Source of the DNA: Planctomycetaceae bacterium
Lineage (GTDB): Bacteria > Planctomycetota > Planctomycetia > Planctomycetales > Planctomycetaceae
Direction of reading: 5' to 3'
DNA length: 64,000 nucleotides
Assembly (NCBI GenBank): GCA_021732995.1
Contig: JAKFWA010000045.1
Location: 1 to 64,000, forward strand
In this document: positions 1-64,000 of the stretch, piece by piece
How positions within the stretch are numbered: position 1 is the first letter of the stretch
How the letters are laid out: every line of letters starts with the position of its first letter
Translations under genes and position numbers: made by a program
The notes under the pieces: generated by a model
The model's database searches: none
What the model was told of the DNA's origin: nothing
Seen by the model: only the letters and a program-made list of their open reading frames with translations

Positions 1-150
1 ATTCCCCTGTGCTTGATTCCCCTGTGCTTGATTCCCCTGTGCTTGATTCCCCTGTGCTTGATTCCCCTGTGCTTGATTCCCCTGTGCTTGATTCCCCTGA
101 GCTTGATTCCCCTGAGCTTGATTCCCCTGAGCTTGATTCCCCTGTGCTTG
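1..150. repeat. 15-bp tandem repeat, ten copies, coding
   Basis: Ten head-to-tail copies of ATTCCCCTGTGCTTG run from the window edge to position 150. Copies 7 to 9 carry GAGC in place of GTGC and the next unit is already diverged (ATTCTCGG). Because the unit is a multiple of three it lies in frame in the minus-strand gene, where each copy encodes Asn-Gln-Ala-Gln-Gly. The T/A variant is silent at protein level (GCA versus GCT, both Ala), which suggests selection on the protein or recent expansion. The array probably continues left of the window. Confidence 0.95.
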
Positions 151-1176
151 ATTCTCGGCAGGTCGCTGATCGTTGCGGGCCGGAGCCTCACCGGGTCTGT
201 TGGGGTCCTGGACGCCATCGACTTTCACAAGGGCTCGATCCGAGGCTTCCTGAATCTTGTCGCCGATCTGATCAATCAGCGTGTTGGCGGCGTACGCGCC
301 GTCCGGCTGGGGCAGCAGCAAGGCTACCAGCATGATGCCCGCCGCTAGAACGCTGCCGATCGTCACCCATGTCAGGGCCATCTTGTGAGGCATCTGTAAG
401 CCACGTTGCCTCAGATAACGTCGCAGGCCAAGGAAACTTGTCAGCATCAACAAGCCTAGAGCGGCCCCGACGTAGATGAAGACACATCGAAACGCGAACG
501 CTCGGTCCAACGCCCGATGCTCGGGAATCAAAGCCTGTCCGAAGCCGAACAGCGGCAACGCCACCAGAGAGAAGTAGACCACCCACAAGCCCGGCGCGTG
601 GCCTTTGCCGGTCCGCTCAGGCGCATTGAGGAACAGTCGCTGCCAGAGCGGCGGCCGGCGTTCTTCGGGCTTGGCCTCAGATTGACTACCATCGGCGCCG
701 AGTTCGGGCCTGTCAGCGACTCCCGCGATCTGCAACAGCCCTTCGCCTGAGGCATCTTCAGAATCGTCAATCAGCGTGCAGTCCCAAGTCAGCTTGTCCG
801 AGCACCACCAGATCAGCGCGAGGCACCCGATCGAGAGCAGTTGCTTCTCCGGTACAAACTGCATGATCGCCAGCGAAACGGCAACACCTAGCCCGAGCGT
901 AAAAACGCTGGCGGACGCTCGACCGCTCTCAATAGCAATGCGGCCGATGAGCACCTGCCCGACCACAAACCAGCCCAGCACCCACCGCAGCCGGTCGCTG
1001 TAGCCGCCCTGATAGAACAAAGTCTGCAGGAAGAATACCAGACTCCCGACCAGCAGCATGATGAGCACGGGCGTCACGGCGATGGCGAGATAATCCGGCA
1101 ACGTCTTTTCTGGTTTGAGTTTAGCCATGCTCGCTGCGCCGCTCCGATCAAGCTCTCCTAAGCCGGGAAACGCCAT
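1..1176 (-). CDS. Integral membrane protein with C-terminal (NQAQG)n tract, partial
   Basis: Unrecognised membrane protein read from the minus strand and still open at the window start, so its C-terminus is missing. The N-terminal region has about four hydrophobic segments (for example LAIAVTPVLIMLLVGSLVFF and two more after residue 60). A charged linker rich in Glu, Lys and Pro follows, then further membrane segments (ALPLFGFGQAL, CVFIYVGAALGLLMLTSFLG, WVTIGSVLAAGIMLVALLL), then a polar tail ending in at least ten NQAQG pentapeptides. The first in-frame ATG is at 1176 (MAFPGLGELDRSG); a second at 1128 (MAKLKPEK) is also possible, and neither has a strong ribosome-binding site. The function is not known. 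The hydrophilic repeat tail may be a flexible linker. Confidence 0.7.
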   Translation of the reverse strand, partial: MAFPGLGELDRSGAASMAKLKPEKTLPDYLAIAVTPVLIMLLVGSLVFFLQTLFYQGGYSDRLRWVLGWFVVGQVLIGRIAIESGRASASVFTLGLGVAVSLAIMQFVPEKQLLSIGCLALIWWCSDKLTWDCTLIDDSEDASGEGLLQIAGVADRPELGADGSQSEAKPEERRPPLWQRLFLNAPERTGKGHAPGLWVVYFSLVALPLFGFGQALIPEHRALDRAFAFRCVFIYVGAALGLLMLTSFLGLRRYLRQRGLQMPHKMALTWVTIGSVLAAGIMLVALLLPQPDGAYAANTLIDQIGDKIQEASDRALVKVDGVQDPNRPGEAPARNDQRPAENQAQGNQAQGNQAQGNQAQGNQAQGNQAQGNQAQGNQAQGNQAQGNQAQGN

Positions 1177-1498
1177 CAGCAAGCGATCGTACGCGGACGG
1201 AGAGGAACGTCAATTCCGAAGAGATCACCTGAATGTGAACACAGGCACCTCTTATGGCAGTCTCAGTCACCGTGAGGTTTTCTTCGCTTTACCGCCAACC
1301 GGACTGATTGAGCCATAGGTGTCATTGATCGCATCGGGATTGGCCAATACGATTCTGTCATCAGTGGCGGCTGATGCGAATCGTTCGCAGCACTATGATT
1401 GACACCGAGGCGTCTCAGGAAGGTCGGTGAACATTGTGATTAGACCAGTCAGCAAATCGGTCTGCCGCCCGTATAGTCTCTCTGGGAGCAGGGGAAGG
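1177..1498. other. Intergenic region between divergent genes
   Basis: About 320 bases separate the divergently transcribed membrane protein and multi-HTH gene. The region should hold promoters for both. No convincing gene, repeat or consensus promoter was identified by eye. Confidence 0.4.
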
Positions 1499-3337
1499 AT
1501 GGCGGGAAAGCGAGCCGACAAGCCTGAAAAACTCAAAGGCCACGCACTTCGCAACTTCAATTTGCGGAAGCGATCCTTGAAGCGGTCTGAGACCGCTCCA
1601 CCGTTGTCGCAAAAGGCGGTCGAGATCCGTGTCAACGAACTCGGGATGACCAGAATCCAGTTGGCCCGTGAATCCGGAATCAGCCGCGGAGCCCTGCGAG
1701 ACTTGGAACTCGGAGTTCACAATCCGACGCGATACACGCTCGAACGATTTATTGAGTTCTGCGAACACCGGGAGATTAAACCCGCGCTGATTGAGACCGT
1801 TCGCAATCTCTACGCCGGTCCGTGCGACAGCCTGCAGCACTTTATTGCGCGGCTGGAACTCCGAGCCGGGTCGTCGCCCGAACTGGCTCGCAAGGTTGGT
1901 ATCAGCCCGGCCACATTGTGGGAGTATAAACGCGGCAATTTTCCGACGCCGTACGCACTCCTCAAAAAGATGTGCACAATTACTGGCGAAGATTTTGAAC
2001 TGGGCGAAGAACTTTGGCGCGCTGCAGAAAGAAATCGATTCCTGCAGCGTGGGTTCCCGCGCTCGTTCGCGGAATTGTGCGTATTAAGGCTCAGAGCCGG
2101 CCATGCGGAATCTAAATTACTGCAATTCGGCTTAGCCACTTCGCAGCTTAAACGCATGTGTTACCTGGAACTGCCACCCTGGCCGCGAGTTCTACCGACC
2201 GCAAAAAGCCTGTGTCGGACTCCGGAGGAACTGAAAGACCTGAAAGACCTCTGGCTGTACGATTTCCAGGAACAGAAGTCAGAAGGCCTGCACGACTTCG
2301 GCCTGCAGATCAAGAAGCTGCGTGAAAAGCGCAATATTCAGCGTCGAGAAATCTCCGATCTCTGCCTCGTAGGTGGCAAGAAACCTGCGCGGACTATTAA
2401 ACATATTGAAGAAGACGGCCACTACTCACAATTGGCTTTTCCGGCAGGCCTCGTGGCAATTGTCACTGAGGAACCACCTCCACCAAATATGAACGGTTCG
2501 ACCATTCATTGCCCCGTTCAGCGTGGCGTTCTGGAAACACCCTTAGCCAAGGAGTTGCGTTCCCAGTGGGAAAAGCGGCGGTTGCGTTTCCATTTGCGTC
2601 ACCGTCCGGAAATGCAGATCGATTTGCGACTGGCTCGTGAATACTACGGCTTCGATGTCGCTGAAGCGGCGAAGCAGCTTGGATATACCAGCCTGGAGTA
2701 TCAAAAAATCGAGCGCGGTATCGAACCACTAAGCGATACGGCTCGCAAACGAATTCTCGAAGCCTACGAGAAAGTTGGGCACCAACGAGTCGCCGAAGTC
2801 TTTCAGCGGCGTGACCAGCGTGATCTGAAGCGGATTGCCTGGAAAACCCCCAACACGGTTTCCGAGATGCTGACGCTGCTCGCCAAAAGAGAAGGTGGCG
2901 TGGTCACTCTGGCACGCGTGCTCAAAGGAATGGGGCTTTACGGAATCTCGACGCCGCAGTTGCGAAGCTACATCCTCGGCGCGGTCACTCCGAGTTGGTC
3001 GCTGCTGCAACAGATTGCCGACAAGTGCGGAATTGCGAAGCTTCAACCTGTCCACATCGATTGGATCAAGCGTTACCGCACGCAGTTGAAATCCAAGTGT
3101 AAAACGATGCTGTGCGTGGAGATCAAGCTGCTGGTGGCAGAGCTCGCTCCCACGATGCGGGCCTTCGCCAAACGCTGCAGTTGCAGTCCGTCGCTCCTGC
3201 TGCGAGACCTCTACCGCATCGAAGACGGCGAAACCGTGAAGTGGAAGCACATCGAACGCTTCCTGCGCGGTGCAGGCCTGCCGGATACCTGCGAACGCTG
3301 GCAGGTGATTCACGGCCTGTGGCTGCGCGGCGAGTAG
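1499..3337 (+). CDS. Multi-domain helix-turn-helix protein (about seven XRE-like modules)
   Basis: The 612-residue protein is made almost wholly of helix-turn-helix-like modules. The clearest is near residues 44-91, with LARESGISRGALRDLELG as the HTH core. Others follow at LARKVGISPATLWEYKRG, the region around LLQFGLATSQLKRM, IQRREISDLCLV, AAKQLGYTSLEYQKIERG, LARVLKGMGLYGISTPQL and the C-terminal FAKRCSCSPSLLLRDLYR. Modules 1, 2 and 5 match the XRE/Cro pattern well; the rest are degenerate. The ATG at 1499 is preferred because AGGGGAAGG lies directly upstream; an in-frame start at 1427 would add 24 unlikely residues. It stands alone between a divergent gene and a convergent one. It is probably a DNA-binding regulator or chromatin-like protein; the target is unknown. 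Confidence 0.75.
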   Translation: MAGKRADKPEKLKGHALRNFNLRKRSLKRSETAPPLSQKAVEIRVNELGMTRIQLARESGISRGALRDLELGVHNPTRYTLERFIEFCEHREIKPALIETVRNLYAGPCDSLQHFIARLELRAGSSPELARKVGISPATLWEYKRGNFPTPYALLKKMCTITGEDFELGEELWRAAERNRFLQRGFPRSFAELCVLRLRAGHAESKLLQFGLATSQLKRMCYLELPPWPRVLPTAKSLCRTPEELKDLKDLWLYDFQEQKSEGLHDFGLQIKKLREKRNIQRREISDLCLVGGKKPARTIKHIEEDGHYSQLAFPAGLVAIVTEEPPPPNMNGSTIHCPVQRGVLETPLAKELRSQWEKRRLRFHLRHRPEMQIDLRLAREYYGFDVAEAAKQLGYTSLEYQKIERGIEPLSDTARKRILEAYEKVGHQRVAEVFQRRDQRDLKRIAWKTPNTVSEMLTLLAKREGGVVTLARVLKGMGLYGISTPQLRSYILGAVTPSWSLLQQIADKCGIAKLQPVHIDWIKRYRTQLKSKCKTMLCVEIKLLVAELAPTMRAFAKRCSCSPSLLLRDLYRIEDGETVKWKHIERFLRGAGLPDTCERWQVIHGLWLRGE

Positions 3338-3375
3338 CGATTGAGCTGAAAGCACGCATGCCCAAACGGACCGGT

Positions 3376-3693
3376 TCAGGCAATATCGCGTCGCTGGCTG
3401 GGGCTATTGTCGTCGTGAAACTTCCGCAAGACCCAGAGTCGCTCGAACAGGTTGGCTTTGCGAATGTTCGGGTCGAGAGCGTTCACTTCCAAGTGATGTC
3501 CGCCGCGGGTCTCGACGATCAGGGTCTGGTCATCTCGCTGCTCCATCACGAGCCAATACTTCGTGACGCAGTAGGTGTAGCCTTCGCCGTTCGCGGAAGG
3601 CGCCACATTGCGAGCATCGGGAGCGGGGTGAGTTCCAAACTCGGTACGGCGATAGACGAGCAGGTCGCCTGTGTAAAATCTCTGCGGCATCAT
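3376..3693 (-). CDS. Small conserved-looking hypothetical protein
   Basis: A soluble protein of 105 residues beginning MMPQRFYTGDLLVYRRTEFG. It contains a YTYCVTKYWLVMEQRDDQTLIVETRGGHHLEV core rich in beta-strand-forming residues, followed by a basic LRKFHDD tail. No signal peptide or membrane segment is seen. The start at 3693 (tandem ATGATG) has AAGGGAAA just upstream, and codon use looks like that of the neighbours, so the gene is probably real. Function is unknown. It converges with the multi-HTH gene. Confidence 0.6.
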   Translation of the reverse strand: MMPQRFYTGDLLVYRRTEFGTHPAPDARNVAPSANGEGYTYCVTKYWLVMEQRDDQTLIVETRGGHHLEVNALDPNIRKANLFERLWVLRKFHDDNSPSQRRDIA

Positions 3694-4005
3694 TTTCCCT
3701 TGTGCCCTCAATCAACGCGGTCCAGACGCATGGAATGCTCCCTAAGGACGCATCCGCTGCGGTCTTCAGCGAATCGCGTTCACTTCACTCTTCGTCCTTG
3801 CTGAGTAGAAACATCAATCTTGTTTTCAACCCCGATGCCGATCCCGGTAGCATGACCTCGCGAACCGGGGCTGATAGTTCGATTCCGCCCGTCAGGTCAA
3901 CACGACTTCCTGGAACGTCGCTTCCCATTCAATTTATGCCACTTCTGATAGTTACGATCAAAGAAGATCTGACCATTCGAATATGAATTTTTGAAAGTTG
4001 ACTGC
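3694..4005. other. Intergenic region, no gene seen
   Basis: About 310 bases between a minus-strand hypothetical gene and plus-strand exonuclease III. A short AT-rich stretch lies close to the exonuclease start (around 3950-4000) and may hold its promoter. No hairpin or repeat stands out. Confidence 0.35.
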
Positions 4006-4773
4006 ATGCGAATCACAACTTGGAACGTCAACGGCATCCGTGCTGCCCTGCGGAAAGGCTTCGAGGACATTCTGGCTCAAGTAGAACCGGACGTGCTCCT
4101 GCTGCAGGAAGTCCGGGCGCTGCCGGAGCAGTTGCCGCCGGAATGGGCTCAACCAGCAGGGTGGCATGTGCACTGGCACCCCGCCGAGAAAATGGGCTAC
4201 GCAGGCACGGCTATCTGGTCGCGGTATCCGCTGGAAGTCCTGAACAAGGGCATGGACGCTGTCGATCCAGATGGTCGGTTGATTCGAGCCCGCACCAAAG
4301 GTGTCGATCTGATCTGTGCCTACCTGCCGTCTGGCTCATCTGGACCCGAGCGGCAGAAGATCAAGGAAGCGTGGATGGCGGAGTTCTTCCCGTGGGTGCA
4401 GAACCTCGTGAAGGACCGCCGACCGGTCGTCATCGGGGGTGATCTCAACATCGCGCACACCGAGCGGGACATCTTCTACGCGAAGTCGAACGAGACGATG
4501 TCCGGCTTCATGCCGCATGAACGGGAGTGGATGGGCCGGGTCTTCGACATGGGTTGGAACGACCTGATCCGGCAGCACTTTGGCGAGGTGCAGGGCCCCT
4601 ATTCGTGGTGGTCGAACCGCGGCCGGGCACGCGAATTGGATCGCGGCTGGCGCATCGATTATCTGCTGGGCAACAATCACACGGCAAAAGCGTTTCAGTC
4701 CGGAGCGATCTGTCGCGAAGGTGGCTTGCTGGTTTCAGACCACGCTCCCGTGACGATCGAGATCGATGCCTGA
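4006..4773 (+). CDS. xthA: Exodeoxyribonuclease III (AP endonuclease)
   Basis: A 255-residue member of the ExoIII/APE1 endonuclease-exonuclease-phosphatase family, which cleaves DNA at abasic sites and degrades 3' ends during base excision repair. Family motifs are in order: ITTWNVNGIRAALRKG at the N-terminus, DVLLLQEVRA (metal-binding Glu), the central GGDLNIAHTERD (catalytic Asp/Asn pair), RIDYLLG and the C-terminal SDHAPV (catalytic Asp-His). Length fits the family. The ATG at 4006 is chosen because MRITTWNVNG is the usual N-terminus; a TTG at 3991 would add five residues. Cytoplasmic, likely monocistronic. Confidence 0.95.
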   Translation: MRITTWNVNGIRAALRKGFEDILAQVEPDVLLLQEVRALPEQLPPEWAQPAGWHVHWHPAEKMGYAGTAIWSRYPLEVLNKGMDAVDPDGRLIRARTKGVDLICAYLPSGSSGPERQKIKEAWMAEFFPWVQNLVKDRRPVVIGGDLNIAHTERDIFYAKSNETMSGFMPHEREWMGRVFDMGWNDLIRQHFGEVQGPYSWWSNRGRARELDRGWRIDYLLGNNHTAKAFQSGAICREGGLLVSDHAPVTIEIDA

Positions 4774-4875
4774 GCAATCTGTGGGAAGCGCTGTTTCATT
4801 TTCACCGTCGCGCCGTGATGCTTTCTTCCCCCATCGCCCTGCTCGATATCCGCGTTTGACTGCCGGGAGACTGTG

Positions 4876-5904
4876 ATGACTCAAGCGTCCATGCCCAATG
4901 TTGATCCTGCGAAGACTCACATCGCTCGCGAGTTCAAACATAAGAGCCCGCTGGTCTCCTGCCGCTTTGATCCTACGGGAAAATGGGTCGTTGCCGGCGC
5001 TCAGGATATGAAGGTCGTGCGTTGGAGTCTCGCGGATGGCAAGGCGACGGAACTGGCTGCTCACGACAGTTGGGTGCGCGGCCTTGCATTCGCCCGCACG
5101 AAAGAGGGAGACGCCGAGAAGCTCATTCTGCTGACCGGCGGCTATGACGGCCGCATCGTGTGGTGGGACGCCTCGGCTGAAGCGCCTCAACCTCTTCGTA
5201 AGATCGACGCACACAAGGGCTGGTTGCGCAGCCTCACGGTCACCGCCGACCAGCAGTTCGTGATCTCGTGCGGTAACGACAACCGGGCGAAGTTGTGGCG
5301 TATTGCGGATGGCTCACTGGTGCGCGAGTTCGTGGGCCACGAAGCCCATGTCTACAACTCGGCCGTGCATCCTGATGGCAAGCAGCTCGCAACGGTGGAT
5401 CTCAAGTGCAACGTGCTGCATTGGGAACTGGAGACCGGCAAGCTGGTGCGTCAGTTCAAAGCGGCCACGCTGCACAAGTACGATGGCGGCTTCATGGCGG
5501 ACTACGGCGGATTCCACGCGATGGAATTCAGCCCGGACGGAAAGTTGCTGGCCGGCAGCGGCATCACAAACGTGACGAACGCATTCGCCGGGGTGGGAAA
5601 TGTCGCCGTCGCGGTGCTGGACTGGGAGGGCGGCAAAGAGCAAACCGTGCATCTTCCCAAAGCCCCCATCAATGGCGATGGCTGGGGCATGGTCCTGCAT
5701 CCGCAGCCGTTCATCGTCGGCTTATCGGGTGGCGGAGCAGGCGGTCGGCTGTACTTCTGGAAACACGGCGAGAAGAACGAGTTCTTCACCTTTGGGCTGC
5801 CCAGCAGCGCTCGAGGCCTGTCTTTAAGCCCCGATCTCGTGCATCTCGCCACCGCCCACCATGACGGCGCGGTGCGGATTCTGAAGATGGCAGACAAGAC
5901 CTGA
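4876..5904 (+). CDS. WD40 repeat protein
   Basis: The 342-residue protein contains WD40-type beta-propeller repeats. Recognisable blades include SCRFDPTGKWVVAGAQDMKVVRWSL, GLAFARTKEGDAEKLILLTGGYDGRIVWWD, SLTVTADQQFVISCGNDNRAKLWR, SAVHPDGKQLATVDLKCNVLHWEL and LSPDLVHLATAHHDGAVRIL. No signal peptide or catalytic domain is seen, so it is probably a cytoplasmic protein-interaction scaffold of the kind abundant in planctomycetes. The ATG at 4876 follows GGGAGA; a GTG lies one codon upstream. The partner is unknown. Confidence 0.85.
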   Translation: MTQASMPNVDPAKTHIAREFKHKSPLVSCRFDPTGKWVVAGAQDMKVVRWSLADGKATELAAHDSWVRGLAFARTKEGDAEKLILLTGGYDGRIVWWDASAEAPQPLRKIDAHKGWLRSLTVTADQQFVISCGNDNRAKLWRIADGSLVREFVGHEAHVYNSAVHPDGKQLATVDLKCNVLHWELETGKLVRQFKAATLHKYDGGFMADYGGFHAMEFSPDGKLLAGSGITNVTNAFAGVGNVAVAVLDWEGGKEQTVHLPKAPINGDGWGMVLHPQPFIVGLSGGGAGGRLYFWKHGEKNEFFTFGLPSSARGLSLSPDLVHLATAHHDGAVRILKMADKT

Positions 5905-5923
5905 GACGACCGCCAGACTTCGA

Positions 5924-6247
5924 CTATGCCTCGTCCGGCACCAGGACTTGAATGAGATCACCCTCGACGCGCACCTGATAGGTCGGAGTTCTGAGGTTCG
6001 ACTTCGGGTTGTCCAGCCACAGACCGTCTTTGACGCCGAAGCGCCAGGCGTGCCACGGGCACATGACGGCTCCGTTCTCGACGTAGCCAGACGCCAGTGA
6101 AGCCCCCATGTGCGGGCAGAAGTCGTTGATCGCGAAGTATTCACCGTCGAGCAAGAACACGGCAACCATTTTTCCGGCGACGGAGAACGCCCTGCCCTGC
6201 CCCTCTGGAACTGCTCCTACCTTGGCCACCGATTGAAACTCAGCCAT
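5924..6247 (-). CDS. Rieske [2Fe-2S] ferredoxin-like protein
   Basis: A 107-residue single-domain Rieske protein. The two cluster-binding boxes are CPHMGA (Cys-x-His, near residue 40) and CPWHAW (Cys-x-x-His, near residue 60), which together ligate a [2Fe-2S] cluster through two Cys and two His. Size and the FAINDFCPHMGASL context resemble NirD-like or ferredoxin-type Rieske proteins used as electron carriers. No signal peptide is present. The start overlaps the last eight bases of the upstream membrane-protein gene, so the two are probably translationally coupled. The redox partner cannot be told from the neighbourhood. Confidence 0.9.
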   Translation of the reverse strand: MAEFQSVAKVGAVPEGQGRAFSVAGKMVAVFLLDGEYFAINDFCPHMGASLASGYVENGAVMCPWHAWRFGVKDGLWLDNPKSNLRTPTYQVRVEGDLIQVLVPDEA

Positions 6248-6623
6248 CTTCCCTCTCAAGGTCGTTGTCGGGCGTCTGCCCGTTCGTACGAAGATACCAC
6301 AGCGGATCGCCCGGATGCTGCTTGGGCAACGGAGCGTTGTTGAGTCGCCTCAGCCGCTTGCCCCATACGATAACGAGCAGCAGTAACGCGATCCCAATGA
6401 ACGCCAACAAGCCGACAATCAACAATCCGGCCAGCGCGGATTGTTTCTGCTTCTGAGCATTCGCGGCATCATCCGGCTGCTCCTGACGAGTTTCCGTCGC
6501 GGACGGCTCGCTTCGGGAATCCACGTCCTGAGCGCTGGTCAATTGATTGCCTGCCAGCAAGCTGATGCAAGCCGCCACAATCAAACCAAAGTTCCACAAT
6601 CTGCGGGAAAAATGTTGCAGCAT
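6240..6623 (-). CDS. Small exported membrane protein, function unknown
   Basis: A 127-residue protein with an N-terminal signal-peptide-like stretch (FGLIVAACISLLAGNQLTSAQ, cleavage plausible after SAQ). A Glu/Gln-rich spacer follows, then a single strong transmembrane helix (ALAGLLIVGLLAFIGIALLLLVIVWG) and a short basic, proline-rich tail (KRLRRLNNAPLPKQHPGDPLWYL). The topology suggests an inner-membrane anchor with a periplasmic N-terminal segment. It overlaps and precedes the Rieske gene in the same operon, so it might anchor or assist that electron carrier; this is inferred from context only. Confidence 0.65.
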   Translation of the reverse strand: MLQHFSRRLWNFGLIVAACISLLAGNQLTSAQDVDSRSEPSATETRQEQPDDAANAQKQKQSALAGLLIVGLLAFIGIALLLLVIVWGKRLRRLNNAPLPKQHPGDPLWYLRTNGQTPDNDLEREDG

Positions 6624-6853
6624 GTCGTCGTTCGCCGTTGTGTGGAACAGGAATTCGCTCCCTAGAGCTTCTCTATCTTCTCAAATCGAAACGACGATTC
6701 CAATCGGGACCGTTCGTGATTGTTCGAGGCCAAATCCGCTGATGGGGCCGCGGCCGTCAGCCGAACTTATTTGCCGTCGCGATCGGTTGCGAGACATCGT
6801 CAACGTTCTCTTGGTTGAAGAGCGTCTTGTCTAACCCTGCGATGCGTATACTT

Positions 6854-6890
6854 AAGTCGGCCGACAATCATGCCGGCCGATTTTTGTTTT
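6854..6890 (+). terminator. Hairpin followed by T-run upstream of fliS
   Basis: TCGGCCG (6857-6863) and CGGCCGA (6874-6880) form a perfect 7-bp stem, extendable with A-T and G-T pairs, with a 10-base loop and then TTTTTGTTTT. It has the form of an intrinsic terminator on the plus strand but lies 60 bases before the fliS start with no clear gene ahead of it. It could therefore also be a leader or attenuator. Confidence 0.5.
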
Positions 6891-6940
6891 CATGGATGGG
6901 CGCCCGCTTGCGTGCTCATGGACTGAGAGAGATTGAGACT

Positions 6941-7339
6941 ATGTTCGCGACTGACCCTCGCCATTCTGCTCCCGATGAATTCCTGCAGACCCGAGTCAAC
7001 TCGGCGAGCCCCTACCGGCTGCATCTGATGGTGGTCGACAAGGCCATTCAGCAGACCCGCAACGTCATCGAAGGTCTGAACACGCAAGACTTCAGCCTGT
7101 CTCACGAATCGGCTTCGCGAGCCCGCGATTGCGTCGTGGATCTGATCTCCAGCCTGCGCGTCGATCCCGCTCCAGACTTGATCTCGATGGTGAAGGACTA
7201 CTTCCTGCACATCCAGAAGAACCTCGTGTTCGCCGACCTGCTGCAGGACAAGGACGCCGCTCAGAAGGCCCTCGACCTGCTGGAAGGCTATCGCGCGACG
7301 TGGGTTGATCTGCGAGCCCGATTGCCGCAGCAAGCTTAA
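6941..7339 (+). CDS. fliS: FliS-like flagellar export chaperone
   Basis: A 132-residue all-helical protein matching the FliS family, which binds newly made flagellin in the cytoplasm and keeps it from polymerising until export. The SPYRLHLMVVDKAIQQTRNVIEGL segment corresponds to the conserved first-helix region (P-x-x-L-x-x-M-x-x-x-A), and the later FLHIQKNLVFADLLQDKDAAQKALDLLEGYRATW block matches the C-terminal helices. Length is as expected. The ATG at 6941 is preferred over earlier in-frame starts because the family begins just before this point. No other flagellar gene lies nearby. Confidence 0.8.
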   Translation: MFATDPRHSAPDEFLQTRVNSASPYRLHLMVVDKAIQQTRNVIEGLNTQDFSLSHESASRARDCVVDLISSLRVDPAPDLISMVKDYFLHIQKNLVFADLLQDKDAAQKALDLLEGYRATWVDLRARLPQQA

Positions 7340-7482
7340 ATTTCGACGGTTCAAATCCGTTGCATTCAGGCATCCGTGGTCTTGTACTGTCCCTCGTGGC
7401 AGCGTGAGACCACGGATGTTTCCGTTTGCGGACCACGTGGAGCCCTGCCCGGACTCACCCTGTTGCCCTTCGCGAACGTGAT

Positions 7483-8865
7483 ATGTCCTCGAACGCGCCC
7501 ACCTCACCGGCACTAGCTGACTTCGACTGGAAGCCTGAACCGCAGGCTGCAGCCCTGATCGATCGGCTGGTAGCAGCCTGCGTTTCACAGTTGCCAGTGC
7601 TCGCGGTCTTCGCCGAGCAACTCCGACTGCGAACCGGAACTCGGCTCACCGACTGGGTTGATCATCTGGCCTGCGTGAACTCTGCAGAACTGATGACTGA
7701 TCTCGAGGCAGCGGGGTTTCAAGTTTCAGAAAAGCAGGCTCCGGACCGCTGGGTACATGCGAGGGGCTTGTTCCCTCCAGTCGTCGTTCTTGCCGACGGA
7801 CACGCACGCATCGTGCTCAAGGTTGATTCCGTCGTCGACTTCCTGGTGGCGAATCAACTGGCCGGACACCGCAACCTCGAAGGCGAGCCCTTCAGCAGTT
7901 GCCGCCGAGCCTTGATCGCTGAGTCGCGCAGCTGCGAATGGTGGATCGTCGAACGGCAAGTGATTGGCGACTTCCCGGAACGGTTCACTGCTTCAGCAGA
8001 TCCGCAACTAGTCACGAAGTGGCAGGAAGCATTCCGACTGAGACGTCGACGGCATGAAAACACTTCGGACGGGTTCGACATCGCCGAGAAACTGATCACT
8101 GCAGCTCAACAGGAACTCGATTCGAACCGCGTCTGCAACCTGTTCTTTGCTGCCGAACGGGATTATTGGGAGCGCCGCAACCGTGCGGCTCGAGTGCAGA
8201 AGGCACGGCAGGACACATTAGGGCTCGGCTGGTCGAATCACGATCATCACACGTACCGCTCCAGCCGCCAGCATTTCGCACGACTGATTGGTCTGTTCGA
8301 GCTATTGGGGCTCGAACTGCGCGAGCGCTTCTACGCCGGTCGCGAAGCAGGTTGGGGGGCTCAGGTCATGGAGCATCCTCAAACCGGCATTGTGGTCTTT
8401 GCGGATGTTGATCTGTCGCCTGCGGAAGTCTTCTGCGACTTTGCCCATGAAGCGTTACCAGCACAAGACCGGCTGGGCACGATCGGCTTGTGGTGTCGGT
8501 TGCATGGTGAAGCGTTCCTCGAAGCGGGGATGCACCACCTGGAATGCCAGTTCGACTACGAAGCCGCCCGTGACCAACTCGCCAGCGAAGGCGTTCGCTC
8601 GATGAAGCCCTTCACCGACCTGCCGCATCTCCGGCAAGCGTTTACGGAAGGCGAGATCTGGCCCGTTCGCGCGGAACGCATCGCTGATCTACTGCGGGAC
8701 GGGTTGATTTCCGCAGCGCAAGCCGAACAGTTTCGCCAGAACGGAGCCGTCGGATCGCACCTCGAAATCCTGCAACGCAACGACGGTTACAAGGGATTCA
8801 ACAAGCACGGCATCAACGAGATCATCCGCGACACCGATCCGCGACATCAGGCGGCGATTCGATAG
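7483..8865 (+). CDS. Hypothetical protein, 460 aa
   Basis: Not recognised. The 460-residue soluble protein has no signal peptide or membrane helix. Features visible are an SNHDHHTYRSSRQHF block near residue 250 with a cluster of histidines, a HEALPAQDRLGTIGLWCRLHGEAFLEAGMHHLECQ segment, and a C-terminal GSHLEILQRNDGYKGFNKHGINEIIRDTDPR. The His-rich segments could bind metal, but no known enzyme motif is complete. The start at 7483 (MSSNAPTSP) gives a typical low-complexity N-terminus; an in-frame start 57 bases upstream is possible. Confidence 0.7.
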   Translation: MSSNAPTSPALADFDWKPEPQAAALIDRLVAACVSQLPVLAVFAEQLRLRTGTRLTDWVDHLACVNSAELMTDLEAAGFQVSEKQAPDRWVHARGLFPPVVVLADGHARIVLKVDSVVDFLVANQLAGHRNLEGEPFSSCRRALIAESRSCEWWIVERQVIGDFPERFTASADPQLVTKWQEAFRLRRRRHENTSDGFDIAEKLITAAQQELDSNRVCNLFFAAERDYWERRNRAARVQKARQDTLGLGWSNHDHHTYRSSRQHFARLIGLFELLGLELRERFYAGREAGWGAQVMEHPQTGIVVFADVDLSPAEVFCDFAHEALPAQDRLGTIGLWCRLHGEAFLEAGMHHLECQFDYEAARDQLASEGVRSMKPFTDLPHLRQAFTEGEIWPVRAERIADLLRDGLISAAQAEQFRQNGAVGSHLEILQRNDGYKGFNKHGINEIIRDTDPRHQAAIR

Positions 8866-8874
8866 CGGTTGGGT

Positions 8875-8894
8875 ACGGCGTGAGCGCACGCCGT
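8875..8894. terminator. Hairpin between convergent genes
   Basis: ACGGCGTG (8875-8882) and CACGCCGT (8887-8894) form a perfect 8-bp stem with a 4-base AGCG loop. It lies 10 bases after one gene and 45 bases from the end of the convergent one. No long T-run follows. Probably a shared transcription terminator. Confidence 0.55.
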
Positions 8895-8938
8895 TGGCGT
8901 AGCGGTAAAACAAAGCCACCTCGCAAAAGGCGGAGCGA

Positions 8939-9649
8939 TCACTTCTTGTCACCGAAGAGATAGACCGCATCGACTCGGCCGGTGTCGTCGAAGGTGCCAG
9001 CACCAACTTGGCCGACGACAAAGGTTTTGTCTTTCGCGGTCATCGCGGGTTTGGACATGTCGTCGAAGAAGACTTCGATCGATCCTGACTCAACGTCGCG
9101 GACGATGCGTGCATGATGCCAGTTGTCGGTCCAGTCAGTTCCCGGAGTGGTCGTCAGCGAGATCTTTGTCCGCGGCGCGTTGTTGACGATGAAGATCTGG
9201 TTGGCGTGATCGTCGGTCTTTTTGCCGAGATGCACGTAGTACATGTGCGAGGGATCCTGGTAGCCGAAGAACAGGCACATATCGCGATGGCCGTAGTCCT
9301 TAATCGTCGACTGCAGCTTCACGTCCAGCACAAAGCTGCCAACCTTCACGTCTTTAATCAGCGCGCGATTGAACGGCGACCGCACCGGATTCTCAACTTT
9401 GCTGGCCTGAAACTGCTCGAAGACAGAATTCCCATCCACCTTCGCGAGCCGCCAGGCCTTCGGGTCGCTCAACTCCCAGCGGTCGATCGAACCACCTTCG
9501 AAATCGTCGCAAAACACCAGTGGCAATTTCGTGTCGATCTTCGGAACAGACTTCGAGCACGTTGGCTCTTCGGCACGAACGCCCTCATCTGATGACAAGC
9601 TGGCAAAGATCAACAGCAACAGGACAGGCACAAGACCAAAATGTTTCAT
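8939..9649 (-). CDS. Exported concanavalin A-like/LamG-type fold protein
   Basis: A 236-residue secreted protein. The N-terminus (MKHFGLVPVLLLLIFASLSSDEGVRA) is a signal peptide, followed by a beta-rich domain with LVFCDDFEGGSIDRWEL, LDVKLQSTIKDYGHRDMCLFFGYQD, HMYYVHLG and WHHARIVRDVESGSIEVFFDD. This is the pattern of jelly-roll domains in planctomycete DUF1080/LamG-type proteins that bind or cleave polysaccharide. No catalytic pair could be assigned. The ATG at 9649 follows GAAGGGG and starts exactly at the signal peptide. Location is extracytoplasmic. Confidence 0.75.
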   Translation of the reverse strand: MKHFGLVPVLLLLIFASLSSDEGVRAEEPTCSKSVPKIDTKLPLVFCDDFEGGSIDRWELSDPKAWRLAKVDGNSVFEQFQASKVENPVRSPFNRALIKDVKVGSFVLDVKLQSTIKDYGHRDMCLFFGYQDPSHMYYVHLGKKTDDHANQIFIVNNAPRTKISLTTTPGTDWTDNWHHARIVRDVESGSIEVFFDDMSKPAMTAKDKTFVVGQVGAGTFDDTGRVDAVYLFGDKK

Positions 9650-9715
9650 GACACCCCTTCTGGCCAACGACATTCCACGTGCCCTCAGTCCCCAGGCATC
9701 AAGCCCCGTAAAGAC

Positions 9716-9752
9716 TAACGGCCCGCCAATCATGACGACTGGCGGGCCGTTA
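9716..9752. terminator. Perfect 13-bp inverted repeat
   Basis: TAACGGCCCGCCA (9716-9728) and TGGCGGGCCGTTA (9740-9752) pair perfectly around an 11-base loop. It lies 75 bases beyond the stop of the minus-strand DUF1559 gene, before the next minus-strand gene. It is probably that gene's terminator, although the following sequence is only mildly T-rich. Confidence 0.6.
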
Positions 9753-9826
9753 ACAAATCATCCATCGACGCTCTGCCGCTCCTCACCCATCCCAAGGCGA
9801 TGCCACAGACTGCATCTAATCAAGGC

Positions 9827-10816
9827 TTAGAATTCGCCGACAACATTCCCCTCATTGCGGCCGCCGAGACTCTGCCACGTCGCCAGATCAATGTTGTTGC
9901 TGACAGCTCGCACGTGGCCGTCCATCATCAGCACATTCACGCTGCCCACGTGGAAGCTGCGGGTGACGATCGCTGCATAAGTCGTCGGACAAGTCGCGCC
10001 GCCTTCCGAGCAGCTCAGGAAGTCAATATCCGGCGTCGACGCGGAGGCGTATGGAATCACGGTGTTGGGCGTATAAACCGTGTTGAACGCTGCTTGAGCG
10101 ATCTTCCCGTCGACCCATTCGGTGTGTCCGGTGGTTGAAAGCGTTCCGCCCAAAGCTGCGATCCCACTCGGAGCTGGCGGAGTCGTGGGCATGGCGGTCG
10201 TCGTATTCCGTAGTCCGGCCTGAAAAGCTTTCACTTCGCTGAAGCCCAGGGTATTGCTCAATCCATCCGTGAAGTCACCTGGCCTGAGGCAGGTGTTGGG
10301 AATGAAAGAACCCGTACCAACATTAACTGCGGTGCTGTCATAGTAACGCCAGCCGCCAGCATTGAACGCGTAGTTCATCGGGTAATGCACCGCGACGCCA
10401 CTCGTATTCAACCTTGCCGTGTCCTGGATTTCGCTCGGACACAAGAACGATGGAATTCGTGTCGGAGGAACCGCAGCATTGATCGGATCGCTGTAAGCAA
10501 GCTCCAGTGTCGCCTGTACGATCAAGTTCGCCTGGTCCAGATAAGGCAAGAGCCGCGCCTGAGCCGACCACTTGCCACCGTTAGTTGGGGCTACTGCGGT
10601 CGCGAATGGAAAACATTCGCCGAAATTCTCGGCGTAATTATGAAGCGCCAATCCGATCTGCTTCAAATTGTTGCGGCATTGTGCTTTACGAGCGGCTTCG
10701 CGTGCAGCCTGAACGGCAGGCAGCAACATCGCAACGAGCACGGCGATGATGGCGATAACAACCAGCAGTTCGATCAGGGTGAATCCACGGCGGCGGCGTG
10801 AGGCGGGCATGTCCAT
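9827..10816 (-). CDS. DUF1559 pseudopilin-like protein
   Basis: A 329-residue protein with a type IV prepilin/pseudopilin N-terminus: a short basic leader (RRRR) then [51 protein letters not shown]. The prepilin peptidase would cut after the Gly before FTLIE. The C-terminal domain with [20 protein letters not shown]-like and a late H(V/I)[14 protein letters not shown] motif is DUF1559, greatly expanded in planctomycetes and thought to be extracytoplasmic. The ATG at 10816 ([10 protein letters not shown]) gives the usual short leader. No assembly genes lie nearby, so the role is unknown. Confidence 0.9.
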
Positions 10817-11112
10817 GCTTCTTGTTAGATAGATGACATTGAGATTCAGTCTCTGCACAAGGCGGGGTCGCATTGGACAATAGTCTCACCTGAGCCTCAA
10901 GTTCACGGTGATTGCCGCCCCGCAAGTTCTCAAATTTCATCCGCCCATAAGGCAAAAACAGGAATCGTCTGTTTACACTCTGTCGAGAAATGAAAACAAA
11001 AGATGCCAAACCCTAGGCTCATCCATCAACAACTGCGATTGCCACAACATCCCTTAGCGCAGGGACTTAAGCTAATCAAAAGCGTTCACAAAACACCAAG
11101 ATCGATCAAATT

Positions 11113-12084
11113 TCACCAAGGAAGTTTGTCGAGGTTCACATTGCCGCCACTCAGGATGACACCGATCGCTTTTACTGGCGGACGCTCTTTGAAACGACCA
11201 TCCAGGATGGCCGCCAGAACAACGGCGGAACTGGGCTCGATGAGGAGCTTGGCTCGCTCCCAGAGCAGCCGCATGGCCTGCACGATTTGCTCGTCAGTCA
11301 CCGTGATGATGGCTTCGACGTTGTCGCGAATGATCGGCCAGGTCAGATCGCCAAGGCTTGTCAGCAGGCCGTCGGCAATGGTGTTCGGCCCGGTCTGAGG
11401 CTGCAGTTGGCCGGACGCAAAGGACCGAGCGGCATCGTCCGCGCCTTTCGGCTCGGCTGCGAAGACTCTTAGTTGCGGGCTGATCCCCTTCGCGGCCACA
11501 CAGGTGCCACTCAACAGGCCGCCCCCGCCGACGGGCGTAATCACGGCATCAAGGTTCGCGTCAAGTTCCTTGGCTTGTTCATGCAGTTCCAGCAGCGCGG
11601 TCCCCTGCCCCGCCATGACGTCCTGATTGTTGTAGGGATGAATGAAGGTCGCGCCGGTGCGTGCTTCAACATCCGCGGCGGTCGCCTCACGCGCAGCTTG
11701 GGTCGGTTCGCAGAGAATGACTTCCGCGCCGTAGCCTTCGACTCCCGCCCGTTTCACGGGAGAAGCCGTGCGCGGCATGACGATGTAAGCTGGAATCCCG
11801 CGCATCTTCGCGGCGAGGGCCAACGCCTGCGCGTGGTTGCCGGAACTGTGAGTGACCACTCCCCGACGGGCTGTTTCGTCAGACAACTTCGCGACCGAGT
11901 TGTAGGCACCTCGGAACTTGAACGCTCCCACCTTCTGAAAGTTCTCACACTTGAAGAACACTCGGCAGCCAGCCAGTTCGTCGATCGTGCGACAGGTCAT
12001 AGCTGGTGTTCGATGAGCCACACCCTTCAACCGCTCGGCAGCGGCTTGAATGTCGGCCAGACAGAGCTTGCTAGTTGTCGTCAT
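11113..12084 (-). CDS. Threonine/serine dehydratase (PLP-dependent)
   Basis: A 323-residue fold-type II PLP enzyme. Motifs include KCENFQKVGAFKFRGAYNS (the Lys in FKFRGA forms the PLP Schiff base), SSGNHAQALALAAK (substrate/phosphate loop), the glycine-rich VGGGGLLSG that holds the PLP phosphate, and the C-terminal LSGGNVNLDKL. It likely deaminates L-threonine and/or L-serine to 2-oxo acids. It lacks the C-terminal ACT regulatory domain of biosynthetic IlvA, so it may be the catabolic form or a serine racemase; motifs alone do not decide. Its first 14 bases overlap the 3' end of the upstream DUF1559 gene, implying an operon. Confidence 0.88.
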   Translation of the reverse strand: MTTTSKLCLADIQAAAERLKGVAHRTPAMTCRTIDELAGCRVFFKCENFQKVGAFKFRGAYNSVAKLSDETARRGVVTHSSGNHAQALALAAKMRGIPAYIVMPRTASPVKRAGVEGYGAEVILCEPTQAAREATAADVEARTGATFIHPYNNQDVMAGQGTALLELHEQAKELDANLDAVITPVGGGGLLSGTCVAAKGISPQLRVFAAEPKGADDAARSFASGQLQPQTGPNTIADGLLTSLGDLTWPIIRDNVEAIITVTDEQIVQAMRLLWERAKLLIEPSSAVVLAAILDGRFKERPPVKAIGVILSGGNVNLDKLPW

Positions 12085-12955
12085 TGATCACTTCGCCCTG
12101 AGCGCGAGTTCCATAAGAGGTATAGAGGCCGAAATCGATCGACTCGCTGAGAGCCCGCACGGCACCATCGGCCAGCAGAAAGTTCGCATAACCGACATGC
12201 GGCGCTGAGACATCGCGGTCATCGGAATCAGCATTGTTGGGGATGTGTCCGGTTTGAAACAGGACCATGTGCCCATGATCGTCAGTCGGATCGGTGATCT
12301 CGCGAATGGCCCCAGACCAGGTCGTTTCGAAGCTGAAGTGATTATTATGCATCGCTCCATTCACGAACGGTCCGTTAACGCGTTCACCCAGCATCAGCGT
12401 AAACGACATGCCATCCGTAACGTCGCGCGGACGAGTGCTGCTGTTGCGGCTGAAGAAGCCATCACGCTGTTCCTGGTTGTCATCCAGATCAGGCGGGCCA
12501 AAGCAACCGGCATAGCTCGCCATTGCATACCGCTCGGCACTGGAACCCATCTCAATGAAGCCGCGTGCCGACACGGGGTCAGACGGGCAAAGAAACATCG
12601 TCATCCGACGCTCGCGAGGGATAATGTTCGCAGGATCCCAGAGAGGAATATCCCAGTTGAAGAGTTCATAGGTGGTGGTCTGCTCGAGTTGCGGCAGGAT
12701 CATCGCCCCCCAAGAAAACCCGGCTCCGTTGCCTTGCGGGTTAGGCCGATACACATAGCCAAACGGAAAGACTCCGTGAGTTTCCTGATAGTTGTGCAGC
12801 GCCACCCCAAGCTGTTTCAGATTGTTGCGGCAGCTTGTCCTGCGAGCGGCCTCACGGGCCTGCTGCACAGCCGGCAGCAGCAGTGCCAGCAGAACTCCGA
12901 TGATCGCGATAACGGTCAGAAGTTCGACGAGAGTAAAGCCATGACGGAGTTTCAT
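12071..12955 (-). CDS. DUF1559 pseudopilin-like protein
   Basis: A 294-residue DUF1559 protein. It starts MKLRHGFTLVELLTVIAIIGVLLALLLPAVQQAREAARRTSCRNNLKQLGVALHNYQETHG: a five-residue basic leader, the prepilin peptidase site after Gly, a hydrophobic helix and the typical RNNLKQ helix. FLCPSD, an RDVTDGMSFTLMLGE segment and a C-terminal HVGYANFLLADGAVRALSESID complete the domain. The ATG at 12955 is set by the leader. Its stop overlaps the start of the dehydratase gene by 14 bases; the functional link, if any, is unknown. Confidence 0.9.
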   Translation of the reverse strand: MKLRHGFTLVELLTVIAIIGVLLALLLPAVQQAREAARRTSCRNNLKQLGVALHNYQETHGVFPFGYVYRPNPQGNGAGFSWGAMILPQLEQTTTYELFNWDIPLWDPANIIPRERRMTMFLCPSDPVSARGFIEMGSSAERYAMASYAGCFGPPDLDDNQEQRDGFFSRNSSTRPRDVTDGMSFTLMLGERVNGPFVNGAMHNNHFSFETTWSGAIREITDPTDDHGHMVLFQTGHIPNNADSDDRDVSAPHVGYANFLLADGAVRALSESIDFGLYTSYGTRAQGEVINDDN

Positions 12956-13052
12956 GATGTGTCCGTTCTGAGCAGCGTTGTGATTCGTCAGATCTAACGG
13001 CGGCCCTTCTCTCTCGCGACAAACCTTACACTCGAAAATCGACAAAGGCGAA

Positions 13053-13832
13053 CTAGGCGTGAGCCACGAGTCGGAACAAGGTGAACAACGCTCCGGTCGG
13101 GTCCGTGTGAACTGAGAAACGCCCCAGCCCGGGAATGTCTCGCGGAGGAACGCAAATCGTCGAACCAAGTTCCACAGCTTGAGCCGATCGGGCATCAACA
13201 TCTTCGGCATAGAGATACGGCAACCACTGCGACGGACCAGTCTCGTCGAGTGGCATCGCGAGCGCTCCGGCGACGTCTCGGGCTCCGACCTTGAAGAGTA
13301 CGTAAGGTCCGACGTCGGGAATCACTGTTTCGATCGAAGACCAGCCGAATACGGAATCGTAGAAGCGACGCGCTCTCGGCAGATCTTTCGTCAGCAACTC
13401 ATCCCAGGCGAAGTGGCCTGAAGTGGGAGCGGGAGGCAGATCGTACGACTCAGCAACTTCGTAAGGTTTAATGACCGCGCCGCTGCCGTCTTCAATCACC
13501 GCGAACTTGCCGACGTGGGGCACACTCAAAGCGGGGACCACGCAACGACCGCCATTACCATCAGCCCGGCGCACCGCCGCCGAACAGTCATCAACGGCAA
13601 CATAAGCAATCCAGTGCGACGCAACCGGCACATCGCTCGGCATGCTGACTAAGCCACCGACCTCGAAGCCGCCGACACGGATCAGGTGATAAGTCGCTCC
13701 GTCACCAATGTCGTGCTGGTCGATCACCCATTCCGGAAAGAGCTGCTGATAGAAATTCAGCGCGCGCGAGACGTCAGTTGTCATCAGGTCGTGCCAGACA
13801 AAGCGGCCCAGCATTTCAGGAGCAACAGGCAT
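13053..13832 (-). CDS. Tandem VOC (glyoxalase/dioxygenase-fold) protein
   Basis: A 259-residue protein with two vicinal-oxygen-chelate domains. The first spans FVWHDLMTTDVSRALNFYQQLFPEW to GSGAVIKPYE, the second FAWDELLTKDLPRARRFYDSVFGW to TDPTGALFTLFR. Such double-domain proteins bind a metal and small substrates; members include glyoxalase-like and bleomycin-resistance-like proteins. The metal ligands are not obvious, and the substrate is unknown. The start is uncertain: 13832 (MPVAPEMLGRF) is used here; 13859 and 13814 are alternatives. It is divergent from the serine hydrolase gene. Confidence 0.8.
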   Translation of the reverse strand: MPVAPEMLGRFVWHDLMTTDVSRALNFYQQLFPEWVIDQHDIGDGATYHLIRVGGFEVGGLVSMPSDVPVASHWIAYVAVDDCSAAVRRADGNGGRCVVPALSVPHVGKFAVIEDGSGAVIKPYEVAESYDLPPAPTSGHFAWDELLTKDLPRARRFYDSVFGWSSIETVIPDVGPYVLFKVGARDVAGALAMPLDETGPSQWLPYLYAEDVDARSAQAVELGSTICVPPRDIPGLGRFSVHTDPTGALFTLFRLVAHA

Positions 13833-13976
13833 GAGCAGATCCGTGATCGTGAAGGCCATGAGCAACGTGCACGCCATCGTTGGCCAAAGCCGACGACGTT
13901 CTATGATGCGAGCGGTATAGCCGGTTTCACGGCGGAGTCCCAATCACGCGCCAATCGTCGGGAGTTTCGATCGACA

Positions 13977-15071
13977 ATGCAGGAACTACCTCGTGCGCTG
14001 CACATCATCCACGAAGGCATTCAACGCGGCCTGCACAGCGGCGTGCAGTTGTATGTTTCCTTGCAGCGGCGCGTGGTGACAGACATCGGAATCGGCGAGG
14101 ACCGTCCCGGCATTCCGCTGACGGCGGACACGCTCATGCCCTGGCTGTCCGCAGGCAAACCACTGACGGCCGTGGCGGTGATGCAACTCGTCGAACGGAA
14201 GTTGATCTCTTTGGAAACGCGCATCGCCGACGTCATTCCCGAGTTCGCTCACGGCGGCAAAGAGGATGTCTCGCTGCGACACATCCTCACACACACCGGC
14301 GGCTTTCGCGAGGTGCCCATCTCCTGGCCGCACGCCACTTGGAATGAGACCATCGACCTCATCTGCCAGACGCCGCTCGAAACGGGCTGGATAGTCGGTG
14401 AAACCGGCGGCTATCACGTCGCCTCGAGTTGGTACATCCTCGGAGAGCTGATCCGTCGGTTGGACGGTCGAGCGCCGTCTCAGTTCCTGCGGGATGAGAT
14501 CGCGATTCCGCTCGGATTAGTTGATACATGGAACGGCATGCCGCATGAGACTTGGTCTCAGTACGGTGACCGCGTCGGCATCATGCAGCAGCGAGAGAAA
14601 GGGCAGACGCGGGACCTCGCCTGGCACGAGGCAGGCCATTGCGCGGCCTGCTCGCCCGGCGGCAACACTCGCGGCCCAATCCGCGAACTCGGCCGGTTCT
14701 ACGAATGCCTGCTGGATGCCGGTCTGGGAGAGGGCTCTGCTCCACTCAACCCGGATCTGGTTCAGCAAATGACGACACGTCAGCGAGTCGGGCAATACGA
14801 CCGCACGTTGCAGCACGTCGTCGACTTCGGCTTGGGCTTCATCATCGATTCGAACGCTTACGGGGCCGACACGGTGCCCTATACTTACGGTCGATATTGC
14901 TCACCGGGCACCTTCGGACACGGCGGGTCACAATCATCCATCGGGTTCGCAGATCCCGACAAACAATTAGTCGTCGCTTATGTGGCGAACTGCCGCCCCG
15001 GCGAAGGCTGGCATCAACGGCGGAACCGGGAACTGGTTGAGGCCGTCTATGAAGACCTGCAACTGGCGTAA
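13977..15071 (+). CDS. Beta-lactamase-fold serine hydrolase
   Basis: A 364-residue member of the class C beta-lactamase/PBP4*/esterase family. The catalytic Ser-x-x-Lys is S-A-G-K in LMPWLSAGKPLTAVAVMQLVERKLI, followed by LRHILTHTGGF, the YHVASSWYILGELIRRLDG segment at the Tyr motif position, and a C-terminal FGHGGSQSSIGFADP that matches the HxG-type third motif. There is no signal peptide, so it is probably an intracellular esterase or peptidase rather than a periplasmic lactamase. The ATG at 13977 lies behind GGGAG. The gene is transcribed away from the VOC gene. Confidence 0.88.
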   Translation: MQELPRALHIIHEGIQRGLHSGVQLYVSLQRRVVTDIGIGEDRPGIPLTADTLMPWLSAGKPLTAVAVMQLVERKLISLETRIADVIPEFAHGGKEDVSLRHILTHTGGFREVPISWPHATWNETIDLICQTPLETGWIVGETGGYHVASSWYILGELIRRLDGRAPSQFLRDEIAIPLGLVDTWNGMPHETWSQYGDRVGIMQQREKGQTRDLAWHEAGHCAACSPGGNTRGPIRELGRFYECLLDAGLGEGSAPLNPDLVQQMTTRQRVGQYDRTLQHVVDFGLGFIIDSNAYGADTVPYTYGRYCSPGTFGHGGSQSSIGFADPDKQLVVAYVANCRPGEGWHQRRNRELVEAVYEDLQLA

Positions 15072-15087
15072 ATCTCTCCGGGTCATT

Positions 15088-15118
15088 CGCCGCGATTCCG
15101 CGTGAGGAATTCGCGGCG
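15088..15118 (+). terminator. Hairpin after the serine hydrolase
   Basis: CGCCGCGATTCC (15088-15099) pairs with GGAATTCGCGGCG (15106-15118) with one bulged base and a 6-base loop, beginning 17 bases after the stop codon. The following GTGATTATCTTA is moderately T-rich. Probable terminator. Confidence 0.6.
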
Positions 15119-15331
15119 GTGATTATCTTACCGTCGTGTTAGTTATGTTATGCCGGTGGTAGCGGATTCTCATGTCGTATCGCGGAGTTTCCGCGTAGAC
15201 ATTACGAAGCCGCCTGATCACCAATCGCAGTTCGAGGAATGCTTGGGCTGTCCTTGAGGTTTCTGAACAATTCAGAGAGCTTCCCCCGGTTTCATGCCGG
15301 TTGACTTCATCATCTTGAGTTCGACATCACT

Positions 15332-17341
15332 ATGACTGACAGCAATTCGCCGCAGCCCAACGAGAGCCCCCGCACTAATAAGCAGAACCGCAAGGGCGAC
15401 ACTCCGACCACGAACCGCATCATCGTGGTCCTGATCTTCGCGACGGCGCTGTTCGCCCTCTTCTATCCCAGGATTTTCCGCGATTCGAACATCCAGAAGC
15501 TGACCTTCAGCGAGTTCCAGAACGGCATCAAGTCGGGAACTTATGACTCCACCAACGTCCATGAGCTGTTGCTCGACAATGGCGTGATCTATTTCCAGGA
15601 TCAACCCAAGCCCAAAGACGGTTCAACTGCTGATCCGACTCCGAAGCTCTTCCGGATCTCAACCGCGACGATGAGCCCGCTGGAGCAGAAAGAGTTCACC
15701 GATCTGCTGGCCTCCAAGCAGATCCCGTACGACTACATCGCCATGCCTGCCGATTGGCAGCCGTGGGCTTTCCTGCTGCTGATCGGTGTGCCGTGCGTCA
15801 TCATGATCGCCGCCACCATGAGACGCATCGGCGGCGCGGGTGGAGCACTGGCCTTTGGTCGCAGCCGAGGCAAGCTGTACGCGCAGAGTGACGTCAAAAC
15901 GACATTCAAGGACGTAGCCGGAATTGATGAAGCAGTCGAAGAGTTGAAGGAAATCGTCGAGTTCCTGCGTTCACCCGGCAAGTACCAGGCTTTGGGAGGT
16001 CGCATTCCCCGCGGCGTGTTACTGGTGGGGCCGCCAGGAACCGGTAAGACGCTGCTGGCTAAAGCCGTAGCCGGCGAAGCCGGAGTGCCGTTTGTCAGCC
16101 TGTCGGGCTCAGACTTCGTCGAAATGTTCGTCGGCGTCGGTGCGGCTCGCGTGCGCGACATGTTCCAGCAGGCGGCGGCTCAGTCGCCCTGCATCATTTT
16201 CATCGACGAACTGGACGCACTCGGCAAGGCTCGCAGCTCGGGAGTTCAAGGGTCTCACGAAGAACGTGAGCAGACGCTGAACGCGCTGCTCGTCGAGATG
16301 GACGGCTTCGGTTCAGACCAGAGCGTCATTGTCATGGGCGCTACCAACCGCCCCGAAACACTGGACTCCGCCCTGATGCGTCCCGGTCGTTTTGACCGAC
16401 ACGTGCTGGTCGACCGTCCTGACATCAAGGGCCGCGAGTCGATCCTGAAAGTGCATTCGAAGAAAGTGAAGATCGACGAGTCCGTCAATCTGGCTTACCT
16501 CGCGCGACTCACGCCCGGCTTCTCGGGTGCGGATCTCGCCAACCTGGTCAACGAAGCGGCTTTGCTAGCAGCGCGCAAGGACAAGAAGTGCGTGACCATG
16601 CGTGAGTTCGAAGAAAGCGTCGACCGCGTCATTGCTGGCCTCGAAAAGAACACGCGGATCATTCCCGAGGACGAAAAACGCCGCACGGCCTATCACGAAT
16701 GCGGTCACGCCCTGGTCGCCTCCAGCCTGCCTGCATCTGACCCAGTGCATAAAATTTCGATCATTCCGCGCGGCATGACCGGCGGGTTGACAATGATGCT
16801 GCCGGAAACCGACCGCCGTAATGCCACACAGTCCGAACTGACGGCTCAAGTCTGCTGCCTGCTGGGCGGCATCGCGGCCGAACAGGTTGTCTACAACGAG
16901 ACCTCAACCGGAGCCCAGAACGACCTGCAACGAGCGTCCGAGATCGTTCGCCGCATGGTGACCGAGTTCGGCATGAGCCCCAAACTGGGGCGCGTGCACT
17001 ACAGCGAAAGCCGGTCGTCGCCGTTCCTGGGCGTTTCGTCCAGTTCAGAACCCGCTCACAGCGAGGAAACGATTCGTGAAATCGACCTCGAAGTGAAGCG
17101 TCTCATCGACGAGTGCAACGACACAGCGCTCGAGATTCTGCAACGGCGTCGCAAGGTGCTGGAGCAGATGACGCAGGAGCTGATGGAAGTCGAAGTCATG
17201 GATCAGGAGCATCTGAGACGCATCCTGGCCGAGCACTACGACGGACCTCAAATCGTTCCTGGCACCATTCCGTCAAACCTCACGGTGGAACCCAAGACCG
17301 AGGACGGCGACTCTTCAGCTGCAACATCCGCGATTTCGTAG
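15332..17341 (+). CDS. ftsH: ATP-dependent zinc metalloprotease FtsH
   Basis: The 669-residue membrane-bound AAA+ protease degrades damaged or regulatory membrane and cytosolic proteins. Order of domains: N-terminal transmembrane helix (about 29-45), periplasmic domain, second helix (about 145-161), AAA+ domain with Walker A GPPGTGKT (233-240), Walker [12 protein letters not shown], the [24 protein letters not shown], then the M41 protease domain with HECGH (455-459) as the zinc site and GAQNDLQRA supplying the third ligand. The active-site motif is the standard HExxH. The C-terminal tail after residue 640 is disordered. Length is normal. Confidence 0.96.
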
Positions 17342-17350
17342 GACGACACG

Positions 17351-18040
17351 CTAGCTCGCTGCGATGGGCACCAATTGCCCGTCGCGAAGTTCCATCCGCA
17401 GCGGGAACTGACCGGCCAGTTCGCTGCTGTGAGTGACGCAGAGCAGCAGCACATTCTGCTCGCGACTGAGTTCCAGCAGCAGACTTCCAACCGTCTGCGC
17501 GGTCTGACGATCCAAGCTGCCGGTTGGTTCGTCAGCCAATAGAACAGCCGGTTCGTTGATCAAGGCGCGGCAGACAGCCACGCGTTGTCGCTCGCCGCCG
17601 GACAATTGAGCCGGGCGATGGTCAACTCGATGACCTAAACCAACGCGTTCCAACAATTTCCGCGCACGTTGCTCATCGGCAGGCTTCACGCCGCTGCCGG
17701 CAACCAAGGGAACGAGCACGTTCTCTAACACGGAACACTGCGGCAGCAGGTGATGATCCTGAAAAATGAAGCCGATGTGGCGGTTCCGAAAGCCCGCCTG
17801 CTCGGCCGCGCTCAGCTTCGCGGGCTCTGCGCCCATCAAGGTGAACCGCCCGGACGTCGGCTGATCCAGCGTGCCAATGATGTAAAGCAGCGTGCTCTTG
17901 CCGGAGCCAGACGGTCCGGTAATCGCCACTGCATTTCCACGCTGCAGCGACAGAGTCACATTTCGCAAGACGGAGATGGTCCCAGCTGGTCCCGAGTAGT
18001 CCTTCGACAATGATTCCAGAACCAGATCAGCTTGGGACAT
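17351..18040 (-). CDS. ABC transporter ATP-binding protein (LolD/MacB-like)
   Basis: A 229-residue ABC ATPase. Walker A is GPSGSGKST (about residues 39-47), the Q-loop is FIFQDHHLLPQ, the signature is LSGGERQRVA, Walker B VLLADEPTGSLD, and the switch His is in LCVTHSSEL. The Q-DHHLLP loop and length put it in the LolD/MacB/FtsE subgroup that powers lipoprotein release or efflux by mechanotransmission. No permease gene is adjacent, so its membrane partner is elsewhere. It overlaps the thioesterase stop by 14 bases and converges on ftsH, only 9 bases from its stop. Confidence 0.92.
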   Translation of the reverse strand: MSQADLVLESLSKDYSGPAGTISVLRNVTLSLQRGNAVAITGPSGSGKSTLLYIIGTLDQPTSGRFTLMGAEPAKLSAAEQAGFRNRHIGFIFQDHHLLPQCSVLENVLVPLVAGSGVKPADEQRARKLLERVGLGHRVDHRPAQLSGGERQRVAVCRALINEPAVLLADEPTGSLDRQTAQTVGSLLLELSREQNVLLLCVTHSSELAGQFPLRMELRDGQLVPIAAS

Positions 18041-18476
18041 CTGAGGACACTTCCTTCGGATCGGCTTCGGGAATCAGGCTGTTGATTTCAGGCGGAATCG
18101 GGATCGACTGCAACGGCGCGTTGTGCCGGCAAATGCAGCAGGCGGTCTTCATCCGGCCGTGAGCAACCCGCTGGTCGCCGCGCCAGAAGTCATAACGAAT
18201 CGTCAGCGACTTCACACCTTTACGCTCGACTGTAAGTCGAATCTCAAGCACATCTTCGAAGCGGCTGGGTGCCTCGAAGTTGCACGTCGCAGATACTCGC
18301 GGCCAGCCAATCACCGACCCGTCGCCCTGCGGAATCATCACACTCAGGCCCAAGGACCGAAAGAAGGCGTGCTCGGCCTCTTCCATATATTGGTAGTAGC
18401 TGGAGAAGTGAATGATCCCCGCCATATCGGTGTCAGCGAACTCGACACGGCGTTGCGAAACAAAGTGGGGCGCCAT
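18027..18476 (-). CDS. Acyl-CoA thioesterase, hot-dog fold (4HBT/YbgC-like)
   Basis: A 149-residue hot-dog-fold protein. VEFADTDMAGIIHFSSYYQYMEEAEHAFFRSLGL is the conserved first half, including the catalytic Asp in the D-x-x-G-I/V-H-F-x-x-Y pattern of the 4-hydroxybenzoyl-CoA thioesterase/YbgC family. These enzymes hydrolyse acyl-CoA thioesters in the cytoplasm. The ATG at 18476 begins the domain; upstream in-frame codons look non-coding. Its stop overlaps the ABC ATPase start, so the two are probably co-transcribed, but a functional connection is unclear. Confidence 0.87.
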   Translation of the reverse strand: MAPHFVSQRRVEFADTDMAGIIHFSSYYQYMEEAEHAFFRSLGLSVMIPQGDGSVIGWPRVSATCNFEAPSRFEDVLEIRLTVERKGVKSLTIRYDFWRGDQRVAHGRMKTACCICRHNAPLQSIPIPPEINSLIPEADPKEVSSDVPS

Positions 18477-18643
18477 AAGCCGGCTTTCTGGACGAAGCAC
18501 GCGGAAAAAGACCCGCCAGGAAAGCAAGAATTTACCAAGTCGCCGTTGACTCGATAACGCTCCCGCCTAGAATAAACCAGCTCCTGAGACTCAGTCTCAG
18601 CAGCTCACTGCGAAAAGTAAGCGAAAACTGAGGGATTCTCGAC

Positions 18644-18874
18644 ATGTCGCTGACTGTCTCGAACTGCACCGATGAGATCGTCTGTCGTTGCCTGCAGGTG
18701 AGCGAAGCCGAAATAAAAACGGCCGCCGACCTCACAGAGGGGCCGACGGTCCGTTGTATTGGTCGTCTGACGGGAGCTGGAACCGGTTGCACCGCGTGCC
18801 ACCGCCGCATCCGCTCGCTGCTGGCCGATCAATGTGCCGCAGCGTCTTCCTCGCCAACTTGCGTCATCAGATAG
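18644..18874 (+). CDS. bfd: Bacterioferritin-associated ferredoxin-like protein (Bfd)
   Basis: A 76-residue protein with the BFD-type [2Fe-2S] four-cysteine pattern: Cys-x-Cys in IVCRCLQVSEAEI and Cys-x-x-Cys in GTGCTACHRRI. Bfd reduces the ferric core of bacterioferritin so that iron can be released. It faces the bacterioferritin gene head-on: the two coding regions converge and overlap by 46 bases. The last 15 residues (AAASSSPTCVIR) are encoded within that overlap and are poorly conserved-looking. Confidence 0.85.
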   Translation: MSLTVSNCTDEIVCRCLQVSEAEIKTAADLTEGPTVRCIGRLTGAGTGCTACHRRIRSLLADQCAAASSSPTCVIR

Positions 18875-19317
18875 TTTTCCAGGCCCAATCGCTTAATCAG
18901 ATCGAGCTGTGTTTCGAGCCAGTCCACGTGCTCTTCTGATTCCACCAGAATGCCTTCCAGCAAGTCGCGGCTGCCTGCGTCGTTCTCTTCCAGACAAGCC
19001 TTGATGGCTTCGTTGTAAGCCCGCACTCCGTTCGACTCGAGAACCAGATCGTTCTCGAACTGCTCCTTGACGTCGGTTCCGACGCGGATCACGTCGTAGC
19101 GAGCGATCTCGGGCACGCCTTCCAGAAACAGAATGCGGTCGATGAGCTTCTCGGCATGCTTCATCTCGCCCATGGACTCGGAGTAGTGCTTCTTCCCCAG
19201 TCGCATCAAGCCCCATTGCATGCACATCTTGGCCTGCACGAAGTACTGGTTGATCGCCGTCAGCTCGATGGTCAGTCCACCGTTGAGAGCGTCAATGATT
19301 CGTTGTTTTCCCTGCAT
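18829..19317 (-). CDS. bfr: Bacterioferritin
   Basis: A 162-residue iron-storage protein forming a 24-subunit shell. The diiron ligands are visible as Glu in LTIELTAINQYF, the EMKHAEKLIDRILFLEG block (E-x-x-H), a Glu in ALEEN-like KACLEENDAG, and the ESEEHVDWLETQLDLI block (E-x-x-H). The Met in SESMGEMKHAE is at the position of the haem-ligating Met52. Length and spacing fit a canonical Bfr. The convergent overlap with bfd suggests opposed transcripts and possibly antisense regulation of storage and release. Confidence 0.95.
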   Translation of the reverse strand: MQGKQRIIDALNGGLTIELTAINQYFVQAKMCMQWGLMRLGKKHYSESMGEMKHAEKLIDRILFLEGVPEIARYDVIRVGTDVKEQFENDLVLESNGVRAYNEAIKACLEENDAGSRDLLEGILVESEEHVDWLETQLDLIKRLGLENYLMTQVGEEDAAAH

Positions 19318-19483
19318 TTTTTAGCTCCGTGAAATAGTGATCCCGTTGAGGTCATCTCAGCCGGGTAATTCAGTGAACGTCAGGCGTTCATTGTAGAATT
19401 GTTGCGCCACCCAACTAGCTTGCAGGCAACGTTTTGCAGGGAATCTGACGGGCTGAAATCGGCTCTCTGGAAGCAACGCGATC

Positions 19484-20344
19484 TCAAGAGCGCGACTGCA
19501 GTCGCACGCCGCGTCCCAGCCACAAGATCTTGAGATCCTCAGCGGTCCATTCTTCCAGACCCACGGACGGATCGGCAATCACGATGCGGCCATTCGGCAG
19601 GACATCCAGCAACACCACAGAGTGCCGCACGCCTTTCTGCCAGCCCCACTCTTCGGTGTAAATCTCAGGGTAAGGTCGGTCGACCGGCACCCCCACCGTC
19701 AGAATTTCCGGACCTTTGAAATTCGCGACCAGTTCATGAGCTGAACACTCAAAGACCTTTACTTCCAGCGGTAGATCGGCCGTCTTGAGCTTCAAGCCGC
19801 GATACAATCCCATCCATGTCGTGCCGTTTCGGGTCAGGCAAAGCTCAGCCATTTCAGACTCTTGAGCGGACACGCCGAATTGAGCCAGCAGCGTCGCGGC
19901 GGCGGCGGCGGAGCAGGTTTCCTGTGACGTCTGCATGCAGATTTTGCCCTGCCAGACGTCTCGGCAGAGCGGCGACGACCCATAGATCGGTTCCACCACC
20001 GAATACACGGAGATCACATAGGCAGCCGCACCGAAGAGACCGCGTCTCAGTTTCGTACCGTAGCCGTGAGTCCAGGTAATTCCGGCCAGAAATGCCGCCG
20101 AGTATGGAAACCAGTTTCCCCAGATAAGCAGCGCTGAAGACGGCAACAAAGTCGCCAGTACGGGCTGAGCCCAGAGACGCTGAACATAACCCACCAACAG
20201 GGCTCCGACGAGAACGCCCACCAGAGTTGTCTTCCGATTACTCCAAGGACGAGTGACCTTTACGGTCAACCACGTCACGAACAAGCTGATGAGCAGCATG
20301 GCGACGAAGGCGACCAGTAGATCATGCATAAAAGGCTCCGACAT
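19484..20344 (-). CDS. Membrane-anchored C39-like cysteine peptidase
   Basis: A 286-residue protein with three or so N-terminal transmembrane helices (LLVAFVAMLLISLFVTWLTV, TLVGVLVGALLVGYV, an LIWGNWFPYSAAFLAGITW helix) and a C-terminal peptidase C39-like domain. The catalytic Cys lies in MQTSQETCSAAAAATLLAQFG, the His in GVRHSVVLLDVLPNGRIVIADPSVG, with the downstream Asp in ADPS. C39 enzymes cut double-glycine leader peptides, but without an ABC exporter the substrate is unknown. The start at 20344 (MSEPFMHDLL) is preferred; 20329 is an alternative. Confidence 0.78.
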   Translation of the reverse strand: MSEPFMHDLLVAFVAMLLISLFVTWLTVKVTRPWSNRKTTLVGVLVGALLVGYVQRLWAQPVLATLLPSSALLIWGNWFPYSAAFLAGITWTHGYGTKLRRGLFGAAAYVISVYSVVEPIYGSSPLCRDVWQGKICMQTSQETCSAAAAATLLAQFGVSAQESEMAELCLTRNGTTWMGLYRGLKLKTADLPLEVKVFECSAHELVANFKGPEILTVGVPVDRPYPEIYTEEWGWQKGVRHSVVLLDVLPNGRIVIADPSVGLEEWTAEDLKILWLGRGVRLQSRS

Positions 20345-20717
20345 CAGCCCCGCCACCGTTCGTCGATCGAGTGAGTGTGCATCGTGGTCGCTGCTCCTCG
20401 GGATTGCCACTGAAATAGCCGACGTCTTCCGGAGAACGTGCAACCCGTCGTCCGGAAGCTTCGCCCGTGTCGTGGTGCTACGAGCGGATTCCGCCTTGTG
20501 GGAGGCATCCGTCACAGACTTTTAAGAGTTCGCCGCCAATAAATTGAGCGGCGGCCCGAGCCGATCAACTTACGACGCAGCGCGCACCTCAAGAGGCACC
20601 TCCGCTCGAGGATCCGTAGACCTGCGAAAGGATGCGTCGGTCTGAGACGAGCGCGAGATGGCGCCGGCCAAGGACGCCATCTGTTTTCGGTCGATTCTGA
20701 GGGACGAGCGTCGGGGC

Positions 20718-22280
20718 TCAGCTCTTCTTCTTCTCTTCCGGGTTAACCCAGGCGCGGCCGTTGCGAGCGAGCAGTTGGTTGCCAGTCGAGGGGCCCCAGG
20801 TACCAACCTGATAGAAGTCAGGCTGGAACTCTTCGCCCTCCCAATGGTCCAGGACTGGTTGGACAAAGCGCCACGCGGCTTCCAATTCGTCGCTGCGGGT
20901 AAAGAGTGTTGAGTCTCCGCGCACGACGTCCAGCAGCAGCCGTTCGTAGGCTTCAGCCAGACCGCTCGGGTACTTGTATTCGAGCTTCTGCGGTTCCAGA
21001 TGATACGCATGGCCGGGCCGCTTCACTGAGCAAGACACTGTGATCGACTCTTCGGGTTGAATGCGGAAGACGAGCGAGTTCGGACGCGTGCCCACCAGTC
21101 CGCAGGTGTCGCCCACGCATTCCACCGTCGAAAACGGATGCAACGGCGGCAGCTTGAACTGAATCACAATCTCGGTCATGCGCTTCGGCATGCGCTTGCC
21201 AGTGCGAAGATAGAACGGCACCCCCGCCCAGCGCCAGTTATCAACCAGCACCTCCATCGCCACGAAAGTCTCGCGACGTGAATCGGGAGCAACGCGATCT
21301 TCCTGCCGGTAGCCGTTCACGGGCTCGTTGTTGACCTTGCCACCGACATACTGACCGGCGACGGTCCACTTCGAAACGTCCTTCAAATCGCCCGGACGCA
21401 GCGACTGCAGCACCTTGAGTTTCTCATCGCGAATCTGATTCGCTTGAAAGACCGCAGGCGGTTCCATCGCTACCAGACACATCAGTTGCAGCACGTGATT
21501 CTGCAGGACGTCGCGCAAAGCGCCAGACTGGTCGTAATAACCGCCGCGTCCGCTTTCGATGCCCTGCGTCTCAGACATCGTGATCTGCACATGATCCACA
21601 TGATGCCGGTTCAACAACGGCTCAAAGATCGCGTTGCCGAAGCGGAACAACAGGATGTTCTGAACAGTCTCTTTGCCGAGATAGTGATCGATCCGGTAGA
21701 TCTGATCTTCGGTCAGCAGGCGGCTGAGATTTTCAGACAGTTCCTGTGATGAATTGAGGTCGTGGCCGAACGGTTTCTCGAAGACGACTCGAATCCAGTT
21801 CGGTGCATCTCTGTGAGGGACGAAGCCGCCCTGTGAAAGCGATTGTGTGGAAAGCAGAAACAGGCGCGGATCCGTAGCCAGGTAAACGACGCGGTTGTTC
21901 TCACGCCCGTTCGCCCCACCGCGCACTTCATCTTCGATGCGACAGACGTGAGACCGAACGGCCTCGAAGCCTTCCGGATGATCAAGTTCGGTCGTCACAT
22001 AAAAAAGGCGTTTCGCGAACTTCGTCCACTGTTCGTCGGTAGGCGCACCAACACGTCCAAACTTGGCAATAGCGGCTCGCATTTCCTCGCGGAACGATTC
22101 ATCCGTCTTCTCGCGGCGAGCGACGCCGAAGATCGGAACGTCGTCAGGCAAGTGCCCTTCAGCCCAGAGCGTGTAAACCGCCGGCATGAGCTTGCGGGCT
22201 GTGAGATCGCCCGAAGCGCCGAAAATCATGAGAGATGTGTCGCGAATCGGAGCGTTGGACGAAAGGTTGCTGGACGTCAT
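20718..22280 (-). CDS. zwf: Glucose-6-phosphate 1-dehydrogenase
   Basis: A 520-residue enzyme oxidising glucose-6-phosphate to 6-phosphogluconolactone, the entry to the oxidative pentose phosphate pathway. The N-terminal nucleotide-binding motif is IFGASGDLTARKL; the substrate-binding and catalytic block is YRIDHYLGKETVQNILLFRFGNAIFEPLLNRHHVDHVQI, with the general-base His nearby. RIQPEESI and LLLDVVRGDSTLFTRSDELEAAWRFVQPVLDHW complete the C-terminal domain. Length is normal. The ATG at 22280 starts a polar N-terminal extension of about 17 residues ahead of the Rossmann fold. Confidence 0.96.
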   Translation of the reverse strand: MTSSNLSSNAPIRDTSLMIFGASGDLTARKLMPAVYTLWAEGHLPDDVPIFGVARREKTDESFREEMRAAIAKFGRVGAPTDEQWTKFAKRLFYVTTELDHPEGFEAVRSHVCRIEDEVRGGANGRENNRVVYLATDPRLFLLSTQSLSQGGFVPHRDAPNWIRVVFEKPFGHDLNSSQELSENLSRLLTEDQIYRIDHYLGKETVQNILLFRFGNAIFEPLLNRHHVDHVQITMSETQGIESGRGGYYDQSGALRDVLQNHVLQLMCLVAMEPPAVFQANQIRDEKLKVLQSLRPGDLKDVSKWTVAGQYVGGKVNNEPVNGYRQEDRVAPDSRRETFVAMEVLVDNWRWAGVPFYLRTGKRMPKRMTEIVIQFKLPPLHPFSTVECVGDTCGLVGTRPNSLVFRIQPEESITVSCSVKRPGHAYHLEPQKLEYKYPSGLAEAYERLLLDVVRGDSTLFTRSDELEAAWRFVQPVLDHWEGEEFQPDFYQVGTWGPSTGNQLLARNGRAWVNPEEKKKS

Positions 22281-22809
22281 GAGATCTCATCCTGAGAGTG
22301 GAAAGTTGCCGCCAAGTGCCAACTGACTCGGGGTATATCGGCTGTCACCCGGCTGGTCGAGTACGCAGCGACTTGAGCGCCGCAGAGTCACAAAATGGGC
22401 AATTTCGTTGCGGCGATGCCTTCCATCATTTCACCCTCTTCCGGCGTAAAATGATTCGTAGGAGTTTCAAGTTGTCGTGTGGCGGACAGGTACCGAACCA
22501 AATTCGTTGTCGAATGGGAACTGTTAGCCGCGAAATGATGTCCAAACGCAACGTTTCCAACAGACAAACTTCTCAGCGAGCCTGCCTGCAATTCAGGTAA
22601 GGCTTGATCGGATAATGACTTGCATACTCTGAACCGCGATCCAGTGACGACAGCCAGTGAAAATGGCCTCTGTCTTGCGTGAGATTCGGTCAACCGAGAG
22701 TTCTCGCGAACGACCATGCCTCAGCCGCATGAGGAACGACGCGAACTTCAATTGGCTTCAACGCTCGCGGTGAGCATTTTTGCCGGACGAACAGCAGAGG
22801 GTGAGACAA
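22281..22809. other. Intergenic region between divergent genes, no gene seen
   Basis: About 530 bases between zwf (minus) and the STAS gene (plus). A minus-strand open frame (22388-22717) exists but has poor codon use and no recognisable features. The region probably holds two promoters; none stands out by eye. Confidence 0.4.
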
Positions 22810-23274
22810 ATGGCTCGTAAGAAAGCTTGTTCGATCGATCTTCGAGACGGTCATCATGCCGTCGTTATGGGTGACATGGAGATCTGGGACGGGGCCGATC
22901 TGGCCCTGCTGCGCGAGACGTTGGCTCGACTGGTCGACTCCGAACGTCGCAAGGCGATCGGCGTTGATCTGACCTATGTGAAGTACATCCCCAGCGGCTT
23001 CTTCGGCATGTTGTTCGACTATGCCGAACGAGGAATCTCGGTGCGAGTCTATGCACCTCAGCCACACGTCTGTCAGATGTTGTGGTTCCGCGAGTTCTTC
23101 GATCTGGTCAGCGATCAGACCTACAAACTCTCGATGCGTCAGCAGACCGCGACCTCCGCTGCGGAGCGCAACAATCAGGCGAACAAAGCCCCCTGGGTCG
23201 AAGCGAATGTCCCCAACGTAACGCCTAAAAACGTCGACGAGGCCAAATCTGTCGAAATGGTCTCGTCGACCTGA
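22810..23274 (+). CDS. STAS-domain protein
   Basis: A 154-residue protein whose first 105 residues read as a STAS-like domain (VVMGDMEIWDGADLALLRETLARLV, then AIGVDLTYVKYIPSGFFGMLFDYAERGISVRVYAP). STAS domains act in anti-sigma-antagonist and anion-transport signalling, switched by phosphorylation of a Ser/Thr after the DLT-x-V element; the equivalent Ser here is in IPSGFFGM. The C-terminal 45 residues are low complexity. The ATG at 22810 is preceded by GAGGGTGAG. No partner kinase is adjacent. A strong terminator follows. Confidence 0.7.
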   Translation: MARKKACSIDLRDGHHAVVMGDMEIWDGADLALLRETLARLVDSERRKAIGVDLTYVKYIPSGFFGMLFDYAERGISVRVYAPQPHVCQMLWFREFFDLVSDQTYKLSMRQQTATSAAERNNQANKAPWVEANVPNVTPKNVDEAKSVEMVSST

Positions 23275-23317
23275 GTCACGCAGTTTCCATCTTGAATGTG
23301 AGATGCGTCAGTTTCAG

Positions 23318-23352
23318 AGCCGAGGTCCCGCAAGACCTCGGCTCGTTGTTTT
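23318..23352 (+). terminator. Rho-independent terminator
   Basis: AGCCGAGGTC (23318-23327) and GACCTCGGCT (23334-23343) form a perfect 10-bp stem with a 6-base loop, followed by CGTTGTTTTT. It ends the STAS gene transcript. Confidence 0.88.
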
Positions 23353-23370
23353 TCTGCTCCCCTTCAACCG

Positions 23371-24636
23371 TCACCTGCGTCCCGCCGGTTTCTTCCTGGC
23401 GACTGTCTTCTTGCGAGGTTTCGGGGCGCGATCGTTAGCAGCCTGATTCACAACGCTGGATACCTGCCACACGGCGCGTCCCAGCAGACGCGGATAGATG
23501 AAGAACACGCTCGCAAGCACCGGGCCGGCAATCACAGCGGCAATCCAATAGTTCAAGCGCGTCGCGCCAACCAGAGTCCCCAATGCGGCGGCGAGCATCG
23601 CGCCCGAAAGGCCCCAAAACTGCCACCAGGTTCGCGGCACGGCTCCGATTGTTCGCACCACGCTCCAGGAGAACGGTATCCAGATCGAGCCCGCATCCAG
23701 AGCGCACAACCAGACCACAGGAAAGGTGAAGACTTGTAACAACAGCACTTGCGGCAGCAGAAATCCGAGCCATATCTGCAGAGGCATCGCCACGACCAGC
23801 GTCACAGTGCCCGAGACCAGATAGATGAAGATCATCGGCAGGAATTCGAAGACCCACTCTCGAACTCCGCCATCCGGCCAGCCTTCAATCACGCTGTTAC
23901 CCGCGGCCGTCTCCTGCAGGATGGCGTTAGCACACACCACAGCGTAGCTCAGCGACCAGAGCACCAAGGCCACCATCGCCATCAAGAAGAATCCAGCGAG
24001 CAGCCAGCCACCGTTGCCCACCGCTTCCACCACAGCAATGCAGACTGCAATCAGGATCGTACCGGCAGAAACACCTAGCGAGATCCACAGCCACCGCGAG
24101 AAGGCTTCGCCTGACCGCCAGGGAAAATCAAAAACATTGCTGAAGAAAACGCTCCGGGGCGGAGGCTGAGTCTTTTCCTGTTTGACCCGAGCTAATGCCT
24201 CGAAGACCTGTATCTTCATCACCGGTCGGTCGTGAACCTTCCCCAGACCGTAGGTCCCTCCCACAGTTGGCAGGTCATTAGCCGCCCTGCTCTGCACTGA
24301 CGAAAGCGGGATTGTCTCAACCACCTCTTCCGGAGGCTTCTTCGGACGCGGGGTTGCCGGCAGAGCAGCCTCACGACTGCTTCCGGCAATCCGGTAACTA
24401 TCCTCGGAATCTGCGTCACCAGGATCATCGTCAGGAGCCGTTGATATCTCAGGCGGTTCAGGTTTGCTCAACTCCAGAGGCACTTGTACATCGCCTGCCG
24501 GCAGAACAACTTCCGCCAGGCAACCGGGACAACTGAGAGTCTTTCCGGCCATGCTCACCGGAGCCGTCAGAACGCTACCACATTCCGGGCACTTGACCTG
24601 CAGAGTGTTCGGCAGTGGTTCTGATTCATCGGACAT
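23371..24636 (-). CDS. Zinc-ribbon polytopic membrane protein
   Basis: A 421-residue protein with an N-terminal zinc ribbon (VKCPECGSVLTAP...LSCPGCLAEVVLP, two Cys-x-x-Cys pairs). A Pro/Asp-rich disordered linker follows to about residue 140, then six or so membrane helices (for example WLWISLGVSAGTILIAVCIAVV, GWLLAGFFLMAMVALVLWSLSYAVV, FLPMIFIYLVSGTVTLVVAM, YWIAAVIAGPVLASVFFIYP), ending in a Lys/Arg-rich tail. This layout is common in planctomycete membrane proteins of unknown role. It is followed 34 bases on by the esterase stop on the same strand. Confidence 0.72.
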   Translation of the reverse strand: MSDESEPLPNTLQVKCPECGSVLTAPVSMAGKTLSCPGCLAEVVLPAGDVQVPLELSKPEPPEISTAPDDDPGDADSEDSYRIAGSSREAALPATPRPKKPPEEVVETIPLSSVQSRAANDLPTVGGTYGLGKVHDRPVMKIQVFEALARVKQEKTQPPPRSVFFSNVFDFPWRSGEAFSRWLWISLGVSAGTILIAVCIAVVEAVGNGGWLLAGFFLMAMVALVLWSLSYAVVCANAILQETAAGNSVIEGWPDGGVREWVFEFLPMIFIYLVSGTVTLVVAMPLQIWLGFLLPQVLLLQVFTFPVVWLCALDAGSIWIPFSWSVVRTIGAVPRTWWQFWGLSGAMLAAALGTLVGATRLNYWIAAVIAGPVLASVFFIYPRLLGRAVWQVSSVVNQAANDRAPKPRKKTVARKKPAGRR

Positions 24637-24670
24637 ATCCGGCTCCGGCTCACCAACAGCGAGTAGCGTT

Positions 24671-25549
24671 TCAGTTCTTCAGGTGCTTGTCGAAGTACTC
24701 GAACAACGCCTTCTCGGCTTTTTCGGCGTCCGCTCCCTTAAAACCGTGTCCCGCTCCTTCCAACGTCAGCAGTTCGGCTTCAACGGTCGCAGCTTTCAGC
24801 TTGTCAATTAACCACACGGCTTGCTCGTGTGCCACGTATTTGTCTTCAGTTCCATGAATACACAATGTCGGCGCGGCATTGGGAGTCACCCAGTACAACG
24901 GGCTGCTTTGAATGTGGATCACACGGGCAGTCTCCAGATTGCCGCCCAGCCACAACGGCAAGACTTCGTGAGCATCCACACTCTTACCGTACGACTTCGT
25001 GAAGTCGCTCGGACCATAGACATTCACAACGCAGTTCACGCGGCTGGACTGTGCGGGATTACCGCCCTTCCCTTCAAACTGCGGCACGTCGGCGGTCACT
25101 CCCAGGAATTGCGCGAGGTGACCACCTGCGGAACCGCCCGTAACCCCGATCTTGTCAGGATTGATCTTGTAAGTAGCCGCATTCGCTCGCAGCCAACGGA
25201 CAGCCGCTTTGGTGTCATGCACAGCCGCCGGAAACTTGTGCTTCGGTGCCAGCCGATAAGTCATCGTCGCCGCGACATAACCACGCTCGGCCAGCTTTAC
25301 GCACAGAGCGTCATAAGAATCACGCTTCCCCGCTCGAAAGCCACCGCCGTGAATGCACAGCACGGTCGGAAAAGGACCAGCGCCCGCCTTTGGTCGAGCG
25401 ATATTGAGCTGCAGGTGCTCATCCTCCGGATTGGAGTATTCAACTCCAGTTTCCCAGATCACTGAGTCCGGTACTTGCGGCGCGGCGTCGGCGGAGGCCT
25501 GTATGACCAGTAACAATCCCAACAGCGCAATTAAGGACGCCTTCAGCAT
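24671..25549 (-). CDS. Exported alpha/beta hydrolase (esterase/lipase-like)
   Basis: A 292-residue protein with a signal peptide (MLKASLIALLGLLLVIQASADA). The alpha/beta hydrolase core shows the oxyanion-hole motif CIHGGGFRAGKRD, the nucleophile elbow GVTGGSAGGHLAQF (Gly-x-Ser-x-Gly), the acid in HGTEDKYV and the His in LEGAGHGFKG. It resembles BD-FAE/acetyl-xylan-esterase-like proteins that planctomycetes use on sulfated or acetylated polysaccharides; the actual substrate is unknown. Location is periplasmic or membrane-associated. Confidence 0.85.
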   Translation of the reverse strand: MLKASLIALLGLLLVIQASADAAPQVPDSVIWETGVEYSNPEDEHLQLNIARPKAGAGPFPTVLCIHGGGFRAGKRDSYDALCVKLAERGYVAATMTYRLAPKHKFPAAVHDTKAAVRWLRANAATYKINPDKIGVTGGSAGGHLAQFLGVTADVPQFEGKGGNPAQSSRVNCVVNVYGPSDFTKSYGKSVDAHEVLPLWLGGNLETARVIHIQSSPLYWVTPNAAPTLCIHGTEDKYVAHEQAVWLIDKLKAATVEAELLTLEGAGHGFKGADAEKAEKALFEYFDKHLKN

Positions 25550-25635
25550 GGGGGTTCCTCTGGAGCTCGAAGAGTGATGTCGAAGACTTCAGGCACATCG
25601 CAGAGGGAGTGAAACCGAGCGGCGTCTTAAAAGCA

Positions 25636-25690
25636 AAGGAGCTGAACTCCCCCGGCTTTGGATGACCAATCACCCGGTTCGTTCAGCTCC
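25636..25690. repeat. Perfect 11-bp inverted repeat in the intergenic region
   Basis: AGGAGCTGAAC (25636-25646) and GTTCAGCTCCT (25680-25690) pair perfectly around a 33-base spacer, with GAGTTTTCTT following on the plus strand. It lies in the 470-base gap between two divergent genes (25550-26021), where no protein gene is seen. It could be a small-RNA terminator or a leader structure for the esterase gene. Confidence 0.45.
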
Positions 25691-26021
25691 TGAGTTTTCT
25701 TGAGAACGACATCATAAACGCTCACCGTCGCCATTGACGACCAATCAAATCGCGTCTGAAACACACCGAACCAAATGACTCTCAATCATTGGGTTGGTTG
25801 CGGGATGTTTGCTCAACGCGCGACATCGTCCCTCTGAAATGCATCACGCAGCGAGGTGGCTGCAAACAGCTCCTTAGGATTCGATGAAGATCACGAACTT
25901 GCGGGCTGATGCAGAACAGGTCCTTGCAGACTTGCGATTTGGCCATCAATCACGAACAACCCGTCTGCCGAGATCCTCTCAACGAGACGTTGTCTTCATC
26001 ATTCATCCGAAGGAGTTAGTC

Positions 26022-27134
26022 ATGCGTTTCAATCGTGGACTTGCTGGATTCGTGTTGGCCGTGCTGGGGGGCGCGGGGCAGTTTGCCGTCGCCGCCGATC
26101 AATGGGGCCTGTCTTCGGGCAAGGTCGAACTCAAATCGATCGGCCCGATGACGTTTGGTCCTGAGGGCATTCTGATTGTCGGCGATGCGCAGGCCGCGAC
26201 CCTGTATGCGATCGCCACCGACGACACCAAGAGCGGCGCTTCAAAAGCCTCGATCAACATTGAGGACATCAACGGCAAGATTGCCGGTCTGCTCGGCGGC
26301 AAAGCGTCCGACGTGAAGATCAACGATGTCGTCGCGAATCCCTACAGCGGCAACGTCTACATTGGCGTGAGCATGGGTGGCGACTCTGCCCCGGCTCTCG
26401 TCCGTGTCAACACGGCTGGCGAACTCAGCAAAGTCGCTCTCGACAAGGTCCAGTTCGGCAAGGCTGAACTGCCCAACGCCCCCGAAGACAAAGTCGTCGG
26501 CGAAGGCAATCGCCGTATGAATAAGCGCCTGGAGTCCATCACGGACCTGGCTTACGTCGAAGGCAAAGTGATCGTTTCGGGAGCTGCCGCCGGAGCGGCC
26601 GCATCCACAGTTCGTGAACTGGTCTTCCCGTTTAAGACGGCTGATGCAGGCACTCCGATCGAAATCTATCACGCGGCTCACGGCCGTCTGGAAGACAACG
26701 CCACCGTGCGAGCATTCGTCCCCTTCACCATCGGCGGTGAGCCTTCACTGCTGGCCGGTTTCACCTGCACGCCGCTGGTGAAATTCCCAATTAGCGACCT
26801 GCAAGCTGGCAAGAAGACTCGCGGCACGACCGTCGCGGAACTTGGCAATCGCAACCGTCCGCTCGACATGATCGTCTACAAGAAGGACGGCAAAGATTAC
26901 CTGCTGATGGCGAACAGCGCCCGCGGCGTGATGAAGATCAGCACCGAAAACATTCAGCGCAAAGATGGCCTGACCGCGCCCGTCACCGGCGGTGGTACAG
27001 CCGGCCAGACTTACGAAACGATCGCCGAATGGAAGGGTGTGACGCAGCTCGACAAACTGAACGACACGCATGCCATCGTGCTGATTCAGCCGGAAGGTGG
27101 AGCAGCTCAATTGAAGACGGTTCCGCTCCCATAA
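26022..27134 (+). CDS. Exported protein, beta-propeller-like, unknown function
   Basis: A 370-residue secreted protein. The signal peptide is MRFNRGLAGFVLAVLGGAGQFAVAA, cleavage plausible after AVA, and the ATG at 26022 sits behind an ideal AAGGAG. The mature part has repeated beta-strand segments with ...GNVYIGVSMGGDSAPALVRVNTAG, SITDLAYVEGKVIVSGAA and NRPLDMIVYKKDGKDYLLMANSARGVMKI, suggesting a six- or seven-bladed propeller. A block at KVVGEGNRRMNKRLESIT is highly charged. No catalytic motif is seen. Confidence 0.75.
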   Translation: MRFNRGLAGFVLAVLGGAGQFAVAADQWGLSSGKVELKSIGPMTFGPEGILIVGDAQAATLYAIATDDTKSGASKASINIEDINGKIAGLLGGKASDVKINDVVANPYSGNVYIGVSMGGDSAPALVRVNTAGELSKVALDKVQFGKAELPNAPEDKVVGEGNRRMNKRLESITDLAYVEGKVIVSGAAAGAAASTVRELVFPFKTADAGTPIEIYHAAHGRLEDNATVRAFVPFTIGGEPSLLAGFTCTPLVKFPISDLQAGKKTRGTTVAELGNRNRPLDMIVYKKDGKDYLLMANSARGVMKISTENIQRKDGLTAPVTGGGTAGQTYETIAEWKGVTQLDKLNDTHAIVLIQPEGGAAQLKTVPLP

Positions 27135-27275
27135 CGGGACCGGATATACTTGGCAACTCGCGTGCCTTGGCAGTTGAACCGCTTCGCGCGTCAAACTGTC
27201 AGGGCACGCAGCGTTTCCGGTCACCCGTTTTCGCGGCTGCTTGCCCGAAGCCACCTTGATTGAGACTGAACTTTC

Positions 27276-28373
27276 ATGTCCCGTGTTGTCCTGGCCATGA
27301 GCGGCGGAGTTGATAGCTCTGCCGCTGCGTACCTGCTTCAACAGCAAGGGCACGAAGTCATCGGCCTCTTCATGCGTTCTGGCGCGTCCGAGGACGAAGT
27401 CTGCTCTACCGGCATGAGTCTACCCATCGTCTCCGCCAAGCCGGGACATCAAGGCTGCTGCAGCGCTTCGGACGCCGCTGACGCTCGACGCGTGGCCGAC
27501 TTGTTGGACATCCCCTTTCATGCGCTCAACTTCAAAGACGCTTTCACGCGTATCAAGGACTACTTCGCCGACGAGTATCTCTCCGGCCGCACCCCCAACC
27601 CCTGCGTGATGTGCAATAACTGGCTGAAGTTCGGCAAGCTGTGGGACTTCGCCCAACAGGTAGGAGCCGACTACATCGCCTCAGGCCACTACGCCCGCAT
27701 CGCAACGTTTGACGGCCGCCCGGCGCTGACTCGAGGCCGTGACGGCGGCAAAGACCAATCGTACGTGCTGTTCGGGATCAACCCTTCGATTCTGGACCGC
27801 ATTATCTTCCCCGTCGGCGACTACGAGAAACCGTTCATCCGCGAGACAGCTCAGAAGGCTGGTCTGCGAGTCTTCGACAAGCCCGACAGCCAGGAAATCT
27901 GCTTCATTCCTGACAACAACTACGCGGCATTCCTCGAACGTTATCGCGGTCGTCAGGACACCGCTGGCGAGATCGTCGATACGACTGGCCAAGTGCTCGG
28001 CCAGCATGAAGGCTTTGAGCGCTACACCATCGGCCAACGCAAAGGCCTCGGCCTGGCGTTCGGCGAACCCCGTTACGTCGTCGCCCTGCAACCGGAAACT
28101 CGCCGAGTGGTCATCGGCACCCGCGAAGACCTCGCCCGCGACACTCTGGAGGCCGATCGCGCCAACTGGTTGGCTCCTGGCGTGCCAGAAGAATTCTCCT
28201 GCAGAGCCCAAATTCGCTACCGCCACGAAGCCGCCCCGGCTCAAGTCAAACGCACTTCCGAGACGGAATTCCAAGTCTTCTTTGACGTTCCGCAATTCGG
28301 GGTTACACCCGGCCAAGCGGTTGTACTGTACGAGAACGACCGAGTCCTAGGAGGCGGCTGGATTCGCCGCTAG
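27276..28373 (+). CDS. mnmA: tRNA-uridine 2-sulfurtransferase MnmA
   Basis: A 365-residue enzyme that inserts sulfur at C2 of the wobble uridine of tRNA-Lys, -Glu and -Gln. The PP-loop SGGVDSSAAAYLL activates the uridine with ATP. The two catalytic cysteines are in PNPCVMCNNWLKFG (near 110) and QEICFIPDNNY (near 206), and the tRNA-binding YTIGQRKGLGLAFGEPRYV and C-terminal beta-barrel follow. Length and motif spacing are canonical. It is the last apparently core gene before the tRNA-Arg where the genomic island begins. Confidence 0.96.
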   Translation: MSRVVLAMSGGVDSSAAAYLLQQQGHEVIGLFMRSGASEDEVCSTGMSLPIVSAKPGHQGCCSASDAADARRVADLLDIPFHALNFKDAFTRIKDYFADEYLSGRTPNPCVMCNNWLKFGKLWDFAQQVGADYIASGHYARIATFDGRPALTRGRDGGKDQSYVLFGINPSILDRIIFPVGDYEKPFIRETAQKAGLRVFDKPDSQEICFIPDNNYAAFLERYRGRQDTAGEIVDTTGQVLGQHEGFERYTIGQRKGLGLAFGEPRYVVALQPETRRVVIGTREDLARDTLEADRANWLAPGVPEEFSCRAQIRYRHEAAPAQVKRTSETEFQVFFDVPQFGVTPGQAVVLYENDRVLGGGWIRR

Positions 28374-28453
28374 GTCGCTTGTCGATCGAAACACGTCTGT
28401 TAGACTCCGGCCGGCTTCGAGGCCAGTCCTTAACGGATCCCGCCCAACAAGCT

Positions 28454-28527
<74 letters not shown>

Positions 28528-28664
28528 CTATACAGCGTAAGGACTTACGACGATTTGTCGGAGTCACCAAATGCACTGCGGCAGGGAATTCGGCACTGAA
28601 TTTCCTGCTGGCACTGATCAGCCGTGCAGATAGCGACTGCCATCGCCCGCTCGGCACAACTCTT

Positions 28665-28682
28665 CGGCTTGCTCGTGTGGAT
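28665..28682 (+). repeat. 18-bp direct repeat, copy 1 (left of integrase)
   Basis: CGGCTTGCTCGTGTGGAT is found here, 27 bases before the integrase start, and again at 29965-29982 after its stop. The copies are identical and exactly 1,300 bases apart. Possible recombinase or excisionase binding sites. Confidence 0.7.
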
Positions 28683-28708
28683 TCCTCACTCGTAGCTGGA
28701 GAGTTGTC

Positions 28709-29887
28709 ATGGCACGTCGTCCGAAACCGTGGTTTCGTGAGGCACGCGGGGCTTGGTTCGTCACCTTGGGTGGCGTTCAACACAATCTTGGCCCCGACAA
28801 GAAAGCTGCCTTCGAACGCTTCTATGAGCTGATGCGTCAGCCCTCGGGATCCAAAGTCGATTCCCGGTCCCTCGTCGCGATCATTGATGCCTTTCTAGAC
28901 TGGGTTCAGAAGCATCGTTCCCCCGAGACGTTCGAGTGGTATCGCTACCGCCTCGAACGGTTCGCCCAGAAGTACCCCGAGATGATGATGGGCGATCTCA
29001 AGCCCTTTCATGCTCAGCAATGGGTGGACTCGTACCCTGACCTCTCCGTGACGTCCCGGCGGAACTACTTGAGGTCCATCAAGTGCTGTCTGTCTTGGGC
29101 TCACCGGCAGGGGTACCTCGACAAGACTCCTCTGGCATCGCTCGAAGTGCCTAGCGGTGACCGGAAGGAAGTGGCGGTTAGCCCCGAGGAGTTTGCTGCG
29201 CTGCTGACCTACTGCCGCGATGAAAACTTCCGCGATCTATTGATCATCACTTGGGAGACCGGTTGTCGCCCTCAAGAGTTGCTCCGAGTCGAAGCCAGAC
29301 ATGTCGATCTGACTAATCAACGCTGGGTGTTTCCCTTGAAGGAATCAAAGGGAAAACGAGCTCCCCGCATCGTCTATCTCACAGAGGCTGCCAAAGCCAT
29401 CACGGAACGACTGCTCCTCCTGTACCCCAGCGGGCCACTGTTTCGGAACACTGACGGAGTGCCATGGACCACGGACGCCGTGAACTGCAACTTCGGTCGC
29501 GTTCAAGTTCGCATGGGCAAAGAGCACATGCAGCAGCAAGGCATCTCGCTGGACGACGAAGATGTCACAGCAATCATGAAGACATTAAACCCAACCCGCG
29601 CGAGTCGAGGACGGACATTCGTTAAGACCGAGGCCGAGCTGCGTGACGAGGCACGTCGCAAGCTCATGAGCAAAAAGTGCAACGAGTTTGTCCCGCGCTA
29701 CTCTCTCTATGCCTTGCGGCACTCCTGGGCAACCAAGGCGTTGAAATCCGGACTCGACGGGTTGACCGTTGCGATTCTCATGGGCCATTCCGACCCCAGC
29801 ACCTTAGCGAGGGTCTATCAACACCTCTCGCACGATCCTCAGCATCTGCTCAGCCAGGCCCTGCGAGCTCATGGCAAGGCGACTTAG
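28709..29887 (+). CDS. int: Tyrosine recombinase (phage-type integrase)
   Basis: A 392-residue site-specific recombinase. An N-terminal arm-binding or SAM-like domain (about 50-140, ETFEWYRYRLERFAQKYPE...SVTSRRNYLRSIKCCLSWA) precedes the catalytic domain. The catalytic Arg is in TGCRPQELLRVE, the Lys in a KESKGKRAPRIVYL beta-hairpin, box II is YALRHSW (Tyr in place of the usual first His, a known variant), then LMGHSDPSTLARVYQHL with the His/Trp-position His and the nucleophile Tyr. It would integrate the island at the adjacent tRNA-Arg. Starting residues MARRPKPWFREARGAWFV are typical of planctomycete island integrases. Confidence 0.92.
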   Translation: MARRPKPWFREARGAWFVTLGGVQHNLGPDKKAAFERFYELMRQPSGSKVDSRSLVAIIDAFLDWVQKHRSPETFEWYRYRLERFAQKYPEMMMGDLKPFHAQQWVDSYPDLSVTSRRNYLRSIKCCLSWAHRQGYLDKTPLASLEVPSGDRKEVAVSPEEFAALLTYCRDENFRDLLIITWETGCRPQELLRVEARHVDLTNQRWVFPLKESKGKRAPRIVYLTEAAKAITERLLLLYPSGPLFRNTDGVPWTTDAVNCNFGRVQVRMGKEHMQQQGISLDDEDVTAIMKTLNPTRASRGRTFVKTEAELRDEARRKLMSKKCNEFVPRYSLYALRHSWATKALKSGLDGLTVAILMGHSDPSTLARVYQHLSHDPQHLLSQALRAHGKAT

Positions 29888-29918
29888 CAGTCGTAGCAAC
29901 CTAGGGTGCGGCAACGAA

Positions 29919-29952
29919 AAAGCCTCGATTGACTGCCATCAATCGAGGCTTT
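29919..29952. terminator. Bidirectional terminator
   Basis: AAAGCCTCGATTGA (29919-29932) and TCAATCGAGGCTTT (29939-29952) form a perfect 14-bp stem with a 6-base loop. Flanking A and T runs allow termination from both sides. It sits between the integrase and the convergent HTH gene. Confidence 0.88.
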
Positions 29953-29964
29953 CAGCAAACCTGA

Positions 29965-29982
29965 CGGCTTGCTCGTGTGGAT
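29965..29982 (+). repeat. 18-bp direct repeat, copy 2 (right of integrase)
   Basis: Second identical copy of CGGCTTGCTCGTGTGGAT, between the terminator and the end of the excisionase-like gene. See copy 1 at 28665. Confidence 0.7.
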
Positions 29983-29992
29983 CAATTCAGAC

Positions 29993-30244
29993 TCAAAGTC
30001 GAATGTGTTTCAGTCGTTGTCGTGGTGGCTTAGACGCCTGCTGCCGCGGCTTTTCCGCTGACTGACGCGCGGCAAGAAATTCTGCGAGTTGCTCCTCGCT
30101 CACTCGAATGCCAGGACATCGGTAGTGTGGCAATTGCTGCGACTCAATGAGCTGATACACGGTGGCTGTCGAGCAGTTCAACCGGGCGGCCACGTCCTGC
30201 ACCTTGAGCATGATGTTCTTCTCACGATTGACCTCATGGGTCAT
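29993..30244 (-). CDS. Small excisionase-like helix-turn-helix protein
   Basis: An 83-residue protein with a MerR/excisionase-type winged helix: LKVQDVAARLNCSTATVYQLIESQQLPHYRCPGIRVSEEQLAEFLAARQ. This is the HTH_17 pattern of phage excisionases and plasmid regulators. A Pro/Arg/Lys-rich tail follows and may bind DNA nonspecifically. Starts at 30244 or 30211 (MLKVQD, with GAGAAG upstream) are both possible. Position next to the integrase suggests a recombination directionality factor. Confidence 0.78.
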   Translation of the reverse strand: MTHEVNREKNIMLKVQDVAARLNCSTATVYQLIESQQLPHYRCPGIRVSEEQLAEFLAARQSAEKPRQQASKPPRQRLKHIRL

Positions 30245-30309
30245 TTCCAAGCCTTATCTAGCCCGTTGCCGATCACTCCGTGGAATGGCAACTGGGCGAT
30301 TGCCAGGCC

Positions 30310-30567
30310 CTATTGGCCTGCCTCTAAATCTGCGGCTGCCGCTGGGCACATTGGCCGCGACACCGCCTCATCCCACCGCCCCTGAAGCTCTCGTTGAATC
30401 AACGACTTGCTGTACTTTCTCCGGCCACCGGCGATGACGCCGTGTTCGAAGCGTTGCAGTCGGCCTGCTTTCGCCCACAGCGAAGCCGTCCTTACGCACA
30501 CACCGAGAAAGTCCGCGAGCTCGCGCTGAGTAATCCAGTCGGATGTCGGTTCTGGGGCTGCTTCCAC
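30310..30567 (-). CDS. Small helix-turn-helix protein
   Basis: An 85-residue protein with an HTH near residues 12-50: DWITQRELADFLGVCVRTASLWAKAGRLQRFEHGVIAGGRRKYSKSLIQREL. It is of the excisionase/MerR-like kind with a wing (AGGRRKYS). A GTG start at 30567 behind AGGAAAGG is preferred; TTG at 30606 would add 13 residues. It precedes the excisionase-like gene and is divergent from the repressor gene, so the three may form the island's switch. Confidence 0.65.
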   Translation of the reverse strand: MEAAPEPTSDWITQRELADFLGVCVRTASLWAKAGRLQRFEHGVIAGGRRKYSKSLIQRELQGRWDEAVSRPMCPAAAADLEAGQ

Positions 30568-30673
30568 TGCGACCGCCTTTCCTGAAGTTGCGCCATTGAT
30601 CAACAAAGCTCACCGAGCTATTATGAATGTACTAGATCAATTAGTCAACTTCGAAGGCGGAGGACGCACATCA

Positions 30674-31408
30674 ATGACGCCAAAACTCACTGAAGCCGCA
30701 CAGCGAGTGGAATGGGTTCTGAAGAAGGTGTGGAATGGTTCGCAGACTCGCATGGCAGCCGACATCGGGGTCTCGCAATCAGCGATCTCGCACGTGCTTA
30801 CAGGTCGCCAACAGCCTGGCCGGAAGTTCCTAGCGGCCGTATCAAGCAACTCTGTGATCAACTCCACCTGGTTGATCACCGGTGAAGGCGATCCTTTGGT
30901 CACGCAGATCACGGAACCGGGACGTCGAGCTCTCTATATTGCTCGACGGCTATTTGAAGGACATCCCGAAGATAACGGTGACTGCTTGGGAACCATGTTG
31001 GAGGTGCCAATCAGATTCTACCGGCCGTCTCGATACTGGTACGAGGTGGCTCCTGGCAGCCCGCTAACCAGTTACGACGGGTTAAGAATTAGAATTGGTG
31101 ACTATGTGCTCTTTGAATCAGATCGCAGAGCCTGGCCTCCGAGCCTGGTTGATCACCCATGTATTGTCAGGACTTCCGAAGATGGCCTGCAATTTGACCA
31201 CATTCTGAATCAATACGGCGACCAGATTGAGACAAGGAGGAGGCATTCAAAGGAGCCCATCAAAGATGAGCATGGTCGATACTACCGATCAATTCAGGAA
31301 GATGACCATGAGGCAAGTGATTCTCATACTCTGAAAATAAGTGACATAATGGCTGTTGGAATTTTTCGCATGGGCAGCTTCGGCGATGCAGGCATGCGAC
31401 CAACATGA
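30674..31408 (+). CDS. XRE-type repressor-like protein
   Basis: A 244-residue protein with an N-terminal XRE-type HTH: VLKKVWNGSQTRMAADIGVSQSAISHVLTGRQQPGRKFLAAV, followed by NSTWLITGEGDPL, which is typical after the HTH of phage CI-like repressors. The C-terminal part (VAPGSPLTSYDGLRIRIGDYVLFESDRRAWPP...) has the layout of a peptidase S24/LexA-like domain, with DYVLFE in place of the usual D-x-V-L-V element, but no Ser-Lys pair could be assigned. The ATG at 30674 lies 11 bases after GGAGG. It is divergent from small HTH genes and ends in a strong terminator. Confidence 0.78.
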   Translation: MTPKLTEAAQRVEWVLKKVWNGSQTRMAADIGVSQSAISHVLTGRQQPGRKFLAAVSSNSVINSTWLITGEGDPLVTQITEPGRRALYIARRLFEGHPEDNGDCLGTMLEVPIRFYRPSRYWYEVAPGSPLTSYDGLRIRIGDYVLFESDRRAWPPSLVDHPCIVRTSEDGLQFDHILNQYGDQIETRRRHSKEPIKDEHGRYYRSIQEDDHEASDSHTLKISDIMAVGIFRMGSFGDAGMRPT

Positions 31409-31435
31409 TGTCCAGCTAGCTAACGACATTCTACG

Positions 31436-31469
31436 AAAAAGGCCGACCCTGGCAGGTCGGCCTTTTTTT
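31436..31469 (+). terminator. Rho-independent terminator
   Basis: AAAAAGGCCGACC and GGTCGGCCTTTTTTT form a stem of 8 G/C-rich pairs plus 5 A-T pairs with a CTGGCA loop. It terminates the repressor gene and insulates the primase gene that starts 33 bases later. Confidence 0.9.
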
Positions 31470-31501
31470 AATTCACTCCAGCTCACAACAGGAGCGACAG
31501 T

Positions 31502-34174
31502 ATGATAACAACCAATGTTGCATCCGCCAATTCGTCTCTGTTTGGTTCGACAGAACCTCAACACTGCGCAAAGAGCGTCGAAGTCGAGTGCCTCAACACG
31601 CTTCGACTTTTCATCGCGCCCGACCAGATCACTCAGCTCGTTGCCTTTGACGTCCGTGAGCCGGGTGCGCGTATATCGCGCCATTATGCAGGATTCTTTG
31701 ATTATCAACACCTGGATCAAATGGTTCAATGTGCTGCCAGATTCTGTGGCATTGCGAGGGGCATCTACTTCACGTTTAACCCGCTAAATCGGAACGCATT
31801 TGAGCGCCGTCCGAATGGGTTTTTACCTGCACAAAAAGGAGTACTGGCCTGCAACAATGACGTGGTCAGCCGACGCTGGCTCATGATTGATTTCGACCCC
31901 GTTCGCCCTCCCGGAATATCAGCAACGGACTCTGAAAAGCGGTACGCTCGGAATATGCTCGAACGCGTTTACAGTTTCTTGACTAACGCTGGCTTCCCGC
32001 ATCCTATCATCGGTGACAGCGGAAACGGCTACCATTTGTACTACCGGATTGACTTACCTGCTCAGGACGAACTCCCGCATCGCCTTCTGAAGATGCTCTC
32101 TAAACAATTTGGATCTACCGAAGTCGAAATCGACACAACGGTCGCCAAAGCATCCCAACTTACAAAGCTGTTTGGAACGCTATCGGCCAAAGGAGCACCA
32201 ACGGTCGATAGGCCACATCGTCGTTCGTCGATTCTGAGTGCTACTTCCGTTGCAACGGTTGATGCTGACGTTCTCCGCCTGCTCTTGCCTCCTGATCCAC
32301 TACCCATTCTTACGACCGGACAGGTACCAAATTGTCCGCACGTAATCCAGAGGGCACGCAGCTATCTCGAAAGGATGCCTCCATCCAGATCGGGTCATCG
32401 TGGACATGACAAGTTATTCGAAGCCGCATGCCGCTTGGTACAAGGCTTCGGATTGTCAATAGATGACGCATTCCCTTTACTTCGCGAATTCAACTCACGA
32501 GCAGAACCACCATGGACTGAGAGTGACCTCAGGCACAAGCTGGAAGATGCACAGGCTCGGGCAGACTCTCGTCCGCGAGGGTATCTCCTCATCGCCAATG
32601 CCCAGCCTATCCAAACAAGTGAACATCAGACAGTCTCAAGGATTACAAACGATTTCGGTCATCCGCTGCCAGGACCGCGGTTTCCGATTGCGATTCCCGA
32701 CTTCATTCCTGCGCCCACATATTATGTCTGCGACTACTTACAGCCTCAATGGATTGAGAAACGCCGAGGACGCCCTAAATTCGATTACGAAAACTATGTT
32801 TTTTGGCTAGCTCTGCATGGTGTCTATACACAACAGGTGGCACCGGTCCTCGTTCCCGATGTCATACTAGCTGCTGGCCTTGGAGGAGCTTCGACATCCA
32901 AAGGATGGCGAAATCGACTGCTGCTCCAGAACGGCAGCAAACGTCTCTCAGTTGAAGCCGTGCGTAATGAACAACGGCGCCTGCAAAAGGAACTCGAAGA
33001 GATTACTCCCATCTTAGGTGCGGCAGTTAAGAGTGGTCATGGGGAACGAGCCGACATTCTAGTCCTTGCGGACCGGGTCTTTGAGGTACTAAACCGCCAG
33101 TCGGAATTAAAGAGCAAAATGTTCGATGTGGGGTGCCCAGCTTACTGCCCTCTGCATGGGTCCAGAGACAAACATGAGCACTACGTGCTTCGACCAGGCT
33201 CAAATCTCCTGGGCCCGCTGGTGGAACTTGGGACCGAGATGGGAGAGCGTGCATTTAAGTTCGACTTTGATAGGAAGCAGGAAGGGGGAGCAACGCTCCT
33301 CGATACCCTACTACGATCAAATAAAGTCCAATGGGCTTATTTGCCTATTCAAATGCTTGGACAAGCTGCGGGATTGTCACCGCGTCAGATTCGACTGATC
33401 CAGGGACTGATGCGAGAACGGACCCGAACGAAGCCAAATTTCAGGCAGAACGGCGGGAAAGCAAGGTTAGTAGTAATTCGTAACGCGCAAGTCAAAGCGG
33501 TGTTGCAAGACGCAGAAATTACATGTCCATTTCTTAACCGGGAGGAGAAGTACATAGCATTTGGAGGCAACCTCAAGAATCGTCGTGGTCAAGGATACCG
33601 ACTCATGGGGACGTTTGACGATGATTTGGGGCATAAGGGAGGCTGGTTACGGCGCCTCGGGTATCCTGTAACGCGTCAAATGGCGGAGATCGAACAAGAA
33701 CGTGTGTGGCGGTGGATTGGAATGATGTTGGCCGATCTAGCGGAATTGTCCCGCTCACTCGGCTTGATCGTCGGCGCGCTCGATGCGGTTGGCCGGTGGC
33801 GCTCGTTGGATGAGGTACGGGTGATGGTCAATGAAGAACGGGACGTGCAGTGGTTGCGACGCTGTTCTCTCAGGATCTTTGCTCCTATTGACCATCTGGT
33901 CCGATGGCGTCGTTGGTTCGCTGAGCGTCTTGGTTTCTCCTTCATCGCAGGGGGCGACTGGTCAGCTCCCGACAACGTCTCACTAGCTGTGACAAAACGT
34001 CCAAGTGCGGAATCAATTCGAGCTCAGATGAAGGCAAGTGGGATCAAAGGTAAGGGATTAGCCGAATACCTCGGCTGGACAGAATCACGTGTGAGCCGAC
34101 AGCTCGCTGGCAAAACTGAACTCTCAGATGAACTCGTTGCAGCTGCCCAGGAATTGATGCCAGACCTGTCCTAA
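31502..34174 (+). CDS. Archaeo-eukaryotic-type primase (prim-pol) with C-terminal HTH
   Basis: An 890-residue replication-type protein. The AEP primase catalytic motifs are WLMIDFDP (Asp130 and Asp132), GDSGNGYHLYY (Ser173/His178 region) and EVEIDTTVAKASQLTKLFGTLSAKG (Asp211), the exact pattern of prim-pols on plasmids and phages. A PriCT-like helical part (GHDKLFEAACRLVQGFGLSIDDAFPLLREFNSRA, about 300-350) follows. The middle 450 residues are unrecognised and contain a CPAYCPLHG segment. The last 45 residues (GIKGKGLAEYLGWTESRVSRQLAGKTELSDELVAAAQEL) are an XRE-like HTH that may bind the origin. No helicase Walker A is seen. The ATG at 31502 follows GGAG. Confidence 0.8.
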   Translation: MITTNVASANSSLFGSTEPQHCAKSVEVECLNTLRLFIAPDQITQLVAFDVREPGARISRHYAGFFDYQHLDQMVQCAARFCGIARGIYFTFNPLNRNAFERRPNGFLPAQKGVLACNNDVVSRRWLMIDFDPVRPPGISATDSEKRYARNMLERVYSFLTNAGFPHPIIGDSGNGYHLYYRIDLPAQDELPHRLLKMLSKQFGSTEVEIDTTVAKASQLTKLFGTLSAKGAPTVDRPHRRSSILSATSVATVDADVLRLLLPPDPLPILTTGQVPNCPHVIQRARSYLERMPPSRSGHRGHDKLFEAACRLVQGFGLSIDDAFPLLREFNSRAEPPWTESDLRHKLEDAQARADSRPRGYLLIANAQPIQTSEHQTVSRITNDFGHPLPGPRFPIAIPDFIPAPTYYVCDYLQPQWIEKRRGRPKFDYENYVFWLALHGVYTQQVAPVLVPDVILAAGLGGASTSKGWRNRLLLQNGSKRLSVEAVRNEQRRLQKELEEITPILGAAVKSGHGERADILVLADRVFEVLNRQSELKSKMFDVGCPAYCPLHGSRDKHEHYVLRPGSNLLGPLVELGTEMGERAFKFDFDRKQEGGATLLDTLLRSNKVQWAYLPIQMLGQAAGLSPRQIRLIQGLMRERTRTKPNFRQNGGKARLVVIRNAQVKAVLQDAEITCPFLNREEKYIAFGGNLKNRRGQGYRLMGTFDDDLGHKGGWLRRLGYPVTRQMAEIEQERVWRWIGMMLADLAELSRSLGLIVGALDAVGRWRSLDEVRVMVNEERDVQWLRRCSLRIFAPIDHLVRWRRWFAERLGFSFIAGGDWSAPDNVSLAVTKRPSAESIRAQMKASGIKGKGLAEYLGWTESRVSRQLAGKTELSDELVAAAQELMPDLS

Positions 34175-34968
34175 AAGTCGATTGCATGGAACTGGAGATA
34201 ATTGCGGGGAAATTGCACGACACCGACAGAAAAATCCCGCAATTGCAGGGGAAGGGCCAAATAATCGCGAGTCATATCGCGCAACGCATTGAGAAATAAC
34301 ACTTTACAATATCACGATTCTCTTACGAGTCTGCTACGAGTAACAACGACAGCAGCGATGCCGTCTCGCCTAGCGGCTCGTTGCTGTCGCTGCTGTATTC
34401 TTTAGTAATCCAGAGGGGGGGGAGATCCCGTTGACCGAGTAGACCCAATATGAAAGACGACGAGTCGTCCGTAGTCTCCGAGCTATCGGTCGTACCCTGC
34501 GAGGACGAGGTGCTTCCTCTCGGATGTGTTACGACCCATTACGAGTCCAACGTAAACCGTCGCGCGACGTTGAGAATTCGCGAGGGGAACCATCACTTCC
34601 GGGTAGGAGCGCTCTTCACACACCGTGCGCTTGCGAGTTCAAAAATGTGACTCACAAAAAACAAGTGTGGATAAAAAGGCCGAGGATTGACATTTTGCTC
34701 GTTTCGCTCAAAATGTTGTTAGGGAAAACGAATCTTCGCATTGAAGACTCATATTGACCTCTCCATTCTGGATGAGACGCAATAGTCCCTAGCAGTTTGG
34801 ACAGCATCGCTGTCGGCTCTGCAATTTGCAGGGCATTTATTGGGAGAGTTGTCGCGAATCGGTCGCGCAAGCTCCGCTTATGTGCATGCAATTACGTGCA
34901 CAGTATTCGCTGATGCTGCGCGTCGTTAATACGTCAGCGTCTGCGACATGCAAGTGGAGCGTTGCATC
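34175..34968. other. Non-coding, AT-richer region with repeats; possible origin or regulatory region
   Basis: Nearly 800 bases after the primase gene hold no convincing gene. Seen here: a 9-bp inverted repeat AATTGCGGG/CCCGCAATT (34200-34208, 34236-34244); TACGAGT copies at 34324, 34335 and 34540; a 10-bp inverted repeat ACAGCAGCGA/TCGCTGCTGT (34349-34358, 34387-34396); and an AT-rich block (about 34630-34770). A weak 66-codon open frame at 34450 is not convincing. Next to a primase gene this may be the island's replication origin. Confidence 0.4.
34687..34714 (+). promoter_or_regulatory. Candidate sigma-70-type promoter
   Basis: TTGACA (34687-34692) followed after 16 bases by CAAAAT (34709-34714) in AT-rich sequence, about 250 bases before the DUF1580-like gene and its downstream operon. 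Confidence 0.4.
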
Positions 34969-35187
34969 ATGCTGACGAAGGATCTGATTCCGATCCGTGA
35001 AGTTTCATCGTTCTTTCCGCGGCGACCAAGCCCGCAGACGATCAGGCGATGGACGACCAAAGGGGTCCGGGGAGTCGTGCTAAGATCGTTGGTGGTCGGG
35101 GGCGGCGTATACACGCATCTTGATTGGATCGACGAGTTTATCCAGCAACAGAATTCATCCACGAGCCTTCTCATGGGAGGTAAGTGA
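34969..35187 (+). CDS. DUF1580-like helix-turn-helix protein
   Basis: A 72-residue protein, MLTKDLIPIREVSSFFPRRPSPQTIRRWTTKGVRGVVLRSLVVGGGVYTHLDWIDEFIQQ. The pattern matches DUF1580, a planctomycete-specific winged-helix family commonly found on islands (helix, P-x-T-I-R-R-W recognition helix, G-V-x-L wing, YTH-x-x-W-I-D-E-F). It probably binds DNA and may regulate this operon or its mobility. The ATG at 34969 follows GGAG; its stop lies 2 bases before the next gene. Confidence 0.78.
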   Translation: MLTKDLIPIREVSSFFPRRPSPQTIRRWTTKGVRGVVLRSLVVGGGVYTHLDWIDEFIQQQNSSTSLLMGGK

Positions 35188-35189
35188 AG

Positions 35190-37193
35190 ATGAATGTTTC
35201 ACTCTTGCTCCGCGAACTTGCTACTTACGGTGTCGAGCTCGAATCTGACGGCCTATCGCTGCCAACCCCACAATGGCCGAAACACTGTCCTAGTCATTTG
35301 CGTGAGGCGTTTGTGCGAAATCGGCGAGCCATCATGTCGAGGATTGCGCCGCCTGTATTCGTTCACATAGCGGCACGATCACTCTGCGAAACGGCCGCAA
35401 CCTCCAGATCGGAGACTCTTGACGACGCGGGTGAAAAATCCGTGTGTCTGGCGTTAATCGATAACATGATCGTCGTTTGGCTGCCGGGCCTAGATGATGA
35501 TTGCGTCGCCTCTATCACTCCCAGGCTGGGTTTGGGGCAACGAGGGACACAATCTGAACTCGTTAAGATCGTGACTGATCGCAAACCCCCATCAATTCTC
35601 CGCCGCGCAGCAAGATCAGGACGTGCGTTTTGCGGTTGGAACAGGCGAAACACTGAAGCCGCTGGCTGGCGCGGAATGGGGCTTCCTGCGCCAGCGCGTT
35701 GGATTGAGCTTCGAGAATTGGCACGAGCCGGTGGATGGCGCGAAGACTTCGACGAGCTCTTGTGGAACCTGCTTCTTGTTCGGCCGGCGCAACCGACTAC
35801 GACGCCGAACTATCAGCATCGGAATGACGTCCGAAGCAACATGGAAGTTGCCGATTATTGGGCAACGCAGATTCGTACCGGGCTCGATCACCTGTTAGAG
35901 GTAGCTGACCTCTACGACCGGCTGAGCCAGCACGACGAACCCGACCTTGTGGATTTGCACCACGCAATTAACGGTCATGGTATCGGCTTGGATGTCGAAC
36001 TGGCACAGGCCGTGTTGAGTCTCGGCAAGGAGTACGCGGAAACCCAGTTCTCTTACATCGCCGATGCGACGCGTGGCACCATGACGGTGGCGCAATTGCT
36101 AGACGACGGTTACGCCCTCTCGTGGCTCCAATCTTGTGGGCTGCGGTTTCCTAACTTGAACGCAGAGACCATCGAGTGGTCGCTCGCTCAGATTCGTTCA
36201 TCTGGCCTACAGCACCCTCCGGCTGTTGAAGCAGTGTTACATGCTCGCCTTATGCTGGCCCGCCAGCCCATCGGGAGTTTGCTGCGCTCGATTAACCTAG
36301 TCGATAAAACGGGGCAGATCCGCGATCATATGAGTTACTTCGTAAATCGAAGTGGTGAGTTCTCATGTTGCGGGATTGCGATTAGCCCCCTCATTGCTGC
36401 TGTTAATTCTCACCACTTGCACTGGCGGCTGATGTGCATTGGTGTCCCAAATTTGCAGGATCTCGTATCGCAGCTTCCAGCCTACGAGTCCATTGAGAGC
36501 GTAATGGCTGTGATGGTGGCGGACTGCTTTATCGCCGCTGAAAATCACTCACTTCACGTCTGTTACTGGCCCGATCTGAAGGCTGAAATTCTCTGTTGGA
36601 TGGCGGGCAAGAGATGTCGGCAGTTTCGTTGGTTGAACGATTCGTCAATAGCCGAAGTTCGAGACGCACTTGCCGAGCAAGTGCGTAGAGCATTGGAGGA
36701 TGGACATTCCACCGATGTCGGCAAATGTCACTTTTCGTTTTGCACGGAAGCAATGGAGATACGTCTCCCGAGTGGCCGAGCGCTTTACTACCGCTGTGTT
36801 GAGCCATTTCAGTGCCAGGCTTCAGCATCCTTCGACGAAGGGTTCGCAACTTCTCGCCCTGCTCCTTCGCTCCGCGACTTACTGGATGCGAACGTCGTTG
36901 TGGATGACATCGCGCGGGGGATTGGTCGCGATGTGGTGGTAGCAGTGTTGCTCAGTTGTGCAGAATTGGGACTTAAAGTTGTCGCGCACGGGCCTGATTT
37001 CATCGTTATGGAAGTCGCCAGTCACCCTACTCCAAAAGACTTCTATTCGCAGCTCGATAGGATGCTCGAACGACCCAAGTGGGCTAAGGGCTTGCCTTGG
37101 AATGTTACCTGCGTCAGCAGTCGGAGACTCGGCGGCGGATACGGCGACTGGAAACGGGCTCAGCAAGACACTGGTATCGGCGTTCCCCTTTAA
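35190..37193 (+). CDS. Catalytically degenerate family A DNA polymerase-like protein
   Basis: A 667-residue protein. The N-terminal 50 residues (LLLRELATYGVELESDGLSL...LREAFVRNRRAIMSRI) resemble a TubC-type docking domain. The rest aligns by eye with phage-type DNA polymerase I: an exonuclease-like region, then INGHGIGLDVELAQAVLSLGKEY, PPAVEAVLHARLMLARQPIGSLL, GQIRDHMSYFVNRSGEF, LHVCYWPDLKAEILCWMAGK (motif A position), LPSGRALYY, VVVDDIARGIGRDVVVAVLLSCAELGLKVVAHGPDFIVMEV (motif C position) and PKWAKGLPWN. Catalytic residues are replaced: motif A Asp is Tyr, its Glu and Arg are Lys and Glu, motif C His-Asp-Glu is His-Gly-Pro, TGRW is SGEF, and motif B is missing. The reading frame is intact, so a structural role is likely. 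Confidence 0.75.
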   Translation: MNVSLLLRELATYGVELESDGLSLPTPQWPKHCPSHLREAFVRNRRAIMSRIAPPVFVHIAARSLCETAATSRSETLDDAGEKSVCLALIDNMIVVWLPGLDDDCVASITPRLGLGQRGTQSELVKIVTDRKPPSILRRAARSGRAFCGWNRRNTEAAGWRGMGLPAPARWIELRELARAGGWREDFDELLWNLLLVRPAQPTTTPNYQHRNDVRSNMEVADYWATQIRTGLDHLLEVADLYDRLSQHDEPDLVDLHHAINGHGIGLDVELAQAVLSLGKEYAETQFSYIADATRGTMTVAQLLDDGYALSWLQSCGLRFPNLNAETIEWSLAQIRSSGLQHPPAVEAVLHARLMLARQPIGSLLRSINLVDKTGQIRDHMSYFVNRSGEFSCCGIAISPLIAAVNSHHLHWRLMCIGVPNLQDLVSQLPAYESIESVMAVMVADCFIAAENHSLHVCYWPDLKAEILCWMAGKRCRQFRWLNDSSIAEVRDALAEQVRRALEDGHSTDVGKCHFSFCTEAMEIRLPSGRALYYRCVEPFQCQASASFDEGFATSRPAPSLRDLLDANVVVDDIARGIGRDVVVAVLLSCAELGLKVVAHGPDFIVMEVASHPTPKDFYSQLDRMLERPKWAKGLPWNVTCVSSRRLGGGYGDWKRAQQDTGIGVPL

Positions 37194-37206
37194 CGCAACG
37201 GTTCTT

Positions 37207-37611
37207 ATGAACCGCGGTAGTTCAGATTCGCAAACAACTTTCAGAGACAAAACGAGGAATGCTCCGTTGGCACCGTTATCTAAACCGACAATTGGTGACT
37301 CGCCTTGGTGCGATCAAAACTATTTCCCAACCCTCGGGGAACGTCAGTTGCTTGCCTGGTTGGTGGCAGCCACCGACCTTCCCGGCAAGGCAACGATCCG
37401 CATGGCATTGCTAGTTCTGCAATCAGCAGCCACATGTGGCCGAAAGCAGCACCTTGCGATTACGCCACAAAGGCTAGCGACTACGGAAATGAGTCGCGTT
37501 GCCGCATACGAAGGGCTGCGTTGGCTGGAATCGGCAGGACTAGTCAGCGTCAAGCGGTGTCGCGGGCGCAGCCCACTCGTGACCATCCTGGACGCGATCG
37601 ACACACCGTAA
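37207..37611 (+). CDS. Winged-helix-like protein
   Basis: A 134-residue protein. After a polar 35-residue N-terminus, FPTLGERQLLAWLVAATDLPGKATIRMALLVLQSAATCGRKQHLAITPQRLATTEMSRVAAYEGLRWLESAGLVSVKRCRGRSPLVTILD has the layout of a winged helix: helices, a recognition helix at VAAYEGLRWLESAGL, and a wing of basic residues. This resembles small regulators or replication accessory proteins on plasmids. It starts 13 bases after the polymerase-like gene and precedes the next gene by 14 bases, so it is part of the same operon. Function is inferred from fold only. Confidence 0.6.
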   Translation: MNRGSSDSQTTFRDKTRNAPLAPLSKPTIGDSPWCDQNYFPTLGERQLLAWLVAATDLPGKATIRMALLVLQSAATCGRKQHLAITPQRLATTEMSRVAAYEGLRWLESAGLVSVKRCRGRSPLVTILDAIDTP

Positions 37612-37625
37612 CAAGGACGCGCAGC

Positions 37626-38471
37626 ATGCCGCGGAGACCGACCAGATACTATCCCGATTTCGGGCCCCTGTTGCCGACAAGTGGTCCCGATTGGTGTTGG
37701 TCCCGAGCCGTTGAGCTGGTCACCGCGGGCCAGCACACGAGTCTCAGTCGAGATGGTCCCGATATCGCGAGAGCCGTCACTTTCATTCGCAACTTAGCTA
37801 GTTATCGCGCGAAGAATTCTATGAATCAATTACTGAGGGAAGATGCGAGCCTGACGTTGGCCGTTAAGCTCCATCACGAAGATAGCCGCCGGGCCTTGGA
37901 ACTTCAGTGTCGAGTTCTGGGACGACAATCGACGGCTGTCATCGCCATCGAGATGGGACTGACCACGTCTCTGGTCGAGACCTATTGTCGGATGTTTTTC
38001 GACGTGATGACGCGTTTGGGGGCAACCAGCTACATCCTGTATCAGGTTATCGGGCTTCATCCAAACCAGCCGTCGACGGCGGAGAAGCTGATGATGGCCT
38101 TTGCCTATCATCGAGGTCCGCTACTGATTGAATCATGGCTGGATTTCCTCGATCACCAAGAGGAGCCGCACGACCTCGCCACAGAGGTGGGTCGGATGCG
38201 AGAGTCGATCGAACTACTAGTCGCTGCACAATGTCTCCCCGCTGACGCCCAAACGTCCGCCAGTCTCTTGAAACGATCCAGATTCATCCTTGAACCGCGC
38301 GAAAACTTGTTCCCGAAAAGGTCTTTTGAACCTGGATTCTCAAGAACGGTGGCCGAATTGCTTCAGGAAACCCCTTGGGCGCCCCGCAGCGACAGAGGGG
38401 ACTCGCAACCAGAACCGGTGGATTGTCCGGGTGCGGTACATGATTCCTCATCAATAAGGCAGACTGCGTAA
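37626..38471 (+). CDS. Island protein of unknown function, 281 aa
   Basis: Unrecognised soluble protein beginning MPRRPTRYYPDFGPLLPTSGPDWCW. A mid-region LQCRVLGRQSTAVIAIEMGLTTSLVETYCRMFFDVMTRLG looks like a helix-turn-helix (regular amphipathic helices with a G-L-x-T turn), so it may bind DNA. The C-terminal 70 residues are low complexity. It is co-directional with the polymerase-like operon, with small spacing on both sides. Confidence 0.6.
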   Translation: MPRRPTRYYPDFGPLLPTSGPDWCWSRAVELVTAGQHTSLSRDGPDIARAVTFIRNLASYRAKNSMNQLLREDASLTLAVKLHHEDSRRALELQCRVLGRQSTAVIAIEMGLTTSLVETYCRMFFDVMTRLGATSYILYQVIGLHPNQPSTAEKLMMAFAYHRGPLLIESWLDFLDHQEEPHDLATEVGRMRESIELLVAAQCLPADAQTSASLLKRSRFILEPRENLFPKRSFEPGFSRTVAELLQETPWAPRSDRGDSQPEPVDCPGAVHDSSSIRQTA

Positions 38472-38554
38472 TCTTGAGAGGTAGAGGATGTTTGAAAACC
38501 GTCCATTTGCGGTCTCGCGTGCGGGAACGTGATTGTTGCACAAAGGAAATAGGA

Positions 38555-39409
38555 ATGGCCTGGGAGAAAAGGCGCGGTGCCGCTGGAAGGTATTTTTTCA
38601 AAGCCCGGCGGATTGGCGGGCGAGTCGTGAAGGAGTACGGGGGGTCGTTAGTAGATCCCGTGGTCCGAATACTCGCTCGTCATGACCGGCTCAGCCGAGC
38701 AGAGCAAGTGGCCGTGCAACAATGGAACGACGACGAAGGTGAGACATACCGTGGCATCGACGCGTCGTTCACCACCGCCCAACGCCAAATACAACGTGTT
38801 GTGCAATGCTGGCGGCGATATCGGGATCGCCAGTCGGTAAGTTCGAAAGCGAAGATTCCCGCGCGCCAAACGAAGGATCAGGCTATGGCAGGAACATTAG
38901 GCAGGCAGCCCCTGAGTCGTGATGAATTTGACGAACTCGTGAAGCGTGCCGAAATCGGTAACGCCAACGCACTGTCCGAACTGCGGAGCCTGATGCGAGC
39001 GGACCCTGAAACGTGGCAGCGCATCGGGGATCTGACAGATCACGTGATGCGGACTTTTCTCGGCCTGATGGTTCAGGGGAACGTCGTCGCCCGTGAGTCT
39101 CTTGCTATCAAGCTCGAAGAATTGAAAAAGGAGCTTCGACAGGGCCATCAGTCTACAATCCGCAATCTGGTCATCGATCAGATCGTGATCGCGTATCTTG
39201 ATCTGCATTATCAGCAGACTCTCGCTGCTGGCCCGCAAGGCTCTAAGGGGGAATCGGAATATCTTGAACGTCGCCTGGAACGAGCACGCAAGCGATACCA
39301 CGCCGCGTTGGAGTCTCTTGGCGAGATGGATAAGATTTTGGGGTTGGCTCCTAGTAGCACCCTCGACAGCACTCCGGAAACATGTCGCTACCGAACCACA
39401 GCGCAGTAG
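38555..39409 (+). CDS. Island protein of unknown function, 284 aa
   Basis: An unrecognised 284-residue protein starting MAWEKRRGAAGRYFFKARRIGGRVVKEYGGS, a basic N-terminus rich in Arg and Lys. A region near 160-260 (LIRDQ-like IRNLVIDQIVIAYLDLHYQQTL ... ESEYLERRLERARKRYHAALESLGEM) is helical and probably coiled coil. The ATG at 38555 lies after AAAGGAAATAGGA. It is the last gene of the plus-strand replication-like module before a strong hairpin. Confidence 0.6.
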   Translation: MAWEKRRGAAGRYFFKARRIGGRVVKEYGGSLVDPVVRILARHDRLSRAEQVAVQQWNDDEGETYRGIDASFTTAQRQIQRVVQCWRRYRDRQSVSSKAKIPARQTKDQAMAGTLGRQPLSRDEFDELVKRAEIGNANALSELRSLMRADPETWQRIGDLTDHVMRTFLGLMVQGNVVARESLAIKLEELKKELRQGHQSTIRNLVIDQIVIAYLDLHYQQTLAAGPQGSKGESEYLERRLERARKRYHAALESLGEMDKILGLAPSSTLDSTPETCRYRTTAQ

Positions 39410-39472
39410 GCGTGTTAGGAGACTCAACTTGGGTGAGGAAGAGGGTTCCGCTGATAGATAAACAAAACCAGA

Positions 39473-39502
39473 TTGGGGGCGGGCATTATTGCCCGCCCCC
39501 AA
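39473..39502. terminator. Strong hairpin at the end of the replication-like module
   Basis: TTGGGGGCGGGCA (39473-39485) and TGCCCGCCCCCAA (39490-39502) form a perfect 13-bp G/C-rich stem with a 4-base TTAT loop. It lies 64 bases after the last plus-strand gene and between convergent transcription units. T-runs on either side are short. Confidence 0.75.
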
Positions 39503-39673
39503 AACCAAAGTGTCCTGCCCGTGGTACGTCGCACTCAAATGGGTCACCGTTTGAGAAGTTTAATCCACACCACAATCAACCGCGCGAGCTGTTACGGCGT
39601 ATCACCCACGAGGTGAGTCTGGCCCAGATCCAAACGGCCAAGAGCGACAGCATGCGTCCTCCAGTTTCGAGGG

Positions 39674-40498
39674 TCACCCCGACCATGCGGCGCATTCATT
39701 TCGGAATGAGCAACCGGGGCAAGCCTGTGGTGACGGGACGGGATAGAAATGACCGGATTCAATTGCGGACCAAACGCTTCGCATCACTCGCTTCGTGCGT
39801 TCGATCCGAGGTTGGTTCAGTGACACACCAAAGCATTCCAGCGTTGGAGCCTTCGCTTTCGTGATGACGGCGAATTCCAACTGGATTGGTTTGCCGGGCA
39901 CCAGATCCTTGGCGAGGGCCGCATAGAGCAAGAGCTGTTCGCCTGCACGTTCGGCTTGCCCTGCGGACCAACGCGACCTCGCTGTTTTGAGGTCGATGAT
40001 CTTCAGGGCGTCTGCGGTCTCGACGATCAAGTCGATACGACCAAGGATGTCGGGAAGGCCGGGGATCAGCGGCTCGCGTAGTTCTTCCTCCACCCCAAGC
40101 AATCGACCATCTGGTCGCGCGAAATCACTGGCACGAAAGGCTTCAATGACTCGATCAGCAGTCTCACCAATCACGTCGAGGTTTTCATGCTTGCCGAAGC
40201 GAATCGCGGTGTTGCTACACCGTGATTGCCAGCCTTCCCAAAACGCACTTAACAACTCGTCTCGGCTGGGCGGCTCATCTCCGGCCATCAATTGGTTGAA
40301 GTGATACTCCACCGCATGGTGAATCGCGCCACCGACAGCCAGGCTGGCGGTCGTAAACTTCTCGGGCAGTCCTGCCACATATTTGAAGTAATACCGCAAA
40401 GGACATTGCTGGTAGGTGCCGATGGCCGAGAAGCTGATGTAATCGCGGTGGTACAGAGGTTGAGTTTCCGATTGCGGACGGTCAACCGGCGCAATCAT
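39674..40498 (-). CDS. PD-(D/E)XK nuclease of the RecB/AddB family
   Basis: A 274-residue single-domain nuclease of the RecB-like PD-(D/E)XK superfamily. Visible elements: FSAIGTYQQCPLRYYFKYVAGLP (first Cys), GGAIHHAVEYHF (active-site His), GRIDLIVETADALKIIDLKTAR (the metal-binding Asp and the D-x-K of motif II/III), QLLLYAALAKDL, and the C-terminal CPGCSFRNECAAW, which with the first Cys makes the four-Cys pattern of an iron-sulfur cluster as in AddB, Cas4 and RecB-type proteins. No helicase part is present. It is the last gene of a long minus-strand cluster and overlaps the preceding gene by 4 bases (ATGA). Confidence 0.88.
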   Translation of the reverse strand: MIAPVDRPQSETQPLYHRDYISFSAIGTYQQCPLRYYFKYVAGLPEKFTTASLAVGGAIHHAVEYHFNQLMAGDEPPSRDELLSAFWEGWQSRCSNTAIRFGKHENLDVIGETADRVIEAFRASDFARPDGRLLGVEEELREPLIPGLPDILGRIDLIVETADALKIIDLKTARSRWSAGQAERAGEQLLLYAALAKDLVPGKPIQLEFAVITKAKAPTLECFGVSLNQPRIERTKRVMRSVWSAIESGHFYPVPSPQACPGCSFRNECAAWSG

Positions 40499-40980
40499 CG
40501 GCCGCCTCCCGCTCCGGCAGGCTGGGTATTCAGATCGTCAATCAGCTCGGACGCTTGTTGGACACCGAGTTGCTCTGCGGTGTTGACGCCGTAGCGTTGC
40601 AAGTGCGGCGTGAGATCCAACCGATGGCGAGTCGCGATGGCCTGGATCGCCCGGACCTGCGACTGAGTTGCCGCACGGCCATTCGGTCGACGTGAGACGC
40701 GATGTCCGTTCGTTGCTGCATTGCCGTTGCGGCTGACGTGTGGATCTGCGCCGTGGCCATTTCGGCCATTGTTGGCCAGAGCCGTCTGCTGCTGGTTCAA
40801 CTCTTCCTCGACGGATGCCTTGGCCAATCCGAAGAGATGACGCACGTGCTGCCGCAACCGTTCCGGGTCTCCGACAGCTCCAGAGTCCAATTCAAGCTCC
40901 AGGTTCGCGCTCGCTCCGAGCGAGCCGTAATCGGGCAGGCCGATTTTCTTCGACAGTCCGATATTCAGCCGTAGTGGCAT
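40495..40980 (-). CDS. Unknown protein, 161 aa, coupled to the nuclease
   Basis: The N-terminal 60 residues (MPLRLNIGLSKKIGLPDYGSLGASANLELELD...LRQHVRHLFGLAKASVEEELNQ) are folded-looking, with a beta-strand pattern like that of small single-strand-binding or replication accessory proteins. A low-complexity Asn/Gly/Arg-rich linker follows, then a helix-rich C-terminus (RAIQAIATRHRLDLTPHLQRYGV). No motif could be assigned. Start ATG at 40980 with AAAGGA upstream. Its stop overlaps the nuclease start, so they are probably made together. Confidence 0.65.
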   Translation of the reverse strand: MPLRLNIGLSKKIGLPDYGSLGASANLELELDSGAVGDPERLRQHVRHLFGLAKASVEEELNQQQTALANNGRNGHGADPHVSRNGNAATNGHRVSRRPNGRAATQSQVRAIQAIATRHRLDLTPHLQRYGVNTAEQLGVQQASELIDDLNTQPAGAGGGR

Positions 40981-41035
40981 AGTTGGCTGTCCTTTCTTGG
41001 TGAATCCGGCAGTGGTGAATACTCAATTTGTTTTG

Positions 41036-41227
41036 CTACTGACTCGCCGCGAGCCGTCGCAGCTTCGCGGACAGTTCATCAATCTCCTCGACCGTCAGCG
41101 GCTGGACGGTCTGCATTCCGACCAACTTCAAGTAAGGCCGCGCCGAGCAGTCGCCGCTCGGCGTGATTTCGTCCTTCCAGAAAGTCAGTGCGGCCAAAGT
41201 GGTGGCCAATTCGCGCTGTGTGAGCAT
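41036..41227 (-). CDS. Small protein, 63 aa
   Basis: Short acidic/hydrophobic protein MLTQRELATTLAALTFWKDEI...VQPLTVEEIDELSAKLRRL. The second half is a predicted amphipathic helix. A GGGAGAGCAGGAC stretch lies before the ATG at 41227. It sits in the cluster between the 161-aa gene and the clamp-like gene. Function is unknown; it could be a binding partner of one of them. Confidence 0.5.
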   Translation of the reverse strand: MLTQRELATTLAALTFWKDEITPSGDCSARPYLKLVGMQTVQPLTVEEIDELSAKLRRLAASQ

Positions 41228-41282
41228 GTCCTGCTCTCCCTGTAGAACTTGAGGATGACCAGCGAGAGAACAGACGCTCGGC

Positions 41283-42719
41283 TCAATCCGCACTCAGAGC
41301 TGGGACTGACCTTGGTGAGCGACGCTCCGCACTTCTGGCACGTGAGCCACGCCGTTGCTGTTTCAGACCTGAGATGAGAGCCCTGGTTCTTGTCAGGACG
41401 TCGCGCAGTGTTGTCCGCAACGCTTCACCCTCGGCAATCAACTCCGTCAATGACTTGGCTTCCACCTGTCCGTTGCCTGCGATCAGAGGAACCGGCTCAC
41501 GTCGCGAAGGCGTCGAGGACTGCTGGTCCCCCAGTACGTTGGAATTGGCTGCTGCGACTAAGGAACGAGGAGCCAGCGGTTTCGGTCCTTGAACCTGAAT
41601 CTCACGCACTGGCGATTCGATGCGTGAGGCGTTGGTATCGCCTTTCAGCACGGCGTCTTTGCCGAGCAACGCCCACAAGTAAGCACGGCGGTCCGATCGG
41701 CAGAAGGCAGGCAGGTCAGGATCGCGCAAGTGAATCTCGCGAAAGCCGAGTTGGACGGCTCGCGTCAGGTAGTTGCGGTCCGTGCTGACCCGGAGTTCGT
41801 CACCTTGCTTGCGCGAGTTACTCAGAAGCAACTCGGTCATCGCGTCTTGTTGCTCCGACTTAGCTCGAACAACGACAGCGCCGTTCAAATCCAAGGTCAC
41901 GGGTGCGCATGAGTCTTCAGCACCGGGCAGGCGACTCGCGGCAGAGAGCAGGAAACCAGCGTCGCTCTCCGCCAGTGACAAGGTCGTCTGAGCCGCAGTG
42001 GTCTCCGGCAACTGCGCATCAATGTCAGGGAAGCGGCGTTCCTTTTGGATCTGGAGGGCGACCGTCCAGGCATCAGCTTGCAGGAACACCCAGTCGGAGG
42101 TTCTGGCGAGCGCGACTGTCCGTGCCTCACGAATCGCCGGAGCGTTGAAGGCTCCCGACGCCGGAACAAGCACACTGTCGGACCAGGGGAACTGAAAGCC
42201 GCCGTGCAGCAACGCCTGCCGACTGTCGGTAGCGGCGATCTGACCATCGCTGCCGCGCAGACGGATATAACTCAGCGCGAAACGCAACGAATCCGGTTCT
42301 GTGGTGGCACTGGCATCGGCCATCGCCGCCAGAAAGTCATGACCCACCGGAGCGAGGTCTCTGACCACATCGGGCATGTCCGCCGGTTCCGCCAGCGGGC
42401 ACTCGGCAGCTTGGGGGATACCAGCGTCGCTCCAGCGCAGAGCAGCGACTTCTCCCGACCGTTCCATGCGGACCAAATCGCTCTGACGCCCTTCGCAGGT
42501 GACCAGAGCATCGATGGGAATTGTGAACGAGTCCGGCCGATACAAACCCGGCACTCGCCAAGTGACAGCGATCTCGCCGTGTCGCGCAAAGATCAACAAC
42601 TCCGTGGGAATGGTGTGGAAAGTGATGACGCAGGTGGAACGCCGAGTCTTGGTCAGACCCAAGGTCTGGCGAATCGTGCTGCGCAGGAGAGAAATCTGTC
42701 GTCGAGTCAGTTCAATCAC
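41283..42719 (-). CDS. Sliding-clamp-like (DnaN-fold) protein
   Basis: A 478-residue protein whose first 370 residues resemble the three-domain DNA polymerase III beta clamp. Domain 1 (about 1-110) has beta-clamp-like FHTIPTELLIFARHGEIAVTWRVPG...FTIPIDALV. Domain 2 (about 125-240) has FLAAMADASATTEPDSLRFALSYIRLRGSDGQIAATDSRQALL, VLVPASGAF and KERRFPDIDAQLPE (the FPD-x-x-x-x-P element of DnaN). Domain 3 (about 245-365) has LTLDLNG, STDRNYLTRAVQLGFREI and LWALLG. A basic Arg/Ser-rich tail follows. It is divergent from DnaN and longer. A GTG start at 42719 follows GGAGG. It may load onto DNA and recruit the neighbouring nuclease; this is inferred. Confidence 0.72.
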   Translation of the reverse strand: MIELTRRQISLLRSTIRQTLGLTKTRRSTCVITFHTIPTELLIFARHGEIAVTWRVPGLYRPDSFTIPIDALVTCEGRQSDLVRMERSGEVAALRWSDAGIPQAAECPLAEPADMPDVVRDLAPVGHDFLAAMADASATTEPDSLRFALSYIRLRGSDGQIAATDSRQALLHGGFQFPWSDSVLVPASGAFNAPAIREARTVALARTSDWVFLQADAWTVALQIQKERRFPDIDAQLPETTAAQTTLSLAESDAGFLLSAASRLPGAEDSCAPVTLDLNGAVVVRAKSEQQDAMTELLLSNSRKQGDELRVSTDRNYLTRAVQLGFREIHLRDPDLPAFCRSDRRAYLWALLGKDAVLKGDTNASRIESPVREIQVQGPKPLAPRSLVAAANSNVLGDQQSSTPSRREPVPLIAGNGQVEAKSLTELIAEGEALRTTLRDVLTRTRALISGLKQQRRGSRARSAERRSPRSVPALSAD

Positions 42720-42921
42720 GGTGCCTCCGGGAGCAGGGATGGTGGTGATGGGATTTCGTGTTTGGCCGGTGTTGCACCGTTCGGCGCATCACTTGGCGGT
42801 ACTGCTGCATTGCCCAGGCCAGGCCGACCCACGCGAGAAGCGCGGGCCAGCCCAGCAGGAAGAAAGCGACGAGGCTGATGAGCCCACAGAACGCGACGTA
42901 GCGTTCGCTATCCGCTTCCAA
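42712..42921 (-). CDS. Small one- or two-helix membrane protein
   Basis: A short frame with a hydrophobic stretch, RYVAFCGLISLVAFFLLGWPALLAWVGLAWAMQQYRQ, predicted as one or two transmembrane helices, followed by a His/Arg-rich tail. The only start in the frame is TTG at 42921, with no good ribosome-binding site, so the gene or its start is uncertain. Its end overlaps the clamp-like start by 8 bases, suggesting coupling. Confidence 0.4.
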   Translation of the reverse strand: MEADSERYVAFCGLISLVAFFLLGWPALLAWVGLAWAMQQYRQVMRRTVQHRPNTKSHHHHPCSRRHRD

Positions 42922-42961
42922 GCGGGCGAGGCGTTGTCGTCGCTCACCAAAGTTGGCGGCT

Positions 42962-43198
42962 TCAGCTCACCCAACGCAAAGAGGTCAGCGGCAAGCACGC
43001 CACATCGCCGGAACGATCCTGCTCCAGGTCATCCCAATCGATCATGTGCGGCACGAGCTGATCTGGTTCCGGATCGAAGTCGCGGTTGCTCAGATCGAGC
43101 AGTGAGAACCCTCGGCTGCGAATGACGTCCAAGTCTTCGCCGGTGGCGAGTGCCACATCGCGATCGAGGTCTTGTTGAAGCGAGTTACATCCAGGCAT
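42962..43198 (-). CDS. Small acidic protein, 78 aa
   Basis: MPGCNSLQQDLDRDVALATGEDLDVIRSRGFSLLDLSNRDFDPEPDQLVPHMIDWDDLEQDR: a very acidic small protein starting at ATG 43198 with TGGAGA upstream. No motif is recognised. Placed in the operon between small proteins and the membrane segment gene. Confidence 0.5.
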   Translation of the reverse strand: MPGCNSLQQDLDRDVALATGEDLDVIRSRGFSLLDLSNRDFDPEPDQLVPHMIDWDDLEQDRSGDVACLPLTSLRWVS

Positions 43199-43292
43199 GT
43201 CAGTCTCCAGGTGAAAGGACGACCGCCCGACGAGGCGGTCGTGAAGAACACAAACCGCCCCGCACATGCGAGGCACACTCAAAGCAACATGT

Positions 43293-43538
43293 TTAAGCTG
43301 GCGGACTCAGCCAGTTGGCTTGCAGCCAACCCATCTCCGCCGCCAGAGCCTCAGTCCGCATGGTGAATGGTCCGAGGACCGGTCCGTTCACGGGAGCCAG
43401 GTCAGCCGTCCATTTCCCATCCGCTGTGGGCTCCACGTGCGAGCCGCGACGGATCGACAATTGGCCGAGCTGACCGAGATCAATGTCTTCGCTATAGACG
43501 CAGCGGACATGGCCGCTGGCTTCAATGAGCAGCTCCAC
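43293..43538 (-). CDS. Small protein, 81 aa
   Basis: MELLIEASGHVRCVYSEDIDLGQLGQLSIRRGSHVEPTADGKWTADLAPVNGPVLGPFTMRTEALAAEMGWLQANWL. The GTG start at 43538 follows AGGAGG, and the ribosome-binding site overlaps the stop of the upstream gene, so it is coupled to it. No family could be named. The regular pattern of a beta-rich N-terminus and a C-terminal helix suggests a real, folded accessory protein. Confidence 0.6.
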   Translation of the reverse strand: MELLIEASGHVRCVYSEDIDLGQLGQLSIRRGSHVEPTADGKWTADLAPVNGPVLGPFTMRTEALAAEMGWLQANWLSPPA

Positions 43539-43547
43539 GACGACCTC

Positions 43548-44501
43548 CTAGCGCGGCCGACGCAGGATGTTGCGACGGGGTCGATCGACCATCAAACCGT
43601 CGAGTGACGATTGCACGCCCGACAACTGCGACGCCAACCGTTGACGCAACGAATCGCTGTCACGCAATTGCTGTGGCTCAACACCGCTCAACACTCGCTG
43701 TGCCCGCTGCACCAAGTCGTCGAGTTGTGCATTCGAGCGAACATTCAAATCGCCAAACCGCGCGAAGAACTCGGACAAGTTGGTAACGGCCGAATCGCGG
43801 AAGACTTTGGGTTTCCCATCAGCATCACCACTGAGCCGTTCTCCGAGGTGCTCAATGAGTCGCGTCAGTTCTTCAATGAAGGCTTGCTCGGCCAGCTGCA
43901 CCGCTTCATCAAAGCGGGCTTGCACCCGCTGACACTCCTGCTCGTAGAGAGCTGGGTTGAGCTGCTGTAGATAGTTGGGCGGTTCGACCGAAGGATATTC
44001 GTGCTCAATACCGAACAGGCCGATCAATGACGCGGGATAGTCGCTGGGGTCGAACAAGTCTCCCAAGCGTCGACTCGCCGCCGAACGCAGATCAACGTAG
44101 TGTCGATCGAGTTCGTTGACCGCCTCCACCAGATCACGCCGGAAGTTCGCGACCTGCCGATCAAAGTCACTGATCGATCGCTGCGGAATGAGGCGGATGC
44201 CCGGTTCCGGATACGGCAATGAAACCGCTCGCCAGTAGCACTGACAGCGGCCCTTGATCGCCGTGACCGCTTTGAAGGCCGGATGCGACGTATCCAGCAG
44301 CTTCTTGCCTGCCGATAAGAACTTGCCTTCAGCACCGAACGAATCCGCAGCCTGATTCTTCTGCTCGGTCGTCAACGACTTGCGAGTGCCAAGCCAGGTG
44401 AAGCTCAATCGCGCGGCTGCCATCGTGTCGCGCAGTCGCTCAGCGGCTGCCGAAGCCGTGGACGAACCGGTTGCCGGTTCATCGAAGAGTGATGTTGTCA
44501 T
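43548..44501 (-). CDS. Unknown protein, 317 aa, helix-rich
   Basis: A 317-residue soluble protein. Conserved-looking blocks include LSFTWLGTRKSLTTEQKNQAADSFGAEGKFLSAGKKLLDTSHPAFKAV, the LPYPEPGIRLIPQRSISDFDRQV block and RRLGDLFDPSDYPASLIGLFGIEHEYPSVEPPNYLQQL, followed by a long helical, coiled-coil-like region (QARFDEAVQLAEQAFIEELTRLIEHLGERL). It lies between the AAA+/membrane genes and the clamp-like gene in the same cluster. The general pattern resembles DUF3150-type phage and plasmid proteins, but this is not certain. ATG 44501, AGAGGA upstream. Confidence 0.65.
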   Translation of the reverse strand: MTTSLFDEPATGSSTASAAAERLRDTMAAARLSFTWLGTRKSLTTEQKNQAADSFGAEGKFLSAGKKLLDTSHPAFKAVTAIKGRCQCYWRAVSLPYPEPGIRLIPQRSISDFDRQVANFRRDLVEAVNELDRHYVDLRSAASRRLGDLFDPSDYPASLIGLFGIEHEYPSVEPPNYLQQLNPALYEQECQRVQARFDEAVQLAEQAFIEELTRLIEHLGERLSGDADGKPKVFRDSAVTNLSEFFARFGDLNVRSNAQLDDLVQRAQRVLSGVEPQQLRDSDSLRQRLASQLSGVQSSLDGLMVDRPRRNILRRPR

Positions 44502-44598
44502 TCATGTCCTCTGGAAGGGTGATGCCAAAAGAAAACGCCGCTCGATCCCGCAGGAACCGAACGGCGTAGTTGAAATGAGGTGTGGTAGTTAACAGTAG

Positions 44599-45534
44599 CT
44601 ATTGGTTGATGACAGGTAACGGAAACGGGACTCCCTTGTACCGTTCCTGCAAGACTGCCTGCATGATCTCTATTTCTCTTAACTGGACCTGACGAAGCTG
44701 TTCCAAGACCAGCCCCTTCTCGATCAAGTCACGTTCCGGTCCCGAGGGGATCTTCTCCACGACCTCGGGATTAGCCTGAACGATTCCCACAAGCAGCTGC
44801 GCTGTCTTCATGCGCTGATCGACGGTATCAGTCGGAATGGGAATATGTTGCTGCTGCATGAACTCATTTAGCTTTTGCCTCAACTCAAGAAACTCATTAT
44901 CGACGGCTAGATGGTTATTGACCATTCGCGTGAGTTCTGGGTCGACATTCACTGTTGAAACGGATTTCGCCGCATTCCCGCCGACCCGCAATTGCTCCGC
45001 TACGTGTTCGTAATACTGTTCCGCAGGCTCCTGACCAGCTGGAGTTTGAAATCGAATCGCGTGCAGCTTGCCAACCGCAGTTTGCCAATACACAACAGTG
45101 GCCTGGCTCTTTTGTATGTAGGCTGTGATTTGCTTCTGCTTTTCGTTGTCGCTCGGAGTTTGAATGCCTCGTGCCACGATCGCGGTAAGAAAGCAGACGG
45201 CCATAAGCACGGACACATTTACAGAAACACTAGGCCAGTGCAGTGCATCCGTATTACTCACCGCCGCCAGTTCCTGTACGTCTTCTGGAACGCTGCGGCC
45301 AAGTTTTTTCTCAAGCAGATCACCAAGTTGATAGACATGGTCTCGAAAAGCGTAGAACAGCCAGTAAATGCAAATCCCGGCGATAGTAAGCATGCCAAAA
45401 TTTTTATCGGGTAGAACCGAGACACTCAGCACCATCATGATTGGGGAACAAAGCGTGGCCACACCGACACATACATGAACCGCGCGAGCCTGTCGTTTTT
45501 TTATGGAAGCCTTGTCAGGCAGAGGTGTGCTCAT
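44599..45534 (-). CDS. Membrane protein with coiled-coil domain, 311 aa
   Basis: A 311-residue protein with two or three N-terminal transmembrane helices (AVHVCVGVATLCSPIMMVLSVSVL, FGMLTIAGICIYWLFYAF, VSVNVSVLMAVCFLTAIVARG) and a long soluble helical part rich in Gln and Glu (KLNEFMQQQHI...ERDLIEKGLVLEQLRQVQLREIEIMQAVLQERYKG). Base composition is lower in G+C than its neighbours, so it may be an insertion into the operon. Function unknown. It overlaps no neighbour. Confidence 0.65.
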   Translation of the reverse strand: MSTPLPDKASIKKRQARAVHVCVGVATLCSPIMMVLSVSVLPDKNFGMLTIAGICIYWLFYAFRDHVYQLGDLLEKKLGRSVPEDVQELAAVSNTDALHWPSVSVNVSVLMAVCFLTAIVARGIQTPSDNEKQKQITAYIQKSQATVVYWQTAVGKLHAIRFQTPAGQEPAEQYYEHVAEQLRVGGNAAKSVSTVNVDPELTRMVNNHLAVDNEFLELRQKLNEFMQQQHIPIPTDTVDQRMKTAQLLVGIVQANPEVVEKIPSGPERDLIEKGLVLEQLRQVQLREIEIMQAVLQERYKGVPFPLPVINQ

Positions 45535-45865
45535 AGGCAGTGGCTCCTTTAACCAAATACGGAAGCAGTGGCCGGAACGAAAATTCCCGCCTCAACCGGA
45601 AATCTACATAGCCAAGCTGCAAATCACAGCTGGAATCGCAAACAGGGAATGCCGCCGGGTTCACAGAGATAAGTCGTGAGTGCAGGCTGTCCCGTTTCAC
45701 CACGAATCTCTTCTGAGCCGAGTAATTCCGGCTCAGATCGCAGCAACGCTGACATGACGTCGAAGAACATCAGTCATTCTTCAGGAAAGACCTTTGGGGG
45801 TTCGCATCAGCCGTCACACGCAGTTCGAAAGACCCGCCATTAAGTCGCCCAACGACTTTCGTTCG
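45535..45865. other. Intergenic region within the cluster, no gene seen
   Basis: About 330 bases between the two membrane-protein genes. No gene, hairpin or repeat was recognised. It probably holds the promoter of the 311-aa membrane protein. Confidence 0.35.
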
Positions 45866-46732
45866 TCACTTGCCCCGACGAATCGACGCAGCGATCTGAT
45901 CGAAGGTTTCCGCGTGACTTACATAGCGACTACGCGTGGTCCACATTCGAAGTTCGACCCAGACATCGGGACATTCGACGAGGCGGGTATGCCATACTAG
46001 ATTTACTCCCGTCGACGTCCCCGTCTGCACCACGTCGATGGTAGGCAGGCCATCGACTTCACCGGCTTGCATCTCGCCGGACTTGGGATCGATAAGGTTT
46101 TCAGCGAGCGCTGCCGCTGACCGTTGGGCAAGTTCCTTCAGTGACTGGACTGCAAGATCCTGCTTTGACACTAACATGGCTCTAAGAGACACGTCATTTT
46201 TCCGGTCGCTCATGTCAATGGACGATGCAGGCGAGTTCGGATTCTCGACGATCTCCCAGGTCGGATGTGTGGAAAACCGGATTGCTCCCGCTGCGAAGGA
46301 ATTCTCGCGCCACGGTCTTGAAGCTATCAACTCCTGTTGAGCCCTCTGGGCAGCGTTTATGGCCGGAATGAACAATGCGGTCATCATGGACAGAAGGCCG
46401 ATCGCAAGCAGTCCAAAATTGACCTTACGCAACCAAGCTACGTGGGTTGGTGGTGGAATCTGTCGGAGTGTTCGCCACACACGAAAGAATAGAGCTAAAC
46501 CGCCGCAGGCGACCGCACCAATCATTGACAGCACGGCCACCGTTTGCAGGGGTGAGAAGTCACCATCGATCGTCGGATGTATCAAGCCCAAGATGACCGC
46601 CAGTTGCTCGACACCAGCAAATGAAAGCCACAATCCTGCCAAGAACCAGCCAGCTTGGCCCCACGGCCACTTCAAAACAGGCGGGCAATTTGATGGTTCC
46701 GTCTCTAGCGATGAACTTTGATCTGCGGGCAT
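45866..46732 (-). CDS. Membrane protein, 288 aa
   Basis: A 288-residue protein with three N-terminal membrane helices (AGWFLAGLWLSFAGVEQLAVILGL, LQTVAVLSMIGAVACGGLALFF, VNFGLLAIGLLSMMTALFIPAI) followed by a soluble domain of about 150 residues that is probably extracytoplasmic (AAGAIRFSTHPTWEIVEN...AGEVDGLPTIDVVQTGTSTGVNLVWHTRLVECPDVWVELRMWTT). No motif is recognised. It may form a pair with the 311-aa membrane protein. Confidence 0.65.
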   Translation of the reverse strand: MPADQSSSLETEPSNCPPVLKWPWGQAGWFLAGLWLSFAGVEQLAVILGLIHPTIDGDFSPLQTVAVLSMIGAVACGGLALFFRVWRTLRQIPPPTHVAWLRKVNFGLLAIGLLSMMTALFIPAINAAQRAQQELIASRPWRENSFAAGAIRFSTHPTWEIVENPNSPASSIDMSDRKNDVSLRAMLVSKQDLAVQSLKELAQRSAAALAENLIDPKSGEMQAGEVDGLPTIDVVQTGTSTGVNLVWHTRLVECPDVWVELRMWTTRSRYVSHAETFDQIAASIRRGK

Positions 46733-46807
46733 CTTGAAATCACTCCCGTTATGGGTGAGTCGAGATGACGCAACGAAAGGCGATCAAGAATTGCTTCAGG
46801 CTGTCGC

Positions 46808-46905
46808 GGTTCAGCGCAAAAAGAGAGCGCTGAACCACGACCGCTCCAGCTACCCCCGCCAAGGGGCAAAAGAACAGCACATGGCCAGCGCCCCTTACGG
46901 GGCGC
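46808..46905. repeat. Two adjacent perfect inverted repeats
   Basis: GGTTCAGCGC/GCGCTGAACC (46808-46817, 46827-46836) and GCGCCCC/GGGGCGC (46888-46894, 46899-46905) form two hairpins within the roughly 440-base gap 46733-47176, where no protein gene is seen. A 13-base palindrome CCACCTAAGGTGG lies further on at 47148-47160. They could be terminators after the AAA+ gene or parts of a small RNA. Confidence 0.5.
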
Positions 46906-47176
46906 GGCTCAAGGTGCTGCTTCTTTTGAATTCAAGAACCTTGCGGTTCAGGTTGGCGGAATTAGCTGGAAGCAGTGCTTGACGCTCGCGCGTCGTTCAA
47001 ATTGTCAGAACGAAGTTGATATCAACTTTGTGAATGGTCTTACGTTTTGGCTCCAAAACAGGTTCGAACGAGGTCATCGCACACATTCGGCGACAGGCGT
47101 TTTGACTTCCATGCTACGGTCGAGAAAGAAACATCTCAATGAGTTCGCCACCTAAGGTGGTTAGGCACCGGGACAG

Positions 47177-48658
47177 CTAATTCAAAGATGAATCGCGGCT
47201 TACCTTTCTCCGTGATCCAGGTTTCACTTCAGACCTCTGATAGATGCCCGGCTGTTGCGCCGAGAGGCATCGACCGCTGGCCCACGTCCGAAGCCTGTCA
47301 ACGCTCTCGGCAGCGGTCACTGCGACCGGCACGACGTTTTGAGCCGCTTGAATGAGCGGTACATCGAGCAAGGCCGACAATCGGCAGCAGGCTTTGATCT
47401 CCGCCCCCGTCCAGTCCGTGTCGTCCGGCCGCCGTTGATTGCGATCAATCGCAAACTGTTCCAAGTAGATATCCCAGATCGCAGCCTTCTCCTCGTGCTT
47501 CGGCAGGTCGAGGAAGAAGATCCCATCGAAGCGTTCCGAACGCCCAAACTCGGGAGGCAACCGAGAGATGTCATTCGACGTGCAGACGACGAACACGTCT
47601 GACGTGTGATCGTTCAGCCAACTGAGGAACGTCCCGAACATTCGCGAGGCCACACCCGAGTCACCGCTGCCATTGACTCCTGCAAACGCCTTTTCGACTT
47701 CATCGATCATGGCCACGCAAGGCGCCATCGCATCGATGACCTTGAGAGCCTGGCGCGTACGTTCCTCGCTTTGACCGACGAGCGAGCCCATCAACTGGCC
47801 CACATCCACGATCAGGACCGGACGACCGACTTCCTTCCCCAACGCCCGGCAGAACTGGCTCTTGCCACAACCAGGTGGTGACAGCAGCAATACCCCGCGC
47901 GGACGCTTGGCGTGATTGCCACGACTCGGTTGCAGCAAGGCCCGCTTACAAAAACTCTTGAGCGAGCCCAGCCCGCCAAGAGTGCTGAAGTCATCCTGCC
48001 CCCGATGCAGCTCCAACAAGCCCGACTTCTTGAGCTGGCCTGATTTCAATTCCCAGACGGCGTCGCTCGTGATCCGTCCATGTCGCACCAGGGACAGGCT
48101 GAAGGCATTCTCGGCTTCCAACCGCGTTAAACCTGCGGCGGCATCGAGCACGGTTTCGAACTCGGTCTGACTGGGAAGTTCAGAGGTGTCTGTAGCGATG
48201 CCTCGCGCGATCTCCGTCAGTTGTTCCCGATCCGGCAGTTCATGCTCGATGACCACGAACAGCTTTTCGAGTTCCACCGGCAACTGCACGACCGGGGCCA
48301 GGATCACGATGATCGTCCGGTTCTGCTTACCGGCGAGGATCTGCTGCGTCAGGGCCTGCACGATCTCCGCCGACGACAGGAAGCGATGAAAGTTCTCCAG
48401 TACCAGCAAGGCTGTGCCATCGGGTGTCGCGAGCGTACTCGCAGCTCGAATCGCAGCGAGTGGATCACCACCACTCTGATCCGTGTTACCACCCTTCACT
48501 TTGAGACCTTGGTCGATATTCCAACTGGCAGTCTGCCAGCCTTCGCTTTGGCACAACTGCGAGATCGCGAGAATGGCTTCCTGTTGTTCGTGAGTTTCAA
48601 TCCAGATCGCGGTAAAGCACGCGCGCACGTACTCCGCCAGATGGTCGGTTAACTTCAT
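47177..48658 (-). CDS. AAA+ ATPase, Ycf46-like
   Basis: A 493-residue ATPase. The N-terminal 230 residues carry a second, degenerate ATPase-like fold (TAIWIETHEQQEAILAISQLCQ, ALLVLENFHRFL, IIVILAPVVQLPVEL). The C-terminal AAA+ domain has Walker A LLSPPGCGKSQFCRALG, Walker B CVAMIDEVEKAFAG, SRH-like VVCTSNDISRLPPEFGRSERFDGIFFLDLP, and sensor elements. This layout matches the Ycf46 family of cyanobacteria and chloroplasts. It may remodel or load a partner such as the clamp-like protein. The ATG at 48658 follows AAGGAA. Two membrane proteins lie between it and the rest of the cluster. Confidence 0.83.
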   Translation of the reverse strand: MKLTDHLAEYVRACFTAIWIETHEQQEAILAISQLCQSEGWQTASWNIDQGLKVKGGNTDQSGGDPLAAIRAASTLATPDGTALLVLENFHRFLSSAEIVQALTQQILAGKQNRTIIVILAPVVQLPVELEKLFVVIEHELPDREQLTEIARGIATDTSELPSQTEFETVLDAAAGLTRLEAENAFSLSLVRHGRITSDAVWELKSGQLKKSGLLELHRGQDDFSTLGGLGSLKSFCKRALLQPSRGNHAKRPRGVLLLSPPGCGKSQFCRALGKEVGRPVLIVDVGQLMGSLVGQSEERTRQALKVIDAMAPCVAMIDEVEKAFAGVNGSGDSGVASRMFGTFLSWLNDHTSDVFVVCTSNDISRLPPEFGRSERFDGIFFLDLPKHEEKAAIWDIYLEQFAIDRNQRRPDDTDWTGAEIKACCRLSALLDVPLIQAAQNVVPVAVTAAESVDRLRTWASGRCLSAQQPGIYQRSEVKPGSRRKVSRDSSLN

Positions 48659-48715
48659 GGAGATTCCTTCGTGGGGAAGAGAGACGGCACCCATCCACGA
48701 TGGGTTTGATGGGAG

Positions 48716-48937
48716 CTAGGGCTCCAAATGAGCGATCTGCTTTTCAAGTTGTTCCAGCCCCCGACGTCGCTTGGCCAACGCGTGCCAAGCCTGTCGCAGC
48801 TGCGCTACACGCTGAGCCAGTGCCCGCCTTTCACGATCGAGTCGCCGTCGGCACTTGGCCAATCGGCGGGCGTGCCCCTTTGACAGCCCGCAACGAGATT
48901 GCGTCTCGGGCGGACGATGCTGATCGACAGCAATCAT
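48716..48937 (-). CDS. Small basic coiled-coil protein, 73 aa
   Basis: Arg/Lys-rich, helical: CRRRLDRERRALAQRVAQLRQAWHALAKRRRGLEQLEKQIAHLEP forms an amphipathic coiled coil. It may bind DNA or a partner protein. It overlaps the DUF2997 gene by 4 bases (ATGA), so it is translationally coupled. Confidence 0.55.
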   Translation of the reverse strand: MIAVDQHRPPETQSRCGLSKGHARRLAKCRRRLDRERRALAQRVAQLRQAWHALAKRRRGLEQLEKQIAHLEP

Positions 48938-49128
48938 GGGCTGCTCCTCAATGACTGATGGTTCGTTGTGGTTTGGTGGAACTCGGTCTTGAGCACTTCA
49001 CCGGTCTGTTGTCCGAGTGCCCGCTCAATGAACTGACTGGCTTGCCGACATTCGCTGCCCACGAAGCCTTTGGTTTCGACGCTCGTCTGCCCGTTGTGAG
49101 CGATGGTGATTTCAATGGTCTTGCTCAA
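48934..49128 (-). CDS. DUF2997 protein
   Basis: A 64-residue protein, MSKTIEITIAHNGQTSVETKGFVGSECRQASQFIERALGQQTGEVLKTEFHQ, matching the DUF2997 pattern (I-x-x-x-G-x-x-x-V-E-x-x-G-F-x-G-x-x-C...A-L-G). The Cys after G-F-x-G is conserved in the family, whose role is unknown. In cyanobacteria it is often next to a Ycf35/DUF1257 gene, as here, where the two overlap by 4 bases. Confidence 0.8.
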   Translation of the reverse strand: MSKTIEITIAHNGQTSVETKGFVGSECRQASQFIERALGQQTGEVLKTEFHQTTTNHQSLRSSP

Positions 49129-49493
49129 GTGGCACCTCCCACCTGAATGGTGAGCTTGATCGACCCATCCGCGAGTGATTGCTCTGTCACGGTGTGCCCT
49201 CGACGCCTCCCTTCAATCCGAGCCTTCTCAACCGCATACGCTTGCAGGTAGCGATCGAGTTGCTTCGGGTCGCCCCAACGACCATTGAAGTTGTCGAAAG
49301 CGATCTTGGCCGTCGCGACATCACACACCACCGGGTAGAGCCACTCCGGCAAGCGCACCGCCCAGCCTATGGCCGACGTGCTAAACAGTTTCGTTTCACC
49401 GAAGACCGGCTCGGGCAACGACAATCGACCACACGCCGCCCGAATGGCGACCGGGTCTCGAATCTCCGTCTGAATCTGCACGACATGCGACAC
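49125..49493 (-). CDS. DUF1257 (Ycf35-like) protein
   Basis: A 122-residue protein starting at GTG 49493 behind GGAGG (MSHVVQIQTEIRDPVAIRAACGRLSL), then WAVRLPEWLYPVVCDVATAKIAFDNFNGRWGDPKQLDRYLQAYAVEKARIEGRRRGHTVTEQSLADGSIKLTI. This matches DUF1257/Ycf35, of unknown biochemical role, found in cyanobacteria, chloroplasts and others beside DUF2997 and Ycf46-like ATPases. First gene of the minus-strand cluster. An upstream in-frame extension is unlikely because the family starts MSH. Confidence 0.83.
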   Translation of the reverse strand: MSHVVQIQTEIRDPVAIRAACGRLSLPEPVFGETKLFSTSAIGWAVRLPEWLYPVVCDVATAKIAFDNFNGRWGDPKQLDRYLQAYAVEKARIEGRRRGHTVTEQSLADGSIKLTIQVGGAT

Positions 49494-49565
49494 GATGTTG
49501 ATCCTCCAATTCAGAGCAACGACGACAGGACCGACCATCGGTCCCATAGGGGAGGCGACCCAACG

Positions 49566-49615
49566 AAAACAGCCCCACGAAAACCAGTCGAAACTGGTCC
49601 TCGCAGGGCTGTTTT
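49566..49615. terminator. Two-tier hairpin upstream of the DUF1257 gene
   Basis: Outer stem AAAACAGCCC (49566-49575) with GGGCTGTTTT (49606-49615), inner stem ACCAGT/ACTGGT (49583-49588, 49593-49598). It has A and T runs on both sides, so it can act in either direction. It lies in the 490-base gap 49494-49981 between the divergent DUF1257 and pglW genes, where no gene is seen, and could be a terminator or a 5' leader structure. Confidence 0.7.
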
Positions 49616-49981
49616 AACTCGGGAAATCAAGGTCCCAGAGCTATGCCGAGGGCATCACCTTATATGACGCATTTTGAGCCCGGTTTTAGGTTCCTGAGAC
49701 CCCCAACGACTGTTGTTTCGCTCCTGCCGACCGCATCCACGTCGTCTGTCGCTGATTGCACACGACCGGGGCGACTGTGCGCCCAGCGTCTCCGCATCCA
49801 TGAGCACCATGCCAAGTGAGGAAATCGACACGCGCAGTTGGTGGATGTTGATTCGGGTGCTGCCTTAACATCGAAGTCCAGCAGCGCGTGATTTGGTCCA
49901 GATGAGTTCAACACTTGATGTGCTCAGTGGATTCGACACGACTTCGTTCCAACTCCGAAATGGAGTTGTTTTGGGGCATCG

Positions 49982-52900
49982 ATGGGCACCAGTCGCAGTA
50001 GCAACAATTGGATCAGCATCAGCGAATCAAACTTCCCTTGGGAACGCGAGGCGTTGGAATTCGTGCGTGCTCAGTTCCCGTCTCAGGAGCCCTACCGAGC
50101 ATGGTCTAACTTTGAATTCATCGCCGATGACGGCAGTGTGAATGAAGTTGATCTCTTGGTCTTTACGCCACAGGGTTTCTTCCTCATTGAGATCAAAAGC
50201 CAGCCTGGTCGGTTGTCCGGAGATGCCGGGACATGGACTTGGCAGAATGAAGGCAAACTGAAAACGGTCGACAATCCTTATCAGCTCGCCAACTCGAAGG
50301 CGAAAAAGCTGAGACCGTTGTTGCAGCGTCAGAAGGCATGCAAAGTCAAAGGCCAGATTCCATACATCGACGCGTTGGTCTTCTGCTCTGCACCGGGGCT
50401 GAATTGCGAATTACAGGGAACGGCGAGATCACACGTCTGCCTACGAGATCGTCCTGCGGATGGTGAGCAAGCCGCACGCGCCGGCATCATGTCAGCGATT
50501 CTGCGGCGCGACTGTGATGGGCTCGATCCCGTTGCCAGAGGCGTTCACGATCGCCCGACGATGAAAATCGTTCTGCAATCGATCGATCAGGCCGGTATCC
50601 GACCGTCCCAACGCAGCCGCAAGGTGAGTGACTACGTCCTCGACAAGCTCATCAACGAAGGGCCGGGGTATCAAGATTGGCAAGGCACCCATGCGACGTT
50701 GAAGAACGCTCGCCGCCGTATTCGTATCTACAACGTGCGAGCCGGCGCATCGAACGATGAGCGGCAAACCATTGAACGCGCGGCTCGCCGTGAAGCCGAG
50801 CTGTTGGAAAGTTTGCAGCATCCAGGTGTGTTGCGCCGCGAAGGGTTCACGGAACATGAGTTAGGTCCGGCACTCATCTTCGAACACGATCCATCGGCGT
50901 TGCGATTGGATCACTATCTCGCCCAAAACCAGCAGAGAATCACCGTCGATCAACGCCTCGACATTCTCAGGCAAATCGCCGAAGTCATGCGATTCGCTCA
51001 CGAGAAACGCATCATTCATCGCGCTTTGTGTCCGCAAAGCATTCTGATCACGACACCCGCGCCCAACCGGTTGCAGGTCAAAGTCTTCAACTGGCAGGTG
51101 GGTTATCGCGGCGACGGGTCATCAAGCACCGACTTTTCGCGCGTGGCGGTTTCCGCGACTTCGCACGTCGATCGCTTGGTGGACGATGCCAGCACCGCCT
51201 ACATGGCTCCCGAGGCCATCTCTGAGGCGGGCCAGATGGGCGAACATCTCGACGTGTTCTCGCTCGGAGCAATCGCCTACCACCTCTTCTCTGGCGTGCC
51301 TCCCGCTAGCAATGGGCTGGAACTCAGCAACAAACTGCGGGAGTCCAAAGGGCTCCAGATCAGTTCGGTGATGAATGGCGCCGGAACCTGCCTCCAAGAG
51401 CTTATTCAGTGGAGCACGCACGCCGATGTAGGGATGCGGCCAGACTCCGTTTCAGACTTCTTGGACCTCTTGGAGAAGATCGAAGACGAAGCGACGACGC
51501 CAGATCAGGAGCACGTTGTCGATGACCCAGATGCGGCGAAGAAAGATGACTTGCTTCCCGGTGGCTTCAAAGTCATTCGCCGGATTGGCAAAGGCGCGGT
51601 CAGTGTGGTGTTTTTGGTCGAGCGTGATCAGCAACAAATGGTGTTGAAGGTCGCAGCCAATACGGAGTTCAACGAGCGCCTCAAAGAGGAAGCGGCGATC
51701 CTCAACAAGTTGCGACATTCGCACATCGTCGAACTCCTGGGCACGACCCACGTCGGCGATCACGAAGCCTTCTTGATGCGTCCCGTTCTGGTGACCGTGA
51801 ATGATCTCCCTGAAGTCGAAACATTGGGACGGCGGTTACGAAAAGAAGGCCGTCTGCACGTTGATCTGCTGCAACGGTTCGGTGAGGACCTGCTGGGTGT
51901 TCTGAACTTTCTGGAAGAGCAAGGCATCAACCATCGCGACATCAAGCCGGACAACATTGCGGTGGGACATGTAGGCTCTGGCAAACAACTCCATCTGGTG
52001 CTGTTTGACTTCTCTCTGTCGCGAACTCCTCCAGAAAACATCCGAGCTGGAACTACGGGTTATCTCGATCCATTTCTTCCGTTGCGACAGCACAAACGGT
52101 GGGATCTGCACGCTGAGCGATTTGCGGCCGCCGTCACGCTGTATCAATTGGCAACCGGCCCCAACGTGTTTCCGAGATGGGGCGATGGCACCAGCGATCC
52201 GTCACACCTGGACTGCGAAGCGACGATTGATGGGGACCTGTTTGACGCTTCTCTGCGCGAAGGCTTCGTTGAATTCTTTCAAAGAGCTTTTCGTCGCGAT
52301 ACGAATGGGCGGTTCGACAATGCCGAACGCATGCTGGCGGCTTGGCGAGACTGCTTTGTCGGCCTGGATGAAACCGAACCGTCGTCCGTACATGAAGATG
52401 AGCTTGGCTTGGCTCAGCGACTCGCGTCGGCCGTCTTCGATACTCAGATTCATGAATTGGGATTGGGCGTTCGCGCGACAAATGCGTTGGATCGCGCCAA
52501 CATTCTGACCGTCGAAGATTTGCTGACCGTCCCCGTGAAACGCCTGATGCGCTTGCGAGGTGTCGGAGACAAAACGCGACGCGAGATCGTGGCGACCGTT
52601 CGCACGTTGCGTGAGCGCTTGGGACGTCCGCAAGCGACGCCGGCGGCGTTGTCCGCAGACGAGCCGGATAACCGTTCGGCTGTTGATGAACCTACCCATC
52701 TCAGTGTCGATCAATTGATCGCGCGACTCACTCGCTTGAGTCCACGTTCGGGAGACTCAGCCTCAGAAACATTGCAGGCAATCCTCGGGCTGGACGCGCG
52801 GCTGACGGATCGCTGGCCCAGTCAGTCTGAGATCGCGCCGTTGATCAATGTCACGCGAGGACGCATTGGCCAGCTCATCAGTAAGTTCCAGCTCAGTTGG

Positions 52901-54235
52901 TCAAAAGAGGCTGCCCTCACCAAATTGCGAAGCGACATTGCAGACATCCTTGTCGCGGCAGGCGGTGTGATGTCGGTGGCGGAATTGGCGGACGCAATTC
53001 TGGTAGCGCGCGGCTCCATTGAAGAAGAGCCACGTCGCAGCCTCATCGCGACTGCGGTTGTCCGAGCCGCTTCGGAAGTAGAACGCACGATGGCCGAGCC
53101 TCGGTTTCACGTGCGACGTGATCAAGGCCGAGTCCTCGTTGCCACCAGCCTGGACTTAGCCACCTATGCGGCACGGGTTGGAGACGAAGCCGATTCGATC
53201 GCTGGCGAAGATCCGCTGGTGGCTCCCGCGCGTGTGCTGCAACGCCTCCGCGAGGTGTCTCTGCCAGACGCAGCATCGCCGTTGACCGACGCGCGCCTCG
53301 TGCGGCTGTCAGCCAGTGCGTCTCGGATCGCAGCCCTTTCTAGTCGCCAAGAGCTCTATCCGCGTGGCATGGATGCCAGCCGAGCTCTCAAGCTCTCGCA
53401 GGGTGCTCTCTATGGAGTCCCATTCCTCACCGAGCAGCAGATTCGCGACCGTGTCATCAGTCGCTATCCCGAAGCGGCTCCACTACCGGACCGACCCTGG
53501 CTGGACGATCTCATGCGGGAGATCGGTTTTGAACCGGACGATACGCGCGGTGACGGTGGGTATGTCTCTCGACAGAAACTGGAGTCCTATGTCACCAGCG
53601 GGAGTGAATCGCTGTCGCGTCTGCCGACTGCTTCCACTCCGGTATCAACGCCAGAGATCACGCCTGAAATCGCTGATGCGCGGCAGTTTGAAGAACGGCT
53701 GCAACGTGGACTCAAGGATGGCTCATTCCTGGCCTTGGTGGTTCCGCCTAAATCGTATCAGCAAGCGGCCCGTGACTTGGTTGATCAGTTCTCCGTCGAG
53801 TTAGTGGACTTCGAAGGTCTCTTCATCGACGCACTCCAAGAGGTCGCGTCGAAGGCGGGGGCGAAGTGGGATGTCGTCGTGAATGCGGACGCTGTCCCAG
53901 GTTCAGACCATTGGAAGAAACTGCTGACGTTGGTCAATCGAGCCATGCCCTTGGTGGAACAGTCTCTCGTCAACGGCCAGTCACCCACAGCGTCCCTCAA
54001 GCGTTCCATTCTGCTGATCTATCCGGGCTTACTCGCACGCTATGACCAAATGCCGTTGCTCGAACGACTACGCGACGAAATCGGACGTGGGCGAGGACTC
54101 AAATCCTGCTGGCTGTTGGTGCCTGGCGATCAACAGCCCATGTTGGATGGCAAAGCCGTGCCCTTGATTAGCGCCGGCCAACGCACGCGTATCCCAGACA
54201 GTTGGCTGAGGAATGAACACCGAAGTTCGAAATGA
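49982..54235 (+). CDS. pglW: BREX type 2 serine/threonine kinase PglW
   Basis: A 1,417-residue phage-defence protein. A NERD nuclease-related domain is at the N-terminus (NEVDLLVFTPQGFFLIEIKSQPG, residues about 10-150). A first kinase-like domain (about 225-500) lacks catalysis: the HRD position reads IIHRALCPQ and the DFG position FNW. A second kinase domain (about 530-800) has IGKGAVSVVF, VLKVAA, INHRDIKPDNIAV and DFS. A helix-hairpin-helix (about 820-880, LGLGVRATNALDRANILTVEDLLTVPVKRLMRLRGVGDKTRREI) follows, then helix-turn-helix-like and unrecognised C-terminal regions. PglW is thought to phosphorylate other Pgl components. First gene of the locus. Confidence 0.88.
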   Translation: MGTSRSSNNWISISESNFPWEREALEFVRAQFPSQEPYRAWSNFEFIADDGSVNEVDLLVFTPQGFFLIEIKSQPGRLSGDAGTWTWQNEGKLKTVDNPYQLANSKAKKLRPLLQRQKACKVKGQIPYIDALVFCSAPGLNCELQGTARSHVCLRDRPADGEQAARAGIMSAILRRDCDGLDPVARGVHDRPTMKIVLQSIDQAGIRPSQRSRKVSDYVLDKLINEGPGYQDWQGTHATLKNARRRIRIYNVRAGASNDERQTIERAARREAELLESLQHPGVLRREGFTEHELGPALIFEHDPSALRLDHYLAQNQQRITVDQRLDILRQIAEVMRFAHEKRIIHRALCPQSILITTPAPNRLQVKVFNWQVGYRGDGSSSTDFSRVAVSATSHVDRLVDDASTAYMAPEAISEAGQMGEHLDVFSLGAIAYHLFSGVPPASNGLELSNKLRESKGLQISSVMNGAGTCLQELIQWSTHADVGMRPDSVSDFLDLLEKIEDEATTPDQEHVVDDPDAAKKDDLLPGGFKVIRRIGKGAVSVVFLVERDQQQMVLKVAANTEFNERLKEEAAILNKLRHSHIVELLGTTHVGDHEAFLMRPVLVTVNDLPEVETLGRRLRKEGRLHVDLLQRFGEDLLGVLNFLEEQGINHRDIKPDNIAVGHVGSGKQLHLVLFDFSLSRTPPENIRAGTTGYLDPFLPLRQHKRWDLHAERFAAAVTLYQLATGPNVFPRWGDGTSDPSHLDCEATIDGDLFDASLREGFVEFFQRAFRRDTNGRFDNAERMLAAWRDCFVGLDETEPSSVHEDELGLAQRLASAVFDTQIHELGLGVRATNALDRANILTVEDLLTVPVKRLMRLRGVGDKTRREIVATVRTLRERLGRPQATPAALSADEPDNRSAVDEPTHLSVDQLIARLTRLSPRSGDSASETLQAILGLDARLTDRWPSQSEIAPLINVTRGRIGQLISKFQLSWSKEAALTKLRSDIADILVAAGGVMSVAELADAILVARGSIEEEPRRSLIATAVVRAASEVERTMAEPRFHVRRDQGRVLVATSLDLATYAARVGDEADSIAGEDPLVAPARVLQRLREVSLPDAASPLTDARLVRLSASASRIAALSSRQELYPRGMDASRALKLSQGALYGVPFLTEQQIRDRVISRYPEAAPLPDRPWLDDLMREIGFEPDDTRGDGGYVSRQKLESYVTSGSESLSRLPTASTPVSTPEITPEIADARQFEERLQRGLKDGSFLALVVPPKSYQQAARDLVDQFSVELVDFEGLFIDALQEVASKAGAKWDVVVNADAVPGSDHWKKLLTLVNRAMPLVEQSLVNGQSPTASLKRSILLIYPGLLARYDQMPLLERLRDEIGRGRGLKSCWLLVPGDQQPMLDGKAVPLISAGQRTRIPDSWLRNEHRSSK

Positions 54236-54366
54236 CAACCTTCGTTGATGTGGTGACGCCATTGACCAGCGTCAGTTCGCAACCGCCTGGCATTGGTTAC
54301 ACTCCAAAGTGCATAACGGACGACTGACGACAGGCCACCGCACACGAAGTCTTTGAGGATTCCACC

Positions 54367-54726
54367 ATGACCACCGTCGCGATTGTCTCCATTCCTGCTG
54401 ATGAAGGCACGACCTATCAAGCGGTTTCCGGTGAACGTCACTCAGAGGGACGCACTGTCGGAGAAGCCCTGGATGCTCTCACCCTGCAATTGCCAGAGGA
54501 CGATGGTGAATCGTTGATCGTGGTGCAGAGGTTTCGAGGAGATGCGTTCTTCTCAGCCGCTCAGCGGGCTCGACTCAAGTTGCTGATGGAGCGTTGGCGT
54601 GGCTGCCGTGATCGTGGCGAGACGTTCCCTGCTGACGAGCAAGCTGAATTGCAGGCCCTCACTGACGCCGAACTGGCGGCTAGCGCGGCGCGATCGGCGA
54701 AGGTGGCTGAGGAATTCGGCCTATGA
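54367..54726 (+). CDS. Small protein paired with HNH endonuclease
   Basis: A 119-residue protein. The N-terminal half (VAIVSIPADEGTTYQAVSGERHSEGRTVGEALDAL) looks like a compact alpha/beta fold similar to HicB-like/DUF domains; the second half (FSAAQRARLKLLMERWRGCRDRGETFPADEQAELQALTDAELAAS) is helical. It overlaps the HNH gene by 4 bases (ATGA). The pair resembles a toxin-antitoxin-like or accessory module inserted between pglW and pglX. Function is not known. Confidence 0.7.
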   Translation: MTTVAIVSIPADEGTTYQAVSGERHSEGRTVGEALDALTLQLPEDDGESLIVVQRFRGDAFFSAAQRARLKLLMERWRGCRDRGETFPADEQAELQALTDAELAASAARSAKVAEEFGL

Positions 54727-55124
54727 ATCCGCATTACGGCGTAGTGGCTGCTCGCGCGGGCCACCGTTGTGAGTACTGCCATGCTCCCGAGGCTGTGTTC
54801 AATTTCCCTTTCGAAGTGGAGCACATTGTCCCGGTCGTGCGAGGTGGCCCAGACACTGCCGACAACCAAGCCTTAGCGTGCCGCTCCTGCAACCTTTTTA
54901 AGAGTGATGTGCTCGCTGCGGTGGATGAAGACACAAGAGAGACTTATCGGCTCTTTCATCCCCGCCTCGATCGTTGGCAGGATCACTTTGTGGTAGGTCC
55001 TGAGCAATGTGAGGTTCGTGGTCTCACGCCCGTTGGTCGAGCAACCGTCACCCAGTTGAGAATGAATACCCCACCCCAACTCTTCGCCAGACAGCAGTGG
55101 CTGCGTTTGGGTTTGTTTCCTTGA
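54723..55124 (+). CDS. HNH endonuclease
   Basis: A 133-residue HNH nuclease. CEYCHAPEAVF and CRSCNLFKSD supply the two zinc-binding Cys-x-x-Cys pairs; the catalytic motif is EVEHIVPVVRGGPDTADNQALAC (H, N, and the following structural residues). This is the McrA-like HNH type that nicks or cuts DNA. Start overlaps the upstream small gene (ATGA). Together they are an inserted accessory module of the defence island. Confidence 0.88.
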   Translation: MNPHYGVVAARAGHRCEYCHAPEAVFNFPFEVEHIVPVVRGGPDTADNQALACRSCNLFKSDVLAAVDEDTRETYRLFHPRLDRWQDHFVVGPEQCEVRGLTPVGRATVTQLRMNTPPQLFARQQWLRLGLFP

Positions 55125-55207
55125 TCCTACGCTGGTTCTCCTTGCCGCAGTGCTCCGGCCAGACCGGGACGCAACCCGAATACCAATCCTCACGACGATA
55201 ACCAACC

Positions 55208-58200
55208 ATGATTGACCGCTCTGCTTTGCTATCTGACCTTCAGAAACTGCTGACCAAGCTCGAAGACGATTTGCTGCAACGCAGTGAGTCATCCGACGTG
55301 CCGGATGTGGGGGCAGCGCTGCGATCTGAATATGACAAAGCGCAGCGGGCGCAACGGACGGCTCAGAACTATGAGGACTGGCGGTCGGATGCGATTACTC
55401 AGCATGCGGCGGCCTGGGTGTTGGCGTGTGTCTTCGTGCGATTCCTGGAAGACAATCGTTTGATTGATCCGCCTAAGATCGCAGGTCCGGCTGAGCGTCT
55501 GCAACGGGCGCGGGATGAGTGGGAGCTGTATCTCAAAGCAGCCCAGCAACCCAACGAGCGAGACTATCTGCTGGCGGTCTTTGATGAGCTGGCCAAGTTG
55601 CCGGGCACCCGAGATGTCTTTGGTGAGCATAGCCCGATTCGCGAGTTGCCCAATTGGCTTTCGGGTGACGGCGCGCGTGAGCTACTGAAATTCTTCCAGA
55701 AGATTGATGCCAACAGCGGACGGCTGGTGCATGACTTCACGGATGCAGAGTGGGACACCCGGTTCTTGGGCGACCTGTATCAAGACCTCTCGGAAGCAGC
55801 TCGCAAGAAGTATGCGTTGCTGCAAACGCCGGAGTTCGTGGAAGAATTCATTCTGGAACGCACTTTGGAACCAGCGCTGGATGAGTTTGGATTGGAACCT
55901 CACGCGAAGGCGCGAAGCCGCGAAGAAGAAAGCGATCAGACTTCATCCCTTCGCGGCTCCGCGCCTTCGCGTGAGACCTGTTTCAAGATGATCGACCCGG
56001 CCTGTGGCAGCGGGCACTTTTTGCTGGGGAGCTTTCGGCGGATTCTGGATCGTTGGCAGCGGAAAGAGCCAGGCACAAAAACTGAAGTGTTGGTGCAGCG
56101 GACGCTGGACAGTGTGCATGGGGTCGATGTGAATCCGTTTGCGATCGCGATTGCTCGGTTTCGGTTGTTGTTGGCGGCGATGCGGGCGTGTGGCATCGCG
56201 CGTCTGGCGGATGCTCCCGCGTTTCGGCTAAATCTGGTCTGCGGTGACTCGCTGCTGCATGCGCCGCTGGCGGCGGGAGGCAAGAAGTACACGGCCGGGC
56301 AGCAGGAACTCGACTTCGCCCTGGCCAGTGATCCGGAGGACTCGGACGAGTGCGACCACGCCTATCGGAGTGAAAACCTGCCCGAGTTGAAGCGGCTGCT
56401 GCGCGGCGGTCAGTACCACGCGGTCGTGGCCAACCCGCCCTACATCACGCCGAAGGATCGGCAGCTCAACGAGCGTTACCGCCGCCGGTTTCTCTCGTGC
56501 CACGGGAAGTATTCGCTGGCCGTGCCGTTCCTGGAACGGATCTTCCGGCTGGCGGTTGCCGGTGGTTACACGGGCCAGATCACGGCCAACAGCTTCATGA
56601 AGCGCGAGTTTGGCAAGAAGCTGATCGAGTCGTTCTTTCCGACGGTGGACCTGACGCACGTGATCGACACCGCTGGGGCGTACATTCCCGGCCACGGCAC
56701 ACCGACGGTGATTCTGTTTGGTCGGCATCGTCCGCCGGTGGCAAGCACGTTGCGGACTGTGATGGGAATTCGCAGTGAGCCCTCAACTCCCGCCGATCCG
56801 GCGCGAGGGTTGGTGTGGTCTGCGATCATCGCGCAGATGGACCAGCCGGACTCGCAGAGCGAGTTCGTGAGCGTCGGCGAGTCGATACGCGAACTGTTTC
56901 ACAAACACCCTTGGTCCATCGGCGGCGGCGGCGCATCGGAGTTGAAGGAGCTGTTGGACGAAGCGACTGCACAAATCCTTGGCGAGATTGCCGACCCTGG
57001 CGTTGCGGTTGTCACACTTGATGACGACGCGTTTCAACTTGACGCCAAAACCGCATGCCGGAGCGGGATCGCACTCACCTTCTTTCGCGGGTTTGTAATC
57101 GGCGAGGCTGTGCGAGACTGGCAACTCTGCGATGTGCAACCGGCGATCTTTCCGCATGATGGTACGTCATTTGAAGCAGTCGAGAATAATCGCATAACCC
57201 GTCGGCTATGGCCGCTTAAAACGGGATTGGTAAACCGCCTATGGTTCCGAAAAACAATGCCCGAGCGAGGAATGAGTTGGTTCGCCTATGGCCATATATC
57301 AATTCAAAAATTTCAGACACCGATGACGATCGTTTTCGCGTTTGTGGCAACTCACAACCATTTTGTGCTGGACCGCGGCGGGAGAGTTTTCAATCGCTCG
57401 GCCCCGGTGATCAAGTTGCCGCGCGAGGCCAGCGAAGACGACCACCTCGCCCTCCTCGGAGTCCTCAACAGTTCCACCGCATGCTTCTGGATGCAGCAGA
57501 CATTTCACAACAAGGGGCGTCCCGGAGCCGATGTAGCCGCTGCGGACGAACGCTATGAAATGCGATATGAGCACGACAGTACGAAATTGAAGTCCTTCCC
57601 GCTGCCGACTGGTCGTCCGCTGCTCACGTCGCGATTGCTCGACAACCTCGCGACCCGCGCGCGCGATTTTCAGCCCGCCTCGATCGCCTCGCGCGGAGCG
57701 CCCACCCGCGCGGCCTTGGCCACCGCCCAGTCCGAGGCTCAACTCGCCCGGTCGCAGATGATCGCGGCTCAGGAGGAACTCGACTGGGAGTGCTACCGGC
57801 TCTATGGGCTGATCGCTGCACCGACTGAGCGGCCAGGCGCTAGCCGCCGGTCCCAGGCCGATGAAGAACCCGCGGCTAGCGCCTTGCGGCTCACGACCAT
57901 GCAGCCGCCTCCGCTCCAACTCGGCCAACGGGCGTTCGAGATCGTGCTGGCTCGGAAGATGGCGGCGGGGGAAACGCAGACGACGTGGTTTGAACGACAC
58001 GGCTCGACGCCGATCACCGAACTCCCCGCCGAGTGGCCCGACGACTACCGCCAACTCGTCGAACGCCGCATCGCCCTCATCGAGAGCGACCCCAACATCC
58101 GGCTCATCGAACAACCCGAATACAAACGCCGCTGGAACACCGAGCCGTGGGACTCGCAGCTCGAACGAGCCCTCCGCGAATGGCTGCTCGATCGGCTGGA

Positions 58201-59398
58201 AAGCTATTTTGATTTTGATGGCAGAATGCAGGAGGGACTCACACAAAGGCACGAAGACACTAAGGCAGAATCTTCCAGTCCTTCGCTTCGTGCCTTCGTG
58301 CCTTTGTGTGAGATCGCCTTGTATTCCATCGCCAAGCTGGCCGATGTGGCTCGGCAGGACGCTGAGTTCCAACAAGTCGGCGAGCTGTATCGCAACGATC
58401 CAGCCTTCGACGTTCAAAAACTCGTCGAAGACCTGGTCTCTGCCGAAAGCGTTCCGCTACTCCCCGTGCTGCGCTACAAGGACCCCGGCCTGAGAAAACG
58501 CGCCGAGTGGGAGAAGACGTGGGAGCTGCAAAGCGAAGAAGATCGCATTGCCGCGCAGCTCGAAGCTGCGAAACAAGCACTTGAACGGGAACGAGAACGG
58601 GTCGCCAACGAGCATCTGCGTGCCGAGAAGGACGCATTCGCCGCGCAGGTCAATCGTCTGCGAGAGGAAGCAGTGCGAGTTCGAGACTTGTATGCGAAGA
58701 AGGTTGAATTCTCCGACGATACGGACGGCATAGTGGCCGCCGGTTTGGTCATCGACCGAGGCTTTGATCGAGGCTTCGAACACGAGGTCCAGTTAGAATT
58801 CAAAGCCTTCTGCAAGCAGTACGATCAAGCCTTCCAGGCCAAGGTGACCTTCGAAATCGCTTTAGGCCGGGCCTGCGAAAAGGATGCAGCGTTCAATTCG
58901 GCCCTGAAGGCAATCAGTGATGTGCCCGACCCACCTAAGATCACAGTGCCGCCGAAGTACGACTCGAAAGACTTCAGCGACAGCAACTACTGGCGCTTAC
59001 GAGGCAAGCTGGACGTGCCCAAAGAACGCTGGGTGAGCTTCCCTCACTGCGAAGGCTCGGACGGCACCCTGGTCATCGCCTGGGCCGGTTACGACCACTT
59101 GCAAATGGCTCAAGCCTTGAGTGCGTACTACGTCGACATCCAAGAACGCCAAGGCGGTCGCGACGACCCGCGCCTGATCCCACTTCTGGGCTGCCTGCAA
59201 GAACTGCTGCCCTGGGTGAAGCAATGGCACAACGACCCCAACGCCGAATTCGACGGCCTCCGCATGGGCGACTACTTCGCAGGCTTCATCGCCGAAGAAG
59301 CAAGACAACTCGGCAAAACCATCCCCGAAATCCAAGCCTGGACACCACCGGTCAAAGTGAGAAAGAAAGCCGCAAGCAAGAAGAAGACATTGTCATGA
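55208..59398 (+). CDS. pglX: BREX type 2 adenine-specific DNA methyltransferase PglX
   Basis: A 1,396-residue methyltransferase that modifies host DNA so the BREX system spares it. N-terminal helical region to about 225; SAM-binding motif I MIDPACGSGHFLLG (261-274), catalytic motif IV VVANPPYITP (NPPY 409-412), a recognition region, and a long helical C-terminus with a coiled coil near 1100-1160. Two 75-77-base palindromic elements are inserted in frame (residues about 231-256, just before motif I, and 1011-1035). Both are low complexity and seem tolerated. The start ATG at 55208 begins MIDRSALLSDLQKLL. Its stop overlaps the zeta-like toxin start (ATGA). Confidence 0.9.
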   Translation: MIDRSALLSDLQKLLTKLEDDLLQRSESSDVPDVGAALRSEYDKAQRAQRTAQNYEDWRSDAITQHAAAWVLACVFVRFLEDNRLIDPPKIAGPAERLQRARDEWELYLKAAQQPNERDYLLAVFDELAKLPGTRDVFGEHSPIRELPNWLSGDGARELLKFFQKIDANSGRLVHDFTDAEWDTRFLGDLYQDLSEAARKKYALLQTPEFVEEFILERTLEPALDEFGLEPHAKARSREEESDQTSSLRGSAPSRETCFKMIDPACGSGHFLLGSFRRILDRWQRKEPGTKTEVLVQRTLDSVHGVDVNPFAIAIARFRLLLAAMRACGIARLADAPAFRLNLVCGDSLLHAPLAAGGKKYTAGQQELDFALASDPEDSDECDHAYRSENLPELKRLLRGGQYHAVVANPPYITPKDRQLNERYRRRFLSCHGKYSLAVPFLERIFRLAVAGGYTGQITANSFMKREFGKKLIESFFPTVDLTHVIDTAGAYIPGHGTPTVILFGRHRPPVASTLRTVMGIRSEPSTPADPARGLVWSAIIAQMDQPDSQSEFVSVGESIRELFHKHPWSIGGGGASELKELLDEATAQILGEIADPGVAVVTLDDDAFQLDAKTACRSGIALTFFRGFVIGEAVRDWQLCDVQPAIFPHDGTSFEAVENNRITRRLWPLKTGLVNRLWFRKTMPERGMSWFAYGHISIQKFQTPMTIVFAFVATHNHFVLDRGGRVFNRSAPVIKLPREASEDDHLALLGVLNSSTACFWMQQTFHNKGRPGADVAAADERYEMRYEHDSTKLKSFPLPTGRPLLTSRLLDNLATRARDFQPASIASRGAPTRAALATAQSEAQLARSQMIAAQEELDWECYRLYGLIAAPTERPGASRRSQADEEPAASALRLTTMQPPPLQLGQRAFEIVLARKMAAGETQTTWFERHGSTPITELPAEWPDDYRQLVERRIALIESDPNIRLIEQPEYKRRWNTEPWDSQLERALREWLLDRLESYFDFDGRMQEGLTQRHEDTKAESSSPSLRAFVPLCEIALYSIAKLADVARQDAEFQQVGELYRNDPAFDVQKLVEDLVSAESVPLLPVLRYKDPGLRKRAEWEKTWELQSEEDRIAAQLEAAKQALERERERVANEHLRAEKDAFAAQVNRLREEAVRVRDLYAKKVEFSDDTDGIVAAGLVIDRGFDRGFEHEVQLEFKAFCKQYDQAFQAKVTFEIALGRACEKDAAFNSALKAISDVPDPPKITVPPKYDSKDFSDSNYWRLRGKLDVPKERWVSFPHCEGSDGTLVIAWAGYDHLQMAQALSAYYVDIQERQGGRDDPRLIPLLGCLQELLPWVKQWHNDPNAEFDGLRMGDYFAGFIAEEARQLGKTIPEIQAWTPPVKVRKKAASKKKTLS
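55899..55975. repeat. In-frame palindromic element 1 in pglX
   Basis: Arms CTCACGCGAAGGCGCGAAGC... (55899-55925) and 55949-55975 are 27-base inverted repeats with one mismatch, around a 23-base loop. It encodes residues about 231-256 of PglX. The arms are related to those of element 2. Confidence 0.9.
58238..58312. repeat. In-frame palindromic element 2 in pglX
   Basis: Arms CTCACACAAAGGCACGAAG (58238-58256) and CTTCGTGCCTTTGTGTGAG (58294-58312) are a perfect 19-bp inverted repeat. The first 19 bases match element 1 at 16 positions. It encodes residues about 1011-1035 of PglX. Confidence 0.9.
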
Positions 59399-59982
59399 GT
59401 CTTGACGCCTCCAACGTCATCGTGATCGCCGGCCCCAATGGCAGCGGGAAGTCCACTGCGGCTCCATTCCTGCTGCGCGACTACCTGGGGATCACTGAGT
59501 TTGTGAATGCGGATGTGATCGCTCAGGGTTTGTCGGCCTTTGGAGCCGAAAATGCCGCGATCCCAGCCGGGCGCATCATGTTGGAACGATTAAAGGAACT
59601 CGCAGCGGCTCAAGCGGACTTTGCGTTTGAAACGACCCTCGCGGCGCGAAGCTATGCGCGGTGGTTGACCGAGCTAAAAGCGTCTGGTTATCGGACGCAT
59701 CTCGTCTTTCTCTGGCTGCCGACACCGGAAATGGCCATCGCCCGCGTGGCAAACCGAGTTCAACATGGCGGACATCACGTTGCCAGTGACGTCGTTCGCC
59801 GCCGCTATCACGCCGGATTGCGGAATTTCTTTCAGCTCTACCGGCACATTGTTGAGACATGGCGCATGTTCGATAACTCCACCAGTGAGGGCTACGAATT
59901 GATTGCTCAACAACTCCCCAATACGGAATTGCACGTCGAGAATCCCAATCTCTGGACCTCTCTCGTGAAGGACTATCAATGA
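59395..59982 (+). CDS. Zeta-toxin-like kinase
   Basis: A 195-residue P-loop protein. Walker A GPNGSGKST (13-21), FVNADVIAQGLSAFGAE (the conserved Asp that contacts substrate), and FETTLAARSYARWL (Arg). This fits zeta/PezT toxins, which phosphorylate UDP-N-acetylglucosamine and block cell-wall synthesis. The ATG at 59395 overlaps the pglX stop (ATGA), so its translation depends on pglX. It has a 4-base overlap with the next small gene, the likely antitoxin. Confidence 0.8.
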   Translation: MSLDASNVIVIAGPNGSGKSTAAPFLLRDYLGITEFVNADVIAQGLSAFGAENAAIPAGRIMLERLKELAAAQADFAFETTLAARSYARWLTELKASGYRTHLVFLWLPTPEMAIARVANRVQHGGHHVASDVVRRRYHAGLRNFFQLYRHIVETWRMFDNSTSEGYELIAQQLPNTELHVENPNLWTSLVKDYQ

Positions 59983-60185
59983 CTCCGCAAGACAACCACC
60001 AGCACGAAGAAATCAGTGACAAACTGCAAGACACCGTGCGTGTAACAGCAGCACTCAAACAAGCCGCTCGACAAGCCATTCTCAGCCACGCCCAAGCGGG
60101 CGTGCCGATCGTCGTGTGGCGCAATCAGCAAGTCGTGAGCGAGGATGCCCAGGCGAGACCATCCGCGAACCTCAAGTCTGGATGA
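59979..60185 (+). CDS. Small protein, probable zeta partner/antitoxin
   Basis: A 68-residue protein, MTPQDNHQHEEISDKLQDTVRVTAALKQAARQAILSHAQAGVPIVVWRNQQVVSEDAQAR. It overlaps the zeta-like gene by 4 bases (ATGA). Its helical first half and short C-terminal PIVVWRNQQVV strand are typical of small antitoxin-like partners found next to zeta-type genes. No family name is certain. The order toxin then antitoxin is reversed from the classic epsilon/zeta pair. Confidence 0.6.
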   Translation: MTPQDNHQHEEISDKLQDTVRVTAALKQAARQAILSHAQAGVPIVVWRNQQVVSEDAQARPSANLKSG

Positions 60186-60318
60186 CAACAGCCAAGGTGC
60201 GAAACAAGGCCGCCACGGAAGTTGTTGAGGATGGGAGTGGTGATGAGAGGCATCCGTAATTATGCAGTTGCGTGTGCCGCCCCCTGTAAATCCAAGTCAG
60301 TTTCGACAGAATCACTGT

Positions 60319-61632
60319 ATGAGAATCAACACCGTCCATTTCCGGAACTTCAAGGCGTTCGACCAAGAGTGGTTTGAATTAGCGCCCCGCTTCAATCTGG
60401 TCATTGGTGACAACGGGACCGGAAAAACGTCCGTCTTGGATGGGTTATCAGTGGGGCTGGGAGCATTTTTTCTGGGGTTTCCCGAACCAACCAAAGCTCG
60501 CTCGATTCAACGCGAAGAAGTTCGTCGCCAGTTCTTTTTCCAAGGAACGACGTGGACTCGTGAGCCACAGCTTCCAACGAGCATCGAATGTCGTGGCCAG
60601 ATTGTAGATCGCCCGATTCAGTGGACGCGTGAGCTGACAAGCCTTGATGGCCGAACCACTCGCCAGTTGTCGAAGGACATCCGACTCATCAGTGAGACAC
60701 TGCATCGGCGTGTGACGCAAGGAGCAGCTGATATCGTTCTCCCACTGATTTCCTACTACGGAACCGGCCGACTGTGGGTGCAGATTAAGGATCGTAAAGT
60801 CGAGACACTCTCGCCTGATACGCGCTTCATGGGCTACCTCGATTGCCTGAATCCAGCTTCGGACGAGAAGCGACTCTTAGCGTGGTTCAAGACACAAGAG
60901 ATGGTCGCGCTGCAGCAACGCGAATCGAGTCCAACGCTGGAGGCATGTCGCCAAGCGATCTTGGCCTGTGTGTCGGACGCCACACATGTGGGATTCGACT
61001 TCTCACGAGACGAACTGATGCTGCGATTACCTGGTCGTGAGATGCCGTTCAATTACTTGAGTGATGGGTATCGCAACATGGTGGCGATCGCGGCAGACAT
61101 CGCCGTTCGATGTGCAACACTGAATCCGGCACTGGGCGCTAATGCGGCGTCTATGACTCCCGGCGTCGTACTGATCGATGAGATTGACTTACACCTGCAT
61201 CCGAAATGGCAGCGACGCGTTGTGACAGACCTGATGCGTGCTTTCCCCATGATGCAATTCGTGGCAACCACACACTCACCGTTCGTGATCCAGTCTTTGC
61301 CACAGTCCGACGACGTGCGGCTGATTAACCTCGATAATGCAAATAATGCCGCAGCCACCGTCGGTGAAAATAGTAGCATCGAAGACATCACCGAAGAGGT
61401 GCAAGGTGTTGAACTCCCGCAGATGAGCCAGCGGAAGTTGGACATGCTGCATACCGCCGAGGAGTACTACGGACTCCTTAGAGACATCCCCAATGCAGAC
61501 GAGACACGTCGGCAGCAACTAAGCCAGAAACTCGACGAGTTGCTGCTGCCCTTCAGTGATGATCCTGCCTATCACGCATTCTTAATTGCGCAGCGTCAGG
61601 CCAGCGGACTCGACGGGAGGGCTGCGAAATGA
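60319..61632 (+). CDS. ptuA: Septu-like PtuA AAA ATPase
   Basis: A 437-residue ATPase of the SMC/RecF/OLD-like kind: MRINTVHFRNFKAFDQEWFELAPRFNLVIGDNGTGKTSVLDGL (Walker A GDNGTGKT 30-37), signature-like NYLSDGYRNMVAIAADIAVRC, and Walker B PGVVLIDEIDLHLHPKWQRRV, then FVATTHSPFVIQSL (switch His). It is followed, with a 4-base overlap, by an HNH protein, which is the PtuA-PtuB arrangement of the Septu anti-phage system. PtuA is thought to sense infection and activate PtuB. The ATG at 60319 begins the conserved N-terminus. Confidence 0.82.
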   Translation: MRINTVHFRNFKAFDQEWFELAPRFNLVIGDNGTGKTSVLDGLSVGLGAFFLGFPEPTKARSIQREEVRRQFFFQGTTWTREPQLPTSIECRGQIVDRPIQWTRELTSLDGRTTRQLSKDIRLISETLHRRVTQGAADIVLPLISYYGTGRLWVQIKDRKVETLSPDTRFMGYLDCLNPASDEKRLLAWFKTQEMVALQQRESSPTLEACRQAILACVSDATHVGFDFSRDELMLRLPGREMPFNYLSDGYRNMVAIAADIAVRCATLNPALGANAASMTPGVVLIDEIDLHLHPKWQRRVVTDLMRAFPMMQFVATTHSPFVIQSLPQSDDVRLINLDNANNAAATVGENSSIEDITEEVQGVELPQMSQRKLDMLHTAEEYYGLLRDIPNADETRRQQLSQKLDELLLPFSDDPAYHAFLIAQRQASGLDGRAAK

Positions 61633-62321
61633 GACCTGTCAAACGTGGCGACACCCCAAAAGATTTGTCTGGAGTGGCTGTTGTTTTCACAAAACATACG
61701 CAGTCACGGGACTCGTTAATTAAAGCCATCGGCGACTTCTGCTCATACTGTGAGAATGCGTTGCATTCAGATATCGATGTTGAGCACGTCCAGCCTAAGG
61801 ACGGAAAGCCACTCTTGGCTTTGACCTGGGATAATTTTCTGTTGGCATGCAAGTACTGCAATCGAGCCAAGTGGGACAAGGCGATTACCTTATGCGACTA
61901 CTTCTGGCCGGACCGAGACAACACATTTCGTGCATTTGCATATGCCTTTGACCAACCGCCAGTGCCAGCGACGGGACTCACTCCAAACCAACGGACCATA
62001 GCCGAAGAAACAATCAAGTTAACTGGTCTGGATCGGGTTCCTGGCCATCCTCATTTCAGTGATCGCGATCGCCGCTTCATTAAGCGACGAGACGCCTGGG
62101 GAGCAGCGCTGTTGGCTCTTAAACAGTATCAGGCAGGAGAAATTACGGCTGGCAACGTGGCCCAAATGGCGGTTCCTCGCGGCTTCTTCTCCGTCTGGAT
62201 GATGGCATTTGGAGCGTATCCAGAAGTCCGAAAGGTGCTGATCAGCCAGTTCAAAGCTGATGCCAACTGCTTTGATCCGACGACGACCGAGCCGATACCG
62301 CGCCTTGGCGGCCAACTGTGA
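61629..62321 (+). CDS. ptuB: Septu-like PtuB HNH nuclease
   Basis: A 230-residue HNH protein with FCSYCENALHSDIDVEHVQPKDG (the first Cys-x-x-Cys and the catalytic His region), LTWDNFLLACKYCNRAKWDK (Asn, second Cys-x-x-Cys) and a helical C-terminus. It matches PtuB, the nuclease effector of Septu. Start overlaps ptuA stop (ATGA), so the two subunits are coupled. It lies between pglX and pglY and so is nested inside the BREX locus. Confidence 0.82.
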   Translation: MRPVKRGDTPKDLSGVAVVFTKHTQSRDSLIKAIGDFCSYCENALHSDIDVEHVQPKDGKPLLALTWDNFLLACKYCNRAKWDKAITLCDYFWPDRDNTFRAFAYAFDQPPVPATGLTPNQRTIAEETIKLTGLDRVPGHPHFSDRDRRFIKRRDAWGAALLALKQYQAGEITAGNVAQMAVPRGFFSVWMMAFGAYPEVRKVLISQFKADANCFDPTTTEPIPRLGGQL

Positions 62322-62369
62322 GAGTACCGCTTTCAAGAACCTCTGACTTCAGACCACTGATGAATGCCT

Positions 62370-64000
62370 ATGACGCTCCTCAAAGACCTGATCGACATTC
62401 CTGAACACATCGACGATGGGCAGTTCGTGTTGCGACTGACCGAAGGTGTGACTGATCCGCGCGCGACGGTGCAGACTTATGTGCCAACACCTCAATTGGT
62501 GCGTTGCTTTGATGATGCACTCAGCTTCATTCGGGGGGCGTTGCAGGGAGCAACCAGTAAGGCAACTTATCTGCATGGCAGCTTCGGCAGCGGTAAGAGC
62601 CACTTCATGGCCATCCTGCATCTCATCTTGCAGGGGAACTCGACGGCCCGCGCCATTCCGGAATTGGCTGAGACCATTCAGAAGCACAACGTCTGGATCG
62701 AGAACAAGAAGTTCTTGCTCGTGCCCTATCACATGATCGGAGCCAACGACGTCGAGTCGGGCATTCTCGGTGGCTATGTGGACTTCGTGCGACGTACGCA
62801 TCCGACAGCCCCCATTCCCGGCGTGTACCTCGCGGAAGGATTGTTTCGGGATGCCGAATCTCTGCGGCAACGCATGGGCGACGAAGCCTTCTTCTCGGCG
62901 TTGAGTGAAGGACTGGCAACTGATGACGGCTTCGGAGATGTCGATACGGGTTGGGATGCCGCTCGCTTTGAAAGCGCCGTCGAAGCTGATCCCGGTTCGG
63001 AAGAGCGTTCGCAACTGATTGGCGCGTTGGTTGGAAAGATTTTTGGTTCGTACGACACGCAAGCGAGCGGGCGCGGCGAAGCCTTTGTGTCACTCGATAA
63101 GGGCTTGTCGGTCATCAGCCGCCATGCACGCGATCTGGGGTATGACGGTCTGATCCTGTTCCTCGACGAACTCATTCTGTGGCTGGCCAGTCGCGCGGCT
63201 GATCTCAAGTTCGTGCATCAGGAAGGCCAGAAGCTGGCGAAGCTCGTCGAAGCGCAAACGGCAGATCGTCCCGTCCCGATCATCAGTTTCATCGCACGGC
63301 AGCGAGACTTGAGTGAGCTGATTGGCCAGTCCGTTCCGGGCGCAGATCGACTCAACTTCGGCGACGCGCTGAAGCACTGGGAAGGGCGCTTTCATAAGAT
63401 CACTTTGGAAGATCGCAACCTACCGGCGATTGCCTCGAAGCGCGTGCTGAAGTGTCGGGACGAGGCGGCTCGCATTCAGCTCAACGCAGCTTTCGAACAG
63501 ACAGCGAAGATTCGCGAATCGGTCATGGCCACCTTGCTGACTGGCGATGGCGATCGCGAGATGTTTCGCAAGGTCTATCCCTTCAGCCCTGCTCTGGTGC
63601 AGACCTTGATCGCGGTCTCCAGCGTTTTGCAGCGCGAGAGAACCGCGCTCAAGGTGATGATGAAACTACTCGTCGATCATCGGGATGTGCTCACTGTCGG
63701 TGATCTCGTGCCTGTGGGTGATTTGTTTGACGTCGTGGCACACGGCGATGAAGCCTTTAGCCAAGAGATGGCGTTGCACTTCGACAACGCCAAGCGGCTG
63801 TATCACCAAAAACTGCTCCCCATGCTGGAGAAGCAATACGGTCGTCGCGAAGAGATCGAGACGTTGCCCTTCAACGATGCGAAACGAGTCGCCTTCCGCA
63901 ACAACGATCGCTTGCTGAAGACACTATTGCTGTCTGCACTGGTCCCCGAAGTGGAGAGCTTGCGCGGCCTCACGGCGGAACGCTTGGCGGCTCTGAATCA
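62370..64000 (+). CDS. pglY: BREX type 2 ATPase PglY, partial
   Basis: The first 543 codons of a large P-loop ATPase, open at the window end. Walker A is YLHGSFGSGKSHFMAILHLI (GSFGSGKS at 70-77), Walker B LILFLDELILWLAS. Length in the family is about 1,200 residues, so more than half is missing. It is the third core BREX-2 gene; pglZ, brxD and brxHI should follow outside the window. The ATG at 62370 (MTLLKDLIDIPEHIDDGQFVL) is chosen because the family starts here; an ATG ten bases upstream is out of frame. Confidence 0.87.
   Translation, partial: MTLLKDLIDIPEHIDDGQFVLRLTEGVTDPRATVQTYVPTPQLVRCFDDALSFIRGALQGATSKATYLHGSFGSGKSHFMAILHLILQGNSTARAIPELAETIQKHNVWIENKKFLLVPYHMIGANDVESGILGGYVDFVRRTHPTAPIPGVYLAEGLFRDAESLRQRMGDEAFFSALSEGLATDDGFGDVDTGWDAARFESAVEADPGSEERSQLIGALVGKIFGSYDTQASGRGEAFVSLDKGLSVISRHARDLGYDGLILFLDELILWLASRAADLKFVHQEGQKLAKLVEAQTADRPVPIISFIARQRDLSELIGQSVPGADRLNFGDALKHWEGRFHKITLEDRNLPAIASKRVLKCRDEAARIQLNAAFEQTAKIRESVMATLLTGDGDREMFRKVYPFSPALVQTLIAVSSVLQRERTALKVMMKLLVDHRDVLTVGDLVPVGDLFDVVAHGDEAFSQEMALHFDNAKRLYHQKLLPMLEKQYGRREEIETLPFNDAKRVAFRNNDRLLKTLLLSALVPEVESLRGLTAERLAALN

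Follow-up and report, generated by a model that had tools for sequence, protein, structure and literature searches.

We report that a minus-strand gene cluster (39674-49547) in the analysed stretch of 64,000 nucleotides, called the window below, may represent an element-borne module of planctomycetes, many loci of which lie beside integrases or antiphage systems. The module has a stable unit, namely DUF1257, DUF2997, a classical AAA ATPase, a DUF3150 protein and the small proteins p81 and p106, while the slot behind it varies. Tentatively, and with slightly less than even confidence, we take the cluster as a backbone module of planctomycete integrative elements, in which an AAA module with exchangeable targeting cassettes would act in element replication, recombination or repair. 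The roles of DUF1257, DUF2997, Ycf46-like AAA and DUF3150 proteins are not settled, and in the literature searched DUF1257 and DUF2997 are hardly named and DUF3150 is not named; linking them to a clamp, a nuclease and a ubiquitin-like (Ubl) pathway gives a testable, DNA-linked hypothesis.

All open reading frames of the cluster, from the nuclease to DUF1257, lie on the minus strand. The ATGA-type overlaps of stop and start codons that had been claimed from the sequence are confirmed. The cluster begins with a PD-(D/E)XK nuclease of RecB/Cas4 type with four Cys (39674-40498), whose gene is overlapped by that of its partner p161 (40495-40980), followed by the small accessory protein p85 (41036-41293), the place of which differs among loci, the 478-aa beta-clamp protein of DnaN type (41283-42719) and the small hydrophobic protein p69 (42712-42921). 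Then come the small acidic core protein p106 (42962-43282), the small core protein p81 (43293-43538), the 317-aa core protein (43548-44501), two variable accessory proteins of 311 aa (44599-45534) and 288 aa (45866-46732) that are not found in other loci of the 22-locus set described below, and the AAA ATPase (47177-48694). The last three are an optional 73-aa coiled-coil-like protein (48716-48937), the DUF2997 protein (48934-49128) and the DUF1257 or Ycf35-like protein (49125-49547); p85, p69 and the 73-aa protein are recognised by open reading frames and locus comparison. The longest DUF1257 frame starts at 49547, and the start at 49493 taken in the sequence-only reading gives 122 aa, a frame length shared by 8 of the 19 further loci in the 22-locus set where the gene is seen.

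The gene order is retained in a second cluster copy of the same genome and in 20 further planctomycete loci. The two copies share 48% identity in the clamp, 63% in the nuclease, 79% in the 317-aa protein, 82% in the AAA and 85% in DUF1257. A chance neighbourhood is rejected, as the order is retained across many genomes. In the resulting 22 loci, which like the 26-locus set were chosen for presence of the 317-aa gene, the AAA is found in all 22, DUF2997 and p81 in 21 each, and DUF1257 and p106 in 20 each. Among 33 places of the 317-aa gene, 26 are classified, four (L065-L068) are dropped as fragments or contig ends, and three are left out; the dropped locus L066 shows no cassette. In the 26 core loci the slot holds the clamp in 10, a ubiquitin-like cassette (Ubl, an E2 with a Cys-rich tail, JAB and E1) in 12, neither in four and both in none, so that 16 of the 26 keep the AAA with DUF1257, DUF2997 and DUF3150 but without a clamp. 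That clamp and ubiquitin-like cassette strictly exclude each other is nevertheless rejected, since a separate search found two related loci with both: L040, and L046, where an E1 fragment accompanies clamp, p161 and nuclease. This alternative cassette was not foreseen in the sequence-only reading. The window itself lacks the Ubl-conjugation set, and an E2 profile search of its own genome returned nothing. An independent search that started from the clamp gave 18 loci, 16 of them with upstream DNA, and in all 16 the 317-aa gene and p81 adjoin the clamp.

Concerning the core proteins, the AAA matches Pfam AAA (5.6e-26) and, over residues 4-476, PHROG_8638 (6.5e-89). Its best NCBIfam matches are CDC48 (1.3e-18), CdvC, PAN and FtsH, in comparison with 0.15 for the replication factor C large subunit and 0.11 for Rad24 among clamp-loader families. 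The ATPase is of the classical CDC48/PAN/FtsH type, outside the clamp-loader clade, and the label 'Ycf46-like' is given on architecture and context. FtsH-type ternary systems have an inactive N-terminal AAA domain in their two-domain AAA; aligned by hhalign, the N-terminal and C-terminal halves of the window ATPase give a probability of 0.7%. DUF2997 matches PF11211 (2.8e-13). The window DUF1257 protein reaches only 0.044 against PF06868, and the family profile finds a protein annotated DUF1257 on plasmid CP114559 (2e-14). The window 317-aa protein has no match in Pfam, and against the PDB the best values are E 0.57 for its model and 0.19 for its profile. Its distant relative in locus L031 matches PF11348 (DUF3150, 6.1e-11), and its model matches the fold of a phage DUF3150 protein (2.1e-12), by which the protein is predicted to have the DUF3150 fold; compared with DUF6744-type proteins, DUF3150 gives an hhalign probability of 0.4%. 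For p81 and p106 no Pfam family is found. Plasmid CP114559 and phage Tunturi_3 also encode p81, and p106 stands ahead of standalone clamps (L055, L056).

The clamp-like protein has no Pfam match, and the sequence searches give PHROG_947, 'DNA polymerase processivity factor' (1.8e-6), and a single match in the PDB profile search, DNA polymerase III beta (7rzm, 1.5e-5). Its family profile recovers the host DnaN, the gene of which lies elsewhere in the genome (G000:C113). The predicted model has a pLDDT of 85.4, with a low-confidence linker after residue 356 and a C-terminal helix at 424-467. Residues 1-356, aligned to beta clamps, comprise three tandem clamp domains; Foldseek matches them to beta clamps at 8.9e-21, and the model superimposes on E. 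coli DnaN with Z 29.2 and rmsd 3.1 over 340 residues, with 14% sequence identity at the best structural match. The clamp fold claimed from the sequence is hereby borne out, and the model indicates that the 478-aa protein is a genuine three-domain beta-clamp relative. At positions taken as the pocket and DNA-facing positions of DnaN, 56 aligned rows show Leu155 in 50, Thr172 in 54, Pro242 in all 56 and Phe241 in 47 (Tyr in the other 9), and among DNA-facing residues Arg24 in 39 and Arg152 in 52; Arg80 and Lys198 are not retained. In the window clamp the pocket residues Leu177 and Val247 are replaced by Ala and Gln, and for the C-terminal pocket residues no alignment was obtained. The clamp seems to retain much of the partner-peptide pocket, with Leu155, Thr172, Phe241 and Pro242 of subsite 1 mostly conserved. 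Searches for relatives gave 59 pattern stretches in viral_contigs, none of them a relative, and in the phage collection, cluster O phages included, nothing matched the window clamp in sequence at E 0.01.

The nuclease matches PDDEXK_1 (4.1e-31) and PHROG_69, an exonuclease (6.6e-27), with H60, E137, D156, D169, K171, Q188 and Y192 retained in 10 of 10 aligned rows and each of the four Cys in 9 of 10, the remaining row being gapped. This agrees with the PD-(D/E)XK and four-Cys pattern recognised earlier; with the QxxxY motif added, the protein has the features of the RecB/Cas4 type and is probably an Fe-S nuclease. The NCBIfam Cas4 models match it at 2.3e-10, under the family cut-off, and phmmer against the PDB gives no match. 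For p161, of which 13 relatives are aligned, the window protein finds nothing in Pfam and the family finds weak matches (best 0.0041). A crude motif scan of the nuclease and p161 reveals no conserved clamp-binding peptide. In 60 clamp loci the nuclease is present in 8, one of them on the opposite strand, and p161 in 21, so the clamp can do without the nuclease; that the clamp tethers the nuclease is plausible. The expected recurrence of the gene set accordingly holds for the clamp, AAA, DUF1257 and DUF2997, which occur together in many loci, and for the nuclease only in part. The sequence-only reading had named two outcomes that would count against it, a lack of structural match to the clamp fold and no recurrence of the genes in other genomes; as the fold is matched and the genes recur, neither was observed.

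To obtain these 60 clamp loci, long contigs were favoured among about 140 strong places counted by hand, so the sample is not random; at most four candidates per genome entered the clamp-relative scoring. Among them, 29 have the AAA/DUF3150 core and 3 a partial one, 16 and 4 have one or the other of two MoxR-VWA modules, 5 are standalone, and 3 have only a DUF6744-like gene and p95. In 20 of the 60, therefore, a MoxR-VWA module replaces the AAA/DUF3150 core. The MoxR and VWA profiles from modules B and C match solely B and C loci and none of the clamp-bearing AAA-core loci. On the clamp tree the module label changes 12 times, with a shuffled mean of 31.0 and none of 200 shufflings as low, and for MoxR-VWA module B the minimum is 5 changes. 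Over 43 loci the clamp, DUF3150 and AAA co-diverge (r 0.74, 0.74 and 0.77; 0 of 2000 permutations each), from which common descent is not removed. The mean identity of the clamp is 0.34 against 0.59 and 0.61 for the core proteins, showing that the clamp evolves faster; such fast divergence suits conflict too.

The island or element location proposed before is supported by a tRNA-Arg gene (acg; 28454-28528, plus strand), the likely integration target, and a tyrosine integrase (28709-29887, plus strand; Phage_integrase 5.4e-14) in the window, as well as by plasmid CP114559 and phage Tunturi_3, which carry the core. Integrases are found in 8 of the 22 core loci and, by the same-family profile only, in 11 of the 60 clamp loci. 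In the outgroup locus L031 the neighbours are of recombination type, with a match to AAA_24 (4.4e-26) and a weak one to Mu-Gam (1.9e-4). A search of the genome for an attachment-site repeat of the tRNA gave no clear one, only short fragments and further places resembling a tRNA; the end of the contig is at 67,906.

In the reading that we favour, the core would assemble an AAA machine for remodelling DNA-bound protein complexes or pulling them apart, and the slot would supply its targeting device. In the form found in the window, the element's own clamp would encircle DNA and recruit p161 and the nuclease to replication or recombination intermediates, where the nuclease may act as an end-resecting exonuclease, and the AAA machine would then turn over the clamp-p161-nuclease assembly. 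Such a system would serve to replicate, recombine or repair the element, with partial independence from the host DnaN. Against this reading, no DNA polymerase is identified in the module.

Somewhat unlikely, with a chance still to be taken seriously, is that the module itself is an antiphage (conflict) system, in which the AAA or MoxR-VWA proteins form an NTP-dependent sensor or threshold device and the clamp and nuclease, or the ubiquitin-like cassette, the effector arm. The window has BREX and Septu, and PglW of a BREX type 2 system (49982-54235, plus strand; PADLOC, 1501 bits) is divergent from DUF1257 as a neighbour rather than a part of the module; PglW/PglX are also found at L021 and L123. 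The large genes at the DUF1257 end show defence-family matches (type I restriction, DISARM DrmD twice, Gabija A and B, helicase/HEC-type) in 6 of 8 probed loci and none in the other 2, the loci and genes having been picked by eye and without a random-locus baseline. The SNF2-type helicase matches at this end are not specific. Also in favour are the fast divergence of the clamp and the module B ATPase, which matches bpMoxR (2.3e-51), the MoxR domain of MoxR-vWA-beta-propeller ternary systems. A division into such a sensor device and an effector arm has been proposed in the literature for MoxR-vWA ternary systems, and Kaur et al. 2020 (PMC7159879) describe FtsH-type ones with a Ubl-conjugation set. 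However, the core is also present in a phage and on a plasmid, no classic toxic effector is recognised besides the nuclease, and a constant core with changing defence cargo next to it is the pattern expected of a carrier element. As neighbours, the antiphage genes fit a defence role equally well.

Decidedly less probable is that the clamp is a spare processivity factor for element replication, carried with the AAA core without a working link. Clamp, p161 and nuclease do stand without the AAA, with p106 present, in L055, L056, L101, L104 and L105, the 16 core loci without a clamp agree with it, and phage-coded clamps are known from cluster O mycobacteriophages (PMC4351075). Nevertheless, 49 of the 60 clamp loci, a picked and not random sample, have a complete AAA-type module adjoining, and three unrelated modules fill the clamp-side place with repeated swaps, which makes hitch-hiking alone hard to accept. 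Finally, that the AAA is a dedicated loader of the clamp, as first suggested, is highly improbable, for the genes adjoin in 29 of the 60 clamp loci but the ATPase is of the wrong CDC48/PAN/FtsH type, the core lacks the clamp in 16 of 26 loci, and the 5 standalone and 20 MoxR-VWA loci have a clamp but no AAA core; the AAA possibly remodels the clamp.

Returning to the AAA module with exchangeable cassettes, the replacement of the clamp by the ubiquitin-like cassette in sister loci suggests that one AAA machine is wired to exchangeable targeting parts. Eukaryotes link ubiquitin, PCNA and Cdc48/p97. Since both addressing devices stand in one operon in the L040 and L046 lineage, a bacterial counterpart of this link is conceivable, in which one mobile AAA machine would accept either a Ubl tag from E1-E2-JAB or the clamp with its nuclease as address, with the element clamp or clamp-bound proteins as tagged substrates; we regard this as a rather doubtful proposal. 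Were it to hold, mobile elements or immunity would have a new design principle, and PCNA-ubiquitin-p97 biology a parallel in bacteria.

Compared with known systems, the clamp resembles DnaN in its three-domain fold, the ATD-x-(H/R) and GRFP-type motifs and apparently much of pocket subsite 1, and differs by its 14% identity and the predicted extra linker and C-terminal helix; all loci of its family are variable ones, with AAA-type or phage/plasmid-type genes next to the clamp. The nuclease is like the Cas4/AddB/RecB-type Fe-S nucleases in PDDEXK_1, the four Cys and QxxxY, while p161 and the clamp are its putative partners and no CRISPR or helicase partner is identified. The FtsH-type MoxR-vWA ternary systems, as set out in PMC7159879, have a classical AAA, one variant with JAB, E1, RING, Ubl and E2, and planctomycete hosts. 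The MoxR and VWA profiles built from modules B and C find nothing in the clamp-bearing AAA-core loci. Unlike the ternary systems, the Ubl-cassette loci have a separate Ubl and a Cys-rich tail fused to E2; the word 'clamp' is absent from the main text of that paper. Cluster O (Corndog-type) mycobacteriophages encode an AAA protein that aligns to 93% of the window AAA with 31% identity and, according to PMC4351075, have genes for a DNA polymerase III beta subunit, Ku and a ParB-like protein in one region. A protein of the cluster O phage Dylan matches DUF3150 weakly (E 0.039), and these phages are not integrative elements. The PRTRC cassette, annotated on Burkholderiales plasmids, consists of JAB, ThiF and ParB-related genes. 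No PRTRC genes are found in the window, and ThiF and JAB are absent among the Pfam matches of its cluster. On NZ_CP046917, where the annotation shows no clamp, a DUF3150-like gene (tblastn 2e-13), the product of which has no Pfam family at E 0.01, and a DUF2201 VWA gene lie near PRTRC A (JAB) and ThiF, and this VWA gene parallels the DUF2201 gene of module C, which adjoins the clamp.

The window is the beginning of a 67.9-kb contig from a genome of 9.39 Mb, and its ORF listing confirms the reading frames and overlaps described in the sequence-only reading. A tRNA-Arg is followed by a tyrosine integrase, by the minus-strand cluster and then by the BREX type 2 genes PglW, PglX and BrxC (49982-64000). 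Inside the latter, with PglX and BrxC on either side, sits a Septu PtuA-PtuB pair. The cluster joins a core (DUF1257, DUF2997, a classical AAA ATPase, a 317-aa DUF3150-like protein and the small proteins p81 and p106) to a clamp, the protein p161 and a nuclease. The parts of this module, their order and their exchange are direct observations.

The clamp (478 aa, 41283-42719) has no match in a Pfam search; it matches PHROG_947, a DNA polymerase processivity factor (1.8e-6), and a profile of eight relatives matches one PDB entry, the DNA polymerase III beta subunit (1.5e-5). Its AlphaFold2 model from 16 sequences (pLDDT 85.4, pTM 0.73) resembles beta clamps in Foldseek (8.9e-21), the predicted fold of residues 1-356 aligning with them over 340 residues (Z 29.2, rmsd 3.1); a low-confidence linker (375-420) and a modelled helix (424-467) form the C-terminal part. 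The family profile also recovers the host DnaN (370 aa, contig C113 of the window's genome), and weak places close to the first bases of closed chromosomes too. We aligned 56 clamp rows to E. coli DnaN and compared what we take to be its pocket and DNA-facing positions. In the pocket, Leu155 is kept in 50 rows, Thr172 in 54 and Pro242 in all 56, while Phe241 is Phe in 47 and Tyr in 9; the window clamp has Ala at Leu177 and Gln at Val247, and the C-terminal pocket residues are not alignable. Facing the DNA, Arg24 is kept in 39 rows and Arg152 in 52. Arg80 and Lys198 are lost. Both clamp genes of another genome, G121 (L012, 9991-10842; L021, 10984-11835), stop at 283 aa within the third domain, by frameshift, by decay or as a real short form.

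As for the 317-aa protein, a distant relative in the outgroup locus L031 matches DUF3150 (6.1e-11), and the predicted structure (pLDDT 80.3) resembles a phage DUF3150 protein (2.1e-12), with no match in the PDB. L031 (9679-12083) carries AAA, DUF1257, DUF2997 and DUF3150 and, after them, a gene that weakly matches Mu-Gam and one for a RecA-like AAA_24 protein. Of 294 genomes searched in the phylum, 15 have the 317-aa gene, at as many as seven places per genome. Among 22 loci selected as holding it, AAA is present in 22, DUF2997 and p81 in 21 each, and DUF1257 and p106 in 20 each. Starting from the clamp instead, we found 18 loci, 17 of them planctomycete records, and the 317-aa gene and p81 adjoin the clamp in all 16 with upstream DNA. 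Across the 294 genomes of the phylum sample there are 12 strong clamp places, spread over 10 genomes. Ten of these places have a 317-aa place no more than 2 kb away, and the remaining two, L055 and L056, have clamp-p161-nuclease and p106 without AAA or DUF3150. A DUF932 gene, of a phage/plasmid-type family, lies upstream of the standalone clamp in L056 (9273-10091, 1.2e-7) and, by eye, in L105 and L095. The window's genome holds the whole set a second time, on contig C12. The DUF1257 gene of this copy adjoins a 1296-aa protein (L003, 15028-18918), by eye P-loop ATPase-like with repeats, which has no Pfam or PADLOC match.

The place of the clamp is exchangeable. Among 26 classified core loci, 10 have the clamp, 12 have in its place a four-gene ubiquitin-like cassette, four have neither and none has both; one of the four (L063, 11504-12849) has p161 and nuclease after the core. 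Of three small cassette proteins tested, two match ThiS with 26.6 and 27.5 bits, above the Pfam cut-off of 22.5. The E2-like protein has a Cys-rich tail besides its HPH...C motif, and the remaining genes encode a JAB protein and a ThiF-type E1. In 14 cassette loci (the 12 together with L040 and L054), the JAMM, E2 HPH...C and E1 GxGxxG motifs are each found in all and a Glu-containing JAB motif in 12. The 15 strong E2 places of the phylum sample, in 8 of 294 genomes, include none at a clamp place. Two loci of the genome-contig scan are exceptions to this separation. In L040 (Ca. Anammoximicrobium) the order is DUF3150-p81-p106-Ubl-E2-JAB-E1-clamp, and the 3.6 kb of sequence taken from upstream of DUF3150 contains no AAA. 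In L046 a cut E1 is followed by AAA, clamp, p161 and nuclease, the AAA (383-1078) being magnesium-chelatase-type (PF01078, 1.9e-17). Their clamps are sisters in the clamp tree (SH-aLRT 99), and both exceptions are therefore one lineage in two metagenome contigs. A second ubiquitin-like/DUF3150 neighbourhood, outside planctomycetes, is on a Paraburkholderia plasmid (L035, NZ_CP046917, 376-11080), where a DUF3150-like gene and a VWA gene of the DUF2201 family lie close to PRTRC genes.

The AAA beside the clamp is exchangeable as well. At class level, with four candidates scored per genome, about 140 strong clamp places (E 1e-43 or better, counted by hand) lie in about 81 of 397 genomes, and 60 were fetched and classified. 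The AAA/DUF3150 core is complete in 29 and partial in 3; 16 have module B (MoxR-VWA-DUF6744-type-p95), 4 have module C (MoxR-related protein and DUF2201 VWA). Five more are standalone clamps with p106, and in the last 3 DUF6744-type and p95 genes occur but no MoxR was found. None has the cassette; p161 occurs in 21 of the 60, and 8 have the nuclease, one of them on the other strand. Among the module B proteins, the ATPase matches bpMoxR (2.3e-51) and the product of the third gene DUF6744 (2.6e-10); the VWA match is only weak, below the cut-off (7.5e-4). Module C's VWA gene matches DUF2201 (5.2e-23). When the module labels are placed on a quick tree of 89 clamps, they change 12 times against a shuffled mean of 31.0 (0 of 200 shuffles as low), with at least five changes for module B; L086, a module B locus, for instance falls in a starred group whose other clamps are A-type (AAA/DUF3150 core).

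We suggest that protein complexes are remodelled by the AAA machine, be it the core or MoxR-VWA, and that a ubiquitin-like tag or a sliding clamp would be its address; in the window's version, the clamp encoded by the element would bring p161 and the RecB/Cas4-type exonuclease to element DNA in replication or recombination. That the purpose is replication, recombination or repair of the element is our tentative preference.

Antiphage families match among genes adjoining DUF1257 in 6 of 8 loci probed, and BREX adjoins the module in the window and L021, and module B in L123. Integrase relatives occur in 8 of 22 loci with the 317-aa gene and 11 of 60 clamp loci. Partial cores are carried by a Nitrospirota plasmid (AAA-DUF1257-DUF2997-DUF3150-p81) and phage Tunturi_3 (AAA, DUF2997, p81, DUF3150, with a Cas4-domain exonuclease annotated further on), and on L054, a contig of the viral collection, core and cassette occur together with integrase and serine recombinases. 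Over 43 loci, distances of clamp, DUF3150 and AAA correlate (0.74, 0.74, 0.77; 0 of 2000 permutations), of which shared descent accounts for part, and divergence is much greater in the clamp (mean identity 0.34 versus 0.59 and 0.61 in the core proteins). A conflict system is a rather unlikely reading, and it is improbable that the clamp is a spare one with no link to the AAA module. That the AAA loads the clamp, as the sequence-only reading had allowed, we regard as very improbable.

In the literature searched, mostly outside subscription papers, we found no description of a clamp within such a module, and a term search of Iyer et al. 2006 (PMC1779556) gave no match. Cyanobacteria have a DUF2997-ycf35-fed7 cluster (PMC4284462). 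In the FtsH ternary systems, MoxR-vWA accompanies an FtsH-type AAA of two domains, one variant adding a Ubl-conjugation set (Kaur et al. 2020, PMC7159879). Cluster O mycobacteriophages have an AAA 31% identical to the window's, which shares one region with beta clamp, Ku and ParB-like genes (PMC4351075). Each known family tested has defining features that this system lacks or may lack, and we therefore file it as a variant of the AAA-centred, effector-swapping kind.
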